Source: Pseudidiomarina piscicola
GTDB taxonomy: Bacteria; Pseudomonadota; Gammaproteobacteria; Enterobacterales; Alteromonadaceae
Direction of reading: 5' to 3'
NCBI RefSeq assembly: GCF_902806985.1
Contig: NZ_CADCXY010000005.1
Location: 1 to 64,000, forward strand
DNA length: 64,000 nt
A model generated the notes under the pieces. The model saw nothing but the letters and a program-made list of their open reading frames with translations, was not told the DNA's origin and ran no database searches. This document shows positions 1-64,000 of the stretch, in pieces; position 1 is the first letter of the stretch, and every line of letters starts with the position of its first letter. Made by a program: the position numbers and the translations under genes.

Positions 1-329
1 ACTAAATGACGATTGTGCATGCCTAACACTCCAATGTGATCTGTCAGGCACTCACAAAATGCAACCAACTAACAGCTCGATAATTATCCCAGACGAGCTG
101 CTACCCGGCCAAAATCCCTTGACACAATTCAATAACATTTGAACCTGATAGTCAACAAGATCTATAACTATCAAACATCTTTCTTTTGGATTCGTTCGAT
201 TATTAAATCTATAGTCAAGTTGAATGGACTTGCCCTTTCCCCTGAAATAGCATCATATTTCCTGATGGTCCCGAATAAAAAGATCCATCTGGACGATGAA
301 TCTGAGAATGATAACGACCTGACGAGCGC
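1..329. other. Left-edge region without a recognisable gene
   Basis: No gene family could be recognised on either strand. The longest plus-strand frame (139-336, 65 codons) has no obvious ribosome-binding site and ends where IS3-like coding sequence begins. It could be the tail of a gene disrupted by the insertion sequences, or chance. The stretch is richer in A and T than the genes to the right, as expected of decayed accessory DNA. Confidence 0.4.
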
Positions 330-679
330 CATGTAATGTTGACACGCGAGGGCATTCATGTGAATAAGACGCGCGTTCATCGCTTGTACTGTCTATAGGG
401 GGCTTCAGCTAAGACCAAAACGCCCGCGACGTAACGTCAGTGGCGCATCAAAAACGTGATTATATCTCAAGCAAACATCCCAATGAGGCCTGGGCGTTGG
501 ACTTTATTGTCGACCAGCTTGCTACGGGCAACAAGTTTCGTATGTTAACCGTTGTTGATACGTACACGCGAGGATGTTTAGCCGCCGATGGCGGTGCTCG
601 GTTACGCTCGGAAAATGTGGTCGCGACATTAACGCGACTCTGCCGTGAACGAGGAGTACCGAAACACATTCACTGTGAT
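330..679 (+). pseudogene. IS3-family transposase OrfB (DDE integrase) fragment, frameshifted and truncated
   Basis: Conceptual translation across at least two frame changes gives typical OrfB sequence: TREGIHVNKTRVHRLY near 343-390, then LQLRPKRPRRNV near 400-438, then an open frame from GTG 440 with NEAWALDFIVDQL and LTVVDTYTRGCLA. The first catalytic Asp is the D of ALDF, and the second lies in HIHCD at about 672-678. The usual NGSEF continuation is missing because the sequence switches there to an unrelated minus-strand transposase gene. A stop and a frame shift also occur near 397-400. It resembles the IS407-like subgroup of IS3, judged from remembered family sequences. It is non-functional because the C-terminal catalytic Glu region is absent. 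Confidence 0.8.
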
Positions 680-847
680 GCTCCAGAGCACCATATCTAA
701 AGGTAAACGTCTTTTTCTGATCGTGCCCACGACGCATTGAAATGCTTCGTCGATCAAGTCTGGAGCGAGAATATCTGATAGCTTTCCAATATCCTGAGAG
801 TTTGGTGCGTATCCGTTAGCTAGAGCTAATGCCGTAGTAAGTTGCAT
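680..847 (-). pseudogene. IS4-family transposase, N-terminal fragment only
   Basis: From ATG 847 the minus strand encodes about 56 residues typical of the IS4 transposase N-terminal domain, including LSDILAPDLIDEAFQ and TIRKRRLPLDMVLWSI. IS4-family proteins normally continue with a GMALFR-like segment after that last motif and then the DDE catalytic domain. Here the reading frame runs into antisense IS3 sequence at about 680 and the rest of the protein is missing. The fragment has no catalytic residues. It probably arose when an IS4-like element inserted in or next to an IS3-like element, followed by deletion. Confidence 0.75.
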
Positions 848-926
848 AAAAAAACCGTAGCTAGAATTAACTAACTACGGATTCTGATCCATTAGGAGGA
901 TCGGTCAACCGTTCGCTAAAATATTT

Positions 927-944
927 CTTAACTGATCGGCATTA
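927..944 (-). repeat. Probable terminal inverted repeat of the IS4-like element
   Basis: Read on the minus strand this is TAATGCCGATCAGTTAAG. It matches my recollection of the E. coli IS4 terminal repeat, and the GGTTGACCGATCC stretch just inside it also resembles IS4. It lies about 80 bp upstream of the transposase start, as expected for the left end of such an element. The outer boundary would be 944. The partner repeat is lost with the deleted part. Confidence 0.65.
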
Positions 945-979
945 ACCCAAAGGTCGGCTTATTCCGTCAGTAGTCAGGC

Positions 980-1708
980 TTATTCTGTGTCGGGGGCGGA
1001 GCGACCGACGGTACGCGCCATTGACTCTGGCGACACGTGACGTACGTCTTTTCCTTTCACGAAAAAGATAATGTACTCAGCGATGTTTTGACAGCGGTCG
1101 CCGATACGCTCAAGTGAACGTGCGGACCAAAGTACGTTCATCACCTTCGGAATTCCGCGCGGGTCTTCCATCATGTAGGTCATCAACTGACGCGTGAGAC
1201 CTTCGTATTGACGGTCAGCCTGGGCATCCATCTGGTGGACTTCATAGGCGCTATCCAGGTCCATGCGTGCAAACGCGTCGAGCACATCATGCAACATCGC
1301 CAACACTTGTTGACCAAGGTTTTCAAGGCTGACTAAGAATTCTTGCTGATCGTTGTTAAAGCTTTCCAGCGCAACGCGCGCAATCCGCTCAACCTCATCG
1401 CCGATCCGTTCCAAATCAGCAATGGTTTTCAGAATTGCGATGACTAAGCGCAGATCGCTCGCCGCCGGTTGGCGCTTGGCAATAATCTGTACGCAGGCTT
1501 CATCGATTTGAACTTCCAACGCATTCACTTTGTAATCACGCTGCAAAACTTGTTCTGCTAGCTCGTGATCAGATTTTTCGATGGCAACCAGCGCATCCCG
1601 TAACTGCTGCTCGACCAAGCCGCCCATATTCATTACTTGGGTGCGCACTGCATCAAGTTCATCATTAAACTTACCGGAGATATGCCGGCTCATATTCAAC
1701 TTGTCCAT
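980..1708 (-). CDS. phoU: Phosphate signalling protein PhoU
   Basis: PhoU is a cytoplasmic helical-bundle protein that links the Pst transporter to the PhoR kinase and keeps the Pho regulon off when phosphate is plentiful. The 242-residue length is normal. Two PhoU repeats are visible, at about 20-105 and 125-210, each with the characteristic acidic signature ([14 protein letters not shown] and [14 protein letters not shown]). It is the last gene of pstC-pstA-pstB-phoU, 12 bp after pstB, with an AGGAGT-type ribosome-binding site upstream of ATG 1708. Insertion-sequence debris begins about 36 bp after its stop codon, but the coding region is intact. Identification is secure. Confidence 0.97.
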
Positions 1709-1720
1709 GCCTGACTCCTG

Positions 1721-2539
1721 TTAGCCGTAACGGCCGGTAATGTAATCTTCGGTTTGCTTCTGACTCGGGGTCGTAAATAAGGTATTGGTATCGGCATACT
1801 CAATAAGTTTGCCCATATACATAAATGCGGTTTGGTCAGAAACCCGCGCTGCTTGTTGCATGTTATGCGTAACAATCACCACGGTGTACTTTTCTTTCAG
1901 CTCAGTAATCAGCTCTTCAATGGTGAGCGTAGAAATTGGATCAAGTGCCGAGGTCGGCTCATCCAGCAGTAGCACTTCCGGCTCAATCGCAATAGCTCGG
2001 GCAATGACTAGCCGCTGTTGCTGACCACCAGAGAGACTAAATGCACTCGCATTCAGCCGATCTTTCACCTCTTCCCAAAGGGCGGCGCCTTTTAGTGAAC
2101 GCTCCACCACTTCATCCAGCGTGCGACGGTCGTTGACCCCTTGCAGGCGCATGCCATAAACCACGTTCTCATAAATCGACTTCGGGAACGGATTCGGACG
2201 CTGAAATACCATGCCCACGTTGCGGCGCAACGCCGCAGCATCCACGTCTTTGTCATAGATGTTCTTCTCGTGCAGAAGAATTTCGCCATTTACTTTGCAG
2301 ATCTCAACCAAGTCGTTCATGCGGTTGATGCACCGAAGTAATGTCGATTTACCACACCCGGACGGACCGATGAATGCGGTGACACGATTTTTGGGGATCG
2401 CCATGGAAATATCGTAAAGCGCCTGAGCATCGCCATAGTGCAGATTCAGATTGCGAATTTCCAAAGCGGTTTGTTCCGCTGATAAATTTTCCAAATCGAG
2501 GCGTTCTGCCTGATTGTCTGTCGGAGTTACCGAAATCAT
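1721..2539 (-). CDS. pstB: Phosphate ABC transporter ATP-binding protein PstB
   Basis: PstB is the cytoplasmic ATPase that powers high-affinity phosphate import through PstC/PstA. The 272 residues contain Walker A GPSGCGKS at 58-65, the Q-loop region around 112, the signature LSGGQQQR at 169-176, and Walker B plus D-loop [11 protein letters not shown] at about 190-200. The N-terminus is about 15 residues longer than in E. coli PstB, common in marine gammaproteobacteria. It sits between pstA (29 bp gap) and phoU (12 bp gap) and is presumably co-transcribed from the PhoB-type promoter upstream of pstC. Confidence 0.97.
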
Positions 2540-2568
2540 AGTAAGACCTTTCGCTTCTGCGTCGTTAA

Positions 2569-4224
2569 TTAATGCTCAAGTGAGCGATATTTTTCACGTA
2601 AATGGTTACGCACACCAATCGCGGTCAAGTTCAGACCGATAATGACCGTAACCAATAAAAATGATGTTGCATAAACCAGTGGCCGTGCAGCTTCAACGTT
2701 TGGACTCTGGAAACCAACATCATAGATATGGAAACCCAGGTGCATAAATTTACGGTCCAAATGGAAGTACGGGAAGTTACCATCCACCGGTAACATCGGC
2801 GCAGACTTCACCACGCCCACCAACATCAATGGCGCAACTTCACCGGCCGCGCGGGCGACGGCCAAAATAAGACCTGTCATGATCGCTGGCGACGCCATCG
2901 GAATAATAATCCGCCACAAGGTTTCCGCTTTGGTTGCCCCTAGGGCCAAACTACCTTCTCGCAAGGTGCTTGGGATACGTGACAGGCCCTCTTCAGTGGA
3001 TACGATCACCACCGGCAACGTCAGGATAGCAAGGGTAATCGCCGCCCACATCACGCCTGGCGTACCAAAGGTTGGGCTTGGCAAGGCTTCTGGATAGAAG
3101 ATTTGGTCCAACGAGCCGCCCACCATGTAAACGAAGAACCCTAAGCCAAACACCCCGTAAACAATGGAAGGTACCCCTGCCAGGTTAATCACGGCGATAC
3201 GAATCAAGCGGGTAATCGCATTTTTGCCAGCGTACTCATGTAAGTAGATGGCCGCGATAACGCCAAACGGGGTGACGATAATGGACATTAGGAGCACCAT
3301 GAAGACCGTACCAAATATAGCCGGAAATACCCCGCCTTCGGTATTGGCTTCACGTGGATCTTCGCTAACAAATTTACCGATTTGCACAAAGAAGTGGCCA
3401 AGCTTAGCAAAGAAGCCCATGTCATTTGGAAAATGCACCGCTAACATGCGGTACATCGGCAAGGTTACGGTCTCGCCTCGCATATCGCGCACCAGCACCT
3501 GGTCTCGGCTGGATTGCTCACGTAAGGCAAACAGTTGCTCTTCGAGTACCTGGTAATCGGCGCGCAGCTGCTCTTCCGCGGCGGCAATCCGCTGCTCTTC
3601 TGCTGGCGTTAAATTACCTGCCAGTTCAAGTGCCCGGCGCTCTAAGCGCAGCTCGTTCAGCTGATAGTTAATGGCACCTATCTCGCCGTCCTGAAGATCA
3701 CTCGCCTGATCGTTTAATTTTACCGTCCGCTCAATACGCTGTTGCAGTACCTCGCGAATATCATCCTGGTTGGCTACGGAAACGCCGTCTTCTAAAACAC
3801 CAACCACGTAACCATAAAAGTTGCCATCTTTAGTGCGCTCAAATACCGCTAGATCCGGAGGCGTTTCATCACGCACAATCTGCGGTTGCAGTACCCAGGA
3901 AAAGTCCAAAGGTACATACTCGCGATTACCAACCTTAATCAACCAACGCTCGAGCGTGGGCTCGTTGAAGTCATCAAGAGCGACACCTGACTCGCGTAAG
4001 CGTTCGATAGGAATCGTTTCAGTCTCGTAGATTTCACCAATAATGGTCGAAATCGAACCATCATTGGCACGGATGTCCATCTCGTGGATTTGTGCCGGCC
4101 AGAAGAAAGATAAACCACGCCAGCCGATCAAGATCAACAGCCCGAGCACAGCAATCAAACTGATACTTACGGAACCTGCTGTTAGCCAAATCCAGGGTTT
4201 TCCTGACTTAAACCATTGCTTCAT
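2569..4224 (-). CDS. pstA: Phosphate ABC transporter permease PstA, long form
   Basis: PstA is an inner-membrane permease subunit of the Pst phosphate importer. The C-terminal half (about 305-545) is a normal binding-protein-dependent permease domain, with the EAA-like loop around [20 protein letters not shown] contacting PstB. The protein is 551 residues, whereas E. coli PstA is just under 300. The extra length is an N-terminal membrane helix (about 13-35) followed by some 250 extracytoplasmic residues, including a Glu/Gln/Leu-rich likely coiled coil at about 185-245. Long PstA proteins are known in Alteromonadales and Vibrionales, but the role of the insert is unclear. The gene starts 14 bp after pstC. 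Confidence 0.95.
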
Positions 4225-4238
4225 GGAAATTGTCTCGC

Positions 4239-6482
4239 TTACATCGAGCTGTATTTATCACGTAAACGTTGGCGCACAAGTTCGGCCACCGTATTAAACG
4301 CGAAAGTGAAAACAAAGAGTACAAATGCGGCCAGGAATAGAATTCGATAGTGTGAACTACCCACTTCTGACTCAGGCATCTCTACCGCGATATTCGCAGA
4401 CAAGGTGCGCATTCCCTCAAATATATTCCAGTCCATAATCGGCGTATTACCCGTTGCCATCAGTACGATCATGGTTTCACCCACGGCCCGACCTAAGCCC
4501 ATCATGACCGCCGAGAAAATACCCGGGCTTGCCGTTAACAGCACCACTTTGGTCAGGGTTTGCCAGGTGGTCGCACCAAGCGCCAGCGAGCCATTAGAAA
4601 GATGTTTCGGCACACTGAACACAGCGTCTTCGGCAATCGAGAATATGGTCGGAATCACGGCAAAGCCCATCGCGATACCCACCACTAGCGAGTTGCGCTG
4701 ATCAAAGGTGATACCAAGTTCATTGGTCAAAAAGCGGCGCACATTACCATCAAACAGCCAGGCTTCGATAACCGGTGACATCTGGAACGAGAACCAACCA
4801 ACCAAGGCAACGAGCGGCAGCAGGATGAGCGCAGCTCGACCATCGGTAAAGCTGTTCTTAAGGCGTTGCGGCAGTTGCGTTGTGAGAAACGCAAACATCA
4901 CGATGGCCAGGGGTACCAGCAATATCACTGCGATAATCCCGGGTAGATAATGCTCAACAATAGGCGCCAGCCACAACCCGGCCAGGAAACCGAGAATCAC
5001 CGTTGGTAGGGCTTCCATGATTTCAACCGTTGGCTTGACCACTTTACGTACGCTTGGTGACATAAAATAAGCGGTATAAACAGCTGCGGCCAGACCAATA
5101 GGCACCGCGAATAACATCGCGTATGCAGCCGCTTTGATGGTGCCAAATGAAATAGGAACTAAGCTGAACTTAGGCTCAAAATCATCTGAACCTGAGGTCG
5201 ACTGCCAAACATAATCGGGTTCTGGATAGCCTTCGTACCAAACTTCTTGCCATATACCACTCCACGTCACCTCTGGGTGTTCGTTGATGAGGTCAAAGAC
5301 ATGCAACTGGTTATCATTCATGAGCAACAAGGTATTTGCGCGCGGGTCAATAACAACGCGGTCAGCCGCAACCTCATTGGCCTTGCCACGATAGAGTTCA
5401 GCTTCAGAAGTGGTATGAAAGACGCCCAATTCACCAGCAGCAGAAATGGTATAGAACGTACGTCGATAGTATTCGACAACAATATCGGTTATCGCGGTTT
5501 CAGCAGCTTGAAAATCCCGAATAAACTGATAACGACGCCCGTCATCACCGGAAACCTCAAACCACTGACTGACTTTGCCGTTGGCATGGCCAAATAGCAC
5601 AGAGCTTGCACCGGCAAGAAGTTGCATACTGGTCACTTCGCCGAAACGAGGCGCATCCATAGTGATCAGCTGACGTTCTTTCACTGTTCCCGTGCGAGAA
5701 ACATCATAGACCCAGAAACGATTGTTCTGGCGCACCAATACCTGGCGTAAATCAGGCGTAACGACCAGTTGGCTGATACTCCCGGTAATAGGTAATTCGG
5801 TAAACTTCGATTGCAACTCAACGGCGCCAGAAAGAAAGTTTCGTGACGCCTGAATGGAGTTCACGATAACCCGGTTGTCAGATGTTTGCGCGGCAAACAA
5901 CATCGACTCGCCGTCATACTCGTAAGCCAGCTGAGTCAGGTTTTCACCCTGCGGGTCAACCTGAATCAACTCCCCCCCATTCACCTTGCCAACTTGCGGC
6001 GTGATAAACAGCTCACCGTCACGAAACTTGCTTGTGAACTTTGGCTCGACCAACCGCACCGTACCACCCTCGACAGCATAAGCGTAGCGGTTGTTCTGCG
6101 GTTGCGTCTGCGCGAACGCGGTCGGCTGAGACTCGGTAACCTGTTCACGTAGCAAGGTTTTGCCTGGCTCCCAGTCCGTTCCCTGCTTTGCTTGCAAAGC
6201 AAAAAAGACGAGTTCGCCACTGGCATTAAACTGGTAGCCAATTTCCGATTGTTCTTCGACACCCATCGCCACCACTTCACCACCCGCCGGGCTGGCAAAG
6301 CTGCGCTCGTGATTGACTTCGACACCACGGAAAATGGGCTCGATAACATACAGCAAATAAAAGAAAATCAACAATAACGCGACCAACACCATCACGCCGC
6401 CTAGGCTTACGCCCCAGCGTGCTGCGCGGTCTTTAAAGAGTCGATAATTGCTGGCTCCCAATGCGGGTTGTGTTGCCGCCAT
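4239..6482 (-). CDS. pstC: Phosphate ABC transporter permease PstC, long form
   Basis: PstC is the second membrane subunit of the Pst phosphate importer. The 747 residues divide into a first membrane helix (about 28-48), a roughly 390-residue extracytoplasmic region of beta-rich, propeller-like sequence (about 50-440), and the permease domain (about 445-745), with the EAA loop near [19 protein letters not shown]. coli PstC is only just over 300 residues, so the middle region is an insertion. Similar long PstC proteins occur in related marine genera. ATG 6482 is preceded by GAGG four bases away. Transcription likely starts at the PhoB-type promoter at 6526-6559, independently of pstS. Confidence 0.95.
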   Translation of the reverse strand: MAATQPALGASNYRLFKDRAARWGVSLGGVMVLVALLLIFFYLLYVIEPIFRGVEVNHERSFASPAGGEVVAMGVEEQSEIGYQFNASGELVFFALQAKQGTDWEPGKTLLREQVTESQPTAFAQTQPQNNRYAYAVEGGTVRLVEPKFTSKFRDGELFITPQVGKVNGGELIQVDPQGENLTQLAYEYDGESMLFAAQTSDNRVIVNSIQASRNFLSGAVELQSKFTELPITGSISQLVVTPDLRQVLVRQNNRFWVYDVSRTGTVKERQLITMDAPRFGEVTSMQLLAGASSVLFGHANGKVSQWFEVSGDDGRRYQFIRDFQAAETAITDIVVEYYRRTFYTISAAGELGVFHTTSEAELYRGKANEVAADRVVIDPRANTLLLMNDNQLHVFDLINEHPEVTWSGIWQEVWYEGYPEPDYVWQSTSGSDDFEPKFSLVPISFGTIKAAAYAMLFAVPIGLAAAVYTAYFMSPSVRKVVKPTVEIMEALPTVILGFLAGLWLAPIVEHYLPGIIAVILLVPLAIVMFAFLTTQLPQRLKNSFTDGRAALILLPLVALVGWFSFQMSPVIEAWLFDGNVRRFLTNELGITFDQRNSLVVGIAMGFAVIPTIFSIAEDAVFSVPKHLSNGSLALGATTWQTLTKVVLLTASPGIFSAVMMGLGRAVGETMIVLMATGNTPIMDWNIFEGMRTLSANIAVEMPESEVGSSHYRILFLAAFVLFVFTFAFNTVAELVRQRLRDKYSSM

Positions 6483-6525
6483 TATTACCTCGAGTCTGTG
6501 TGCAGGTTAAAATTTGATTGGCAGG

Positions 6526-6559
6526 AGTATAGCTAAGAAGTATGACAGTATTGTTACAG
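6526..6559 (-). promoter_or_regulatory. PhoB box plus -10 element upstream of pstC
   Basis: Read on the minus strand, 6559-6542 is CTGTAAC-AATA-CTGTCAT, two PhoB-type units with 4-bp spacing. After exactly 10 bp follows TATACT (6531-6526), a good -10 hexamer. Replacement of the -35 element by a PhoB box about 10 bp from the -10 is the established layout of PhoB-activated promoters. It lies 44 bp upstream of the pstC start and downstream of the pstS stop, so pstCAB-phoU can be transcribed separately from pstS. Confidence 0.8.
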
Positions 6560-6572
6560 CGTTTTTCGTTGC

Positions 6573-6660
6573 TCGTTATTCGTACGTTCGCTGCGCTCAC
6601 TGTTCGTCTAGTTTTAAACGAACAGCGCAGCGCACCAACAGCGAAGCGTACGAAAAACGA
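6573..6660. repeat. Imperfect long inverted repeat between pstS and pstC (REP-like hairpin)
   Basis: The outer arms TCGTTATTCGTACG (6573-6586) and CGTACGAAAAACGA (6647-6660) are complementary at 13 of 14 positions. Inside them ACTGTTCGT (6599-6607) pairs closely with ACGAACAGC (6618-6626), with GC-rich, partly repeated TTCGCTGCGCTC-like sequence in between. There is no T tract, so it is less like an intrinsic terminator than like a repetitive extragenic palindrome. It could protect the pstS mRNA 3' end or separate pstS from the next promoter. Confidence 0.7.
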
Positions 6661-6672
6661 ATCACGGTTGTA

Positions 6673-7644
6673 TTAGTTCAGCCCTAGTTTTTCTAGTTCT
6701 TGCTCAACCACTGCTTTCGGTAATGGAATGTAGCCGTCTTTGTCGACGATTTCCTGACCGGTTTTCGACAGCACCATTTTCAGGAATTCTGCTGTGGCTG
6801 GATCGAGTGGCTTATTCGGGTGCTTGTTCACATACACTACCAGGAAGCGCGCAAGTGGGTACTTACCAGCTAAAGCACTCTCGGTCGTCGCGTCTACGTA
6901 TTCTTCACCTTCAGCTAGCGCTAAAGGAACCGTTTTAACACCTGACGTCATGTAACCAATACCAGAATAACCGATGCCATTGAGCGAGGTTGATACCGAC
7001 TGCACTACTGACGCAGAACCAGGCTGCTCATTGACATTAGCGCGGAAGTCACCGTCGCATAATGCGATGTCTTTAAAGTAACCGTAGGTACCAGAAACTG
7101 AATTACGTCCATACAGCTGCAAATCTCGACCGCTCCAGCTGCCTGCTAAACCAAGGTCACCCCAGCGCTGTACCTGACTGTTAGCTCCACACAAACGGGT
7201 TGAGCTGAACACCGCATCAACTTCTGCAATGGTCATACCCTTGATCGGGTTGTCTTTGTGTACAAATACCGCCAACGCATCAATAGCAACACGTACTGGG
7301 GTTGGTTTGTAGCCATGACGTTGTTCGAATGACTCGATTTCTTTGGACTTCATCGTGCGGCTCATCGGCCCAAAGTTCGAAGTGCCTTCTGTTAGTGCTG
7401 GCGGAGCAGTCGATGAACCCGCCGCTTGAATTTGCATGTTTACGTTCGGGTAAAGACGCTTAAACTCCTCGGCCCAAAACGTCATCATATTCGCCAAAGT
7501 ATCTGAGCCTACCGACGACAAATTGCCTGATAAACCACTTTCTTTTTCATACTCTGGAAGGTTGTCGGTTGTTTTTTGAGCATGGGCAGAAGTAACAACG
7601 ACACCAGCCAAACCTAACGCGAGAAGAACTGATTTAACTTTCAT
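6673..7644 (-). CDS. pstS: Periplasmic phosphate-binding protein PstS
   Basis: PstS captures phosphate in the periplasm and hands it to PstC/PstA. The start chosen is ATG 7644, which has GGAG eight bases upstream and yields a clean signal peptide ([19 protein letters not shown], then AHA-Q). A longer frame to 7689 would prepend 15 residues that spoil it. The mature protein has the phosphate-binding signatures [20 protein letters not shown] and SVSGTYGYF. About 323 residues is normal for the PstS class found in Vibrio and Pseudomonas. A strong PhoB box lies upstream at 7718-7735. A hairpin separates it from pstC, fitting higher expression of the binding protein. Confidence 0.96.
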
Positions 7645-7701
7645 AGTGACTCCAGTTAGCAATAATGCTGCTTTGCAGCTTTTGTTCAAATGACAGTGAT
7701 G

Positions 7702-7735
7702 ATACTAGAGAGTCAATGTGACAACTTCATGACAA
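7702..7735 (-). promoter_or_regulatory. PhoB box plus -10 element upstream of pstS
   Basis: Read on the minus strand, 7735-7718 is TTGTCAT-GAAG-TTGTCAC, a near-consensus PhoB box. Exactly 10 bp later comes TAGTAT (7707-7702) as the -10 hexamer. A further half-site CTGTCAT lies at 7697-7691. The pstS ATG is about 58 bp downstream of the -10. The layout is the same as at pstC, phoB and the porin gene in this window. Confidence 0.85.
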
Positions 7736-7769
7736 GTTCAATGAAAAGTAGATGTTTTTCGATGCGAGT

Positions 7770-9077
7770 TTAGTGTTGATCTTGAACAATAAGGTTATCT
7801 GGAACTCGCACGCTAAAGGTAGAGCCGCTATCGACTTCAGAACGAATCGATAGTTTGCAGTGATGACGCTCTAGCGCATGCTTTACAATGGCTAAGCCCA
7901 ATCCAGATCCACCTTTGCGGCTGTTGCGATCTCGATCCACGCGGTAGAACCTTTCGGTCAGTCGCGGCAAATGATCGGCGGCAATACCTGGTCCATTATC
8001 GCTCACACTAAACTCCATCTGCTGCCCGACTGCGCGCCAGCTTACCTTTATGCGGCCACCGGCTGGTGTGTAATGAATCGCGTTGGAGAGTAAATTAGAA
8101 AAAGCACTACGTAACTCATTTTCATGGCCGTACATTTTCTGCGGGGCAATCTCAAAGGTGATGTTATGCCTTTTTTCACTATTCAATTGTTCGGCATCGT
8201 TTTGCAATCGATGTAACAACTCGGGTACATCCACCACTTTTTCAAAGATATCGATTCGTTGCGATTCAATGCGCGAGAGCGACAGAAGCTGCTCAACCAG
8301 GTTTCGCATACGGTCACTTTGACTGGACATTTCTTTGACCGCTTTTTCCTGTAACCCGCCGGCAATATTTTCGGGATCGCTCGCAAGTATTTCTAGATAT
8401 CCCTGAATAACGGTTAGAGGCGTTCGGAGCTCATGGGAAACATTTGCGACAAAGTCTTTACGCATCTTTTCCAGCTTTCGAATTTGGGTGATATCACGAG
8501 CGATCAGTAAATATTGGTCGGCACTGTAGGGCATGATACGAACCTCTAACTCAATTTCTTCACGCGCCGGTGACGGTAAATAAAATTCGTGGCTAAAGTC
8601 GCCTTTTTTTAGATAGCGATTAAACTCTGGGTGACGGATCAAGTTAGCTAATCGAATTCCTGAATCTGCCGGCCATTTAAGACCAAACAGGAGTTGCCCT
8701 AGCTTATTACACCACACCAGCTCACCACCACGACGGAAGACAATAGCGGCATCGGGGATCGCCTCAGCTGCATCACGAAACCGTCGTAGAAGTTGCGCTA
8801 AATTACGCCGCCGTTGTTGAGCTTTTCGTTGAGTTCGGTAGATTCCATCATAAATGAAGCTCCAGCTTCCCCGAGCTCGCGGAGGTAGTAAGGTTCGACG
8901 ATGCCAGAGCCAATCCAGTAGCTTAAACTGAAAATAATAGTGCCAAGCAAGCAATAGCGACAAACCAACGGTCACAGTTGGCCAAAATAAGTCCAACAGC
9001 CATCCCAACAATGCCCATGCACCGAGGTACCAAAGTACAACGTTTAAAACGGACTTAATTGAATAGCCAGGACTCAT
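7770..9077 (-). CDS. phoR: Phosphate regulon sensor histidine kinase PhoR
   Basis: PhoR is an inner-membrane kinase/phosphatase that controls PhoB according to phosphate status signalled through Pst and PhoU. The 435 residues show two close N-terminal membrane helices (about 12-48), a positively charged linker, a PAS domain (about 95-200), the H-box VSHELRTP with His215, the N-box SNLLSNAIHYTP, and the ATP-binding G boxes DNGPGIA and GSGLGLAIVKH. As in E. coli PhoR there is almost no periplasmic sensor domain. It follows phoB by 19 bp and is presumably its operon partner. ATG 9077 is used. Confidence 0.96.
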   Translation of the reverse strand: MSPGYSIKSVLNVVLWYLGAWALLGWLLDLFWPTVTVGLSLLLAWHYYFQFKLLDWLWHRRTLLPPRARGSWSFIYDGIYRTQRKAQQRRRNLAQLLRRFRDAAEAIPDAAIVFRRGGELVWCNKLGQLLFGLKWPADSGIRLANLIRHPEFNRYLKKGDFSHEFYLPSPAREEIELEVRIMPYSADQYLLIARDITQIRKLEKMRKDFVANVSHELRTPLTVIQGYLEILASDPENIAGGLQEKAVKEMSSQSDRMRNLVEQLLSLSRIESQRIDIFEKVVDVPELLHRLQNDAEQLNSEKRHNITFEIAPQKMYGHENELRSAFSNLLSNAIHYTPAGGRIKVSWRAVGQQMEFSVSDNGPGIAADHLPRLTERFYRVDRDRNSRKGGSGLGLAIVKHALERHHCKLSIRSEVDSGSTFSVRVPDNLIVQDQH

Positions 9078-9096
9078 TTGCTGCTAACCTTCGAGT

Positions 9097-9783
9097 TTAG
9101 CGTGAAGAAAAACGATAGCCGACACCACGCACGGTTTGTATTAATTCATCATGGCCAAAGCCATGAATCACTTTACGTAAGCGCCGAATATGTACATCCA
9201 CTGTGCGATCTTCAACATAGACATTGGTGCCCCATACTTGGTCTAACAATTGTTGGCGACTGTAGACGCGCTCTGGGTGACTCATAAAGAAATGCAGTAG
9301 CTTAAATTCGGTCGGGCCAATACTTAACGATTGGTTATTTACCGTTACGCGACGAGCGACCGGGTCAAGTCGTAAGCCTTTCACTTCAATTACGTCGTCC
9401 AGTGCTGTAGGGGCGACTCGACGCAATACCGCGCGCACTCGCGCCATCAATTCTTTCGGTGAAAAAGGCTTTGTTATATAGTCGTCAGCGCCCACTTCCA
9501 GGCCTCGAACTTTATCTTCCTCTTCGCTCCGAGCGGTTAGTAATATGATAGGAATACCACGTGTAAATTCGTCACTTTTAAGCTTTTTGGCGAGTTGAAT
9601 TCCTGAACCGCCTGGCAACATCCAGTCTAAAAGAATAAGTTCGGGAAAAGGTTCAACAATTGCCGAGACCGCCTGAGGGTAATCTTCCGCTTCTATTACC
9701 TGATAGCCGTGTTGCTCCACAATCAGTCGTAACATGTCTCGAATCGGTGCTTCATCTTCAACAATAAGTATCTTTTTAGCCAT
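9097..9783 (-). CDS. phoB: Phosphate regulon response regulator PhoB
   Basis: PhoB is an OmpR-type transcription factor that binds PhoB boxes when phosphorylated. The 228 residues show a receiver domain with the acidic pocket EDE (9-11), phospho-acceptor Asp53, Thr83 and Lys105. A winged-helix domain follows (about 130-228) with the recognition region [23 protein letters not shown] lies eight bases before ATG 9783. A PhoB box upstream suggests autoregulation. The order phoB-phoR-pstS-pstC-pstA-pstB-phoU puts all components of phosphate sensing and import side by side. Confidence 0.97.
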
Positions 9784-9817
9784 TTCGCTTTCACCTAGTC
9801 GTTTTCAAGCAGTACCG

Positions 9818-9851
9818 ATTATTACGCTTTTATATGACACTTTTATGACTT
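9818..9851 (-). promoter_or_regulatory. PhoB box plus -10 element upstream of phoB
   Basis: Read on the minus strand, 9851-9834 is AAGTCAT-AAAA-GTGTCAT. Exactly 10 bp later comes AATAAT (9823-9818), a reasonable -10. The box is in the 87-bp gap between the upstream lipoprotein gene and phoB and implies positive autoregulation of phoBR, as known in E. coli. Confidence 0.75.
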
Positions 9852-9870
9852 TAAGGCAGTTTTATGAAAA

Positions 9871-11064
9871 TTAGTATAACTGCAAGTCAAGCCATACGAG
9901 GCGATGATCCGATGAACTTCCGCGGCTTTGCACCAAAGCTGACTTTTCTTCGCCCTGCACGGGCCAGAATACCCCTCCGTCGATGATCTTGATGCCAAAT
10001 ACCGATGGCAGTACATAGTCAGCACGTTTGCGCCAGCTTGCGGTATGCTCCGCAGCTAAAGGGTTATTTGGTGTATGTTCGGCGCCGCCGACGCTGGTGG
10101 GAATAAAGTCGCCTTGGATTAACGGGTCGTCTAGCAATTGCTCGATAGCGCCCGGCATATTGTCCGTACTCTCAATTGAGGCATTTAAGTCGCCCGCAAT
10201 GACAAAACGTTGCGCTTCCCCCAGCCCTCCACGGCGGCCTTTATCGTCATAAATAAAATCGGTTGACGCTTTGCCTATATAGTCTTTCCAGAACCGAATT
10301 TCATCAAAGTTTCGGCGCCCATTGCGGTTCTCTTCACCGTCAAAAACTGGCGGCGTCGGATGGCTTACCAACAAGTGCAGATCAAATCCGTTCACTTGTG
10401 CAACAATATCCCAGTGTGACTTGGAACTTAACGGCATTTCGGCCCAAGCGGCAGGGCTGTACCAGGGCTCGTGTGAATTTGGCACCAGCGGTTGCAAAGC
10501 GCCGGGAAGGTCGCGCCAACGGAACAGCTGAAAACTGCGCGCTTGGTCTTGTTTCAGCGGATAACGTGACAGTATCGCCATACCATACTGGCCGGGGTAA
10601 TTACCGTAGCCCCACGCGTCGCCTGCGGTGCCTGTTGCCTTGCCATCACGGTCTAAATCGAAAGGGCTTGGCCGGCCAGTGTTGACTGGCCCCCAGTAAC
10701 GGTAGGAGTACTCAATTGGCGCTTCGCCGTTTTGGCTCACACCAAGAAAGTCTTTTTGAAACTGCGCCAACGCATCTGCGTCGGGCAAATAATCGAATTC
10801 ATTTAGAATGAGAATATCAGGACGAGTGTGCTGAATGATTTCGGCAATTGCTTTAATTTGCGAGTGACCGTTTTTCAACGCCCTCGGCAGTGCCCATGCC
10901 CCTTCACTCGCCCACTTATCGGCGGGCAAGTAATTCGAAGCATCCATACTCACATTAAAAGTCGCAACACGCAGTGTTGTTGGATTTTGTTGTTTTTTCG
11001 GCATATCACATCCACTTAATAAACTTGCGAATAGAGCTACAACTCCGAGCATGACTGGCTTCAT
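9871..11064 (-). CDS. Endonuclease/exonuclease/phosphatase-family lipoprotein (putative phosphodiesterase)
   Basis: Members of this metal-dependent fold cleave phosphoester bonds in nucleic acids, phospholipids or small phosphodiesters, and the substrate here is unknown. Fold landmarks are RVATFNVSMD near the N-terminus, LILNEFDYLP (metal-binding Glu), IAGDLNAS (catalytic Asp-Asn) and the C-terminal SSDHRLVWLDL (catalytic Asp-His). The preferred start ATG 11064 gives a lipoprotein signal with lipobox LSGC. ATG 11076 is the alternative, but AGG touches that codon directly. Asp follows the lipidated Cys, which in enterobacteria retains a lipoprotein in the inner membrane, so it may face the periplasm there. 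A PhoB box upstream and phoBR downstream suggest phosphate scavenging. Confidence 0.8.
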   Translation of the reverse strand: MKPVMLGVVALFASLLSGCDMPKKQQNPTTLRVATFNVSMDASNYLPADKWASEGAWALPRALKNGHSQIKAIAEIIQHTRPDILILNEFDYLPDADALAQFQKDFLGVSQNGEAPIEYSYRYWGPVNTGRPSPFDLDRDGKATGTAGDAWGYGNYPGQYGMAILSRYPLKQDQARSFQLFRWRDLPGALQPLVPNSHEPWYSPAAWAEMPLSSKSHWDIVAQVNGFDLHLLVSHPTPPVFDGEENRNGRRNFDEIRFWKDYIGKASTDFIYDDKGRRGGLGEAQRFVIAGDLNASIESTDNMPGAIEQLLDDPLIQGDFIPTSVGGAEHTPNNPLAAEHTASWRKRADYVLPSVFGIKIIDGGVFWPVQGEEKSALVQSRGSSSDHRLVWLDLQLY

Positions 11065-11160
11065 CAAATTGTTCATCCTTTTAACAAGTGCGCTGTGACA
11101 ATTTCTTACCTTATTGGTTCCAGAAAATCGGTGCAATTCTAATCTATTTTGCGTAAAATG

Positions 11161-11178
11161 CTGACACAATTTTGACAC
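11161..11178 (-). promoter_or_regulatory. Candidate PhoB box upstream of the phosphodiesterase lipoprotein gene
   Basis: Read on the minus strand this is GTGTCAA-AATT-GTGTCAG, two similar units with the required 4-bp spacing and facing the lipoprotein gene. The hexamer 10 bp downstream (AAAATA) is a poor -10, so this candidate is weaker than the boxes at pstS, pstC, phoB and the porin. The unit GTGTCA also occurs in the phoB box. Confidence 0.6.
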
Positions 11179-11250
11179 AGTTAAGTGTTACAAACACCTG
11201 TTTCAATTATCGAGCGCAACATTAAGCGGTATTGCCTACAAGTTTTTTTT

Positions 11251-11268
11251 AAACCACAACCCAGGAAA
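11251..11268 (+). promoter_or_regulatory. Leader motif shared by two TonB-receptor genes, copy 1
   Basis: AAACCACAACCCAGGAAA precedes ATG 11278 and includes the AGGA ribosome-binding site. The identical 18 bases occur at 15202-15219 before the second receptor. Conservation extends upstream of the Shine-Dalgarno core, so it may carry a translational control signal. Confidence 0.7.
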
Positions 11269-11277
11269 TTTAGAAAG

Positions 11278-14200
11278 ATGACAACATCTCTGCGATTTTC
11301 CCGCACCGCAAGTGCTATCGCAATTGCTCTAGGCTTAGCCTCGACAACTGCAATAGCACAAGATACCTCGGCATCTTTGCGAGGCGAAATTTTAGGTCCA
11401 CAAGGTAATGGCGCTGCCAATACCACAGTTGTGATTAAGCACATGCCTTCAGGTTCAACCACTGAAGTCACAACTGACAGTTCTGGTACCTTTATTGCAA
11501 GCGGTCTTCGAGTTGGCGGTCCATACCGCATTACGTTTGACTCTGATGTTTACCAAGATGCCCAGTATTCAGAAGTATTCCTGAAACTTGGTGAAACCTT
11601 CCGGTTAAATGCCCAATTGGAAGCGAATGATGTTGAACGTATTACCGTAACCGGCCAAGCGATCAACTATGCTCAACTGAACAACGGCTCAAGCAGCTCG
11701 TTCGGTGAAGAGCAAATTCAGTCGTTACCTACTTACAGCCGCGACTTGAAAGAAATTGTTCGCCTAAACCCGTTAGCGACCCAACTCGGCGACGGTGACC
11801 AACTTGTTGTTGCAGGTAACAACCCTCGTTACAACTCAATCACCGTTGACGGTATTGCGCAGAACGATGATTTTGGCTTGAACAGCAACGGTTACCCAAC
11901 CCAAGGCTCGCCAATTTCTATCGACGCGATTGAGCAAATCACCGTTGATGTTGCGCCTTTTAACGCAAAAGATACCAACTTTACCGGCGCTAAAGTTAAC
12001 GCTGTAACTAAGTCTGGTACCAACGAATTAAGCGGCTCAGTATTCTATCAATACACCAGTGACTCGCTTGCTGGCGATGCAGAAGCATCAAAGTATGATG
12101 AAGACGCTTTACCACCTAACGTCGATTACGAAGAGAAAACCTTAGGCTTGAGCCTTGGTGGTCCAATCATCAAAGACAAGTTGTTCTTCTACGTAAACTA
12201 CGAAACCCAAGACGAAACCAATGCACCGTATCGCGGTCCTATTGGTTCTGATGCGGCCAACATTGCTAACATCACCAGCGAAGAACTCAACCAAGTTCTT
12301 ACCATCGCACGTGACGTTTATGGCTTAACTGATCAGCAATTGGGTGGCTGGAATATTCCTGCCGAAGAAGAAGACAACAAACTATTGGTGAAGCTTGACT
12401 GGAACGTCAGCAATGAACATCGTGCTGCCTTTACCTATCAACGCACCGACGGTAACTCTATTCGTAACCAGTACGGCGGCGACGGTACGCTTACCTTGTC
12501 ATCAAGCTGGTACAACAATGAACAGATCTTAGACGCATATGCCGTTCAAGTTTACTCTAACTGGAGCTCGAACTTCTCGAGTGACATTAAGCTTTCTTAC
12601 AAAGATGTTGAGTCTATCCAAGATCCACTAGCGGGCCGCACCTTAGGTATGGTTACCGTTGAAGTGGGTGGCCGAAACGCTATTGAGTTTGGCCCAGATT
12701 ACTCTCGTCACGCGAACGAAGGTGAGAACTCAACTTTAGAACTGCAATTAAACGGTGAATACCTGTTAGGCGACCACGCAATTGGCTTCGGCTATGCGTT
12801 CTCAGAAACTGACATCTATAACCTGTTTGTGCAAAACGCATTAGGTTCGTGGGAATTCGATAGCATCGAAGACTTTGAGAACCGTGAAGCTGGTAGCTTC
12901 TACTATGCAGGTAGCTTAACTGGCGACATCAACGATGCCGCGGCTAACTTTACGCAAGGTACGCAAGCGCTATACATTCAAGACACTTGGCAGCCAACGT
13001 GGGACCTAGAGCTTATGTTTGGTCTGCGTTACGAGCGTATGCATGCTGAAGACAAGCCAGCCTACAACGAAAAGTTTGCGGCTCGCTACGGCTTCGCAAA
13101 TACTGAAAACCTCAACGGTAAAGATTTGTTCTTACCACGCGTAGGTTTCAAGTATCAATTAACGGACGATGTTCGTGTTCGCGGTGGATTTGGTCGTTAT
13201 GCAGGTGGCCGACCTAATGTTTGGGTTTCTAATTCATACACCAACAACGGTACCACTTTCTCACAGTTCGACCGTTACTTGTCTGATGTTCCATGGTCAG
13301 TATTCATGGACAACGTTGACCCAACTGAAGTACCACAAGCGGTACAAGATGGCCTAATTGCCGACGGTTATGTCAACGCTATCGACCCTGATTTCGACTT
13401 ACCATCAGACTGGCGTGGCAGCTTAGGTGTTGATTTCAACAGCTTTAGCATTCCTGCCTTAGGCGATGACTGGTTTGCAAGCGTCGAATACATCTACACC
13501 CGTCGTAAAGACGATGTGCAGTGGAAAGACCTTTCACGCGTACCATTGTTAGACCAAAACGGTGAACCACGTACCACTGTCGATGGTGGCCGTATTATCT
13601 ACGTTGTTGATGACCCGCTTGACGATCACGAGCCACAAGGTGTGGGTGATCACGGTAACGTACAACGTTATGACCTATTGTTAACCAACGGTGACGGCGG
13701 TAAGAGTCAAATCTTCACCACTACCTTAGGTAAAGCATGGGACAACGGCTTTAGCATGCGTGCTAGCTACACCAACCAAGACATCGAAGAAGCGGTTGCC
13801 GGTAGCTCAAGCACTGCTATCTCGAACTACCGCTTCCCTGTTGCAATTGACCGTCAAAATGTCACCCCTGGCACAGCATCGTACCAGGTTGAGCATCGCT
13901 TCATGGCTGACCTAACCTACAAGACCGAAATCTTTAACGGTTACACGTCAACCTTTGGCCTGTTCTGGGAACGTTACTCTGGTCGTCCTTGGGGTTACGT
14001 CTATGACAGCTATGGCGACGTAAGCTTTGGTAACCAGCCGTTTGGTACTTTGGGTCAATCGTCAGTTTACCTGCCGTATATCCCAACCGGACCAAACGAC
14101 GCGGCCGTTGCCTATGAAGATAACTTCAGCTATGAACAGTTCATGGAGTATATCGAACGTGCTGGTCTTGGTGGCTACGAAGGTGGTTACTTACCACGTA

Positions 14201-14529
14201 ACACCGAGCGTGGTCCTTGGACAACGAACCTAGACTTCAAATATACCCAAGAATTACCTGGGTTTGCTGAAGGCCATAAAGGTGAGCTTTATATCAACGT
14301 TCGTAACCTGATCGCTATCTTCGATAAAGAAGCAGGCCAGAAGCACGTGTTGCCATATGGTGATAACGTACGCGAATTGGTTAGTGCATACATCAACGAC
14401 GACGGCCAGTACGTCTATGGCGTGCCTTATAACAACCGTGCCTTTGATGTTGTTACCCAAGCACCAACGCGCTACTTACCTGAGCGTTCAACATGGCAAG
14501 CGAAGATCGGTATCCGTTATCGTTTCTAA
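11278..14529 (+). CDS. TonB-dependent receptor, Oar-like, with N-terminal carboxypeptidase-regulatory-like domain
   Basis: A 1083-residue outer-membrane receptor for active uptake of an unknown ligand. ATG 11278 is chosen because AGGA lies nearby and it gives a signal peptide ending at AIA-Q (about residue 28). An upstream in-frame extension to 11185 lacks signal character. Domains are a carboxypeptidase-regulatory-like fold (about 30-115), the plug (about 120-270, with NPRYNSITVDG and DAIEQITVDVAPF), and a large beta barrel ending in the C-terminal Phe motif WQAKIGIRYRF. No Cys was seen in it. It is a paralogue of the receptor at 15227, has its own terminator, and is divergent from the phosphodiesterase lipoprotein gene. 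Confidence 0.92.
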   Translation: MTTSLRFSRTASAIAIALGLASTTAIAQDTSASLRGEILGPQGNGAANTTVVIKHMPSGSTTEVTTDSSGTFIASGLRVGGPYRITFDSDVYQDAQYSEVFLKLGETFRLNAQLEANDVERITVTGQAINYAQLNNGSSSSFGEEQIQSLPTYSRDLKEIVRLNPLATQLGDGDQLVVAGNNPRYNSITVDGIAQNDDFGLNSNGYPTQGSPISIDAIEQITVDVAPFNAKDTNFTGAKVNAVTKSGTNELSGSVFYQYTSDSLAGDAEASKYDEDALPPNVDYEEKTLGLSLGGPIIKDKLFFYVNYETQDETNAPYRGPIGSDAANIANITSEELNQVLTIARDVYGLTDQQLGGWNIPAEEEDNKLLVKLDWNVSNEHRAAFTYQRTDGNSIRNQYGGDGTLTLSSSWYNNEQILDAYAVQVYSNWSSNFSSDIKLSYKDVESIQDPLAGRTLGMVTVEVGGRNAIEFGPDYSRHANEGENSTLELQLNGEYLLGDHAIGFGYAFSETDIYNLFVQNALGSWEFDSIEDFENREAGSFYYAGSLTGDINDAAANFTQGTQALYIQDTWQPTWDLELMFGLRYERMHAEDKPAYNEKFAARYGFANTENLNGKDLFLPRVGFKYQLTDDVRVRGGFGRYAGGRPNVWVSNSYTNNGTTFSQFDRYLSDVPWSVFMDNVDPTEVPQAVQDGLIADGYVNAIDPDFDLPSDWRGSLGVDFNSFSIPALGDDWFASVEYIYTRRKDDVQWKDLSRVPLLDQNGEPRTTVDGGRIIYVVDDPLDDHEPQGVGDHGNVQRYDLLLTNGDGGKSQIFTTTLGKAWDNGFSMRASYTNQDIEEAVAGSSSTAISNYRFPVAIDRQNVTPGTASYQVEHRFMADLTYKTEIFNGYTSTFGLFWERYSGRPWGYVYDSYGDVSFGNQPFGTLGQSSVYLPYIPTGPNDAAVAYEDNFSYEQFMEYIERAGLGGYEGGYLPRNTERGPWTTNLDFKYTQELPGFAEGHKGELYINVRNLIAIFDKEAGQKHVLPYGDNVRELVSAYINDDGQYVYGVPYNNRAFDVVTQAPTRYLPERSTWQAKIGIRYRF

Positions 14530-14567
14530 GCAAACCCTGTTTGCATAATTAATGTGCAAAAATGTAC

Positions 14568-14600
14568 AAAAAGCCCTCGCATTTGCGGGGGCTTTTTTTT
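14568..14600 (+). terminator. Intrinsic terminator after the first Oar-like receptor
   Basis: AAAAGCCCTCGC, loop ATTT, GCGGGGGCTTTT and further Ts form a GC-rich hairpin with a U tract, 39 bp after the receptor stop and 36 bp before tadA. Confidence 0.9.
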
Positions 14601-14635
14601 ACAATGCGCGCCATTGCTTTCCAACGAGATAGCGA

Positions 14636-15124
14636 ATGGATCACCAACGCTTTATGCAGCGCACACTTGAACTTGCACGACAAGCTGAACAATTCGGCGA
14701 AGTGCCTGTCGGTGCGGTCGTGGTCCATGATAATCAAATTATTGGCGAGGGTTTTAATCAGGTCATTCACCTAAACGACCCCTCTGCTCATGCCGAAGCT
14801 CAGGCCATTCGTGCCGCCGGAAACCACCTCAACAATTACCGCCTAGTAAATACCACGCTTTATGTTTCTCTTGAGCCCTGTGCCATGTGTGCTGGGTTAA
14901 TTACTCATGCTCGCATTCAGACATTGGTTTTTGCTGCTAGTGATCCGCGCACTGGCGCCACGGGATCCGCGATAAATGTTCTGAACCATAGCTCTATGAA
15001 CCACAAAGTGCAGGTGATCGGTGGGGTGTTAGAAAACGAATCTGCCGCCCTGCTGCAAGGTTTTTTCCGGCAGCGCCGTAAACAAGCTGCGCTGGCTAAA
15101 AAGGTAAAGAATGATGCCAAATAG
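14636..15124 (+). CDS. tadA: tRNA-specific adenosine deaminase TadA
   Basis: TadA converts the wobble adenosine of tRNA-Arg(ACG) to inosine and is normally essential. The 162 residues contain the zinc-binding and catalytic deaminase motifs: HAE at 52-54 (zinc His, proton-shuttle Glu) and PCAMC at 81-85 (two zinc Cys). The length is normal. It lies alone between two paralogous receptor genes, downstream of a terminator, so it needs its own promoter in the 35-bp gap or read-through. The C-terminal tail is basic, as in relatives. Confidence 0.95.
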   Translation: MDHQRFMQRTLELARQAEQFGEVPVGAVVVHDNQIIGEGFNQVIHLNDPSAHAEAQAIRAAGNHLNNYRLVNTTLYVSLEPCAMCAGLITHARIQTLVFAASDPRTGATGSAINVLNHSSMNHKVQVIGGVLENESAALLQGFFRQRRKQAALAKKVKNDAK

Positions 15125-15201
15125 TTATTTCTTGACTACTATTTCATCAAGTTGTAATGCAAAACAATTAAGCTTTTCGCTGTCTATAAATCAATTTGTT
15201 C

Positions 15202-15219
15202 AAACCACAACCCAGGAAA
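15202..15219 (+). promoter_or_regulatory. Leader motif shared by two TonB-receptor genes, copy 2
   Basis: AAACCACAACCCAGGAAA, identical over 18 bases to 11251-11268, precedes ATG 15227. The sequences diverge immediately after the motif, before each start codon. Confidence 0.7.
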
Positions 15220-15226
15220 CAACATC

Positions 15227-18200
15227 ATGTTGAATAATAAACCCAGTCGAATTGCCGCGGCAGTCGCCCTAGCGATAGGTCTGTCTGCCACAGCAACAGC
15301 GCAAGAAACCTCTTCGAGCGTTCGCGGTGTCATTATTAGTGAGCAAACCGGTGAAGCGCTCAGCAACGCCTCTATTGTACTTACCGATGAGCGTACGGGC
15401 GCGTCTCGCACCCTAACAGCGAATGAAAATGGCTTATTCTCAGCACGAGGGCTCGCGGTAGGTGGTCCTTACACCTTAACCGTGACCGACAACATGGGTA
15501 ACGTTGAGCGCCGCGAAAACGTCTTCCTTACGTTGGGCGAAACGGAAAGCGTGAATATTGCTGTTGAACAACAGTCAGTCGAGCGTATTCAGGTAAGCGG
15601 CCGGGTATTGAACATGACCTCAGGTTCGAACAGCCCAAGTGCAACCTTTGGCTTGCGTGACCTAGAAGATGCGCCATCGGTCAACCGTGATATTAAAGAC
15701 GTAGTGCGCATCGATCCGCGCATGTACATTGATGAAAGCTTCTCGCGCGGCATTCAATGTGCCGGTGCCAACCCACGCTTCAATAGCTTAACCGTTGATG
15801 GTGTTCGTACCAACGATAACTTTGGTCTGAACTCGAGTGGTTATCCTACCGAGCGTATGCCTTTCTCTTACGACGCGATCGAACAGGTTGCTGTAGAACT
15901 GGCGCCGTTTGATGTGCAGTATGGTGGTTTTACCGCATGTAATATCAACGCAGTCACGAAGTCAGGTGAAAACGAAGTCTTCGGTAGTGTGTTCTTTGAT
16001 TACACCAATGACTCAATGCAAGGCGACACGCTCGAAGGCGATAACATCAACATCGGCGATTTCAGCGAGAAGCGCTACGGTTTCAACGCCGGTGGCGCTA
16101 TTGTCGAAGACAAACTGTTCTGGTTTGCGGCCTATGAAAAACTTGAAGGCGCAAATACCTTTGACCGTGGCCCTGAAGGTACCAATGCTGCCACCATCAT
16201 TGAAGGTGTCAGCCAGGCGGATGTTGAGCGAATCGCTGCCATTGCGCGCGACGTTTACGGTTTTGAGCCAGGTGGCTTCCCAGCGAGTCTCCCCGTTGAA
16301 GATGAAAAGTTCCTCGCCAAACTTGATTGGTACATCAATGATTCACATCGTGCATCGTTTACCTACAACTACAACGATGGCTACTCAATTGCACAGTCTG
16401 ACGGTGATGCCACTGAGCTTGAATTCTCTAATCACTACTATGAGCGTGGTTCAGAGTTCACCTCTTATGTCGCACAACTTTACTCAGACTGGACCTACAA
16501 CTTCTCGACCGAGTTACGGGTCGGCTACTCAGAGCTTGACGCTCGCGTACTGCCCTTAGGCGGCACTGAAGTCGGCGAAATTCAACTTGAATTAGGTCCG
16601 TCAGGGAATGCCGATGTTCCTACGGTTTACTTGGGTGCAGACGACTCTCGCCACTCGAATAAACTCAAATACGACACCACGTTCTTTAAACTAGCTGGTA
16701 CCTACTTGCTGGACGACCATACCTTGTCGTTTGGTATCGAAAGTGAAACTTACGATGTCTACAACCTATTCGTGCAAGAAACTCAAGGCGAGTTTATTTT
16801 CCGCTCGATTGATGACTTCGAAAACGCGGTACCCTATGCCATTACGTATGAAAATGCCGCCGGCACAAACAACCCAATCGACGGCGCAGGTGAGTTTGCT
16901 TACACCATCAATACCGCGTATGCGCAAGACGAATACTACTTCATTAACTATGACCTGACCCTGACGTTCGGCTTACGTTATGACTGGTACACCACAGATG
17001 ATGCGCCAGCCTATAACGCTGATTTCGCCAGCACCTATGGTTTTGGTAATGATGCCACCGTTGATGGTGAAGGCTTATTACAGCCACGCTTAGGTATGAA
17101 CTGGGTGGTTGATGACAACCTCGAAGTTCGCGGTGGTATTGGCTTGTACTCAGGTGGTAACCCGAACGTATGGCTGTCGAACAACTACTCGAACAACGGT
17201 ACCAAGTTGTACGAAGTGTACTGGCGTAACAGCAATGGCGAGTCGTTATTCGACATTCCACATGATGGCTCAGGTCGTCCACTATACGATATCCCGCAGG
17301 ATATGGTTGACGAGGTTGCAGCAGCCAACGGTGGCGGTCCGATTAACGTGTTAGACCCAGACTTCGAACTACCAAACGAATGGAAATACGCCTTAGGTGC
17401 GACTTACACCTTTGATAACGGCTACGTAGTAATGGCTGATGTTCTGCATTCGAAGAAAAATGATGCGGCAATTATTAGTGATTTACGTCGCACCCCAGCA
17501 GGCGGCTACGGCCCAGAAGCAGTAGGTCCTGACGGTCGTCCAATCTATCCTAGCCTTCCACCTAGCTACCTTGGTGGCCCAGTTGATGCCTTTATGCTGA
17601 CCAACGTTGACGGTGATTCAGGTAAGAGCACGAGTGTGTCACTGGCCTTAACCAAGCAACACGAATGGGGCTTGAACTGGACCTTAGGTTACGCCTACAC
17701 CAAGTCTGAAGATGTTAACCCGATGACTAGCTCGGTGGCCTACTCAAACTACACTAGCGTGGCGGTCTCTGACTTCCAAAATCCAGGCGTAGCAACCTCA
17801 AACTATGAGATACCGCACCGTTTCACATTCAATGCCCAGTATCGCACTGAGTTCTTTGATGGTTACGAAACAACCTTTAGTTTGTTCGGTCAAGCTAACA
17901 AAGGTCGGCCTTATAGTTTCGTCATGTCAGGCCCATCGGGCGACATCACTGGCGGCCGCCAGTTGTTCTATATCCCAACGGGTGCCGACGATGAAAACTT
18001 TGTGGCTGGCCCAGGCTTTGATACCGCAGGGTTCTTCGATTACCTAGAAGAAACAGGTTTAGCAGAACACGCTGGTGGTATCTCGCCGCGCAACGAGTTC
18101 AACAGCGACTGGTGGCAAAAAGTCGACTTCCGTGTTGAGCAAGAGTTTGCCGGTTTCGTCGATGGCCATAAAGCCAGTGCGTTCTTTGTTATTGATAACC

Positions 18201-18409
18201 TAAGCAACCTCATTAACGATGACTGGGGCGTGCTCTATGAGCGCAGCTTCCCACGCATGGTTAATATCGGCAACGTTGAGTACATCGACGATGGCTCTGC
18301 CGATGGCGCTTACCAGTACAACTCGTTCCGTGCACCTGAAAATGTACAGTCGCGAGTAGGTAGCCCATCTCTATGGAGCATCCGCGTTGGTATCAGCTAC
18401 GACTTCTAA
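15227..18409 (+). CDS. TonB-dependent receptor, Oar-like, second paralogue
   Basis: A 1060-residue outer-membrane receptor with the same plan as the gene at 11278: signal peptide ending ATA-Q, carboxypeptidase-regulatory-like domain (about 27-110), plug (NPRFNSLTVDGVRTNDNFGL and YDAIEQVAVELAPF), then a barrel ending IRVGISYDF. Unlike the first copy it has two Cys, one in RGIQCAGANP and one in FTACNINAV, both in the plug, which could form a disulfide. Start ATG 15227 has AGGA nine bases upstream. The ligand is not predictable. The two receptors may have divided substrates after duplication. Confidence 0.92.
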   Translation: MLNNKPSRIAAAVALAIGLSATATAQETSSSVRGVIISEQTGEALSNASIVLTDERTGASRTLTANENGLFSARGLAVGGPYTLTVTDNMGNVERRENVFLTLGETESVNIAVEQQSVERIQVSGRVLNMTSGSNSPSATFGLRDLEDAPSVNRDIKDVVRIDPRMYIDESFSRGIQCAGANPRFNSLTVDGVRTNDNFGLNSSGYPTERMPFSYDAIEQVAVELAPFDVQYGGFTACNINAVTKSGENEVFGSVFFDYTNDSMQGDTLEGDNINIGDFSEKRYGFNAGGAIVEDKLFWFAAYEKLEGANTFDRGPEGTNAATIIEGVSQADVERIAAIARDVYGFEPGGFPASLPVEDEKFLAKLDWYINDSHRASFTYNYNDGYSIAQSDGDATELEFSNHYYERGSEFTSYVAQLYSDWTYNFSTELRVGYSELDARVLPLGGTEVGEIQLELGPSGNADVPTVYLGADDSRHSNKLKYDTTFFKLAGTYLLDDHTLSFGIESETYDVYNLFVQETQGEFIFRSIDDFENAVPYAITYENAAGTNNPIDGAGEFAYTINTAYAQDEYYFINYDLTLTFGLRYDWYTTDDAPAYNADFASTYGFGNDATVDGEGLLQPRLGMNWVVDDNLEVRGGIGLYSGGNPNVWLSNNYSNNGTKLYEVYWRNSNGESLFDIPHDGSGRPLYDIPQDMVDEVAAANGGGPINVLDPDFELPNEWKYALGATYTFDNGYVVMADVLHSKKNDAAIISDLRRTPAGGYGPEAVGPDGRPIYPSLPPSYLGGPVDAFMLTNVDGDSGKSTSVSLALTKQHEWGLNWTLGYAYTKSEDVNPMTSSVAYSNYTSVAVSDFQNPGVATSNYEIPHRFTFNAQYRTEFFDGYETTFSLFGQANKGRPYSFVMSGPSGDITGGRQLFYIPTGADDENFVAGPGFDTAGFFDYLEETGLAEHAGGISPRNEFNSDWWQKVDFRVEQEFAGFVDGHKASAFFVIDNLSNLINDDWGVLYERSFPRMVNIGNVEYIDDGSADGAYQYNSFRAPENVQSRVGSPSLWSIRVGISYDF

Positions 18410-18438
18410 GTCGTAGCTCTTTACCCGCTTAGTGAAAT

Positions 18439-18472
18439 AAAAAACCCTCGCCTTAGCGAGGGTTTTCTTTTT
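18439..18472 (+). terminator. Intrinsic terminator after the second Oar-like receptor
   Basis: AAAACCCTCG, CCTTAG, CGAGGGTTTT and a T-rich tail form a strong hairpin. The A tract on the left arm makes it potentially bidirectional, so it may also serve the convergent purL gene. Confidence 0.9.
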
Positions 18473-18498
18473 GCTGTTGGCCTATCTGCTGTTACCGG

Positions 18499-21400
18499 TT
18501 AGCCGAGGTAAACTCGCGCATTTCGGAACATCCGCATCCATGGGCTATCTTCACCCCACTCGTCTGGGTGCCAACTATTTGCGACGGTTCTAAACACTCG
18601 CTCTGGGTGAGGCATCATAATAGATACGCGGCCATCAGCCGTAGTCAAACCGGTGATACCTTCAGGTGAACCGTTAGGGTTCGCTGGGTAGTCGGTGGCA
18701 ATACCGCCCTTGTTATTAACGTAGCGAAGTGCGACCAGTCCTTGCTCTTTAACCGTGGCCAAGTTGTTACCTTTAAATTCGGCACGACCTTCACCATGCG
18801 ACACAGCGATAGGCATTTTCGAGCCTTGCATACCGGCAAAGAACAACGATGGACTTTCCTGTACTTCGACCATGCTTACGCGAGCCTCAAAACGTTCTGA
18901 ACGGTTGGTTACGAAGTGCGGCCAAGCTTCTGCGCCTGGAATAAGCTCACGTAAATTAGAAAGCATTTGGCAGCCATTACAGACCCCAAGCGCAAAGGTT
19001 TTTTCACGCTCAAAGAACGCTGCAAATTGGTCGCGCGCACGGTTGTTAAACAGCACTGACTTCGCCCACCCTTCGCCGGCGCCAAGTACGTCGCCGTACG
19101 AGAAGCCGCCGCAAGCCACTAAACCGTGGAAGTCGTCTAAGCTGACTCGACCCGCGAGAATATCACTCATATGCACATCAATGGCGGCAAAACCGGCACG
19201 ATCGAACGCCGCGGCCATTTCAACGTGTGAGTTAACCCCTTGTTCTCGTAGTACCGCAACCACCGGATCACGGCCCGTATTAATATAAGGGGCAGCAATA
19301 TCTTCACTGGTATCGAAGCTAAGGTCCGCAAACAGTCCAGTATCATCACTACGTTGCTTCGCCGCAAACTCTTCATCGGCACACGCAGGGTTATCTCGCA
19401 AACGCTGCATTTGGTGGGTTGTTTCCGCCCATACCTTGCGATAATGGCTACGCGCACCTGTTAAGACATCCGTTCCTGCGCGTGTAAAGATCAGCTCATC
19501 TGCAGCAGTAACGTCGCCAAGAACTTTAACCGCCTCAGCTAAACCGGCATCACTGTAGGCCGCCACTACCTCATCAACTTTGTCGTTGTGTACTTGCAGT
19601 ACCGCACCCAGCTCTTCACTAAAGAGCGCAACCAAGTCGTCCGCGTGAACCTTATCAAGCGCCACTCGTGCGCCACAATGACCAGCAAAAGCCATTTCTG
19701 CGACAGTCACAAACAAACCACCGTCCGAGCGGTCATGGTACGCCAGTAATTTTTTGTCGCGGACCAGTCGTTGCGTCACCTCAAAAAACGCCTTTAAGGC
19801 CTTCGCATCGTCAACATCCGGGGTCGCATCACCTAGCTGGCGATAAACCTGCGCCAAGGCGGAACCACCAAGGCGTGTCTGACCATGCCCCAGGTCCACT
19901 AATAGCAACTGGCTTGGGCCTTTATCGGTACGTAATTGCGGCGTCACCGTACGGCGGACATCTTGTACTCGACCAAATGCTGTAATAACCAAGCTCAACG
20001 GCGCTGTAACCGCTTTGTCTTCACCATTTTGCTGCCATTGGGTTTTCATCGACATTGAGTCTTTACCGACCGGTATGGTGATTCCCAGTGCAGGGCAAAG
20101 CTCTTCCCCCACCGCTTTAACCGCTTCGTAAAGGCCAGCATCTTCGCCCGGGTGGCCTGCAGCGGCCATCCAGTTTGCCGAAAGTTTAATATGCTTCAAG
20201 TCGCCAATATCGGCCGCTGCTATATTGGTAAGTGCTTCACCTACCGCTATTCGAGCCGACGCACCATAATTTAACAGCGCTAATGGCGTACGCTCACCCA
20301 TCGCCATGGCTTCGCCCGCGTAGGTGTCATAACTTGCTGCCGTCACCGCCACATCAGCAACGGGGATCTGCCATGGTCCCACCATTTGGTCGCGCGCCAC
20401 CAAGCCGGTCACACTGCGGTCGCCAATAGTGATCAGGAAGGTCTTCTCGGCAATGGCTGGCAAACGCAATAACCGTTCTGCCGCTTCAGCCAAGTCGATA
20501 CCTGAGGTATTTAAGGCTTTACCCGTCGCCTGTTGACTCGCCACGTCGCGATGCATTTTAGGCACTTTGCCAAGGAGTACATTCAACGGCAAGTCGATTG
20601 GGGTCGACTCAAAATGACTATCAGTTAAGCTCAAATGCTCTTCTTCAGTGGCCTCACCGATCACCGCAAATGGCGCTCGTTCACGTTCGCAAATATCCGT
20701 AAATACTTGCATGTGTTCAGTGGCGATGGCCATCACATAGCGTTCTTGAGACTCGTTACACCAGATAGCTAGGGGGGACATGCCCGGCTCATCATTTGGT
20801 ATCTTACGTAACTCGAACTTGCCGCCACGACCACCATCGCTCACCAATTCAGGCATAGCGTTGGAAAGACCACCCGCACCTACGTCATGAATAAAAGCAA
20901 TAGGGTTTTTCTCGCCAAGCTGCCAGCACCGATCGATAACTTCCTGGCAGCGGCGCTCCATTTCTGGGTTATCACGCTGCACCGAGGCAAAGTCTAAATC
21001 TTCGCTTGAGGTGCCTGAGGCCATCGAAGACGCAGCACCACCGCCTAAGCCGATATTCATCGCCGGGCCACCTAACACCACAAGTTTTGCACCGACCGGA
21101 ATCTCGCCTTTTTCGACATGGTTTTCGCGGATGTTACCCATGCCACCGGCAATCATAATCGGCTTGTGGTAACCACGCACTTCGATGCCGTTATGGCTAT
21201 CAACTTGTTCTTCATAGGTACGGAAGTACCCCGTTAACGCAGGGCGCCCGAACTCATTGTTAAACGCCGCGCCACCGAGCGGCCCTTCCAGCATAATTTC
21301 AAGCGCTGTTACAATACGGTCAGGTTTGCCGAAATCTTCTTCCCATGGCTGTTCAAAGCCAGGGATCCTTAAGTTTGAAACGCTAAAACCAACTAAACCC

Positions 21401-22395
21401 GCTTTAGGTTTCGAGCCTCGACCGGTAGCGCCTTCATCACGGATCTCACCGCCAGAACCTGTTGCGGCACCGGGGAAAGGAGAAATCGCAGTCGGGTGAT
21501 TATGCGTTTCAACTTTCATTAAAATATGTACCGGCTCGTGGAAGTAGCTATACTCCCCTGCCGCCTGCGTTCCTGCAGGATAAGGATAAAAACGTCCAGC
21601 TTCGGAACCGACCATCACCGCAGCGTTATCTTTGTACGCCGACAATACGTGTTCTGGTGTCACTTCGAAGGTGTTTTTAATCATTTTAAACAGCGACTTC
21701 AGCTGTTCTTTGCCGTCAATGGTCCAGTCCGCGTTAAATATTTTATGACGACAGTGCTCTGAGTTTGCTTGTGCAAACATATAGAGTTCGATGTCGTTCG
21801 GGTTACGGCCTAAATGACTAAAGCTTTCAAATAAATAGTCGATTTCATCATCTGCAAGCGCTAAGCCCATCTCGATATTGGCGCTCTTTAATGCTTCACG
21901 GCCGCCCGCTAAAATATCAACCGAGCTCAGTGGTGCCGGCTCTGCGGTCGCAAATAAACGTTCAGCATGCTGCAAGTCTTCGATCACCATTTCGGTCATA
22001 CGGTCATGCAAAATAGCTTGAGCATTCTGCACTTGCTGGTTATCAAGCTCACCATCAAGGTAATACGCAACGCCACGTTCTAACCGGCGAACCTTCTCTA
22101 GTCCGCAGTTATGTGCAATATCCGTGGCTTTCGACGACCAAGGCGAAATAGTGCCCGCGCGTGGCACCACTGCCAGCAACCGCCCTTCAGGCAAATGTTG
22201 CGCTAACGCCGGACCATAGGTAAGTAGTTTGTGTAAGACCTGCTGTTCGTCATTCGACAGTGCTGCTGTCGCATCCACGAAATGCATATACTCGGCATAG
22301 AGAGCTCGCACCGGAACGTCCGCTTGACGTAACCGCTGCATAAGTTTTTCAGTCCGAAATTCAGATAGGGCTGGGGCGCCGCGTACTATCTCCAC
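18499..22395 (-). CDS. purL: Phosphoribosylformylglycinamidine synthase (FGAR amidotransferase) PurL
   Basis: Catalyses the ATP- and glutamine-dependent conversion of FGAR to FGAM in purine synthesis. The 1298 residues are the single-chain gammaproteobacterial form: N-terminal PurS-like domain, linker, two AIRS-type halves ([20 protein letters not shown] and [12 protein letters not shown]), and a C-terminal glutamine amidotransferase with nucleophile Cys in [10 protein letters not shown] and triad MPHPERVFR. Start GTG 22395 has GGAG eight bases upstream. Its proximity to guaA and guaB is notable, since all three genes serve GMP synthesis. About 100 bp separate it from the small upstream frame. 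Confidence 0.97.
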
Positions 22396-22494
22396 AGATC
22401 ATTCTCCAGGTTGGCAGTGGATGGTTTTCACCGACTTTTGAAGCCGCGTATTATAGTCTTTTTTTGTCTTCTTAACTACCGCACACAAAGCACG

Positions 22495-22614
22495 TCAATC
22501 TTCTTTTTCACAGAGCCGAAACCATTTCTGGCGGCGTTCGTTCATCAGGTGACGTTGCTTGCGATTCCACGCCCTACGGCGGGCGTGAGGCACTAGTCGT
22601 TTTCTTGTGCGCAT
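22495..22614 (-). CDS. Putative 39-residue basic peptide overlapping the mltF stop codon
   Basis: The minus strand reads TAATG at the mltF end, so the ATG of this frame (22614-22612) shares one base with the mltF stop, a typical coupled start. The product is very basic: it opens MRTRKRLVPHARRRAWNRKQ and ends RLCEKED before TGA at 22497-22495. I do not recognise a family. The last codons of mltF give little Shine-Dalgarno sequence, so translation would depend on coupling. It could instead be chance. The composition (Arg, Lys, Gln, Trp) would suit nucleic-acid or ribosome binding, which is only a guess. Confidence 0.45.
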   Translation of the reverse strand: MRTRKRLVPHARRRAWNRKQRHLMNERRQKWFRLCEKED

Positions 22615-24014
22615 TAATCTACCTCGTCTCCGCTACCTAACGGCAGCGAAATTTCTAGCGGTTGGGCAGGAATTCGTCCTCGTTCATCCAGCCAAACTAA
22701 GGTGTCGTAGTAGCGACGTATGTTTCCTACATATCGCACAGGTTCATCACCACGCGCAAAACCGTAACGCGTTTGTCGGTAATATTTCTTTTGCCTTAAT
22801 AAAGGTAGTCGTTTTCTTACATCAATCCAGCGATCAGGGTCACCGCCCTGACGTTCAGTGAGCACACGCGCATCTTCCAAATGCCCGTAGCCTATATTGT
22901 AAGCAGCTAAGGCAAACCACGTGCGGTCGGGTTCGGGTATACGAGCCGGTATGGTATCGAGCATTCGTTCAAAGTAGCGGGCGCCGCCGCGAATGCTTTC
23001 TTCAGGGTTTAGCCGACTCGTTACGCCCATCGCCTCGGCAGTGGGTAGCGTGAGCATCATCAGGCCGCGCACACCGGTGGCCGACACTGCCCGCGGATCC
23101 CAATGACTCTCTTGATAAGAAATAGCCGCCAACAAGCGCCAGTCTAAACGGCCTGAATGCTCGACAAAAAAGTCACGGTATTTTGGTAAGGTGGTTTGCA
23201 CAGCATCAATAAAAAAGCTGGTATCGACATAGTTAAACTGTGAGACATGACCAAAGTGTTGGTCAATTAAACGCTCAAGTTCGCCTGATTGCCTTAAAGT
23301 TCCGAAGAACTGAATGACTTCGGCGTAAAGTGACGCATCACGTTCGGCATCGAGCATCCAGCTTACATCTAGATTGTCGCGCACGGTGAAGGCGATACTA
23401 ATATTGGGAAAGTAACGACGCTGCATATCTAGAATATTGCTATCGGCGATGGTGAACGCGATCTCACCATCAATCACCGCACGCAGCAGCTCTGCAGCAT
23501 CATGTTCGTTGGTCGCCCGCCACTTGAGCTGTGGAAAGCTCTTGCTATTGCGTTGCAGCCAATCGTGATGGCTACTTCCCGCGACCACCACAACTTCGTC
23601 TTCTACTTGGCTCCAATCGCGCGGTCGATCGCGAGACCCTTGCCGATAAACTAGGCGCTGGGCAACTTCTTGATAAGGGGGGCCGAAGCGATAATTACGA
23701 TCCCGTCGGGGGGTGCGGTCTAAACCTGCGGCCACAAGGTCAACTTGGCCGGTGTCGATGAGACGAAATAAATCATTGACGTTGTATCTGGAAACAATTT
23801 CAAGCTCAACATCGAGCTGTTCGGCAAAGGTTGCTGCTAGCGCATATTCCAGCCCACCTTCACTTTCAAATTCGTGATAGTAGGTGGTTGGGCCTAATAA
23901 GGTACCCACACGCAGCACACCGCGTTGTTGAATTTCAGTTAGGTGATCAGGCTGCGGTTGCGGCGCGCAGCCAGCAAGTAGCACCAAGGCTAACAAGCTA
24001 AGCCAACGCGCCAC
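22614..24014 (-). CDS. mltF: Membrane-bound lytic murein transglycosylase F
   Basis: MltF cleaves peptidoglycan glycan strands, forming 1,6-anhydromuropeptides. The protein starts with a short lipoprotein signal (lipobox LLAGC), followed by a periplasmic solute-binding-type domain (about 35-260) and an SLT domain (about 285-420) with catalytic Glu in SYQESHWDPRA, then GLMMLT and AAYNIGYGHL. GTG 24014 is preferred over an in-frame GTG 24029, because GGGAG in the end of guaA sits eight bases before it and the signal peptide then begins cleanly. It lies 5 bp after guaA. About 466 residues is close to E. coli MltF. Confidence 0.93.
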   Translation of the reverse strand: MARWLSLLALVLLAGCAPQPQPDHLTEIQQRGVLRVGTLLGPTTYYHEFESEGGLEYALAATFAEQLDVELEIVSRYNVNDLFRLIDTGQVDLVAAGLDRTPRRDRNYRFGPPYQEVAQRLVYRQGSRDRPRDWSQVEDEVVVVAGSSHHDWLQRNSKSFPQLKWRATNEHDAAELLRAVIDGEIAFTIADSNILDMQRRYFPNISIAFTVRDNLDVSWMLDAERDASLYAEVIQFFGTLRQSGELERLIDQHFGHVSQFNYVDTSFFIDAVQTTLPKYRDFFVEHSGRLDWRLLAAISYQESHWDPRAVSATGVRGLMMLTLPTAEAMGVTSRLNPEESIRGGARYFERMLDTIPARIPEPDRTWFALAAYNIGYGHLEDARVLTERQGGDPDRWIDVRKRLPLLRQKKYYRQTRYGFARGDEPVRYVGNIRRYYDTLVWLDERGRIPAQPLEISLPLGSGDEVD

Positions 24015-24019
24015 GTCAG

Positions 24020-25594
24020 CTACTCCCACTCGATAGTGGCGGGAGGTTTGCCTGAAATATCGTAGACAACACGAGAAATGCCATCGATTTCATTAATAAT
24101 TCGGTTCGAGACCGTTTCGAGTAGCTCATAAGGTAAATGTGCCCAACGCGCGGTCATAAAGTCAATAGTTTCCACCGCTCGAATCGCAATCACCCAGTCA
24201 TATTTACGGGCATCGCCCATGACACCTACCGAGCGAACCGGCAAGAACACTGCAAATGCTTGGCTCACTTCATGATATAAGCCGGCTTTACGTAGTTCCG
24301 TAATAAAAATATGGTCGGCACGACGCAAGAGCTCGCAATATTCTTTTTTCACCTCGGCCAACACCCGAACACCTAAGCCTGGCCCTGGGAATGGATGACG
24401 GTAGAGCATGTCGTACGGTAAGCCTAGCTCTAAGCCAATTTTGCGCACTTCATCTTTGAATAGTTCGCGTAGCGGCTCAACCAGATCCAATTTCATTTCT
24501 TCTGGTAATCCACCGACATTATGGTGTGATTTAATAACGTGAGCTTTCCCGGTTTTCGAGCCAGCAGACTCAATCACATCAGGGTAAATAGTGCCTTGCG
24601 CTAAATAAGAAACGTCGCGAATACTGGTCGCTTGCTCGTCAAAAATCTCAATAAAAACACGCCCAATGATCTTACGTTTCGCTTCAGGGTCGTGCTCACC
24701 TGCTAAGGCATCCAAAAAGCGATCTTCAGCGTCTACGTGCACAATGTTGAGACCATAATGGTCGCCAAACATCTCCATTACCTGTTCGGCTTCCTGCCAA
24801 CGCAATAAGCCATTATCGACAAACACGCAGGTAAGCTGCTCACCTATGGCACGATGCAATAACATTGCGGTGACCGAGCTGTCGACCCCACCAGAAAGCC
24901 CTAATACGACTTTACCACTGCCGACTTGCTCACGAATTCGTGCCACCGCATCGTCGATAATGTGAGCCGCTGTCCAATTCGTTTCGCATTCACAAATCTC
25001 TACCACAAAGTGTTCCAGCATGCGCATACCCTGGCGGGTATGGGTGACTTCTGGGTGGAACTGCACACCATAGTAATCACGATCTTCGTCTGCCATCGCT
25101 GCAATTGGGCAGGTTGCCGTCTGCGCCACGGTTTGAAAACCAGGTGGTAATTCAATGACCTTGTCGCCATGGCTCATCCATACGTCAATTTCTGGATTAC
25201 CATTGTCATGGACACTATCTTCAATATGATGAAATAACGAACAAGGAGCGGTGCGCTCGACACGAGCATAGCCAAATTCACGCTCTAGTGAACCTTGCAC
25301 CTTACCACCGAGTTGTGCGGCCATGGTTTGCATGCCGTAGCAAACGCCAAACACCGGTACACCGGCTTCAAAAACATAGTCTGGCGCTCGTGGCGAGTCT
25401 TGTTCTGTAACCGACTCAGGACCACCCGATAAGATAATACCGTTGGGATTGAAGTTTTTGATGTCTTCGGCATCAACATCCCACGCCCATAATTCACAGT
25501 ACACGCCAATTTCACGAATACGGCGTGCGATCAGCTGCGTATACTGTGAGCCAAAATCTAATATTAAAATTCGATGTGCATGAATATCTTGCAT
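24020..25594 (-). CDS. guaA: GMP synthase (glutamine-hydrolysing) GuaA
   Basis: Converts XMP to GMP with ATP and glutamine. The 524 residues include the amidotransferase (nucleophile Cys85 in GVCYGMQ, then HPEVTHT), the PP-loop LSGGVDSSV of the ATP pyrophosphatase domain, and the C-terminal dimerisation domain ending KPPATIEWE, typical of the family. It lies 6 bp after guaB and has no obvious Shine-Dalgarno sequence of its own, consistent with coupling to guaB. guaBA is a widely conserved operon. Confidence 0.97.
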
Positions 25595-25600
25595 GTTGGT

Positions 25601-27070
25601 TTAACCCATTCGATAGTTTGGTGCTTCTTTGGTAATTTGCACATCGTGCACGTGAGACTCGCCCATACCAGCTGATGTTACACGGACAAATTGCGGTTTA
25701 GTGCGCATTTCTTTAATCGTTGCACTACCGGTGAGCCCCATAGCAGAGCGCAGCCCACCCATTTGCTGGTGAATAATCGTCGCCATTGGACCTTTATAAG
25801 CAACACGCCCTTCAATACCTTCCGGCACTAACTTTTCGGCTTCGTTGGTTGCTTGGAAGTAACGATCTGATGAGCCGTTACGCTGATCCATCGCACCTAA
25901 ACTACCCATGCCACGGTAAGATTTATAGTAACGCCCTTGGTAAAGTTCCACTTCACCCGGTGATTCTTCAGTACCTGCCAACATGCTGCCGACCATCACA
26001 CAGTCGGCACCAGCGGCAATGGCCTTCGCAATATCACCAGAAAAACGGATACCGCCATCGGCAATCACTGGTACCCCAGTACCTTTCAAGGCATCTACCG
26101 CATCACTAATAGCAGTGATCTGCGGTACACCACACCCGGTAACGATACGTGTCGTACAAATGGAGCCTGGGCCAATACCTACTTTGACTGCATCCACACC
26201 GGCATCCGCCAGTGCTTTAGCGCCAGCGCCCGTCGCGACATTGCCCGCGATTAGCTGTAAATTTGGGTATTCCTTGCGCACATAGGCAACGCGATCGATG
26301 ACGCCTTGCGAATGACCGTGCGAGGTATCTATCAACAACACATCGACGCCAGCCTCAACCAGCGCGGCAATACGCTCTTCTGTGCCTGGACCAACGCCTA
26401 CCGCAGCACCTACACGAAGACGACCTAACTCATCTTTACAGGCATTAGGTTTGTTTTCTGCTTTGGTGAAATCTTTTAAAGTGATCATGCCACGCAAATG
26501 AAAGCTATCGTCCACAACTAAGATTTTCTCAATTCGATGTTTGTGCATCAAACCAAGTATTTCTTCACTTTGCGCACTTTCTTTCACAGTAATTAAGCGT
26601 TCTTTCGGCGTCATGATGGTGCCGACGCGTTTGCTATTATCACTTTCAGCACGAGCATCGCGACCGGTAATAATACCGACTAACTCGCCGCTATTTTCAA
26701 CCACGGGGAAGCCATGAAACCCATGTTCCACACTTAATGCTCGAATTTCACCAAGTGTTGTATCAGGAGTGACTGTGACAGGGTCGGAAACCATTCCACT
26801 TTCGTATTTTTTGACTTTACGAACATGGGCAGCTTGTTCACTAATCGTCATATTCTTATGAACAAAACCAAGTCCGCCTTCTTGCGCCAGCGCGATGGCC
26901 AATGCTGCTTCGGTTACCGTATCCATGGCGGCTGAAACCATTGGAATCTTCAGTTCGATTCCACGCGTAAGGCGCGTGCGCAGGTCAGCGTTATGAGGTA
27001 AAACAGTCGAGTGACCGGGGACGAGTAAAACATCGTCGAAGGTAAGAGCTTCTTGAGCGATTCGTAGCAT
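25601..27070 (-). CDS. guaB: Inosine-5'-monophosphate dehydrogenase GuaB
   Basis: Oxidises IMP to XMP with NAD, the committed step to GMP. The 489 residues hold an N-terminal barrel start ([15 protein letters not shown]), two CBS domains inserted at about 95-200, and the catalytic loop [11 protein letters not shown] with the nucleophilic Cys, followed by MGSLGAM and the mobile flap near the C-terminus. GGGA lies eight bases before ATG 27070. It is first gene of guaB-guaA, divergent from xseA with a 98-bp shared promoter region. Confidence 0.97.
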
Positions 27071-27168
27071 GGCAACATCCCACTAGCTGAGTTAATGTTG
27101 CGGGCAGATTTTACTCGTAAAGCGCTTTTCAGTAAACTGATTTTTTTACTTACCATGAGTTTTCTAAC

Positions 27169-28509
27169 ATGAGCAAAGCCGCAATATTCACTGTAGCCCA
27201 ACTAAATGCTGAAGTGCGTCAAGTACTTGAACGTGGCTTTGGCTCAATTTGGCTAGTTGGCGAAATTTCGAACTTTGCCGCCCCAGGCTCAGGACACTGG
27301 TACTTTACGTTAAAAGATGAGCGCGCACAGGTGAAAGGAGCCATGTTCCGTAACGCCAATCAGCGCGCTAAAGTGCGGCCACAAAGCGGTATGCAGGTGT
27401 TGGTGCGAGCCAAAATCACTCTCTACGAACCGCGCGGTGACTACCAGCTGATAGTAGAACATATGGAGGATGCCGGCGCTGGGCTATTACAGCAGCGTTA
27501 TGAGCAACTCAAACACAAACTACAAGCACAAGGCTTATTTGCCGCAGAACACAAACAACCGCTCCCCACAGAAATTCGTCGGGTGGGTGTGATTACTTCG
27601 CCAACTGGTGCGGCTATCCGCGATGTTCTTGCGGTACTGCAGCGCCGCGACCCAAGTGTTGAAGTCATTATTTACCCCAGCGCCGTACAAGGGCAAAAAG
27701 CCGTCGACGACCTACTTTTCGCCTTGCAGCGTGCATGTGCTCGGAACGAGGTTGATGTGCTGCTGCTGACCCGCGGCGGCGGTTCGCTCGAAGACTTATG
27801 GTGCTTCAACGATGAGCACTTAGCACACGCACTGCACAGCTGCCCACTGCCAGTGATTAGTGCGGTTGGCCATGAAGTTGATTTTACCATTGCCGATTAT
27901 GTGGCTGACGTGCGTGCACCAACACCTTCCGCTGCCGCTGAATTAGTAAGCCGTGATCAACGTGAGGTTTTGCAGCGCCTACGGCAACTAGACCATCGCT
28001 TAATTCAACATTGGCAACGGCAGCGTAGCTTTCTTCAGCAGACCTTGCAGCATTGGCACAATCGCTTGCAGCAGCAACATCCACAGCGGCGCTTGCAGCA
28101 GAATAGCCAACGGGTCGACGAGCTTTACGCTCGCGCATCGGCAGCGCTGCAACGCACGCAGCGCCAGACCCAACAACGCTTAACGCAAAGCCATCAACGC
28201 TTGCAGTCGGTGCACCCGCAGCGTCAACTGGTGCCGCTGGCACAACAACTCGAGCAGTTGCAAAAGCGCAATAGCCAGGCAATACGTCAAACATTAAAAA
28301 TATGGCAACAGCGGCAAGCCTCGACGTTGCAAAACTTGCAAATTGTAAGCCCGCTACAAACCATTGCTCGAGGTTATGCGGTGGTGCAAAATCAACAAGG
28401 TGAGTTAATTCGTCAACCACAACAACTCGGCGCCGGCGAAGCTTTTTCGGTTAAAGTTGCAGAGGGCGAATTCTGGGCTACAAAACAGTCTGAAGAGACT
28501 GCAGAATAA
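27169..28509 (+). CDS. xseA: Exodeoxyribonuclease VII large subunit
   Basis: The large subunit of exonuclease VII, which degrades single-stranded DNA in both directions with XseB. The 446 residues show an N-terminal OB fold (about 5-100), a catalytic domain with [30 protein letters not shown] and [22 protein letters not shown], and a long Gln-rich coiled coil (about 265-400). The small subunit gene is at 39751 here, as usual unlinked. Its 3' end overlaps the convergent AEC permease gene by 32 bp. Divergence from guaB is as in E. coli. Confidence 0.96.
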
Positions 28510-29410
28510 AGTACCACAGCGGCAAAGTTAAAAAGCACAACAGTACGCCATAGCCAACCACTGCCGCCGACAGTGTCGGTGCTAACCCAGCCATGATCGC
28601 TAAGGCGCCCGCCGATATCATGGCTGGCATTGCGGCTTCCATAATGGTTACCTGCACCGCGAGTTGCTCTAATCCAAAGCCCATCAGTATCAGTAAAGCC
28701 AACAAAGGCATCACCCCTAGCTTGAGCCCCAATGCCCAACCAAGCGGACCACGATCTTCCTGAGGTAACCTAAAGCGCAACTGAAAACCAACGGCCACCA
28801 TAATCACCGGCACCAGCGTAATAGCTAATGAGTCGATAAATTGCTGCAGTACCGCCGGGTAGCCGAAATCACGAACCATGAAAGCGATAACCAATGCCAC
28901 AAAGGGCGGAAAACGAAGGATTTTCCAGGCGATGGTCCTCGCCGACGGGCGCTTGGCGGACTCACCCGGCTGGTGACTATAAATAGCCGCAATAATGGTG
29001 GCATAAATCGATAAAATGAAAAAAGAACCAAGCTGGTCATAAAGCAGTGCGTAAGGAATGCCTTCGGCGCCAAAAAAGGCTTCAACCATCGGAAAACCAA
29101 CAAACGATGTGTTGCCAAGTGGAATCACTATTAGCATCGCCCCGGTTGTCGCTCGCGGCCAACCACGCCAGCGCGCCAGAGTCAGTACCATCGGCACCGT
29201 TAACAACAACAGTAACCAAGGGATTAAAGCGGGATATAGCAGTTCTTTGCCGAACGTCAGCAGCGGTATTTTTTGCAGTACAAGGGCTGGTAATGCTACA
29301 TAAATAACGTAAGCATTGAGGATTTGTCCGGTATTCTGAGCAAATTGCTGACTACGCCGCAGCAGTAGGCCAATTATCACGTAGCCAGCAATAAAAACAA
29401 AGTTTGCCAT
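28478..29410 (-). CDS. AEC-family (auxin efflux carrier-like) membrane permease
   Basis: About ten hydrophobic segments across 310 residues and the two-half layout of the AEC family (Pfam Mem_trans) support the call. Bacterial members transport organic anions such as malate or have no assigned substrate, so function stays open. The ATG overlaps the porin stop codon as TAATG at 29412-29408, implying translational coupling to a porin with a PhoB-type promoter. The 3' end overlaps xseA by 32 bp on the other strand. Landmarks include [20 protein letters not shown] and the later [17 protein letters not shown]. Confidence 0.85.
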
Positions 29411-30357
29411 TAGAACTTGTGCTCAATCCCTATCGCTACGTAGCGCTGCTTGGCTTCAATCGTCTGGCGATCTCGTCCGGTGTACCAAGTGTAGATTTTA
29501 GTGCTACTGGCCAACTTGTAATCAACGCCCAGCGAAAGTGCGTCGTCTTCACCGTTGCCAAAGTCTATCACTTGGTATTGCGCTTTAAGGCGGAATTGTC
29601 CTAACGGTTGTTGCACACTTGCGACAAAGCCATCTGCCTCGGCGGTGCCATCAACACGCTCTTGCTGCTGCCACATTAAACCAAACATGGTATCGCTCAC
29701 TTTGGTATAACCCACCAGCCGTTCAATGTCATAGCCGTCGACCTCGCGATCCATAGCGGCACCAAAGTAGTAACCCGTGGCATCAAGCGCTTCGTCACCA
29801 TAGCTCAACGCCATGGAGTATCCGTCATCCTGTGTATCACCTTCGCTAAGCACGATACTTCCGGCAACTTGAAAGTGATTAAAACTAGGAGAATAGTAGG
29901 AAATGGTATTACTGGTGCGATTCTCGCCTTCAAATAAGCCTTTTACGTCGGCCACATAATCGCTAAATTGATCAATATCGCCTTGCACGGTTTTCAGTAC
30001 CGTATCACGTCGACCGACTGTCAGTTCGCCAAAGCTACCTCGTAGCCCGACAAACTGGTTACGTGATTTTAAATTGTCATCCCCACCGAGGTCGGCCAAA
30101 TCGACTTGCCACTCCAGTTGATAAATAACTTCCAAATCATCGGTAATTTTGCGCCCACCCTTCACACCAATACGAGACGAATTACTCTCTAATTCAGTGT
30201 CGGTGCTTGCGCCGTCATCATTGCTTTGCAGCGAGACATTGGCTTTACCGTAAAAGTCGAACGTAATTTCCTCGTCATCGCTACTCTGCTGCGCCATAGC
30301 CGAAGCGCTTAACAATGCCAACGGAAGCATCATCACAGCTACATAGTTGAATGTCAT
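29410..30357 (-). CDS. Outer-membrane general porin (Gram-negative porin family), PhoB-box promoter
   Basis: A beta-barrel porin of about 315 residues. ATG 30357 is chosen because AAGG lies nine bases upstream and it produces a signal peptide ending AMA-Q. A frame from 30456 would start within the promoter. The mature start EITFDFYGKANVSLQ, the motif SRIGVKGGRKITDDLEVIYQLEW and FVGLRGSFGELTVGRRDT are typical of porin family 4, and it ends with Phe (GIEHKF). The many acidic residues do not obviously suggest an anion-selective channel, but regulation by a PhoB box would resemble PhoE or OprP. It is coupled to the AEC permease downstream. Confidence 0.9.
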   Translation of the reverse strand: MTFNYVAVMMLPLALLSASAMAQQSSDDEEITFDFYGKANVSLQSNDDGASTDTELESNSSRIGVKGGRKITDDLEVIYQLEWQVDLADLGGDDNLKSRNQFVGLRGSFGELTVGRRDTVLKTVQGDIDQFSDYVADVKGLFEGENRTSNTISYYSPSFNHFQVAGSIVLSEGDTQDDGYSMALSYGDEALDATGYYFGAAMDREVDGYDIERLVGYTKVSDTMFGLMWQQQERVDGTAEADGFVASVQQPLGQFRLKAQYQVIDFGNGEDDALSLGVDYKLASSTKIYTWYTGRDRQTIEAKQRYVAIGIEHKF

Positions 30358-30414
30358 AACAGTTACCTTTTGCAGTAATTTAAAAATCGACTCAATACCT
30401 CGTAAAACGAGCCT

Positions 30415-30448
30415 ATAGTAAGGTCGGTTTATGACAGTTTGATGAACC
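30415..30448 (-). promoter_or_regulatory. PhoB box plus -10 element upstream of the porin gene
   Basis: Read on the minus strand, 30448-30431 is GGTTCAT-CAAA-CTGTCAT, one perfect and one partial PhoB unit. Exactly 10 bp later comes TACTAT (30420-30415), a good -10 hexamer. The spacing equals that at pstS, pstC and phoB. The predicted leader to ATG 30357 is about 50 bases. Confidence 0.7.
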
Positions 30449-30464
30449 CAAAACAATGATTCTT

Positions 30465-31799
30465 CTACGCGTCACTTTCACGCTTTTCTTGCTCTTCTGG
30501 TGCATCGTCTTCTGACTCTGATTGGTACTCTTCTTGGTCTTGTTGCCGCAACTCTCGCGTCATTTCGCGCATATCAATACCACTTGGGTGCTGGAATACA
30601 CGTAAACCAAACTCAGGCAATATCGACAGTAGATGGTCAAAAATGTCAGATTGTATGCTTTCGTACTTGGTCCACTCAGTGGTATCAGTGAAGCAATAAA
30701 TTTCAATCGGCAGTCCATCCGAGGTCGGGTTAAGTAGGCGCACCATGAGCGTCATTTCTTGGTGAATCTTGGGATGGTGCTTGAGGTACTCAAGAACATA
30801 GGCTCGAAACGTACCTATATTGGTGATTCGGCGCGTATTCACAGGATCTTTACCGGCATCTTCTAATTTTTGATTCCAGTCTTCGAGCTCTTGTTGTTTG
30901 TCTTTAAGATAGTCTTTGAGTAGTTGGAAACGACCGACCGTATCCTCTTCGTCGTCAGTCAAAAAATGTACGCTTTGCTGGTCGAGTAGCAAACTTCGTT
31001 TCACTCGACGCCCGCCAGACTCCACCATGCCTCGCCAGTTTTTGAACGAGTCGGAAATAAAACGGCGCGTTGGAATAAAGGTAATGGTTTTATCCCAGTT
31101 CTGCACTTTCACCTGATGCAGTGCAATATCAATCACATCACCGTCGGCATTAAGGTTCGGCATTTCAACCCAATCGCCGACGCGAATAATATCATTTGAA
31201 GTGATCTGGACACTGGCCACTAGGCTTAACAAGGTGTCTTGGAACACCAACATTAGTACCGCCGCCATCGCACCTAAACCAGATAATAAAATCACCGGTG
31301 ACTTATCGATAAGTACCGCTACCATCAGAATACTGGCCACCGCATAGATGACAATTTTAACGATCTGAATATAACCTTTGATGGGCCGCTCATGAGCATC
31401 AGGCTGACGTTCGTAAAGCGTATTGACGATGGTTAGCGTACCGCTTATTGAACGCGCAATGGTGATCACAATAAAGGCATAGCAAACGTTCGTTATCACC
31501 GTCGTTAGCGCGTCTGGAAGGTTAGGAATCGAGCCGATACCAAAGGCAATCACCAGCGCTGGTACCACATTCGCTAGGCGCGAAATGATGTTTCGCTCGA
31601 TGGCGCGTTTGTCCTTGCCTGCAGGGGTATAACTTAGGATGCGCAATAAGCCACCCAGCAGCACTTTTTTTACAATAAAGTTTGCCAACCAAGCACCGGC
31701 CAATAATAACGCTAGTTTCGCCAGTGTATCCATATCAGGGCGTTCAACTAGCCATTGCTGTGCTTGTTCAAGTTTTTCTTGCACATCTTGCATCAACAT
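30465..31799 (-). CDS. Mechanosensitive ion channel, MscS superfamily (YbdG-like)
   Basis: An inner-membrane channel that relieves osmotic pressure. The 444 residues carry about five membrane segments in the first 195 residues, the MscS-type pore helix and beta domain (LSGLGAMAAVLMLVFQDTLL and IRVGDWVEM, then VKVQNWDKTITFIPTRRF), and a cytoplasmic region with a long insert plus a very acidic C-terminal tail (EDDAPEEQEKRESDA). The layout matches E. coli YbdG (MscM) rather than MscS. ATG 31799 or ATG 31793 could be the start. It lies just upstream of the porin promoter on the same strand. Confidence 0.88.
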   Translation of the reverse strand: MLMQDVQEKLEQAQQWLVERPDMDTLAKLALLLAGAWLANFIVKKVLLGGLLRILSYTPAGKDKRAIERNIISRLANVVPALVIAFGIGSIPNLPDALTTVITNVCYAFIVITIARSISGTLTIVNTLYERQPDAHERPIKGYIQIVKIVIYAVASILMVAVLIDKSPVILLSGLGAMAAVLMLVFQDTLLSLVASVQITSNDIIRVGDWVEMPNLNADGDVIDIALHQVKVQNWDKTITFIPTRRFISDSFKNWRGMVESGGRRVKRSLLLDQQSVHFLTDDEEDTVGRFQLLKDYLKDKQQELEDWNQKLEDAGKDPVNTRRITNIGTFRAYVLEYLKHHPKIHQEMTLMVRLLNPTSDGLPIEIYCFTDTTEWTKYESIQSDIFDHLLSILPEFGLRVFQHPSGIDMREMTRELRQQDQEEYQSESEDDAPEEQEKRESDA

Positions 31800-31967
31800 T
31801 CGTCACTCACTACTTATCGGTTGTTTAGGCGGACAGCGCCCTAATTTATAACAAAAATTGGCGCCATTAGCTCCCCTTTTTGCATGAACCTAGCATTCCT
31901 CTGGCTAACAGTTGCGATTCAGCTTGATTGGGATAAACTGACTGCATCTTATCAAATAGGTTATTCG

Positions 31968-33710
31968 ATGTCGGGCACCACAAATATTTCTAAATCGCTG
32001 CTGACCAACGTGCTTTCAGTCTATTTCGTACTGACCCTGACCGTTACCTGTGTGCAAGTGATGGGAGAGTACTTCGATACGAAGAACCAGTTGGTGCAAG
32101 AGTTACAGAATCAACAGAGTACGTTTAGTAACTCCCTTGCCCGCTCGCTGTGGGAATACAACAACCCCCAAATTGAAGCCATCGCCGAAGGATTAATTAA
32201 TATCCCAGCGATCGCAGGTATTGCGATACGCGATGAAACCGGTGACACCATAGTGAAGCTCGGGCTCACCGACAACGTCAATTCATTGAACCTACATGCT
32301 GACGTCGAAGACCGCATTATTGCAGAGCGTAATGGCCTGTTCGGTTACTACTCAGCAATTATTTTCGAATTTGCTGGCGACTCTATCCGCGTTGGTGATG
32401 TGACCTTGTTCTCAACCCGCGACATTGCACTTGATCGGATCAAATTCAGTCTGTACTTCATCTTTGGTAATGCCATCATCAAAAGTACCTTTTTGATTGT
32501 GTTATTTACCCTTGCCTTTCATCGCATGTTAAATCGTCCGATGAACCTGCTCACTCAGCAAATTCGTAATTTTCGGCTCGATGATCTAGAGCACTCTCGT
32601 ATTAACCTCAAGAGTAATCGTCATACTGAGTTTAATATGGTTGAGCAAGCTTATAACCAGTTGTTGGATAACCTCGAAGATTATCAAGAAGACCTTGAGC
32701 GAACACAACAACAGTTGGTCCACGCTAACCGAAAATTAGATGAGCAAAACGCAGTATTGGAACAAGAAGTTGCTCGCAAGACGTCAAGTTTAAGCCAAGT
32801 ACTCACCGATTTAGAGCGCCGCAAAGGTGAGTTGGAACGCCGACAAACTAAATTAGAACAAGAAATTCGCCAACGTAAAATTGTCGAAGACGATTTACGT
32901 GAAACCAACTCACAACTACAGTCATCGGTCACTGCTTTCGAACGCGTTCAGGATCAGTTACTTGAGGCTGAGAAACTAGCATCCCTTGGCCGTTTGGTCG
33001 GTGGCATCACCCACGATGTAAATACACCGTTAGGTATTGGCATTACCGCCGCAAGCCTGGTCAAAGATAAACTCGATAACATGCAGCAAGCGCTCGAAAA
33101 TAAAGAGCTTACCGAGTCGCAATTACGCACTTTACTTGGCGCCAGTTTAGAGAGCGCGCAACTGCTTGAAAATAACTTGGGTCGCGCCTCTGAGTTGCTC
33201 GATAGTTTCAAACAAGTCGCTGTTGACCAGACCTCAACGGCAGTGCGTGAAATCAATCTGGCGAATTATGTAAGCCATGTTTTACTCGCATTACAGCCTC
33301 GTCTTAAAAGCACCTCTCATACGGTCAACATTGACTGTCCGCCAGATCTTAATGCGCGGTGTCATGCAGGTGCCTTAGCCCAAATTATCACCAACCTCGT
33401 GCTCAACTCACTGATTCATGCATTTGCGGAGGACCAGCAAGGCGAGATAACATTGGCGTTTAGTCGCCATGGCGACCGCTTAGTGATTGACTATAGAGAT
33501 AACGGTAAAGGACTCACTGAAGAACAACAGCAGCACCTGTTCGAACCGTTTTTTACCACGCGACGCGACTACGGTGGCAGTGGTTTAGGTACTCATATTA
33601 TCCGTAATCTAGTTGAGCAAACCTTTAATGGTACTGTTAGCGTGCAGTCGGCACCAGGTGAAGGCCTCGCTTATCACATCAAATTACCAATTCAATTTAT
33701 CGATAGCTAA
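31968..33710 (+). CDS. Orphan membrane sensor histidine kinase
   Basis: 580 residues from ATG 31968, preferred because AGG lies seven bases upstream. An extension to 31884 adds a doubtful leader. It has a first membrane helix (about 12-33), an extracytoplasmic sensor of about 130 residues, a second helix (about 165-190), a HAMP-like segment, and a long coiled coil (about 235-325). The kinase core has H-box GGITHDVNTPLGIG, N-box IITNLVLNSLIHAF, and G boxes DNGKGL and GGSGLGTHI. The H-box is of the non-canonical HDVNTP type. No response regulator is adjacent. The signal and partner are unknown. It is 34 bp upstream of rdgC. Confidence 0.85.
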   Translation: MSGTTNISKSLLTNVLSVYFVLTLTVTCVQVMGEYFDTKNQLVQELQNQQSTFSNSLARSLWEYNNPQIEAIAEGLINIPAIAGIAIRDETGDTIVKLGLTDNVNSLNLHADVEDRIIAERNGLFGYYSAIIFEFAGDSIRVGDVTLFSTRDIALDRIKFSLYFIFGNAIIKSTFLIVLFTLAFHRMLNRPMNLLTQQIRNFRLDDLEHSRINLKSNRHTEFNMVEQAYNQLLDNLEDYQEDLERTQQQLVHANRKLDEQNAVLEQEVARKTSSLSQVLTDLERRKGELERRQTKLEQEIRQRKIVEDDLRETNSQLQSSVTAFERVQDQLLEAEKLASLGRLVGGITHDVNTPLGIGITAASLVKDKLDNMQQALENKELTESQLRTLLGASLESAQLLENNLGRASELLDSFKQVAVDQTSTAVREINLANYVSHVLLALQPRLKSTSHTVNIDCPPDLNARCHAGALAQIITNLVLNSLIHAFAEDQQGEITLAFSRHGDRLVIDYRDNGKGLTEEQQQHLFEPFFTTRRDYGGSGLGTHIIRNLVEQTFNGTVSVQSAPGEGLAYHIKLPIQFIDS

Positions 33711-33744
33711 GCTAACTTAGCAGTAAACACCAAGGAAAGAAGTT

Positions 33745-34653
33745 ATGTGGTTTCGCAATTTGCGTATATATACGTTAGCTGATGATTTTCAACTCTCCGA
33801 AGATTTAGCTCCAGCTCTTAACGAGCATCAATTTAAACCTTGTGGTCGCAGCGAATTGGCTAGCTTTGGCTGGTCGTCACCGTTTGGCCCACGCAGCGAA
33901 GAATTATTTCACAAAATAGGCAATGCCTATTTGTTTTGCGCGCGCAAAGAAGAAAAAGTATTACCCAGTAGTGTCGTCAACGCGCAGCTTGAAGAACAGA
34001 TAGAAGCCATCGAAGCAGATCAAGGTCGCCGCGTGGTTGGCAAAGAAAAACAGTCGTTGAAAGAAGACCTTGTGCACCAGCTTTTACCCCAAGCATTTAC
34101 TCGTTTTAAACTGACCTGGGGCATGCTCGATATGGAAAATCGTATCGTCGTCGTCGACGCTTCTGCAAGTAATCAAGCCGAAGACTTCTTAGGCTTGATG
34201 CGCAGCAGCCTCGGCTCGTTGCCAGTGAAGCCTTGGTTTAGTGAACAGCCGACCGAACTGTACTTTACGCAATGGTTGAAGCAAGGCCAGTTACCCGGCG
34301 ACTTTAATTTTGGTGACGAAGCTGAACTGCGATCCAGCGACGAAGAAGGCGGTATTATTCGCTGTAAAAAGCATGAGCTCACCAGCCCTGAAATCACGGC
34401 CCACCTAGAGCATGGCAAACAAGTAACTAAGCTTGCCGTTGAATGGCAAGAACGTATCACTATGGTGCTCGAGCAAGACATGGCGATTAAACGCTTTAAA
34501 GCCACTGACGTTCTGCTAGACGACCAAGATAAGCTCGTTGATGCGACGCCTGAGCAAAAAATAGACGCCGATTTTGCACTGTTAAGTGGTGAGTTACATG
34601 CACTATTCCCAGCACTCGTGAGTTTATTTAACGACGAAATCAGCGTAGATTAA
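33745..34653 (+). CDS. rdgC: Recombination-associated protein RdgC
   Basis: RdgC forms a ring that binds double-stranded DNA and limits RecA loading, and in Neisseria it is needed for pilin variation. The 302 residues match E. coli RdgC in length (303) and in signatures such as the start MWFRNLRIYTL, FGWSSPFGPRSEELFH and LLPQAFTRFKLTWGMLD. AAGGAAAG lies upstream of ATG 33745. It follows the sensor kinase by 34 bp on the same strand, possibly as a read-through unit rather than a functional one. Confidence 0.95.
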   Translation: MWFRNLRIYTLADDFQLSEDLAPALNEHQFKPCGRSELASFGWSSPFGPRSEELFHKIGNAYLFCARKEEKVLPSSVVNAQLEEQIEAIEADQGRRVVGKEKQSLKEDLVHQLLPQAFTRFKLTWGMLDMENRIVVVDASASNQAEDFLGLMRSSLGSLPVKPWFSEQPTELYFTQWLKQGQLPGDFNFGDEAELRSSDEEGGIIRCKKHELTSPEITAHLEHGKQVTKLAVEWQERITMVLEQDMAIKRFKATDVLLDDQDKLVDATPEQKIDADFALLSGELHALFPALVSLFNDEISVD

Positions 34654-34692
34654 TAGCGTTTATACCACCAAAATAAGAACCATAGGTGCACT

Positions 34693-36369
34693 ATGAAAAC
34701 ATACAAAACTTTTACCCTAACCGCCTTAGCGCTGCTAACTCTAAGTGCATGTGGGCAACAACAACCAGCAACACAGCCGACCGATGAAACGGCCGCACCG
34801 CCCGCTCACGTATTAACGCAAGAAGCTGAGCAACGTTTAGATATTTATCAACCTGTCGACTTAACCGCAGACCTGAGCCATTTAAGCGCGGATCAAAAAC
34901 GCATGCTTGGGTTATTGATTGATGCCTCAAAAATTATGGACGAGCTATTTTGGCAGCAAGCCTACACAGGCGAAAAGGAACAGTTACTCAGTCAACTCGA
35001 CAATCAAGAAGTACGCAAGTTTGTCGAGATTAATTACGGCCCATGGGATCGCCTCGATAATAACCAAGCATTTCTCACTGGCTTTGGAGCTAAACCCGAA
35101 GGTGCTAACTTTTACCCGGCAGACATGACCAAAGCTGAGTTTGAGCAGGCTGACTTTGCCGGCAAAATCGATCTTTATACGTTAGTACGTCGCAATGATG
35201 CCGGTGAGCTGTACAGTATTCCGTATAACCAGGCCTATAAAGAGCAACTCACCGCAGCGGCGGATCTACTCAGAGACGCTGCAGAGCTAGCCAGCAGTGA
35301 AAGCTTCGCCAACTACCTTCAATTACGTGCCGATGCCTTTGAAAGCAATAGCTATCAGCAATCTGATTTCGCGTGGATGGAAATGACCGACAATGCGATT
35401 GATATTGTGATGGGTCCTATTGAAACCTATGAAGATCAGCTTTACGGCTATCGCGCAGGGTTTGAGTCGTATGTATTGCTTAAAGACTTAGCCTGGAGCG
35501 AGCGTCTCGAAAAATATGCCGCTTATTTGCCTGAACTGCAACGTGGCTTACCGGTTGCAGAAGAGTACAAAGCAGAAGTACCCGGCTCAGGCGCACAGCT
35601 CAATGCCTACGATGTCATCTATTATGCCGGACACTCGAATGCTGGCAGCAAAACCATTGCCATTAACTTACCGAACGACGAACAAGTTCAGTTAGAAAAA
35701 GGCACCCGTCGCTTACAATTGAAAAACGCCATGCGTGCGAAATTTGATGAAATTTTAGTGCCCATCGCCGACCAATTGATTGTGCCAGAACAGCGTCAAC
35801 ACATTACGTTCGATGCGTTTTTTGCCAACACCATGTTTCATGAAGTTGCACACGGCTTAGGAATAAAAAATACCATTGATGGCTCGAATACCGTTCGTCA
35901 AGCACTCAAAGAACATGCCTCGCCTTTAGAAGAAGGTAAAGCGGACATCCTCGGGCTTTATATGGTCACCCAGCTACTCGAAAAGGGGGTCATAGAGGAA
36001 GGTCAACTAGAGGACTATTACACGACCTTTTTAGCTGGAATCTTCCGTTCGGTGCGCTTCGGTGCCTCAAGTGCTCATGGCAAAGCCAATATGATCCGCT
36101 TCAATTATTTTGCTGAAGCCGGTGCCTTTACCCGTAACGAACAAGGTCAATACGCAGTGGATATGAGTGCCATGCGCGAGGCCATGACCAGTCTTTCAGA
36201 TAAGATCCTGACCTTACAGGGTGATGGCGATTATCAAGGCGTTGGTGAACTGTTCGACACCATGGGCAATGTCGGTGACACCTTGCAAACAGATCTCGAT
36301 CGTTTATCTGCCGCTAATATTCCGGTGGATATTACCTTCAACCAAGGTAAACAAACCCTCGGGCTCTAA
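34693..36369 (+). CDS. M49-type (dipeptidyl-peptidase III-like) zinc metallopeptidase lipoprotein
   Basis: A 558-residue exported hydrolase with lipobox LSAC at about residues 17-20 and a Gln/Thr-rich linker. The zinc site is HEVAHGLG plus EEGKADILG, matching the HExxH...EExxxD arrangement of DPP III-like proteins fused to Nudix domains in plants. Animal and yeast DPP III have HExxGH with an extra residue. The likely role is cleavage of peptides or related bonds outside the inner membrane, and the substrate is unknown. Gly after the lipidated Cys predicts the outer membrane. Start ATG 34693 has AGG six bases upstream. Confidence 0.82.
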   Translation: MKTYKTFTLTALALLTLSACGQQQPATQPTDETAAPPAHVLTQEAEQRLDIYQPVDLTADLSHLSADQKRMLGLLIDASKIMDELFWQQAYTGEKEQLLSQLDNQEVRKFVEINYGPWDRLDNNQAFLTGFGAKPEGANFYPADMTKAEFEQADFAGKIDLYTLVRRNDAGELYSIPYNQAYKEQLTAAADLLRDAAELASSESFANYLQLRADAFESNSYQQSDFAWMEMTDNAIDIVMGPIETYEDQLYGYRAGFESYVLLKDLAWSERLEKYAAYLPELQRGLPVAEEYKAEVPGSGAQLNAYDVIYYAGHSNAGSKTIAINLPNDEQVQLEKGTRRLQLKNAMRAKFDEILVPIADQLIVPEQRQHITFDAFFANTMFHEVAHGLGIKNTIDGSNTVRQALKEHASPLEEGKADILGLYMVTQLLEKGVIEEGQLEDYYTTFLAGIFRSVRFGASSAHGKANMIRFNYFAEAGAFTRNEQGQYAVDMSAMREAMTSLSDKILTLQGDGDYQGVGELFDTMGNVGDTLQTDLDRLSAANIPVDITFNQGKQTLGL

Positions 36370-36378
36370 CTTTTAGCG

Positions 36379-36406
36379 CGGCGCTGTGCGCTCAAGTAGA
36401 GCGCCG
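36379..36406 (+). terminator. GC-rich hairpin after the M49 peptidase gene
   Basis: GCGGCGCT (36379-36386) pairs with AGCGCCGC (36399-36406) around a 12-base loop, 10 bp after the stop codon. There is no T tract after it, so it may be a weak or factor-dependent terminator. The remaining 130 bp to srmB contain a TATAAA near 36471-36476 that may be part of the srmB promoter. Confidence 0.4.
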
Positions 36407-36536
36407 CACTCTAGCAAACCAATCAACTTGACAGCTTTTGCTGACTTTCATCGCACAAATCCCTTCTTTGATATAAAATTGCAGTCATCATTACTAAACC
36501 TGACGAAAGTTATCGTTTGGCTTAAAGGAAAACATC

Positions 36537-37760
36537 ATGACCCCCGATTGGGATCAACTAGAACTCGACGACGAATTAATTGACGTTTTGCTTGGCGCAG
36601 AACTTAACAAACCAGCTAAAGTGCAACAGGCCGTGATCCCTTTGGCACTGGCTGGCCAAGATTTGTTGGTCAACTCGCCAACCGGCACGGGTAAAACGCT
36701 TGCGTTTTTATTGCCAGCATTGCAGCACTTAATCGACTTTCCACGCCAACAACCTGGCGGTGCTCGGGTGCTTATCTTAGCGCCTACCCGTGAACTCGCA
36801 CAGCAAATCGCCGAACAAGCAGACGCATTTGAAGAGACCACCGGCTTGCGCTCAGTGCTTATCACGGGTGGCGTCAACTACGGTAGTCAGCACCAGTTAT
36901 TAGAAAATCCCCATGATATTTTGGTGGCGACGCCAGGTCGACTGCTCGACCTTTTGAATGCCGAACAATATGAACTCGAACATATTGAGTGGCTGATTAT
37001 TGATGAAGCCGATCGCATGCTTGATATGGGCTTTTCCGAGTCAGTGAAAATGATTGCCCATTCGGCCTTGCAGCTAAAACAGTCGCTACTGTTTTCAGCC
37101 ACCCTTGAAAGCCCAGGCGTGCTGCGCTTCTCGGCGGCCATTCAAAATGAGCCTGAACACATTGTGGTGCAGCCGCCTAAGCGCGAAAAAGGTAAAATTT
37201 TACAACGCTGGTATCAGGCAGACACCGCCGATCATAAACTAAAATTATTGCTACGCTTGCTGAACGATTATCCAGGGCGCCGCGTTATTTTTGTGCGCAC
37301 CCGTGAAAAGGTAGAAGAACTTTCGGCAAAGCTTTGGAGTGCCGAAGTTAAAAACCTTACTCTGCGTGGCGATATGCCCCAAGATGAGCGCCAGAAAATA
37401 ATCGCACGCATGGAAACCTTTGCCGATGCCACCTTGATAGCAACAGATATTGCCGCTCGAGGGTTAGACATTGAAGATATTGAGCTAGTTGTTAACTATG
37501 ATTTACCCCGCCAAGCAGATATCTACCTGCACCGTATCGGACGTACCGCGCGAGCCGGTAAAAGTGGTGTTGCGGTAAACTTGGTCGAAGCCCACGACGC
37601 TGAATTGCTGGGTCGTATTGAACGCTATCAAGACACTAAAATTGAGCGGCGGGTCTTCGCTGAGCTTAAACCACAATATAAATTTCCTGACCCGAAAAAG
37701 CGCGCGAAAAAGAAAAAGCGCAAGAAAGCCGACGCTAAGAAGAAGACGAAGAAGTCTTAG
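36537..37760 (+). CDS. srmB: DEAD-box ATP-dependent RNA helicase, SrmB-like
   Basis: An RNA helicase probably assisting large ribosomal subunit assembly. The 407 residues contain motif I PTGTGKT, motif Ia PTRELAQQ, motif II DEAD in LIIDEADRMLDMGFSESV, SAT (SATLE), and motif VI HRIGRTARAGKSG, in normal order. The C-terminus is a basic Lys-rich tail, as in RNA-binding tails of SrmB. Length and tail fit SrmB better than RhlE or DbpA, but assignment among DEAD proteins is by resemblance. AAAGGA precedes ATG 36537. The last 26 bp overlap the convergent vanZ-like gene. Confidence 0.9.
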   Translation: MTPDWDQLELDDELIDVLLGAELNKPAKVQQAVIPLALAGQDLLVNSPTGTGKTLAFLLPALQHLIDFPRQQPGGARVLILAPTRELAQQIAEQADAFEETTGLRSVLITGGVNYGSQHQLLENPHDILVATPGRLLDLLNAEQYELEHIEWLIIDEADRMLDMGFSESVKMIAHSALQLKQSLLFSATLESPGVLRFSAAIQNEPEHIVVQPPKREKGKILQRWYQADTADHKLKLLLRLLNDYPGRRVIFVRTREKVEELSAKLWSAEVKNLTLRGDMPQDERQKIIARMETFADATLIATDIAARGLDIEDIELVVNYDLPRQADIYLHRIGRTARAGKSGVAVNLVEAHDAELLGRIERYQDTKIERRVFAELKPQYKFPDPKKRAKKKKRKKADAKKKTKKS

Positions 37761-38115
37761 ATTGTTTCTTACGGTGGCGCATAAAGCGCCACCAGGCTAT
37801 CAAATAAAAGCTCGCCGCACCTGCGCCATCTGCCAATAAGTCTCCCCAACTCGATGTACGATACGGCAATAACTGCTGAATATATTCAATCAGTACGCCA
37901 TAACCTGTCAGCACTATGAGGGCCAACCAAATGGGGATCGGGAACGCGTGATGGAACGCCCAAGCAAGGACAAAAAATGCAGCAAAATGCACCACTTTAT
38001 CAAGGTGTTCGAAGCGCGGTAGGTCGCCGCTCGATACCTGCATTAAGAATGATGCTGTAACCACCGCCAGCAACGCAATAAAGAGTGCACGCGCCCAATT
38101 CTTAGAACTCATCAA
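37735..38115 (-). CDS. VanZ-like family membrane protein
   Basis: 126 residues with about four hydrophobic segments, matching small VanZ-like proteins. Visible landmarks are FEHLDKVVHFAAFFVLAWAF and the later YGVLIEYIQQLLPYRTSSWGDLLADGAGA, in which the conserved Glu and Asp residues of the family occur. No biochemical function is known for these small forms. It is downstream of thiI on the same strand (27-bp gap) and overlaps the 3' end of srmB by 26 bp. Confidence 0.8.
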   Translation of the reverse strand: MMSSKNWARALFIALLAVVTASFLMQVSSGDLPRFEHLDKVVHFAAFFVLAWAFHHAFPIPIWLALIVLTGYGVLIEYIQQLLPYRTSSWGDLLADGAGAASFYLIAWWRFMRHRKKQSKTSSSSS

Positions 38116-38142
38116 AGATCCTTGTCGGTTACCACTTCAACC

Positions 38143-39636
38143 CTAACGTGGGGGTTGATAAACGCCTACATTGTTATAGCCTTGCTCTTGTAAGTAAAGA
38201 GCCTGGAGCTTACTCATTACACCTTTTTCACAATAAAGTAGGTAATGCTGCTTTTTATCAAGCTCAGCAAAGGCTGTCGCAAGCTTAAAGAATGGAATAC
38301 TGGTGACTTCTATACCTTCAGGGAGTTGCCCTAACGGACGTGCTTCTTGCTCATCGAGACTGCGGATATCGATGATGACCTCACCCGCTTGCACTGAATC
38401 AACGGTACTTACCGGCTGCACCAGCTCATCGGTTGCCTCGCCAATGTGTCGCACGTCTTCAACATTCGCCGCTCGAACAACTTTTTGCAGCAATTCAGGG
38501 TCGAGCTTCGCCTCAGCTTCAGCAACGGCATCGCGTTGCGCTTTCACGGTTGGCTTGATCGAAATCACTCCACAATATTCCGGCATACTGCGGGCTATAT
38601 CGGCGGTGCCAATGTGCTCGGCAATATTAATGATCTCTTGCTTATCCATGGTGATGAGAGGCCGCAGTACTAAACCATCGATCGCCTCATCGATAACACT
38701 TAAGTTGCTTAAGGTCTGGCTTGAAACTTGGCCTAAAGCCTCGCCAGTAACCAGCGCACTGGCGTTAATACGGCGCGCCACAATTTGCGCTGTGCGTAAC
38801 ATTTGGCGCTTAAGCACCACCCCCATCAAGCCATTGTCGACCTCTGCCAAAATCTCTTCCACCACCGGCGCAAAATCAATGCTAATAAATTTCAGCGGAT
38901 GGGAACTTGCAAAGGTGTTCCATAGGTAATAAGCCGTTTGGCGTACCCCAGTTTCATGACGGTCGCCACCTAGATTGAAAAAGCAAAAGTGAGTACGTGC
39001 ACCACGACGGAGCAATTGAAAACTGGCAACACTTGAGTCAAAGCCACCTGACAATAAGCTCACCACGGTTTCTTGGGTGGGTAAGGGGAATCCGCCTAGG
39101 CCTTTTTGTTTGTCACCAAAAACCCGTACGGTATCGTTATCAACTTCAATGCGTACTTCAATAGTGGGTCGACGTAACTCCACTCGCGTACCTTCAACAT
39201 TTTGCAATACGGCGCCACCGATATAGCGCTCTAGATCCATCGATCGAAACCCGTGCTTGCCTTTTCGATTGACCCGCACTGCAAAACTCTGCTGTTTTAA
39301 CCGTTCACCCCAAGTCGCCAACACTTGCGCGGCAATAGGCGTAAAGTCGGCTTCCTCGGTCGAATTCAGCGTAAGCTCGTGCGAGCGGCTAAACCATGCA
39401 ATACCCGGAATATTTCGTAATTCGTCGCTAATTTGTTCGGCTACTTGCTGATCTTGGCTGGCGACATTAACTTCAATACGATCCCAAAGCCACAATACCT
39501 TGATGGGTGCGGCGTCTTCGATCTCGACACGTTTAAGAATATTTTTTAGGTTGCTAACCAGTACCTTGCCGTAGCGTTTGCGAACACCTTTACTCTTAAT
39601 GGTGATTTCGGCATGTAAGCGAATAACAAATTTCAT
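38143..39636 (-). CDS. thiI: tRNA 4-thiouridine synthetase ThiI with rhodanese domain
   Basis: ThiI makes 4-thiouridine at position 8 of tRNA and delivers sulfur for the thiamine thiazole. The 497 residues contain an N-terminal ferredoxin-like and THUMP region (about 1-165), the PP-loop VSLLSGGFDSSVASF, the Cys of MPEYCGVISIKPTVKA (equivalent to E. coli Cys344), and a C-terminal rhodanese domain with YCEKGVMSKLQALYLQEQGY holding the persulfide Cys. E. coli ThiI is 482 residues. It is divergent from xseB-ispA-dxs, the conserved neighbourhood in Gammaproteobacteria. Confidence 0.96.
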   Translation of the reverse strand: MKFVIRLHAEITIKSKGVRKRYGKVLVSNLKNILKRVEIEDAAPIKVLWLWDRIEVNVASQDQQVAEQISDELRNIPGIAWFSRSHELTLNSTEEADFTPIAAQVLATWGERLKQQSFAVRVNRKGKHGFRSMDLERYIGGAVLQNVEGTRVELRRPTIEVRIEVDNDTVRVFGDKQKGLGGFPLPTQETVVSLLSGGFDSSVASFQLLRRGARTHFCFFNLGGDRHETGVRQTAYYLWNTFASSHPLKFISIDFAPVVEEILAEVDNGLMGVVLKRQMLRTAQIVARRINASALVTGEALGQVSSQTLSNLSVIDEAIDGLVLRPLITMDKQEIINIAEHIGTADIARSMPEYCGVISIKPTVKAQRDAVAEAEAKLDPELLQKVVRAANVEDVRHIGEATDELVQPVSTVDSVQAGEVIIDIRSLDEQEARPLGQLPEGIEVTSIPFFKLATAFAELDKKQHYLLYCEKGVMSKLQALYLQEQGYNNVGVYQPPR

Positions 39637-39750
39637 CAGATGGCGACTTCTTTTACTTTAAAAACGCGCTAGTATACCTGATTTGACGGTCCATCGGAAT
39701 CAGGGTAAGTTGTGCGCCACTGTGCGCCACATAGAATAATAGGTACTGCT

Positions 39751-39996
39751 ATGAGTGATTTATCGCTAGAACAAGCTATTCAAGATTTAGAAAAAATTGT
39801 GGTTCAGCTCGAACAAGGCGAGTTGCCGCTCGAACAGGCTCTTGAACAGTTCGAAAAAGCGGTACGATTGTCGCGTTTAAGCCAACAAAAATTACAACAA
39901 GCTGAGCAGAAAGTAAGCCAATTATTGCAACAACAAAATGGTGAGGAACTGACGCCATTTGCTGCGACGCCAGAGCAAGATGAGGCCAGCTCGTGA
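39751..39996 (+). CDS. xseB: Exodeoxyribonuclease VII small subunit
   Basis: Small helical partner of XseA. ATG 39751 is used, with AGG seven bases upstream, giving 81 residues that start MSDLSLEQAIQDLEKIVVQL, the usual start of XseB. The helical repeat of Leu and Glu/Gln (QLEQGELPLEQALEQFEKAV) is the family signature. Its stop codon overlaps the ispA start (GTGA), so the pair is coupled. xseB-ispA-dxs is a conserved operon. Confidence 0.95.
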   Translation: MSDLSLEQAIQDLEKIVVQLEQGELPLEQALEQFEKAVRLSRLSQQKLQQAEQKVSQLLQQQNGEELTPFAATPEQDEASS

Positions 39997-40880
39997 AATT
40001 GACGGCCATGCTCGAGCAGCAGCGCGAGCGTATTAACTTGGTCCTTGGCCAACAGCTTGATGCACAAGCATCTGCAGCGGGTGAACTAAAAGCAGCGATG
40101 CGCCATGCGTTATTGCTAGGTGGCAAGCGGGTACGCCCCTTTCTCACCTACAGCGTAGGAACGCTCTGTTCAGCTCCTGCAGCAGCACTAGACAGCGCGG
40201 CGGCGGCCGTTGAATGCATCCATGCCTATTCATTGGTGCATGACGACTTGCCCGCCATGGACAACGACGACCTACGCCGTGGGCAACCCACCTGCCACCG
40301 GGCTTTTGACGAAGCGACCGCCATCTTGGCAGGTGATGCCTTACAAACCTTAGCCTTTGACTTGCTAAGTCAGCCACACAACGAGCTCGACAGTCAGCGA
40401 CAGCTAGCCATGCTGCGCACGCTGGCAAGCGCCAGTGGCATGCAGGGTATGTGTGCCGGGCAAAGCCTTGATCTCGAAGCCACCGACGCACAACTGAGTG
40501 AAGCCGACTTAGAACAAGTTCATCGACTTAAAACTGGGGCGCTTATCACTGCCGCAGTGCAGCTGGGTGTTCTTGCCGGCAACGACGAAGCGCAGCAGTA
40601 TTATGCCGACTTCAGTCAATTTGCCACTTGGTTAGGCCTTGCGTTTCAAGTTAAAGACGATATTTTGGATGTCACAAGTTCGACAGAAACTCTCGGTAAA
40701 ACAAACGGTAAAGACGAAGCAGCCAATAAAAGTACGTACGTACAGTTGCTTGGCTTAGACGGCGCCCAGGTTAAGCTCTCGCAATTACACCAGAAAGCGC
40801 TTCAAGCGCTCCACAGAATCCCCTACAATACACAGCTACTAGAAGAATTTGCAGAACAGTTGTTAAATCGGGATCATTAA
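39993..40880 (+). CDS. ispA: Farnesyl diphosphate synthase (geranyltranstransferase)
   Basis: Condenses IPP with DMAPP and GPP to form farnesyl diphosphate for ubiquinone, undecaprenyl phosphate and others. The two Asp-rich motifs bind magnesium and substrate: [14 protein letters not shown] and [19 protein letters not shown] and KTGALI are further signatures. The proposed start GTG 39993 overlaps the xseB stop. An in-frame ATG at 40008 is an alternative. 295 residues is normal. Confidence 0.95.
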
Positions 40881-40884
40881 TCGC

Positions 40885-42774
40885 ATGACATCTTCGTCTC
40901 ACGACACTTATCCGTTGCTCGACGGTATCGATAACCCAGCAGACTTGCGCACGTTACACGAGCGCCAGTTGCCACAACTTTGCGCGGAAGTTCGCGACTT
41001 CTTGCTGAACTCAGTCAGTCGCAGTAGTGGCCACTTAGCATCAGGGCTTGGCACCGTAGAACTTACCGTGGCCTTGCACTATGTGTACGCCACGCCACAC
41101 GACCAACTGGTGTGGGATGTCGGCCATCAAGCGTACCCACATAAGATACTGACTGGACGCAAGCAACAACTGCACACGATTCGACAAAAAGACGGCTTGC
41201 ACCCGTTTCCATGGCGGCCTGAAAGCGAATACGACACCTTAAGTGTCGGTCACTCTAGTACCTCCATCAGTGCAGCCTTAGGAATGGCCATCGCCGCCGA
41301 ACGAGAGCGTTCTGAGCAACGTGTTGTCGCGATTATTGGCGATGGTGCAATGACGGCAGGTATGGCGTTCGAAGCACTCAACCATGCGGGTGATATTAAG
41401 CCCGACATGTTAGTTATCTTAAATGATAACGATATGTCGATTTCAGAGAATGTTGGCGGCCTCAACAATCATCTTGCGCGGGTATTATCGGGTAAATTTT
41501 ATACCTCGATTCGCGAGGGTGGCAAAAAGCTTTTACAAGGCATGCCGGGCATTCAGCACCTTGCCAGTCGTGCTGAAGAACACATGAAAGGCATGGTTGC
41601 GCCAGGGACTATTTTTGAAGAGCTTGGCTTTAACTACATCGGTCCAATCGATGGTCATGATGTCGACTTGTTGGTGTCAACGCTGCGCAATATGCGCCAT
41701 TTGAAAGGTCCGCAGTTCTTGCATATTGTCACGCGCAAAGGCAAAGGCTATGAGCCCGCAGAAAAAGATCCGATTGGCTATCATGGGGTGCCTAAGTTCG
41801 ATCCAGCAACCACTTCATTGCCCACTAAGACACCAGCGACCCCTTCTTACTCAAAAGTCTTTGGTGACTGGTTGTGTGAAATGGCCGCAGCCGACCCGAA
41901 ACTGATGGCGGTAACGCCCGCCATGCGCGAAGGCTCGGGCATGGTTGAGTTTTCACGGCGCTATCCGCAGCAATATTTTGATGTTGCCATCGCTGAACAG
42001 CATGCGGTGACGTTTGGCGCTGGGCTTGCGATTGGCGGTTATCACCCGGTCGTCGCGATCTACTCGACGTTCTTACAGCGTGGTTACGACCAGCTTATTC
42101 ACGACGTTGCGTTACAAAACTTGCCGGTACTATTTGCGATTGACCGCGCTGGAATCGTAGGTGCCGATGGGCCAACCCATCAGGGCGCATTTGACCTCAG
42201 TTATCTGCGCTGTGTCCCTAACCTAGTGGTAATGACACCAAGTGATGAAAACGAGTGCCGTAATATGCTCTTCACCGGACACCGGTTACAACAGCCTGCC
42301 GCAGTGCGCTACCCGCGCGGTAACGGTATCGGCTGTAACATCGACGATCAGTTACAAGAATTAAGCATAGGTAAAGGTCGGTTAGTACGTGAAGCCTCAA
42401 CGCCAGAATCAAGCACCACCGTTGCCATTTTAAGTTTTGGTACGGTGTTACACGATGTGCTACCAGCCGCCGAGGCGCTCGACGCTACCGTCGCCGACAT
42501 GCGCTTTGTTAAACCACTCGATCAAGAGCTGATTCGTCAACTGGCGGAAGCCTACGATTTATTAGTCACGGTCGAAGATAACGTTGTTGCCGGAGGCGCT
42601 GGCAGCGCGGTAGGTGAATTCTTACACCAGCAGGGCTTAACCACGTCACTGCTGCAATTAGGTTTACCAGATACCTTTATTAAGCATGGTGATCAAACTG
42701 CCGTGCGCAACGAGCTTAAACTCGACGCCGCCGGCTTAGAACAAAGCATTCGTGAGCGCATAGCCCAGATGTAA
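40885..42774 (+). CDS. dxs: 1-deoxy-D-xylulose-5-phosphate synthase
   Basis: Condenses pyruvate and glyceraldehyde-3-phosphate to DXP, the first step of the MEP isoprenoid pathway and a precursor of thiamine and pyridoxal. The 629 residues show the thiamine-diphosphate motif [19 protein letters not shown] ending [24 protein letters not shown] near the N-terminus, and the transketolase-type [12 protein letters not shown]. It lies 4 bp after ispA, so both isoprenoid genes share the operon. The last 39 bp overlap the convergent pgpA gene. Confidence 0.97.
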
Positions 42775-43251
42775 CAGTCCTGCGCTGACGATACCTGCTA
42801 AGATATCGTCAGCCATAATCCCTAAGCCACCGTGTAAATGCTTATCGCACCAGCCTATCGGGCCTGGTTTGACGATATCGAAAAAACGGAACAGCACAAA
42901 GGCCAAACTCAAATTAAGCAAGGTCGCCGGTAGCAAGCTCATTGCGAGTAAGTAACCGGCTATTTCATCTAACACGATTGCCGGGTGATCATGCACACCT
43001 AACGCGTCAGCAGTCATACGACATAAAACAATTCCCGCCCCGCTGACCAGCCCAGCAATAAGTAAATAAAGCCATGGCGAGACATCTTGCAGCAGTAACA
43101 CAATAGGAATTGCGGCTAAGGTTCCAAAGGTTCCGGGCGCTTTCGGTGCTAAACCACTGCCAAACCCCAATGACAAGAAGTGCACCGGATGCAGTAACTG
43201 TTTAACTTTTACTTTGGTGGGCCGCGTCGTCGCTTTAGCTGAAGTGGTCAT
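42736..43251 (-). CDS. pgpA: Phosphatidylglycerophosphatase A
   Basis: Dephosphorylates phosphatidylglycerol phosphate in the inner membrane. Characteristic sequences are [36 protein letters not shown] and [20 protein letters not shown] 43251 is preferred, since GAGG in the thiL end lies just upstream, giving about 171 residues as in E. coli (172). An in-frame ATG 43287 would add 12 residues inside thiL. It overlaps thiL by 17 bp upstream and dxs by 39 bp at the 3' end on the other strand. Confidence 0.92.
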
Positions 43252-44209
43252 AGCCCTCACGCTCTCGTTGGCTGAACCAAGGCTCATCGTTTCGTAACAG
43301 CGTTAGTGTATTGGCCTCATTGGTAATTCGACCAATACAAATAGGTTTCGCTGGATGATGTGCAAGCACCGTATCGAAGACACCGCGGCGACTTTCTGGC
43401 ACGGTAAAACAGAGTTCATAATCGTCGCCACTGCTCAAGGCATAATCAATAGCGGCGTCAGCCGCGACAGACTCGGTCATAGCTAAGCTTAATGGTAATT
43501 CGTCAACATCAACTCGAGCGCCGACATTAGAAGCCTTGAGAATATGCTTAAGATCAGCGACTAAACCATCGGAGATATCGATAGCACTGGACGCAATTTC
43601 TCGTAAGTTTTGCCCTAAGGCTACGCGCGGAGACGGAAAATAGAGCCGTTCAAGCACCCGTCGATAGTGCGCATCGGAAATCGTCGTCCGTTGTTGCTGT
43701 ACGGCCAGCGCAAGACCCGCATCGCCAATGCAACCGCTAACAAACAGCCAATCGCCTGGCTTGGCACCATCGCGGCGCAACGCAGTGCCCGCTGGCACAA
43801 AGCCATGGGCGGTAACCGTTACAGTTAGGGGGCCTTTGGTAGTATCACCACCAATTAGTTGGCAACCATAATAGTCACAGATCTCTTTGAGTCCGTGGCT
43901 GAAGCCATTCAACCAATCTTGGTCGGCCTCGGGTAAGGTCAACGCTAAGGATAGCCATGCCGGCTCAGCGCCCATCGCCGCTAGATCACTTAGGTTCACC
44001 GCGGCGACCTTGTGCGCAATAGCGCGTGCAGGGGTTTGTTCGTCGAAATGGACACCACTGACCATAGTATCAGTGGCAACGACGAGTTCTGCGCCTTGAG
44101 GAAGCGCAAGCACAGCACCATCGTCGCCGACACCAAGCACCACATCGTCGCGTTGCGGCCAACGATGGGTGAAGTAGTTATCAATGAGATCGAACTCGCC
44201 AAAGGCCAT
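43235..44209 (-). CDS. thiL: Thiamine-monophosphate kinase
   Basis: Phosphorylates thiamine monophosphate to the active diphosphate. The 324 residues show the AIR-synthase-like fold with GVGDDGAVLALP, ATDTMVSGVHFD, LIGGDTTKGPL and AIDISDGLVADLKHIL, all typical. It is 11 bp downstream of nusB and overlaps pgpA. The ribH-nusB-thiL-pgpA order is as in E. coli. Confidence 0.96.
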   Translation of the reverse strand: MAFGEFDLIDNYFTHRWPQRDDVVLGVGDDGAVLALPQGAELVVATDTMVSGVHFDEQTPARAIAHKVAAVNLSDLAAMGAEPAWLSLALTLPEADQDWLNGFSHGLKEICDYYGCQLIGGDTTKGPLTVTVTAHGFVPAGTALRRDGAKPGDWLFVSGCIGDAGLALAVQQQRTTISDAHYRRVLERLYFPSPRVALGQNLREIASSAIDISDGLVADLKHILKASNVGARVDVDELPLSLAMTESVAADAAIDYALSSGDDYELCFTVPESRRGVFDTVLAHHPAKPICIGRITNEANTLTLLRNDEPWFSQREREGYDHFS

Positions 44210-44220
44210 AAACAGCCTTG

Positions 44221-44640
44221 CTATTTACGCGTTGGACGCAGGCTATCGATGGCTTTATCCAAAACGCCGTTGACGAATCGATGGCTTTCATCGGCGCCAA
44301 ATGATTTGGCTAATTCAATCGCTTCATTAATCGCTACTTTATAAGGCACATCAAGACGCTCACGAAGTTCAAACGCCGCCAAGCGAAGGACGGCTCGTTC
44401 AACATGATCGAGTTCGTTGAGGGGGCGATCTAAAAACGGTGCAAGCGAATCATCAAGCGCTTTGACCTGACCTGCAACACCACGCACTAATGCCAAAAAG
44501 TAGTCGACATCGATTTTACTGGTGTCGTTATCAGTGAGGAACTGAGCCTCAATGTCGCTCATGCTATTCTCACTTAGTTGCCAAGAATAGATGGCTTGTA
44601 CGGCAAGCTTGCGCGCTTTGCGACGTGCTGCTGGTTTCAT
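44221..44640 (-). CDS. nusB: Transcription antitermination factor NusB
   Basis: NusB with NusE binds boxA RNA and supports rRNA operon antitermination. The 139 residues match E. coli NusB in length and have [18 protein letters not shown] near the start, [16 protein letters not shown] and [14 protein letters not shown] with [14 protein letters not shown] precedes ATG 44640. It is 12 bp downstream of ribH. Confidence 0.96.
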
Positions 44641-44652
44641 AATCGTTCCCTC

Positions 44653-45117
44653 TTATAGCTGCTCAAGTACATTGACCATTTCAAGTGCGCTCAATGCAGC
44701 TTCAGCACCTTTGTTACCTGCTTTTGTGCCACTTCGTTCAATGGCTTGCTCGATAGTGTCAGTGGTAATCACCCCGTTCGCTACAGGAACACTGAACTCA
44801 TGCATTACACGGCTTAAGCCGCTATTACATTCACCTGCAACGAAGTCAAAATGTGGTGTGCCACCACGAATCACGGCACCGATTGCGATAATCGCATCAT
44901 AATCGCCAGTTGCAGCCAAACGACGGGCTACCAGCGGCAGTTCATAAGCACCTGGAGCTTTAACCACGGTAATATCATTATCAGCCACTTGGCCGTAATG
45001 CTTTAAGGCTGTTACCGCACCATCAACAAGGCTATCGACGACGAAATGGTTAAATCTCGAAACAACCAAAGCAAATTTTTTGCCTGGCGCAGCGATGCCT
45101 GCTTCAATTACGTTCAT
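44653..45117 (-). CDS. ribH: 6,7-dimethyl-8-ribityllumazine synthase
   Basis: Forms the lumazine precursor of riboflavin. The 154 residues include [30 protein letters not shown], the catalytic His context [17 protein letters not shown] and [21 protein letters not shown] precedes ATG 45117. A possible promoter lies in the 50-bp gap to the upstream acyltransferase gene. The other rib genes that usually precede it in E. coli relatives are not here. Confidence 0.96.
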
Positions 45118-45146
45118 GATTGCATCCTTCTAAAGAAATCGGCGGG

Positions 45147-45155
45147 ATAATACCA
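45147..45155 (-). promoter_or_regulatory. Possible extended -10 promoter element upstream of ribH
   Basis: Read on the minus strand, 45155-45147 is TGGTATTAT, an extended -10 (TG, one base, TATTAT), 29 bp before the ribH start. No good -35 is visible, as can be the case for extended -10 promoters. The upstream genes could also be co-transcribed with ribH. Confidence 0.35.
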
Positions 45156-45167
45156 CAGTTTTTCGTA

Positions 45168-45773
45168 TCAGGCATGTTCAGGGTTTTTACCCACAGCATG
45201 CGACAACGCTTGCTTGACTCGCGCTAATTCACTGTCGATATCGCCGGTAATAAAAATCGGTGGGCAAATATCAACGGTTTTCTTGGCGAAGTCGAGTGCA
45301 ACAGGTACCACGGGCACATGAGCCGCTTTAGCGATGTGCAAAAAGCCCCTCTTCCACTCTTTTACCTTGGTTCTAGTTCCTTCAGGTGACAACGCCAATA
45401 TCAATTGCCCACGCTGCTGAAACTCACTCACCATTTGCCCCACCACACCCTGCGCTGAGCGACGATCAAGTGGAATTCCGCCGAGCCAGCGCAATAGCCC
45501 ATTCACTGGAAAACGAAAAATCGTATGTTTGCCTAAGTAAGAAAGGTTGAGCCCTAACGCCAGCATTACGAAAACACCAACGAAAAAGTCCCAGTTAGAG
45601 GTGTGCGGAGCGACCGGAATAATGGCTTGGCGAGTGGCAGGCAACTGGCCTTGAACTTTCCAGCCACCGAGCACCCGCATACCGACGCGCCCGACCCAAC
45701 GACTGAAGCGATTACCGCGCGTTGGGAAAGGTGCTCGTAAATGGGGTGGTATTAATTGATCAACATCATTCAT
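45168..45773 (-). CDS. PlsC-like lysophospholipid acyltransferase family protein
   Basis: 201 residues with the acyltransferase HX4D block HTSNWD near residue 57, then the FPxxG-type region FRFPVNGLLRWLGGIPLDRR and the second block LSPEGTRTK. It has one or two hydrophobic segments around residues 55-85. It probably transfers acyl groups to a lysophospholipid or related lipid, but it differs from canonical PlsC, so the substrate is uncertain. Its ATG overlaps the DUF3014 gene stop by 8 bp (ATGAATGA), so the two are translationally coupled. Confidence 0.85.
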   Translation of the reverse strand: MNDVDQLIPPHLRAPFPTRGNRFSRWVGRVGMRVLGGWKVQGQLPATRQAIIPVAPHTSNWDFFVGVFVMLALGLNLSYLGKHTIFRFPVNGLLRWLGGIPLDRRSAQGVVGQMVSEFQQRGQLILALSPEGTRTKVKEWKRGFLHIAKAAHVPVVPVALDFAKKTVDICPPIFITGDIDSELARVKQALSHAVGKNPEHA

Positions 45774-46641
45774 CTTGCAACGCAGCTTGCAGTGCTTCGA
45801 GCTTAAGTTTTACGCGGCGCATATTGTCCGGGCCCAACCGTAGCATCTGCTTCTGCGCGTCAGAAAGCGCCTCTAAGGCCGGATCTGCATAGCGATACAT
45901 GACACTGTCATCGTTCAGTTCAATTACGGTGCCGACCGATGGCGTGGCCATGAGCACTTCGATGGCGTCTAATACCACTCTATCGGCCTGCGCATCAGGG
46001 TAGCCGATTTCAGCCAAGGCTTCGTTAACTAATGGTTGATAGCGGTCGAGTAAGGTTGTCATCGTGTCCACGTCTAAGCTGACAAACCAATCGACCACCG
46101 TGTTGTAACGATCGTAGGAGCGCGGGTCGATATAAATTTTGTCGTCTTGTTCAAGCACCCGGAAACGACCTTTAGGACCACTCACGGGTGCTGCATCACG
46201 CACCACAACACCATTGCGAATGTTATCCAGAAAGACGACGGCATCGCGAATCAATTGTTCACTTTGCAAGGGCTCGACGGGCTGCTCGGCAGCAGCTAAG
46301 TCAGCAACCACTGCAGCGGTACTGTTTGAGAGGCTAGGTAACTCTGGTTCTGGTTCAACCGGCTCTGGCGGTTGCGGCTCGGTCTCAGTCGGCGTTTGCT
46401 CACCCAACTCAACGGTGTCGGCGGGGTCGGCGACCAGCTCTTGTTGCGGCTCTTCAGCCTCAGGAGCTGCTACCGGCGCTTCGACCACCTTAGGTGCTGG
46501 TGGGGTCGACGAGCTTGACTGCTGATCTGTTGCTAAATACCAAATCACCACAACTGCGAGTGCAATAACAACGAGTAAGGCTGCAATCAACTTGCCTTTG
46601 CCAGCTGGCTGAGGTGAGTTATTTGCGTCATGATCATTCAT
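45766..46641 (-). CDS. DUF3014-family membrane-anchored protein
   Basis: 291 residues: a short cytoplasmic start, one membrane helix (about 17-37), a Pro/Glu-rich low-complexity linker (about 45-115) and a C-terminal globular domain (about 125-290). The C-terminal region matches my recollection of DUF3014, whose function is unknown. AGGAG lies before ATG 46641. The gene is coupled by an 8-bp overlap to the acyltransferase, suggesting a shared envelope role. The linker would let the domain reach from the membrane into the periplasm. Confidence 0.75.
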   Translation of the reverse strand: MNDHDANNSPQPAGKGKLIAALLVVIALAVVVIWYLATDQQSSSSTPPAPKVVEAPVAAPEAEEPQQELVADPADTVELGEQTPTETEPQPPEPVEPEPELPSLSNSTAAVVADLAAAEQPVEPLQSEQLIRDAVVFLDNIRNGVVVRDAAPVSGPKGRFRVLEQDDKIYIDPRSYDRYNTVVDWFVSLDVDTMTTLLDRYQPLVNEALAEIGYPDAQADRVVLDAIEVLMATPSVGTVIELNDDSVMYRYADPALEALSDAQKQMLRLGPDNMRRVKLKLEALQAALQDE

Positions 46642-46659
46642 GTCAGCTCCTAAATACGG

Positions 46660-47439
46660 TTACTGGTCGCGCTCAGCACGCTGAAACACCAACTGTGAAT
46701 CCGTTGATTGCTCTGCGTTAAAGCGATAGCCATTAAGATTAAACTTTTTCAGTTCGGCCACACTAGTGATGCCATTTTCCATAATGAAACGGGCCATTGC
46801 ACCACGCGCCTTTTTCGCCCAAAAACTGATCACTTTAAACTGACCATTTTTTTCGTCTTTAAATACCGGCGTTATCACGTCAGCTTGTAAATTCTTAGTT
46901 TCGACACTAGAAAAATACTCATTTGACGCAAGGTTGACCAACACCTCACTGTTTGCGGCTTTCAAGTCTTCGTTCAGGGTGTCGGTAATGACATTGCCCC
47001 AGAACTCATAAAGATTCTTGCCGCGTGCGGTGTCTAGCTTGGTTCCCATTTCCAGACGATAGGGCTGCATCAGGTCCAGTGGCTTCAATACACCATATAG
47101 ACCCGACAAGATGCGTAAATGTTCCTGAGCAAAGGTAATTGTTTCTTCGGACATTTTTTCCGCTTGCAGTCCGGTATACACATCGCCATCGAAGGCAAAT
47201 AAGGCAGGACGTGAATTATCTGGTGTAAACGGCTGCTGCCAATCAGCGAATCGCGCAGCGTTTAAACCTGCCAACTTGTCGCTGATTTTCATCAGTGAGC
47301 CAAGCTCTTGGGGCGACAACGACTGACAACGATCAACCAGATCCTGAGCATATTCGAGTAGCCGCGGCTGGCTGTACTCGGCGGTTGGTAGCGGGCTCTC
47401 GTAGTCTAAGTTCTTTGCTGGTGATAACACGACTAACAT
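46660..47439 (-). CDS. yaaA: Peroxide stress protein YaaA (DUF328/UPF0246)
   Basis: A DNA-binding cytoplasmic protein that lowers free iron and protects against peroxide in E. coli. 259 residues is normal. Landmarks are the start [60 protein letters not shown] and [21 protein letters not shown] lies eight bases before ATG 47439. It follows secF by 38 bp, with a hairpin between them, so it may form a separate unit. Confidence 0.95.
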
Positions 47440-47467
47440 TTAGCGTTCTCCTCTTCCCTAATAATCA

Positions 47468-47489
47468 CCGATGCCGGTTAAGGCATCGG
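47468..47489 (-). terminator. Hairpin at the secF stop codon
   Basis: CCGATGCC (47468-47475) and GGCATCGG (47482-47489) form a perfect 8-bp stem with a 6-base loop containing the secF stop. The following sequence is only weakly T-rich, so it may be a weak terminator or an mRNA processing element between secF and yaaA. Confidence 0.4.
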
Positions 47490-48425
47490 GTCTAGGTCTT
47501 CACCTTCTTTCTCAACTTCTGGCGGCATTAAGTCGTCACGGCTAACGCCTAAAGCAAGCGCCAACGAGCTGGCAATGTAAATCGATGAATAAGTACCGAT
47601 AATCACGCCAAATAGCAATGCCGTAGCAAAGCCATGAATTAACGCACCGCCCAGGAAGAACAAGGCTAACAATACCAGAATTGTCGTTAAGGAGGTGATC
47701 ACTGTCCGACTCATGGTGTTGGTCAGGGCACCATTGATAATCTCTTCTGGCGTTCCTTTACGGAATTTACGAAAGTTTTCACGGATCCGATCGCTCACCA
47801 CTACGGTATCGTTAATCGAGTAACCAATCACTGCGAGTAACGCCGCCAAAACAGTAAGGTCAAATTCCAGCCCTAGCACTGAAAATAAGCCCAAGGTAAG
47901 AATCACATCATGCGCCAACGCGCCGACCGCACCTAGTGCTAAACGCCACTCAAAGCGAAACGCAATATACACCAAGATACAAATCAACGCCGTGAGCATG
48001 GCAAGACCACCCTGCTCGGTCAGTTGGTCGCCAACATTAGGCCCAACAAACTCGATACGGCGCATGGTTACATCTTCATCGGCCGCTGCACGTAACAGCG
48101 ACAAAATAGACTCACCAACTTCTTGTGCTTTTACGCCTTCTTGCGGCTCAATGCGGATCAAGACGTCCTGCTGGGTGCCAAAATTCTGTACCACGGCGCC
48201 AGCAAAACCATTGGCATCAAGGGTGTCGCGGATCTCACTAAGATTCGCTTCACGCTCATAGCCGACCTCGATGACCGTACCACCGGTAAAGTCGAGGCCC
48301 CAGTTAAGCTGATTCACTGCCAGCGAGGCAATTGACGCCACCAATAAAATACCACTTAGAATCCACGACCCCATGCGCAACCGCATGAATGGTATAGCTT
48401 TATCCGTTTTAATTAACTCGTGCAT
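47478..48425 (-). CDS. secF: Protein translocase subunit SecF
   Basis: SecF with SecD uses the proton-motive force to complete protein export through SecYEG. The 315 residues have six membrane helices with a periplasmic domain after the first (about 40-130), the family motif GLDFTGGTVIEVGYE, and the helix-4/5 region VIGYSINDTVVVSDRIRENF. AGGAGGCCAC precedes ATG 48425. It lies 8 bp after secD. Confidence 0.97.
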   Translation of the reverse strand: MHELIKTDKAIPFMRLRMGSWILSGILLVASIASLAVNQLNWGLDFTGGTVIEVGYEREANLSEIRDTLDANGFAGAVVQNFGTQQDVLIRIEPQEGVKAQEVGESILSLLRAAADEDVTMRRIEFVGPNVGDQLTEQGGLAMLTALICILVYIAFRFEWRLALGAVGALAHDVILTLGLFSVLGLEFDLTVLAALLAVIGYSINDTVVVSDRIRENFRKFRKGTPEEIINGALTNTMSRTVITSLTTILVLLALFFLGGALIHGFATALLFGVIIGTYSSIYIASSLALALGVSRDDLMPPEVEKEGEDLDPMP

Positions 48426-48433
48426 GTGGCCTC

Positions 48434-50281
48434 CTAAACCGACAACTTCTCAATGCGTTTACCACCCCAGATGGCATTCACCACCGCACGGGTGCCGACA
48501 ATTGCGGTAAACATTGAGGTCACAATACCGATTGCTAGGGTTACCGCGAAACCTTTAATCGGCCCGGTACCAATAGCAAACAAAATAATTGCAGCGATTA
48601 ACGTGGTCACGTTGGCATCTGCAATGGTCGACAGAGCACTGTCGTAACCATGATGAATCGCTTGTTGCGGACTGCGCTTAGCTTTGAGCTCTTCACGGAT
48701 CCGCTCAAATATCAGTACGTTGGCATCCACCGCCATACCGACCGTTAAGACAATACCCGCCATACCAGGAAGGGTAAGCGTTGCACCTGGAATCATCGAC
48801 ATCACGCCGACAATGAGAATCAGGTTACTACCAAGAGCCAAGTTGGCTACCATGCCGAACTTTTTGTAGTACATGACCATAAACGCCAACACCAACACAA
48901 AGCCCCAAATAATGGCTTGCATACCCATGTTGATATTTTCTTGGCCTAAACTTGGTCCGACGGTGCGCTCTTCGACAATTTGAATGGGGGCGATTAACGC
49001 ACCCGCACGTAACAACAGCGCAAGATTTTGAGCTTCCTGCACAGAGTCGAGCCCGGTTATACGGAAGCTGCTGCCTAAACGCGATTGAATGGTGGCAACG
49101 TTGATCACTTCTTCTTTGCGTTCAAAGATAATGTTGTCTTCTTTGTCGCGCTCGCCCGTTGCTTTAAACTCAATGAACAAGGTTGCCATTGGGTTACCCA
49201 CATTGTCGCGGGTTGCCAGTGACATTTTCTCACCGCCAGTGCCGTCTAAGCTAATGTTCACTTGAGGGCGTTGGTTTTCATCGAAGCCAGAGTTGGCATT
49301 CACAATATGATCGCCAGTCAGGATCACATCGTCAGTGAGGAGCACATTCCCACCGTTACGGTTAGGGTAGAGTTCTGAACCAAAAGGTACACGCCCCATT
49401 TCCGCTTCGCGGACACTATTTTCATTGTCCACCATACGGAACTCTAGGGTTGCCGTCGCACCAAGAATTTCTTTCGCTCGCGCGGTGTCTTGAACACCTG
49501 GTAATTGCACGACAATACGATCTGCGCCTTGACGTTGAACCAAAGGCTCAGCAACTCCGAGTTCGTTAACTCGGTTACGTAAAATAGTGACGTTCTGTGA
49601 AATTGCGTAATCTTGCGTCTCTAAAACTTTTGCGTCAGTCATGCGCAGGGTTAGTTCCCGCGCAGCTTCGTTCTCGAGCAGCACATACCCTTCATAAAGT
49701 CCGTCGAGATAGCTTTCCGCGGCTTGATAATCGTCGGCTGTGCGTAAGGTTACATTGATAGCGTTGCCGTCGCGTTCGACAGCGGTATAACGAATCCGCT
49801 CTTCTCGAAGTTCAGTACGAACGGTATCGCGCATTTGTCCTAAGATTTTACGCATGGCTTCGTTCATATCCACTTCCATCAAGAAGTGCACGCCACCACG
49901 TAAATCTAGCCCTAACTTCATTGGCGTTGCGCCCAGCGCAGCAAGCCAGTCCGGCGTTGCAGCTGCCAAGTTCAAAGCCACCACATAGTCGCTACCAAGC
50001 TCGCGTAAAATAGCTTCACGGGCACGAAGTTGCTCGCTATCGGTCGACAATCGAACCAACAGTTGATTGTCTTCCATCACGATCGACTTTGGCGCAATAT
50101 CTAAATCAGCAAGCGTGTCTTCAACGCGACCCATCACTTGTGAGTCAACGGTTGTTGTACGCGTTGCTGAGACCTGAACCGCGAAGTCTTCGCCATATAA
50201 ATTAGGTAGCGCGTAGACTGCGGCGACCACGAGAATCATGGCCACCATCAGGTTTTTCCAGAGCGGAAACTTGTTTAACAC
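48434..50281 (-). CDS. secD: Protein translocase subunit SecD
   Basis: SecD is the larger partner of SecF. The 615 residues show one N-terminal helix, a large periplasmic part (P1 head and base, about 30-440) and five C-terminal helices. Landmarks are [36 protein letters not shown] and [17 protein letters not shown]. Start GTG 50281 has AAGGA about eight bases upstream. yajC precedes it by 18 bp. Confidence 0.97.
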
Positions 50282-50299
50282 GTTATATCCTTATCTCGA

Positions 50300-50635
50300 T
50301 TACAGAGATTTCATGGTTCCTTTTGGCAGAACCGCTGTTACCGCCGATTTTTGCACGGTCACTTCAACACTTTCTGCAAGCGCGATAACCATAAAGTCTT
50401 TTTCTTCGCTGATTTTGGAAATACGACCTACCATACCGCCGTTCATGAGCACTTCGTCGCCTTTACTGATTCCAGCAACCAATTCTTTATGCTGCTTGAC
50501 GCGTTTTGCCTGCGGGCGATAAATCATGAAATAGAAAATCAAGCCAAACATGACCAACATGAAAATCAATTCCATACCGCCGCCTTGTGAGGCTGCGCCG
50601 TCTTGTGCGTGTGCTGTACCGATTAAAAAGTCCAT
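50300..50635 (-). CDS. yajC: Sec translocon accessory protein YajC
   Basis: A small single-pass inner-membrane protein that co-purifies with SecDF. 111 residues: one membrane helix (about 21-38), then RPQAKRVKQHKELVAGISKGDEVLMNGGMVGRI, the family signature, and a small beta-rich cytoplasmic domain. GAGGA precedes ATG 50635. The queA-tgt genes that precede yajC in E. coli are not here, so the operon's upstream part differs. Confidence 0.95.
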   Translation of the reverse strand: MDFLIGTAHAQDGAASQGGGMELIFMLVMFGLIFYFMIYRPQAKRVKQHKELVAGISKGDEVLMNGGMVGRISKISEEKDFMVIALAESVEVTVQKSAVTAVLPKGTMKSL

Positions 50636-50675
50636 AAAATCCTCTGTCGTATCGAGTTAGTTTTAATAGCATTGA

Positions 50676-50720
50676 GATGGGGGTTTTCTGACTACAAACA
50701 AGCCCCATCGGTATTTTTTT
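50676..50720 (+). terminator. Terminator-like hairpin with T tract, oriented toward the TRIC gene
   Basis: GATGGGG (50676-50682) pairs with CCCCATC (50703-50709), followed by GGTATTTTTTT. Read on the plus strand it looks like an intrinsic terminator, but no plus-strand gene precedes it. On the minus strand it would lie in the yajC leader. It could terminate a short plus-strand transcript antisense to the yajC leader. Confidence 0.35.
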
Positions 50721-50847
50721 AGAAAATTGTTCCGCATTCTAACGAATTTATGCTCGAATGGGGAGTGATGATGCAGTACAGATCTCTAGGCATATGTAAC
50801 AATCCATGCCAAACTAGATTTTTCAATCAAAAAAGCGCCATTTTACA

Positions 50848-51474
50848 ATGACTCTTGAGACCTTTTTTTACTGGTTTGATCACCTTGGTGTCGCGGTCTT
50901 TGCCGTCTCTGGCACCCTGCTCGCCTTCCGTAAGAATATGGACGGCTTTGGTGTGGTGGTGCTCGCATCTGTGACGGCGATAGGTGGCGGTACCATTCGC
51001 GACCTGATTCTCGATCTGCCAGTATTTTGGGCCTACGATGCAACCTATATTTATACCATTTTAGTAGCGGCCTTTGCGACCATTGTCTGGCTTCGGTTTC
51101 GCGATTACATTCATAAGAAAACCTTACACATTGCCGATGCCGTAGGCTTGTCTTTCTTCACCGTCATGGGCGCGCAAAAAGCCCTTGAAGCCGGCTTCCC
51201 GGAGGTCGTTTGCGTGGTGATGGGTACCGTCACTGCTTGCTTTGGTGGCATGCTCCGCGACGTTTTAGCGCGCGATATTCCCATGGTTCTTAAAGGCGAG
51301 CTTTACGCCACCACGTGCCTCGTCGGTGCCAGTGTTTACGTGCTACTTGCTCAACATACAACATTAGTCGCGCTATTGGTCGGCGGCCTTGTCACTTTGT
51401 TGCTGCGCCTCGGCGCCATTCGCTGGCAGTGGTCTCTGATGGTATTCCAAGATCATAGCGATGGGCCCCGTTAA
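50848..51474 (+). CDS. TRIC-family (YadS/UPF0126) cation channel-like membrane protein
   Basis: 208 residues with about seven hydrophobic helices in two similar halves, each with a Gly-rich family signature: VTAIGGGTIRDLILD and VTACFGGMLRDVLARDIP. Prokaryotic TRIC proteins form trimeric potassium/sodium channels, so a channel role is likely but the physiological ion is unknown. It ends 2 bp before the start of the CrbS-like gene, indicating co-transcription. Confidence 0.88.
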   Translation: MTLETFFYWFDHLGVAVFAVSGTLLAFRKNMDGFGVVVLASVTAIGGGTIRDLILDLPVFWAYDATYIYTILVAAFATIVWLRFRDYIHKKTLHIADAVGLSFFTVMGAQKALEAGFPEVVCVVMGTVTACFGGMLRDVLARDIPMVLKGELYATTCLVGASVYVLLAQHTTLVALLVGGLVTLLLRLGAIRWQWSLMVFQDHSDGPR

Positions 51475-51476
51475 CC

Positions 51477-54400
51477 GTGTTAAGTACTGGCGTCGCCATT
51501 TTATTAGCCATTGGCTATATTGCGATACTGTACAGCATCGCTTATCGCGGTGAGCGCAAGCCGCCCAATCAAATAAAGCCCTACCGGTACGCCCTGGCAC
51601 AAGGTATTCACTGCACCACGTGGGCGTTTTACGGCACTATTACCCAAGCCGCTTTTTACGGTTGGTCGGTGGCACCGACCTATGTTGGTGCGATGCTGGT
51701 GTTCTTGTTCATGCACCGAATTCAGTTGCGCTTATTACACGTATGTAAGCAACAAAACTTAACCTCTATTGCTGATGTTATCAGCCACCGATACGGTAAA
51801 TCACCAACCCTTGCGTTGAGCGTGGCGTTAATAGCTTTAATCGGTATTGTGCCCTACATCACGCTGCAACTACGCGCCGTTAGTGGCAGTTTCATTGCGG
51901 TAACGGGCTTGGCCGGCAAGCCCCTACCATGGTTTGGCGACATTGCGGCGCTCGTTGCTTTAGCGATGATGATGTTTGCCATTTTATTCGGCACGCGCCG
52001 CATGAGTTTAGCCGAGCAGCACTCAGGTTTAATGGACGCTGTGGCCTTCGAATCCGTTATCAAGTTACTTGCCTTCATGGGAGTCGGTATCTATGTTTCC
52101 TATGAGCTTTTCGATGGCGTTGCCGACGTCGTACTGCAGGCTGCGCAAGCACCACAGGTCAGTGCCATACTCGAAGGTCGTGAAGCCGGCGGTTTTGTCT
52201 ACTTAACCCATATCTTGTTGGGTGCCATTTCGATGTTTTGCTTACCGCGCCAGTTTCATGTGAGTTATATCGAAAATACGGACCCCGAGGAATTACGTAC
52301 CGCACGCTGGGCCTTCCCGCTGTATCTGTTCGCAATAAACCTGTTTATTTTACCTATTGCTCTGGCCGGTGTGTTGCTTGTTCCAGAAGCTGCGCAATCA
52401 GATACCTTCATGCTGACCATTTTATTGCAAGCCGACCAACCGTGGATCACGACAGTCGCCTTCATTGGCGGCCTCGCCTCAGCAACGAGTATGGTAATCA
52501 TTGCGACCCTAGCGTTAAGCATTATGATGTCGAACGATGTTGTGATGCCCTTCTGGTTACGTGCCACCAAACGCAGGCTTCGCAACGTCACTTTTACGCC
52601 AAAGCGCATTTTACGCATTCGCCGCACCACTATTGCTGGCATCATGGCCCTTGCGTTTGGCTTTCATAAGCTGACCGAAACCAACCTGCCGCTGGTAAAT
52701 GCCGGACTGCTGTCACTGGCGTTGTTAGCACAGTTAGCGCCCGCCTTGCTGGGTGGGCTTATTTGGCAACGCGGTAATAAAACCGGTGCCAGCCTCGGTA
52801 TTATCGTAGGCACGACGCTGTGGCTATGGCTGTTATTTATCCCTTCGATACAGCTCAACCGCGGGCTTACGGATAGTGATCTTAGTGCTGGCGTATTGAT
52901 CAGTTTAGGTTTGAATTTAGCCATTTACATTGTTGTCTCGTGGCTGACGCGGCCCAACGCCACCGAACAGCAACAACGCCGCCTTTTCACGGACCCAACC
53001 GGTGGTCACGCCGAACTTTATCAGCACCAACCCATTTCGTGGGGCCGCCTAAGACAACTATTAGCGCGATTTTTTGATTCCGTGGAACTCGAGCGCTTAA
53101 GTGACAAAGTAAAGCACGACCTCACAACGGCCCCAGCGGATGTGTTGGTTCCAGGCTCACTTTTGGCCCGAGTAGAACGCGAGCTGTCAGCCGTTATCGG
53201 TAGTGCGGCCAGCCGTATCTTGCTCGACACTTTGACGCAACAGCCGTCGGTACCGATATCACAAGTAGTGACATGGGCGACTGAAGCTTCACAGCTATAC
53301 AAGTTTAACCGCGAGCTATTACAAGCCTCGGTAGAAAATATTCCGCAAGGCATTAGCGTGATCGATCAAGACTTACGCCTGGTGGCATGGAACCATCGCT
53401 ATGTTGAAGTGTTTGGCTATCCGCCAGGCTTTTTGCAAGCCGGAATGCCAGTGGCCGACCTACTTAAGTACAACGCCGAGCGTGGCCTCATTCAAGCTGC
53501 GAGCGACAATGCCATTGAGGACGAAATTGATAAACGTCTAAACTATCTTCGCCACGGCAGTGCCTATCGCTATCAGCGTCAACAAGGGCAATTGGTGATT
53601 GAGCTACAAGGCGCCCCTATGCCGGGCGGAGGCTTTGTCACAACCTATACCGACATCACCGAGCTGGTTCAGGCCCAAAGAGCCCTCGAGCGTGTCAACG
53701 CTGAACTGGAGCAACGTGTTGCCGATCGCACCGCGCAGCTACTCGATGCCAAGCAAGCTGAGGAATTGGCACATCAAAGTAAAACTAGGTTTTTTGCCGC
53801 GGTCAGCCATGATCTGATGCAACCGTTCAATGCTGCGACACTGTTTTGCGATATGCTTAGCCAACGTTTGCACGGTGAAGAGTCTCGATTAGCGCAACAA
53901 ATTCAGCAATCGCTGCATAATGCCGAAGAACTCCTCACCATGCTGCTAGAAATGACCCGGCTCGAAGCGGGTAACCTGCCGGTGAATAAGCAGGTAGTTG
54001 CGTTGCATGACATCATTCAGCCTATTGTCGCTAATCAGCAAATAATTGCCGCGGAAAAAGACGTCACCATTCGCTATGTTCCCAGCCGAGTGCAATTGAC
54101 CACTGACCGCAAGATGATTGGCCGTATTATCCAAAATTTACTCTCCAATGCGGTCCGTTATACCGATCAAGGTACGGTGTTAATCGGCATCCGGCGGCGA
54201 CGTCACGGTGCCGAGCTACAAATACTCGATACCGGTCGCGGTATTCCACAAGACCAACGCGACAAAATTTTCCGCGAGTTTCATCAGGTTAGCCAAAGTG
54301 GCGACAACCCTGGTATAGGGCTCGGTTTAGCTATTGTTGATCGTATGTGCCGGCTGCTCGATATTCCCTTGTCACTTGCATCCGAGGTCGGCCGTGGCAC

Positions 54401-54854
54401 CACATTTAGCTTGAGCTTCAGCGAGGTTCGCTGGCAACCTCAATTAAGCTTTGGCAAAACCACCGCGCATCGCGATCAAGAACAGTTTTTACAAGGCAAA
54501 AACGTGTGGCTGCTCGATAACGATCTCAGCGTGCTACAAGCCATGCAGCAGTTGTTTGTGAGTTGGGGGAGTCAGGTGGTCACAGCGACCCAAAGGCAAC
54601 AGCTACCGGTTGACGCTGAGGCGCCCGATTTACTGGTATTTGACTACCACCTTGATGACGGTGATACGGGCATCGAAGTGCTGAAGACCGTTCGTCAGCA
54701 CTTTGCTGGCACTGAACTTCCCGCGATCATTAATTCTGCCGACCCGGACGAGACCGTACGTGAGCAAGTGATTGCTGAGCAGGCGTTATTTGCCTCAAAA
54801 CCTATTAAAGTTGCTGCGCTTAAGCGCTTGATCAAGCGTCTTCTGCAGCACTGA
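51477..54854 (+). CDS. crbS: Hybrid sensor kinase with SLC5 transporter-like domain, CrbS-type
   Basis: 1125 residues. About 12-13 membrane helices of the sodium:solute symporter (SLC5/PutP-like) fold (about 1-490) precede a linker with a STAC-like segment (about 500-590), a PAS domain (about 615-735, VENIPQGISVIDQDLRLVAW), a coiled coil, H-box SHDLMQPFNAATL, ATP-binding motifs LLSNAVRYTDQG, DTGRGIPQ and GIGLGLAIVDRM, and a C-terminal receiver (acceptor Asp in VFDYHLDDGDTG). CrbS proteins in Vibrio and Pseudomonas sense acetate-related cues and control acs through CrbR. The start is GTG 51477. The 3' end overlaps the response-regulator gene by 23 bp. The CrbS name is by architecture and neighbour. 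Confidence 0.85.
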   Translation: MLSTGVAILLAIGYIAILYSIAYRGERKPPNQIKPYRYALAQGIHCTTWAFYGTITQAAFYGWSVAPTYVGAMLVFLFMHRIQLRLLHVCKQQNLTSIADVISHRYGKSPTLALSVALIALIGIVPYITLQLRAVSGSFIAVTGLAGKPLPWFGDIAALVALAMMMFAILFGTRRMSLAEQHSGLMDAVAFESVIKLLAFMGVGIYVSYELFDGVADVVLQAAQAPQVSAILEGREAGGFVYLTHILLGAISMFCLPRQFHVSYIENTDPEELRTARWAFPLYLFAINLFILPIALAGVLLVPEAAQSDTFMLTILLQADQPWITTVAFIGGLASATSMVIIATLALSIMMSNDVVMPFWLRATKRRLRNVTFTPKRILRIRRTTIAGIMALAFGFHKLTETNLPLVNAGLLSLALLAQLAPALLGGLIWQRGNKTGASLGIIVGTTLWLWLLFIPSIQLNRGLTDSDLSAGVLISLGLNLAIYIVVSWLTRPNATEQQQRRLFTDPTGGHAELYQHQPISWGRLRQLLARFFDSVELERLSDKVKHDLTTAPADVLVPGSLLARVERELSAVIGSAASRILLDTLTQQPSVPISQVVTWATEASQLYKFNRELLQASVENIPQGISVIDQDLRLVAWNHRYVEVFGYPPGFLQAGMPVADLLKYNAERGLIQAASDNAIEDEIDKRLNYLRHGSAYRYQRQQGQLVIELQGAPMPGGGFVTTYTDITELVQAQRALERVNAELEQRVADRTAQLLDAKQAEELAHQSKTRFFAAVSHDLMQPFNAATLFCDMLSQRLHGEESRLAQQIQQSLHNAEELLTMLLEMTRLEAGNLPVNKQVVALHDIIQPIVANQQIIAAEKDVTIRYVPSRVQLTTDRKMIGRIIQNLLSNAVRYTDQGTVLIGIRRRRHGAELQILDTGRGIPQDQRDKIFREFHQVSQSGDNPGIGLGLAIVDRMCRLLDIPLSLASEVGRGTTFSLSFSEVRWQPQLSFGKTTAHRDQEQFLQGKNVWLLDNDLSVLQAMQQLFVSWGSQVVTATQRQQLPVDAEAPDLLVFDYHLDDGDTGIEVLKTVRQHFAGTELPAIINSADPDETVREQVIAEQALFASKPIKVAALKRLIKRLLQH

Positions 54855-55530
54855 CTTCTGCAGAATTAAGCATCTGTTTAAACACAATGCCGGCTTGTGT
54901 TCGGTTGGTCACGCTCAGCTTCCGCAAGATTGCTGATACATGTTGTTTTATGGTGGTTTCTTGCACATTGAGTTCATGGGCAATTTGCTTATTTAACAGG
55001 CCATCGGCGAGACACTCCAGTACCCGAAACTGTTGTGGCGTGAGTTGCTCAAGGCGCTGAGCAAAATCGACATGTTCCGCTGGTGTTTCAGCCTCAACCG
55101 CATCACGTAAATGTTCCGGCAACCAAGTATCCCCCGCAAGCACGGCATGCACCGCTTGCTGTAACTCAGCCAAAGGCATTGATTTAGGAATGTAGGCACT
55201 GGCACCAAACGCCATCGCTTGACGAATCGTCGCCAGTTGCTCGTTGGCAGAAACAATCACCACCAAGATATCAGGGTAACGGCTTCTCAGTGATGTTAAG
55301 CCCGTTAGGCCTCGGTTTCCTGGCATCGTTAAGTCGAGCAGTATCAATTCTACCTGGGGTTCACTGCGAATAAGCTCACTTAGTTGTTCGAATGAAGCGG
55401 CTTCAATGATCGGCGTATCAAGCGTTTCGGTTAACGCTTGTTTTAATGCGGCACGAAAAAGAGGGTGGTCATCTGCAATAATAGCACGCGCCATGTTTGA
55501 ACCTGGTTGGCTTGAAACTGATGTGCTCAT
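54832..55530 (-). CDS. crbR: LuxR-type response regulator, CrbR-type
   Basis: 232 residues: a receiver domain (about 14-130) with ADDHPLF, phospho-acceptor Asp in LILLDLTMPG and IPKSMP, then a LuxR helix-turn-helix (about 165-225) reading LTPQQFRVLECLADGLLNKQ, with ETTIKQHVSAIL at the recognition helix. It is the likely partner of the CrbS-like kinase, with which it is convergent and overlaps by 23 bp. CrbR regulates acetyl-CoA synthetase in Vibrio cholerae. Here adjacent genes include an acyl-CoA ligase operon. Start ATG 55530. Confidence 0.88.
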   Translation of the reverse strand: MSTSVSSQPGSNMARAIIADDHPLFRAALKQALTETLDTPIIEAASFEQLSELIRSEPQVELILLDLTMPGNRGLTGLTSLRSRYPDILVVIVSANEQLATIRQAMAFGASAYIPKSMPLAELQQAVHAVLAGDTWLPEHLRDAVEAETPAEHVDFAQRLEQLTPQQFRVLECLADGLLNKQIAHELNVQETTIKQHVSAILRKLSVTNRTQAGIVFKQMLNSAEVSAAEDA

Positions 55531-55540
55531 GCTAGCGTGT

Positions 55541-55586
55541 CCAAAAACAAAAGTCAGTGGTTACTCGCATAATTGCGAGTAACCAC
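55541..55586 (-). terminator. Perfect 13-bp stem terminator after the TonB-dependent receptor
   Basis: GTGGTTACTCGCA (55557-55569) and TGCGAGTAACCAC (55574-55586) are exact reverse complements around loop TAAT. In minus direction a T-rich run (CTTTTGTTTTT) follows. It lies 14 bp after the receptor stop, separating it from crbR. Confidence 0.85.
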
Positions 55587-55599
55587 CACTTAATTGGGG

Positions 55600-57867
55600 T
55601 TAAAACTTATAACCCACACTCAGGGAGAAGGTACGAGGGTCGCCGTAATAGCCAACCACAGCATCGTCACCAAAGGTTGGTCCGAAGTTGTAGCCACCTA
55701 CGCGATACTCTTCATCGGTGAGGTTCTTAGCATGTAAGCCAAGGTTCCACTGACCGCTGTTTGAGTACCAAACAACACTTGTGTTTAACAGGCCATAGCT
55801 TTCTTGGTCTAACGGCGATGGCGCTTCAAACATTTGCGTGTCATCACGGAACGCGTAGTTTGCCGACCAAACCACTTGCCCTGCTTCCATTTCAAAGGTC
55901 TGGTTGAAACCAAGGTTGTACGTCAGTTCAGGTGTGTTTTGGAACGACCATGCATCGGTCACATCTGTGGTTTCGCCTGTCGCAGGCTCTTCGTACACCA
56001 CGGCATCGAATTCAGCATCGATGTAACCTAGCATTGCAGTAATATTCAGGCTGTCAGTGGCGGCAAATACCGTTTCGACTTCAAAGCCTTTCACTGTTGA
56101 TTCACCGGCATTGAGCACCTGCGATGAAATTCCTGATTCAACAACACGCTGTACCGTCACCTGCATGTCTTGGTAGTCAGAGTAGAAAACGGCACTGTTC
56201 AAGCGCATGCGGCCATCTAATAGCTCAGACTTCATACCAAACTCGAAGGTGTCGACGATTTCTGGATCGTAAGGTTCATCAATCGTCGGGTTCAGTGACT
56301 TATCTGCGCGCATGTCAACGCCACCAGATTTGAAGCCATTACTGTAGCTACCATAAACCATGACATCATCAGAAAGGTCATAATTAAGCGCTACATGAGG
56401 AGAGAACCGGCTCCAGTCACCTTTAGAATCAAAGTTTGAGTTCACTGCAAACGGGGTGCCAAAGGTATCGATCACTTCTGCGGAGTCATACGGCACGTCT
56501 AAGCCAGCTCGGTTGATGTAATGAACACCTAAATAGGTATAGCGGAAAACGCCCGCTTCTTTTTCGTCTTTGGTGTAACGGCCACCCACTGTCAGGGTCA
56601 TATCATCGCTGATACGGTAATTACCTTGACCGTAGAACGCTAGGCTTTCGGTTTGAACACAACCACCGTTATCCACTGTTACCCCACCTAGGGCCTCCAG
56701 ATAAAGCGGTAGTACGGTGCCAAACACACCACAGGCTTCACCATCGTAATAATACACGCCACCGACGAAATCAAAGTTGTCGTTATTGGTGTAGCTTAGC
56801 TGAAACTCTTGCGTAAATTGCTCGTCTTCATAGATCGCTGGCACCATGAAAATAGGTTCGCCAGTCGCATTAAAGTCGATATTGGTATCGGTGTAGCCTT
56901 CGCGACTTGCAGTGACCGCTTTAAAGTCCCACTCTGAGTTGATGTCCCAGTTGAGGGTCATCGACACGCCTTCGGTTTCAACTAGGTTATCAACAGGCAT
57001 CGCCGTGTTCGAGTCATAAACATCTTCATAAGGCTCCTGTCCAGTAATTGCACTGGTGAGCAAACGATGTGCGCCTTTTGAATTCGACTCGTCTTCAGTT
57101 TTGTCATACGAGAACTTAAGATCAAGGGTATCACTCACCAACCATTTAGCTGATAAACGATAGGTCAGCAGATCTTTATTGTAGTTCTCATCACCGGTAT
57201 TCACGTACTCGCCAAATCCATCACGCTGCAGCGAGGCAATGGCACCACCAACAAAGAAATTGTCGGCTAAAGCGGTTTGGCCAGAGATTTTGAAGTCACG
57301 CTGGTTATAGCTACCGAAGGTACCTTGCAATGACAATTCATTGTAACCCGTGAGCTCTTTGGTCACATACTTGAGTGCACCACCGATGGTGTTTTTGCCG
57401 TATAGCGTGCCCTGCGGGCCTCGCAATACTTCAATACGTTCTAGGTCGAATACTTCCAACACCGCACCTTGTGGGCGAGCGACATACACATCATCAATAT
57501 AAACACCCACGCCTGGCTCAAAACCCCACAACGGATCTTGTTGCCCGACACCACGAATATAGGCAGTCAGGGTCGAGTTAGTACCACGACTCACTTGAAT
57601 AGTGGCATTTGGGATCCGTTGTTGAAGTTCAGTGATGTCTTCAACACCAATTTCTTCAAGATCGCCAGCACCAAATGACGACACTGACACAGGAACATCT
57701 TGTAAGCTTTCTGTTTTACGTCGCGCGGTCACTTCAATGCGTTCTAGGCCTTTAGTGCTTTCTGCTTGTTGTTCTTGCTCATCTTGCGCCTGTGCATAAG
57801 CTGGCAAACTCACAACTGATGCAATAGCTAAGGCTATTAATGAGTGACGAAACTTGGGTTGACTCAT
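55600..57867 (-). CDS. TonB-dependent receptor
   Basis: 755-residue outer-membrane active transporter. It starts with a signal peptide ending AYA-Q (about 25), then the possible TonB box GLERIEVTARRKTESLQDVP, a plug domain (VRGPQGTLYGKNTIGGALKY-type signature near residue 150, reading LRGPQGTLYGKN), and a barrel ending FSLSVGYKF. The size suggests a small ligand such as a siderophore, cobalamin, or small organic compound. The ligand is not identifiable. It is divergent from the GntP operon across 214 bp and upstream of crbR, so a role in the same metabolism is plausible. Confidence 0.93.
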   Translation of the reverse strand: MSQPKFRHSLIALAIASVVSLPAYAQAQDEQEQQAESTKGLERIEVTARRKTESLQDVPVSVSSFGAGDLEEIGVEDITELQQRIPNATIQVSRGTNSTLTAYIRGVGQQDPLWGFEPGVGVYIDDVYVARPQGAVLEVFDLERIEVLRGPQGTLYGKNTIGGALKYVTKELTGYNELSLQGTFGSYNQRDFKISGQTALADNFFVGGAIASLQRDGFGEYVNTGDENYNKDLLTYRLSAKWLVSDTLDLKFSYDKTEDESNSKGAHRLLTSAITGQEPYEDVYDSNTAMPVDNLVETEGVSMTLNWDINSEWDFKAVTASREGYTDTNIDFNATGEPIFMVPAIYEDEQFTQEFQLSYTNNDNFDFVGGVYYYDGEACGVFGTVLPLYLEALGGVTVDNGGCVQTESLAFYGQGNYRISDDMTLTVGGRYTKDEKEAGVFRYTYLGVHYINRAGLDVPYDSAEVIDTFGTPFAVNSNFDSKGDWSRFSPHVALNYDLSDDVMVYGSYSNGFKSGGVDMRADKSLNPTIDEPYDPEIVDTFEFGMKSELLDGRMRLNSAVFYSDYQDMQVTVQRVVESGISSQVLNAGESTVKGFEVETVFAATDSLNITAMLGYIDAEFDAVVYEEPATGETTDVTDAWSFQNTPELTYNLGFNQTFEMEAGQVVWSANYAFRDDTQMFEAPSPLDQESYGLLNTSVVWYSNSGQWNLGLHAKNLTDEEYRVGGYNFGPTFGDDAVVGYYGDPRTFSLSVGYKF

Positions 57868-57986
57868 GATGTCATTCTCCCGGTTACTGTTATTGTTGTA
57901 CTGTTATAAAAAGTGCGTGTAACGGCACGTTAATTGTTATGGCACAGTTACCCTAGCGCAAAGTGTAAGCTTTGTATTCTGTACGT

Positions 57987-57994
57987 TAGTACTA
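57987..57994. promoter_or_regulatory. Short palindrome TAGTACTA in the TonB-receptor/gntP intergenic region
   Basis: TAGTACTA is a perfect 8-bp palindrome located between two divergent genes next to crbR. It could be an operator, but such a short palindrome is expected by chance and no known CrbR motif was used. Confidence 0.2.
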
Positions 57995-58081
57995 TGTAAT
58001 TTTGCCACCTAGTCACGCATGATAATGTCATCGTACGCCATAGTGAACATAGCCAGAATAATAATTACAACGAGGTAATGC

Positions 58082-59377
58082 ATGTTAAGCATGATTGGAT
58101 TAGTCGGCGGCTTAGTACTACTTATTGTATTAACGCTGCGTGGCATGAACTTATTTATTAGTGCGCCTTTGTGCGCTGTTGTGGTTGCTTTAACCAGTGG
58201 TGTGCCGCTGTTTCAAGGCGAGGTTAATTTTGTCAGCGCCTACATGGATGGGTTTGCTAGCTTCGTCGCAGCTTGGTTCTTTATGTTCTTACTTGGCTCC
58301 TTGTTCGGTAAGTTCATGGAAGACACCGGAGCCGCCGATAGCGTCGCCCATTGGATCATCGGTAAACTAGGAAAGAAACAAGCGGTACTCGCGGTCGTCC
58401 TTGCCTGTGGTATTTTAACCTATGGTGGCGTCAGCGTGTTCGTGGTGGCCTTTTCGGTGTATCCGATGGCGTTATCACTATTTAAAGATGCGAACCTTCC
58501 GCGTCGCTTTATTCCCGCAGCACTTGCCTTTGGCTCTGTTACGTTCACCATGACCTCGGCTGGCTCACCGGAAATTCAGAACTGGATTCCCATTCAGTAC
58601 TTGGGTACCTCGCCTTACGCCGCGTGGGAAGTCTCACTGGTGGTCGCGGTGATTATGTTTATCATTGGCTACTGGTGGTTAACCCGAATGATTAAAGCTG
58701 CCACATCGCGTGGTGAAAGCTTTGAGCAACGGGAAAGCGACCCTCAGTTGGTCGAACGCAAACTGCCATCACCTTTTAGTGGTCTGGTGCCGTTGATTGT
58801 GGTTTTAAGCTTAAGCTTTTTGTTCCATGAAGACCTTAAGCAGAACGCCTTAATTATTGCCTTAAGCGGCGGCGTACTTGCTATTGCCATCATCAATTTT
58901 AAGTATTTCCAAAATATGTCAAAAGCCATTGGCGAAGCTTCTACTGGCGCACTTATTGCGATCGGTAACACCTCAGCTGTTGTGGGTTTTGGCAGCATCG
59001 CCAAAGTGACCCCCGCATTCGCCGACGCCGTAACCTTTATGACCAGTCTGCCTGGCAATGAACTGGTCGGCGCAGCGGTGGCGGTGAGTGTGATCGCCGG
59101 TCTTACCGGCTCAGCTTCAGGCGGTCAGGCCATTGCCCTGCCTGAAATAGGCCCACACTATATCGACCAAGGCGTTAACCCAGATCAACTACACCGTATC
59201 GTGGCTATTTCATCAGGTGCTTTAGATTCCTTGCCACACAACGGCTATGTCGTAACCACCATTCGCGCAATTTGTAATGAAACACACCAGGCCGCCTACT
59301 GGCCTGTTGCTGCGGTCACTGTTGTGGTTCCATTTATTGGTTTAAGTATTGCTATCGCACTCTTTAACCTGTTTTAA
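58082..59377 (+). CDS. GntP-family permease
   Basis: 431 residues and about 12 hydrophobic helices. The GntP/Gnt-type signature regions GILTYGGVSVFVVAFSVYP and FGSVTFTMTSAGSPEIQNW are visible. Members import gluconate, short-chain hydroxy acids or similar carboxylates, and nothing here fixes the substrate. Given the next gene (an acyl-CoA ligase) and CrbS/R nearby, a carboxylic acid that is then CoA-activated is most likely. GAGG precedes ATG 58082. It is first of a three-gene operon with gaps of 15 and 12 bp. Confidence 0.86.
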   Translation: MLSMIGLVGGLVLLIVLTLRGMNLFISAPLCAVVVALTSGVPLFQGEVNFVSAYMDGFASFVAAWFFMFLLGSLFGKFMEDTGAADSVAHWIIGKLGKKQAVLAVVLACGILTYGGVSVFVVAFSVYPMALSLFKDANLPRRFIPAALAFGSVTFTMTSAGSPEIQNWIPIQYLGTSPYAAWEVSLVVAVIMFIIGYWWLTRMIKAATSRGESFEQRESDPQLVERKLPSPFSGLVPLIVVLSLSFLFHEDLKQNALIIALSGGVLAIAIINFKYFQNMSKAIGEASTGALIAIGNTSAVVGFGSIAKVTPAFADAVTFMTSLPGNELVGAAVAVSVIAGLTGSASGGQAIALPEIGPHYIDQGVNPDQLHRIVAISSGALDSLPHNGYVVTTIRAICNETHQAAYWPVAAVTVVVPFIGLSIAIALFNLF

Positions 59378-59392
59378 GCAAGGGCTGTAAAC

Positions 59393-61066
59393 ATGTTTGA
59401 AACGTCATCATCTTCAGCGCCAGCATTTGCTGGCGCCATGCAATCGAGCCAGTTGCTCATTATCGATCTACTTCGCCATAGTGTCCGCCGACACCCTCAG
59501 CAAGAAATTGTCAGCCGGCGCATCGAAGGCGATATTCACCGATATACTTACGCCGAGTGCTATCAACGCTCGTGTCAGCTGGCCCACTGTTTAACAGAGT
59601 TTGGCGTTCAGCCAGGGGAACGCGTGGCAACGTTAGCCTGGAACACCTATCGCCACCTCGAGCTTTACTATGCCGTAAGCGGCATGGGCGCAATACTGCA
59701 TACCGTGAACCCGCGACTCATTGCGGAGCAAATTGAGTGGATTCTCAATGATGCCAACGCAACTTGGCTATTTGTTGATGCTTGTTTTAGCGAGTTAGCG
59801 GCACAGGTCGTCAACAAAGTCCCCCAATTAAAAGGCGTTATCGTATTAGCTGACGACTGCCAGCAACCCGAGTTAAAGGAATGCAAACCGCCACTCCATG
59901 CCTACGAACAATTACTCGACGGCCAAGCAACAGATTTCAACTGGCCCGCTTTGCACGAAGACAGCGCCGCACTTCTTTGCTATACCTCAGGTACCACGGG
60001 AAACCCTAAGGGGGTTTTAAGTTCGCACCGGGCGATGGTGCTCCATGCGCAAGCGACGGTAAGTGCTGAGCTACTGGACCTACGCGCCACCACGGTATTG
60101 ATGCCTATGGTTGCTATGTATCATGCCGGAGCTTGGGGAGCGCCTTACGCAGCGCCTTTAGCCGGTTGTAAGCTCGTTTTACCGGGTAACGGTATGAGTG
60201 GTGAGGCCATGCACCAACTGATTGAAGCAGAGCAGGTAACTGTTGGCCTAGGCGTTCCTACCATTTGGCTAACCTTACATAATTACTTAGCCGAGCATGC
60301 CACGCGTTTGCCAACGTTAGAGCGCGTTTGTGTCGGTGGTGCCGCATCGCCGCTGGGGCTGGTAAAGACCTTTGACCAAGATTACGATGTATATTGGCAG
60401 CCCATATGGGGCATGACCGAGACCGGCCCATTAGCCAGTTCAGCACCACCAGAACCAAGCCTTATGGCACTTCCACTTGAACAGCGGTATGAAATTCAGA
60501 CAACTGCCGGGCGGGCATGCTTTGGCGTTGAAATGCAAATTGTTGACGCCGATGGCGCCGCGCTACCCCATGATGGTGAAACCAGCGGCGAATTAAGAGT
60601 TCGCGGGCCGTGGATAGCAAGTAGCTATTTTCAGCGCGACGACCCTGATACCTTTGCCGATGGCTGGTTAGCAACCGGCGACATCGCAGTTATCGACCCG
60701 CAGGGGTATATGAAAGTCGTCGACCGCAAAAAGGATGTTATTAAAAGCGGCGGCGAATGGATAAGCTCGTTAGATATCGAAAATATCTGTAGCCAACATC
60801 CAGCCGTTAATGAAAGTTGTGTGTTTGGTGTAAAACACCCCAAGTGGGACGAGCGCCCACTGTTGCTTGTCGTCGTCAATAAAGGTGAGCAAGTAGATAA
60901 AGCAACACTCTATCAATTTTTACAAGGCAAAATTGCCAAGTGGTGGATGCCTGATGACATTTTATTTGTCTCGGAGTTGCCACACACGGGTACCGGTAAA
61001 TTAGTAAAAAACCAATTACGCAAGCAGTACCAGAATTATCTGCTAGAGCAAACAACTGACGCATAA
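59393..61066 (+). CDS. Acyl-CoA synthetase, AlkK/medium-chain-like AMP-forming ligase
   Basis: 557 residues of the ANL superfamily. It has the P-loop [11 protein letters not shown], the A5 motif [30 protein letters not shown] and the catalytic Lys in [12 protein letters not shown]. The closest resemblance is to AlkK- and DmdB-like enzymes (medium-chain fatty acids or methylmercaptopropionate), but the substrate pocket cannot be read from sequence here. It is located 15 bp downstream of the GntP-family permease gene, suggesting that it activates the imported acid. Confidence 0.88.
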
Positions 61067-61078
61067 CGGGAGTCGGCG

Positions 61079-62269
61079 ATGCAACGTTCAATCATTTTTC
61101 TTTTAAGTTTAGCGGTTCTGGTGGTTAGCTACGGTTGCCAAGCGCAGCCCGCAGCTGCGCCGATGATGGTGGAAAAGCAATCGTTTAGTTTTGAAAATTT
61201 CACCACTGTCAGTGGCGAAGTAATACCCGAAGTGACGGTGGGTTGGGAAAGCTACGGCGAGCTTAATGCCGCCAAAGACAATGTGATCTTAATAACCCAC
61301 TTCTTCTCGGGCAATAGCCATGCAGCAGGCAAATATAGTCCGGATGACCCACTTCCGGGCTATTGGGACTCAATTATTGGGCCTGGCAAAGCCATTGATA
61401 CCAATAAATACTTTGTCATCAGCTCCGATACCTTAGTTAATGCCTTTCCAAATGATCCTAATGTGATCACCACGGGCCCGGCATCTATCAACCCAGAAAC
61501 CGGTAAGCCTTATGGCCTCGACTTTCCAGTGGTAACCATTCGCGACTTCGTGGAGGTTCAACACGAGCTCCTAACAAGTCTTGGCATTCATAAGTTGCAC
61601 GCAGTGGTAGGTGCCTCGATGGGCTCTTTGCAAGCACTTGAGTGGTCGGTGGCATACCCTGACATGGTTGAGCGTATGATCTCGGTTATCGGTGCTGGAG
61701 CCATGGACGCTTGGACAATTATGGCGTTAGAGCATTGGGCGCGGCCGATTCGCCATGACCCCAACTGGAACAACGGCGACTACTACGATGCCGAACCTCC
61801 GCTTACCGGGGTGACCAGTACGCTGGCCATGATCACCCAACAGGCCATGCACCCAGTGATTATGAACATGCGCGCACCTAAGCCTGAAGTCATGTCAGAA
61901 CAGGCGCTTGCCAGCGTTACCAACAGTACCCCTGTATTAGATTATTTATTTGCCAATAGCCGTGTTCGCGCGCCTTTAGCTGATGGTAACCACTTACTTT
62001 ATTTGGTTCGGGCAAATCAATTATTTGTGGCGGGACATGAAGGTGATTTAGCGACTGGCCTTGCGAAAGTTAAAGCCAAAACCTTATTCCTACCCGCCAC
62101 CAACGATCTGTTGCTGCAACCGTACTTGGCGAAGCGTGCTGTCGCCGAGCTAGAAAAGCAAGGCAAACAGCCTGCCTACGCAGAAATTGAGGGGATTTGG
62201 GGGCACTTAGACGGGCTCTTTAGTATCCCCAGCCAAGCCGATACTATCGAAGACTTTCTTGCTCACTAG
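61079..62269 (+). CDS. Exported MetX-fold alpha/beta hydrolase
   Basis: 396 residues. The core matches homoserine O-acetyltransferase-type enzymes: HFFSGNSHAAG, VGASMGSLQALEW (nucleophile Ser), PATNDLLL (Asp) and WGHLDGLF (His). Unlike true cytoplasmic MetX it begins with an export signal (hydrophobic about 4-18, then YGCQAQ), possibly a non-canonical lipobox or a signal peptidase I site. An exported acyltransferase lacks acetyl-CoA, so ester hydrolysis is more likely. It is the third gene of the GntP/acyl-CoA ligase operon. GGGAG precedes ATG 61079. Confidence 0.82.
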   Translation: MQRSIIFLLSLAVLVVSYGCQAQPAAAPMMVEKQSFSFENFTTVSGEVIPEVTVGWESYGELNAAKDNVILITHFFSGNSHAAGKYSPDDPLPGYWDSIIGPGKAIDTNKYFVISSDTLVNAFPNDPNVITTGPASINPETGKPYGLDFPVVTIRDFVEVQHELLTSLGIHKLHAVVGASMGSLQALEWSVAYPDMVERMISVIGAGAMDAWTIMALEHWARPIRHDPNWNNGDYYDAEPPLTGVTSTLAMITQQAMHPVIMNMRAPKPEVMSEQALASVTNSTPVLDYLFANSRVRAPLADGNHLLYLVRANQLFVAGHEGDLATGLAKVKAKTLFLPATNDLLLQPYLAKRAVAELEKQGKQPAYAEIEGIWGHLDGLFSIPSQADTIEDFLAH

Positions 62270-62281
62270 AACGTAGCAACC

Positions 62282-62306
62282 CTTGGGGAACTAGTTGTTC
62301 CCCAAG
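62282..62306. terminator. Perfect 10-bp stem shared by convergent gene ends
   Basis: CTTGGGGAAC (62282-62291) and GTTCCCCAAG (62297-62306) pair exactly around a 5-base loop. It overlaps the stop codon of the TIGR03545-like gene and follows the MetX-fold hydrolase by 12 bp, so it may end both transcripts. T tracts are weak on both sides. Confidence 0.6.
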
Positions 62307-64000
62307 ATCCCTTTCAGCTTGTCTTTTAGTTTGTCTTCAAGCTTGTCTTGCAACTTAGTCTCTAACATTTCTTGCAATCGAGCTTCACGGTTTTCGGCGT
62401 CGGTCAACAAGCTTGAAAGTTCAGTAAGCTCACTTTGATACTCACCCACAAAACCATCAGACTGCGACGTTAAACGTTGTTTCAACTCGCTAAGCTCACC
62501 ATCCGCAGCAGACATCGCAGCGCCTTTGAGTGCTTCGCCGAGTTGCTTATCTAGATCTGAAGAGAGGCTAAAATCGGGGTCCATCAAGGCGCCTTTAATA
62601 TCGGCATTGATATCCAACCGTTGTAAGCTTTCTAAAGCTTGTGCAATAACTGCTGCCCACTGATTTTCAGCTGATGCTTCCACCACCATATCGGCAAGTC
62701 GTAAGGTTGCATTGCCATCGAATTCACTATCCCGCAAGGCAATATTACCTTCACTATCGAGTAACGCTGAAAGAATGGTCGCAGCCAGCTCACTGCGTTC
62801 ACTTAACGCTGTACGAGCCAAATTAACCCCTTGAACCCGCCATTGCTGCCGCGCATCAAAGCCGGCAGCGGTGAGCGCCATCTCGCCATTCAATTGTAGT
62901 GACGACCACAGGTCATTGTTTTCACCGCGCGCACGGAAGGTGGTGGGCTGCCCTAACTGCTCATGTTGATGGGTGATGTTTTCCCAGTTCACATCGAGCA
63001 CCGTAGGCCCAATGGCAAACTCTGTGCGGGCTTTTTTGATAAGAAAGTCTGGCGGAGCATCGCTGTTAGTGAACGCAAACCAAATACCTTCCCCGCGAGG
63101 CGGTTGCACCGCTGTCTCGTCGGCTGAACGCTTTAACATTGGCGCTAATTGCTCATAGGCCAGCAGCATATAATCGGCCCATTGACGCGCTTGTTCACCA
63201 AAAAGAACCGTGGTGATTTCCGTTAACCCGTCACTGTTCAATTGCATCAACTCACCGACACGATCTAAATCGTGTTGGGGAGCCTGTTTAACTCGCTGCA
63301 TTTGTGTTTTCAGTTCAGCCACCGCATCGCCGGCAACCTCTTTGAACTCTTTCAAGGCTTCACGATCAGCGCTGAACTTTTCTTTCAGCTGTGCAAAAGC
63401 TTCTTGCTTAGCCTTCAGCTGGGCCGGTGTCTCAACGTCACCTTCGGTTATTTCCTGCAACTGCGTTTGATAGCTTTCCAATTGTTCTTTAGTCGGTAAC
63501 TTACTTAGAACAGCTTCAATACGTGCTTTTTGCTCGGTATAGCTAGCCTTAGCTTCAGCAATCGCTGTCGGGGTTTGCAAATCGACACGGCCCATCACTT
63601 CGTCCACAGAAGGCATCGACAAATTAATGGTTTCCATGCCCTCGCCGAGCCATCCTCCAACTTGCTCTTTACTTGGCAACTGGTAAACATCACCGGCTGA
63701 TTCTCGAGGCGTTTGTACACGAATTCCGGTGCTTACCACCTCTTCAAAGTGAAACCGCCCTAACAACAGTTGTTCCCAGTTCAAAGCACCATTAATTTTC
63801 TCTACCGCAACCCGGTTAAAATTGGGTTGCCGTGGGTCAGTCATTTGTACACCGGTAATATCAATCGTCAGCGGCATCCACTGGTGTTCAACCTTTTCAA
63901 TATTCACTTCGGCGCCATTCATGGTGCCGAGTGTTCGTTCCAAAGACCACTTCAAAATAGTATCTAATAGGAGCCACGAAAATGCCGCTATCAGCGCAAT
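62291..64000 (-). CDS. TIGR03545-like protein, 5' end outside the window
   Basis: At least 569 residues with the reading frame open to the right edge, where a membrane helix (IALIAAFSWLLLDTIL) is encoded immediately before LKWSLERTLGTMNGAEV. The real start lies beyond 64000. The N-terminal helix, AsmA-like beta-rich start (TIDITGVQMTDPRQPNFNRV), central coiled coil of Glu/Lys/Gln (about 150-235) and long alpha-helical parts match TIGR03545 proteins, whose function is unknown. The C-terminus ends with a Lys/Asp/Leu tetrad repeat (LQDKLEDKLKDKLKG). It converges with the MetX-fold hydrolase gene. Confidence 0.8.
   Translation of the reverse strand: MALIAAFSWLLLDTILKWSLERTLGTMNGAEVNIEKVEHQWMPLTIDITGVQMTDPRQPNFNRVAVEKINGALNWEQLLLGRFHFEEVVSTGIRVQTPRESAGDVYQLPSKEQVGGWLGEGMETINLSMPSVDEVMGRVDLQTPTAIAEAKASYTEQKARIEAVLSKLPTKEQLESYQTQLQEITEGDVETPAQLKAKQEAFAQLKEKFSADREALKEFKEVAGDAVAELKTQMQRVKQAPQHDLDRVGELMQLNSDGLTEITTVLFGEQARQWADYMLLAYEQLAPMLKRSADETAVQPPRGEGIWFAFTNSDAPPDFLIKKARTEFAIGPTVLDVNWENITHQHEQLGQPTTFRARGENNDLWSSLQLNGEMALTAAGFDARQQWRVQGVNLARTALSERSELAATILSALLDSEGNIALRDSEFDGNATLRLADMVVEASAENQWAAVIAQALESLQRLDINADIKGALMDPDFSLSSDLDKQLGEALKGAAMSAADGELSELKQRLTSQSDGFVGEYQSELTELSSLLTDAENREARLQEMLETKLQDKLEDKLKDKLKGILGNN

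Follow-up and report, generated by a model that had tools for sequence, protein, structure and literature searches.

A predicted PhoB-controlled porin gene and its neighbouring AEC carrier gene in Pseudidiomarina and Idiomarina

Results

A porin gene and an AEC carrier gene lie in the same window as the pho cluster

The window that we analysed, a 64-kb stretch of the Pseudidiomarina piscicola genome, contains all the genes of a phoBR-pstSCAB-phoU cluster on its minus strand, with PhoB boxes present: phoU (980–1708; PF01895), pstB (1721–2539; PF00005), pstA (2569–4224; PF00528), pstC (4239–6482; PF00528), pstS for the phosphate-binding protein (6673–7689; PF12849) and, side by side, the genes for the sensor kinase PhoR (7770–9077; PF11808) and the response regulator PhoB (9097–9783; PF00072 and PF00486). 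A block of about 19 kb (9871–28477), which includes guaBA and xseA, separates phoB from a gene on the same strand for a 310-residue carrier of the AEC family (Mem_trans; 28478–29410; PF03547, E = 2.4e-29). Directly upstream of this gene, again on the minus strand, is a gene for a 315-residue Porin_4 protein with a general diffusion porin fold (29410–30357; PF13609, E = 2.8e-36). The porin gene starts with an ATG at 30357, and its TAA stop codon (29412–29410) overlaps the ATG of the AEC gene (29410–29408) as TAATG (29408–29412, minus strand), with one A common to both.

The porin scores 126.3 bits against a Porin_4 cut-off of 27, and at E 0.001 its Pfam matches are Porin_4 and Porin_1 only. An OprP-type identity is ruled out, as the protein has no match to the Pfam family of that type, Porin_O_P. 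Its predicted structure (pLDDT 87.5) has 17 strand segments and a single helix at residues 120–128, the place expected for loop 3, so that the model shows the barrel typical of porins, built of about 16 β-strands and with a loop 3 that folds inward. The folds that it matches best are those of Omp32, BpsOmp38, OmpU and PorB (TM scores 0.7–0.77), with the malate complex of Omp32 as the top match; by sequence, the nearest solved relative is PorB. Five basic residues (R62, R99, K122, K139 and R147) are invariant in 28 relatives, and R62 falls at position 38 of Omp32, provided that the match begins without a gap. Arg38 of Omp32 is an eyelet residue. Such residues could contribute to the basic constriction by which a phosphoporin favors anions, but the mature porin is acidic overall, with 51 Asp and Glu residues versus 26 Lys and Arg residues, and its gene is the only one in the whole genome to exceed the Porin_4 cut-off. 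We noted one sub-threshold Porin_4 match in the same genome (L097; G000:C3:189755-190006), within a 751-residue frame whose product is perhaps another outer-membrane barrel.

Phosphate-starvation porins are a kind that is already known, the Escherichia coli example being PhoE, which is controlled by PhoB. The window porin is like PhoE and VCA1008 of Vibrio cholerae in being a general porin, in its broad fold class and, as predicted here, in its control by phosphate starvation, whereas its nearest solved relatives (PorB, Omp32 and OmpU) set it apart from PhoE. VCA1008 is an anion-selective porin made in phosphate limitation according to the available part of its source (PMC13157583), and it is by this description alone that we liken the window porin to it.

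The AEC family (TC 2.A.69) includes the malonate carrier MdcF and the plant PIN auxin carriers. The window protein scores 102.5 bits against the PF03547 cut-off of 25.7, and residues 6–300 of its 310 are covered; like those carriers, it matches PF03547 over nearly its full length. By profile it also matches PIN1 (E = 0.01) and PIN8 (E = 0.026) weakly. Its structure model, with a pLDDT of 46, is too poor to use. In the available parts of two papers, a bioinformatic study of the AEC domain gives the substrates of bacterial members as unknown (PMC9330825), and AEC proteins are treated as possible malonate carriers (PMC3652848). Because of this literature, our best guess by analogy is that the substrate may be a small organic anion, which could be carried in either direction.

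The porin gene is preceded by a PhoB box

Upstream of the porin gene lies a PhoB box, GGTTCAT-CAAA-CTGTCAT (30431–30448, minus strand), which agrees with the consensus CTGTCATAWAWCTGTCAY at 14 of 18 positions and is followed, exactly 10 bp past its end, by a −10 hexamer, TACTAT (30415–30420). In PhoB-activated promoters the box, with a −10 hexamer about 10 bp downstream of it, replaces the −35 element. The box also has the pair of 11-bp direct repeats, with halves of the TGTCAT type, by which a Pho box is defined in the available part of PMC4415409. It scores 19.1 bits by a matrix derived from phoB promoters (described below), a score that none of 200 shuffles reached.

When both strands of the window were searched for sites agreeing with the consensus at 14 or more of 18 positions, five were found, and each of them precedes phoB (two sites), pstS, pstC or the porin gene. 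All are on the minus strand. The pstS box (7718–7735; 14/18) is followed after 10 bp by TAGTAT, and the pstC box (6542–6559; 15/18) after 10 bp by TATACT. The phoB box (9834–9851) has AATAAT 10 bp past it and is adjoined upstream by a second site (9853–9870), the pair scoring 15 and 14 of 18; this tandem arrangement (9834–9870) suggests a four-half-site array like those upstream of the porin genes of relatives. The first-pass annotation of this DNA had described the porin box, its 10-bp distance to TACTAT and the TAATG overlap, and all of these agree with the coordinates when read on the minus strand; its statement that the same spacing recurs at pstS, pstC and phoB is likewise borne out.

Across the whole genome the consensus does much less well. 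Allowing up to 3 mismatches, it has 8 matches, versus 7 for a backwards control pattern, and we therefore rejected agreement with the consensus as sufficient proof of a site. The 8 include the sites of pstC and phoB but not the porin box, which has 4 mismatches. Six matches lie beyond the window, of which the five that we inspected are all within open frames, the sixth overlapping one of these. Such counts favor the reading that the porin box is a site for some other OmpR-type regulator, or a product of chance. Against this reading, all five sites in the window precede pho genes or the porin gene, and the comparison with other genomes described next makes it highly improbable.

The box is conserved and goes with the porin gene

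The AEC gene is present in 25 of the 26 Pseudidiomarina genomes, the one that lacks it being an 88%-complete genome, and in 24 of these 25 a porin gene is located directly upstream of it on the same strand. A consensus site of 14–16/18 is found upstream of the porin gene in all 24 pairs, and in every one a TANNNT hexamer follows the aligned box at a distance of exactly 10 bp, a pattern that was drawn up after viewing the alignment and that applies to its Pseudidiomarina rows. Within the porin upstream region, conservation is concentrated in the block containing the box, and little else is conserved. Most Pseudidiomarina relatives have extra half-sites that flank the box on either side at 11-base intervals, and in several genomes an adjacent repeat outscores the aligned box against the consensus. 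In the window genome the flanking half-sites are degenerate, and for this reason its box is among the weakest in the genus. A site of 14–16/18 also lies upstream of phoB in all 26 genomes.

We built a matrix from these 26 phoB promoters, with sites chosen by consensus, and scored the 250 bp upstream of each gene, counting as a success any score that was equalled in no more than 2 of 200 dinucleotide shuffles. Among the porins that adjoin an AEC gene, 30 of 36 pass (23/23 in Pseudidiomarina and 7/13 in Idiomarina-type genomes); one further Pseudidiomarina row (L054), with a run of N, was excluded. Porins of other Alteromonadaceae loci that have no AEC neighbor pass in 14 of 19 cases, these being the 19 best-scoring such loci and not a random draw, and one pho-linked porin (L151) scores −2.6 bits and has no box by the matrix. 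For lone AEC genes, the matrix finds a PhoB box in the 250 bp upstream of none of 18. Across the family, the PhoB box belongs to the porin gene and not to the AEC gene.

There is one lone AEC gene, in Bowmanella (L068), with a 14/18 site about 270 bp upstream, beyond the 250 bp that were scored with the matrix; 1 of 100 shuffles does as well, and it is the only one of the lone AEC genes compared to have such a PhoB-like consensus site. A reversed consensus was also tried as a control for the upstream scans, and was rejected, since the repeats themselves give it partial matches, with scores of 12–14 at porins.

The box is eroded in 8 of the 13 Idiomarina-type porins (L061, L063, L064, L069, L076, L078, L080 and L081), although these genes are right beside phoB. 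Their best sites score 13–14/18, and by the matrix 0.1–7.6 bits versus 19.1 in the window; since the window box is also just 14/18, the contrast rests on the matrix.

While the consensus is powerless at the scale of the genome, conservation decides that the porin box is real. Its presence at a fixed 10-bp spacing in 24 of 24 Pseudidiomarina pairs, and its resemblance to the sites that precede phoB in those genomes, both argue against a different regulator or chance. Control of the porin by PhoB, as the first-pass annotation proposed, is well supported by these sequence comparisons: the box persists in related genomes, and the matrix search that it suggested upstream of Idiomarinaceae porin–AEC pairs was positive for the large majority of them.

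The two genes overlap only in the window species

Among the pairs compared, the TAATG overlap occurs in the window genome only. The other 23 Pseudidiomarina pairs and the 13 Idiomarina-type pairs all have a spacer of 30–106 bp between the porin and AEC genes, so the conserved stop–start overlap expected of a coupled operon is absent outside the window species. The claim that the pair is translationally coupled thus holds for the window species, and we reject it as a general trait.

The spacers of relatives contain a recurrent element. The motif TANACT is present in 28 of 34 distinct spacers (mean 2.8 and maximum 9 in mononucleotide shuffles) and absent from the other six, and in 27 of the 28 it lies 35–47 bases before the AEC start; in many Pseudidiomarina spacers it appears as GTAnACTATnGCCATC. 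No −35 element is evident for it in the spacers, and it was not reported by promoter scans of four regions, where promoter-like sites were not clearly more numerous than expected. We read TANACT as probably the −10 of a promoter belonging to the AEC gene, so that the AEC gene of these relatives is probably transcribed at least partly on its own.

Some spacers also have hairpins. In eight Idiomarina-type spacers (L060, L062, L072, L076 and L078–L081), a strong hairpin of the GTAGCCTGACA...TGTCAGGCTAC type runs into a TACACT element; these hairpins have no T run and so are perhaps attenuators or repeats. In Pseudidiomarina planktonica (L057, bases 4895–5000), a hairpin with seven T after it extends precisely to the ATG of the AEC gene.

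The window species lacks the spacer, most likely through a deletion of about 85 bases, a size that we estimate from the 84-base spacers of the nearest relatives. Since the stop and start codons overlap, a promoter cannot fit between the genes, and with the spacer gone the AEC gene here most likely needs the porin transcript for its expression. The main alternative source of AEC transcripts in this genome is a promoter-like site within the porin gene (29522–29495; 9/12), one of five such sites found versus 2.7 expected (sd 1.7), which is no clear excess. The proposal of the first-pass annotation that the AEC gene shares the PhoB control of the porin may accordingly hold in full in the window species alone; it would apply at most in part to the relatives, with TANACT in their spacers, and the lone AEC genes have no box by the matrix.

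The pair belongs to the pho cluster in Idiomarina-type genomes

We examined gene neighborhoods in the GTDB family, in which 66 of 196 genomes have an AEC match and 143 have a porin match. The AEC neighborhoods cover the best 30 matches (the remaining matches have E-values from 1.2e-87 to 2.9e-4), and the porin neighborhoods likewise cover the best-scoring loci among the porin matches. Among these best-match loci, adjacency of the porin and AEC genes is limited to Pseudidiomarina and Idiomarina-type genomes, and there are 23 AEC loci (18 distinct upstream stretches) with no adjoining porin. We found no pho gene in the examined flanks of the lone AEC genes. Among the 19 porin loci that have no AEC gene, the porin is directly followed by phoB in three and by pstS in one, and in two pstB-phoU precede it. 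Two other apparent pstB matches, with 31% (L070) and 27% (L152) identity, were set aside as general ABC ATPases.

Gene order in the Idiomarina-type genomes is uniform: all 13 distinct loci read porin-AEC-phoB-phoR. They come from seven named Idiomarina, one Idiomarinaceae MAG, and L076 and L078–L081, which we typed by the genus code that they share with two genomes whose loci match those of named Idiomarina. In the eight loci with 5 kb of flanking sequence, pstS and pstC come next, and a site matching 14 or 15 of 18 consensus positions lies between the AEC gene and phoB. The pho cluster is thus extended upstream by the porin and AEC genes in these genomes, whereas in Pseudidiomarina the pair shares its strand with phoB but lies 15–23 kb from it, as measured in the 22 of 25 genomes where a single contig carries both; the distance in the window is 19 kb. 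The intervening block of about 19 kb is a feature of Pseudidiomarina, in which xseA and guaBA lie downstream of the pair, and not of the Idiomarina-type genomes. P. planktonica is intermediate, with Idiomarina-like genes upstream and Pseudidiomarina-like xseA-guaBA downstream; ExbB, ExbD, TonB and TPR, which precede the pair, were named by eye. One record named Idiomarina loihiensis SN11 (L049) has the gene order of Pseudidiomarina and groups with it in the AEC tree, and is probably misnamed.

In a tree of AEC sequences with a distant Planctomycetota row left out, the 37 Idiomarinaceae rows fall on one side of a branch with support 99/94, in agreement with the history proposed in the Discussion. 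When that row is kept, the Idiomarinaceae do not form one clade and three label changes are needed.

The placement of the AEC gene between the porin gene and phoB in 13 of 13 Idiomarina-type loci lends support to a phosphate-related role for the carrier. With both genes in the pho cluster, one could imagine, as the first-pass annotation guessed, uptake of a phosphorylated organic anion across two membranes, through the porin in the outer and the AEC carrier in the inner. We consider this specific route very unlikely: no organophosphate carrier is among the AEC members named in the available parts of PMC3652848 and PMC9330825, and neither the residues of the carrier nor its unusable model offers anything in its favor.

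Pseudidiomarina taiwanensis (G023; L055 4700–5001, L026) has an AEC gene beside xseA, with a TPR-like gene (identified by eye) upstream, and has no porin match anywhere in its genome. A species that lacks the porin and kept the carrier fits a reading in which only the porin is controlled by PhoB, and the AEC gene is an unrelated bystander with its own promoter and no part in phosphate starvation, held in place by inertia, whose TAATG overlap in the window species results from a neutral deletion. The TANACT element in 28 of 34 spacers, the strong hairpins in Idiomarina-type spacers and the lone AEC genes, with neither a box by the matrix (0/18) nor a pho gene in their examined flanks, all point the same way. 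The pair, however, stayed joined when it was separated from phoB, and is found in two genomic settings, and every Idiomarina-type locus has its AEC gene within the pho cluster. On balance we think it doubtful, though worth serious consideration, that the carrier is only a bystander.

Discussion

The reading that we prefer is a joint one, in which the porin is driven by PhoB, the AEC gene became its neighbor in an ancestor that Idiomarina and Pseudidiomarina share, and in the window species the AEC gene rides on the porin mRNA; we put its probability at about 0.6. The porin would be the phosphate-starvation porin of the pho genes of Alteromonadaceae. As the conserved promoter architecture suggests, phosphorylated PhoB would bind the direct repeats and recruit RNA polymerase to the −10 hexamer ten bases downstream, and the porin would then raise the permeability of the outer membrane to phosphate, for import by PstSCAB. 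In the simplest history, a porin gene stood at the phoB cluster, the AEC gene was inserted between it and phoB in the common ancestor and has mostly remained beside the porin gene since, and a block later came to lie between the AEC gene and phoB in Pseudidiomarina; the synteny is plain, and this order of events is what it suggests. In most species a weak promoter within the spacer would still serve the AEC gene, which would be driven by PhoB in part at most. In the window species it would be read through from the porin mRNA, with translation restarting at TAATG, and so come under the control of phosphate. The carrier itself might move a small organic anion, as do those members of its family that transport malonate and malate.

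How tightly the two genes form a unit is a separate matter. That they remained together when parted from phoB speaks for a unit; the eroded boxes of 8 of 13 Idiomarina-type porins, and the AEC gene of P. taiwanensis without a porin, speak against a fixed one.

We know of no AEC neighbor for the PhoB-controlled porins PhoE and VCA1008. In the open-licence literature that we searched, we found no description of an AEC carrier beside a PhoB-driven porin. Unlike MdcF and the PIN proteins, the window carrier adjoins a porin with a PhoB box, and its Idiomarina-type counterparts are inside the pho cluster. As far as our searches go, a pho gene cluster in which an AEC gene separates phoB from a porin of this kind is an undescribed variant.

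More tentatively, the AEC carrier may be a working part of the phosphate-starvation response of Idiomarinaceae, forming with the porin a path for a small organic anion across both membranes. If so, this path could, for example, export carboxylates that free bound phosphate, or import the remains of cleaved phosphate esters. The carrier would be, to our knowledge, the first of its family to be tied to the Pho regulon, and the window species would show it fully captured once its own promoter had been lost. The stable place of the AEC gene inside the phosphate gene cluster lets a search for its substrate start from a definite condition, namely phosphate starvation, and with the porin as a partner. 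The window species offers a natural promoter-loss experiment, as the AEC gene of its relatives seemingly has a promoter of its own and here would have only that of PhoB.
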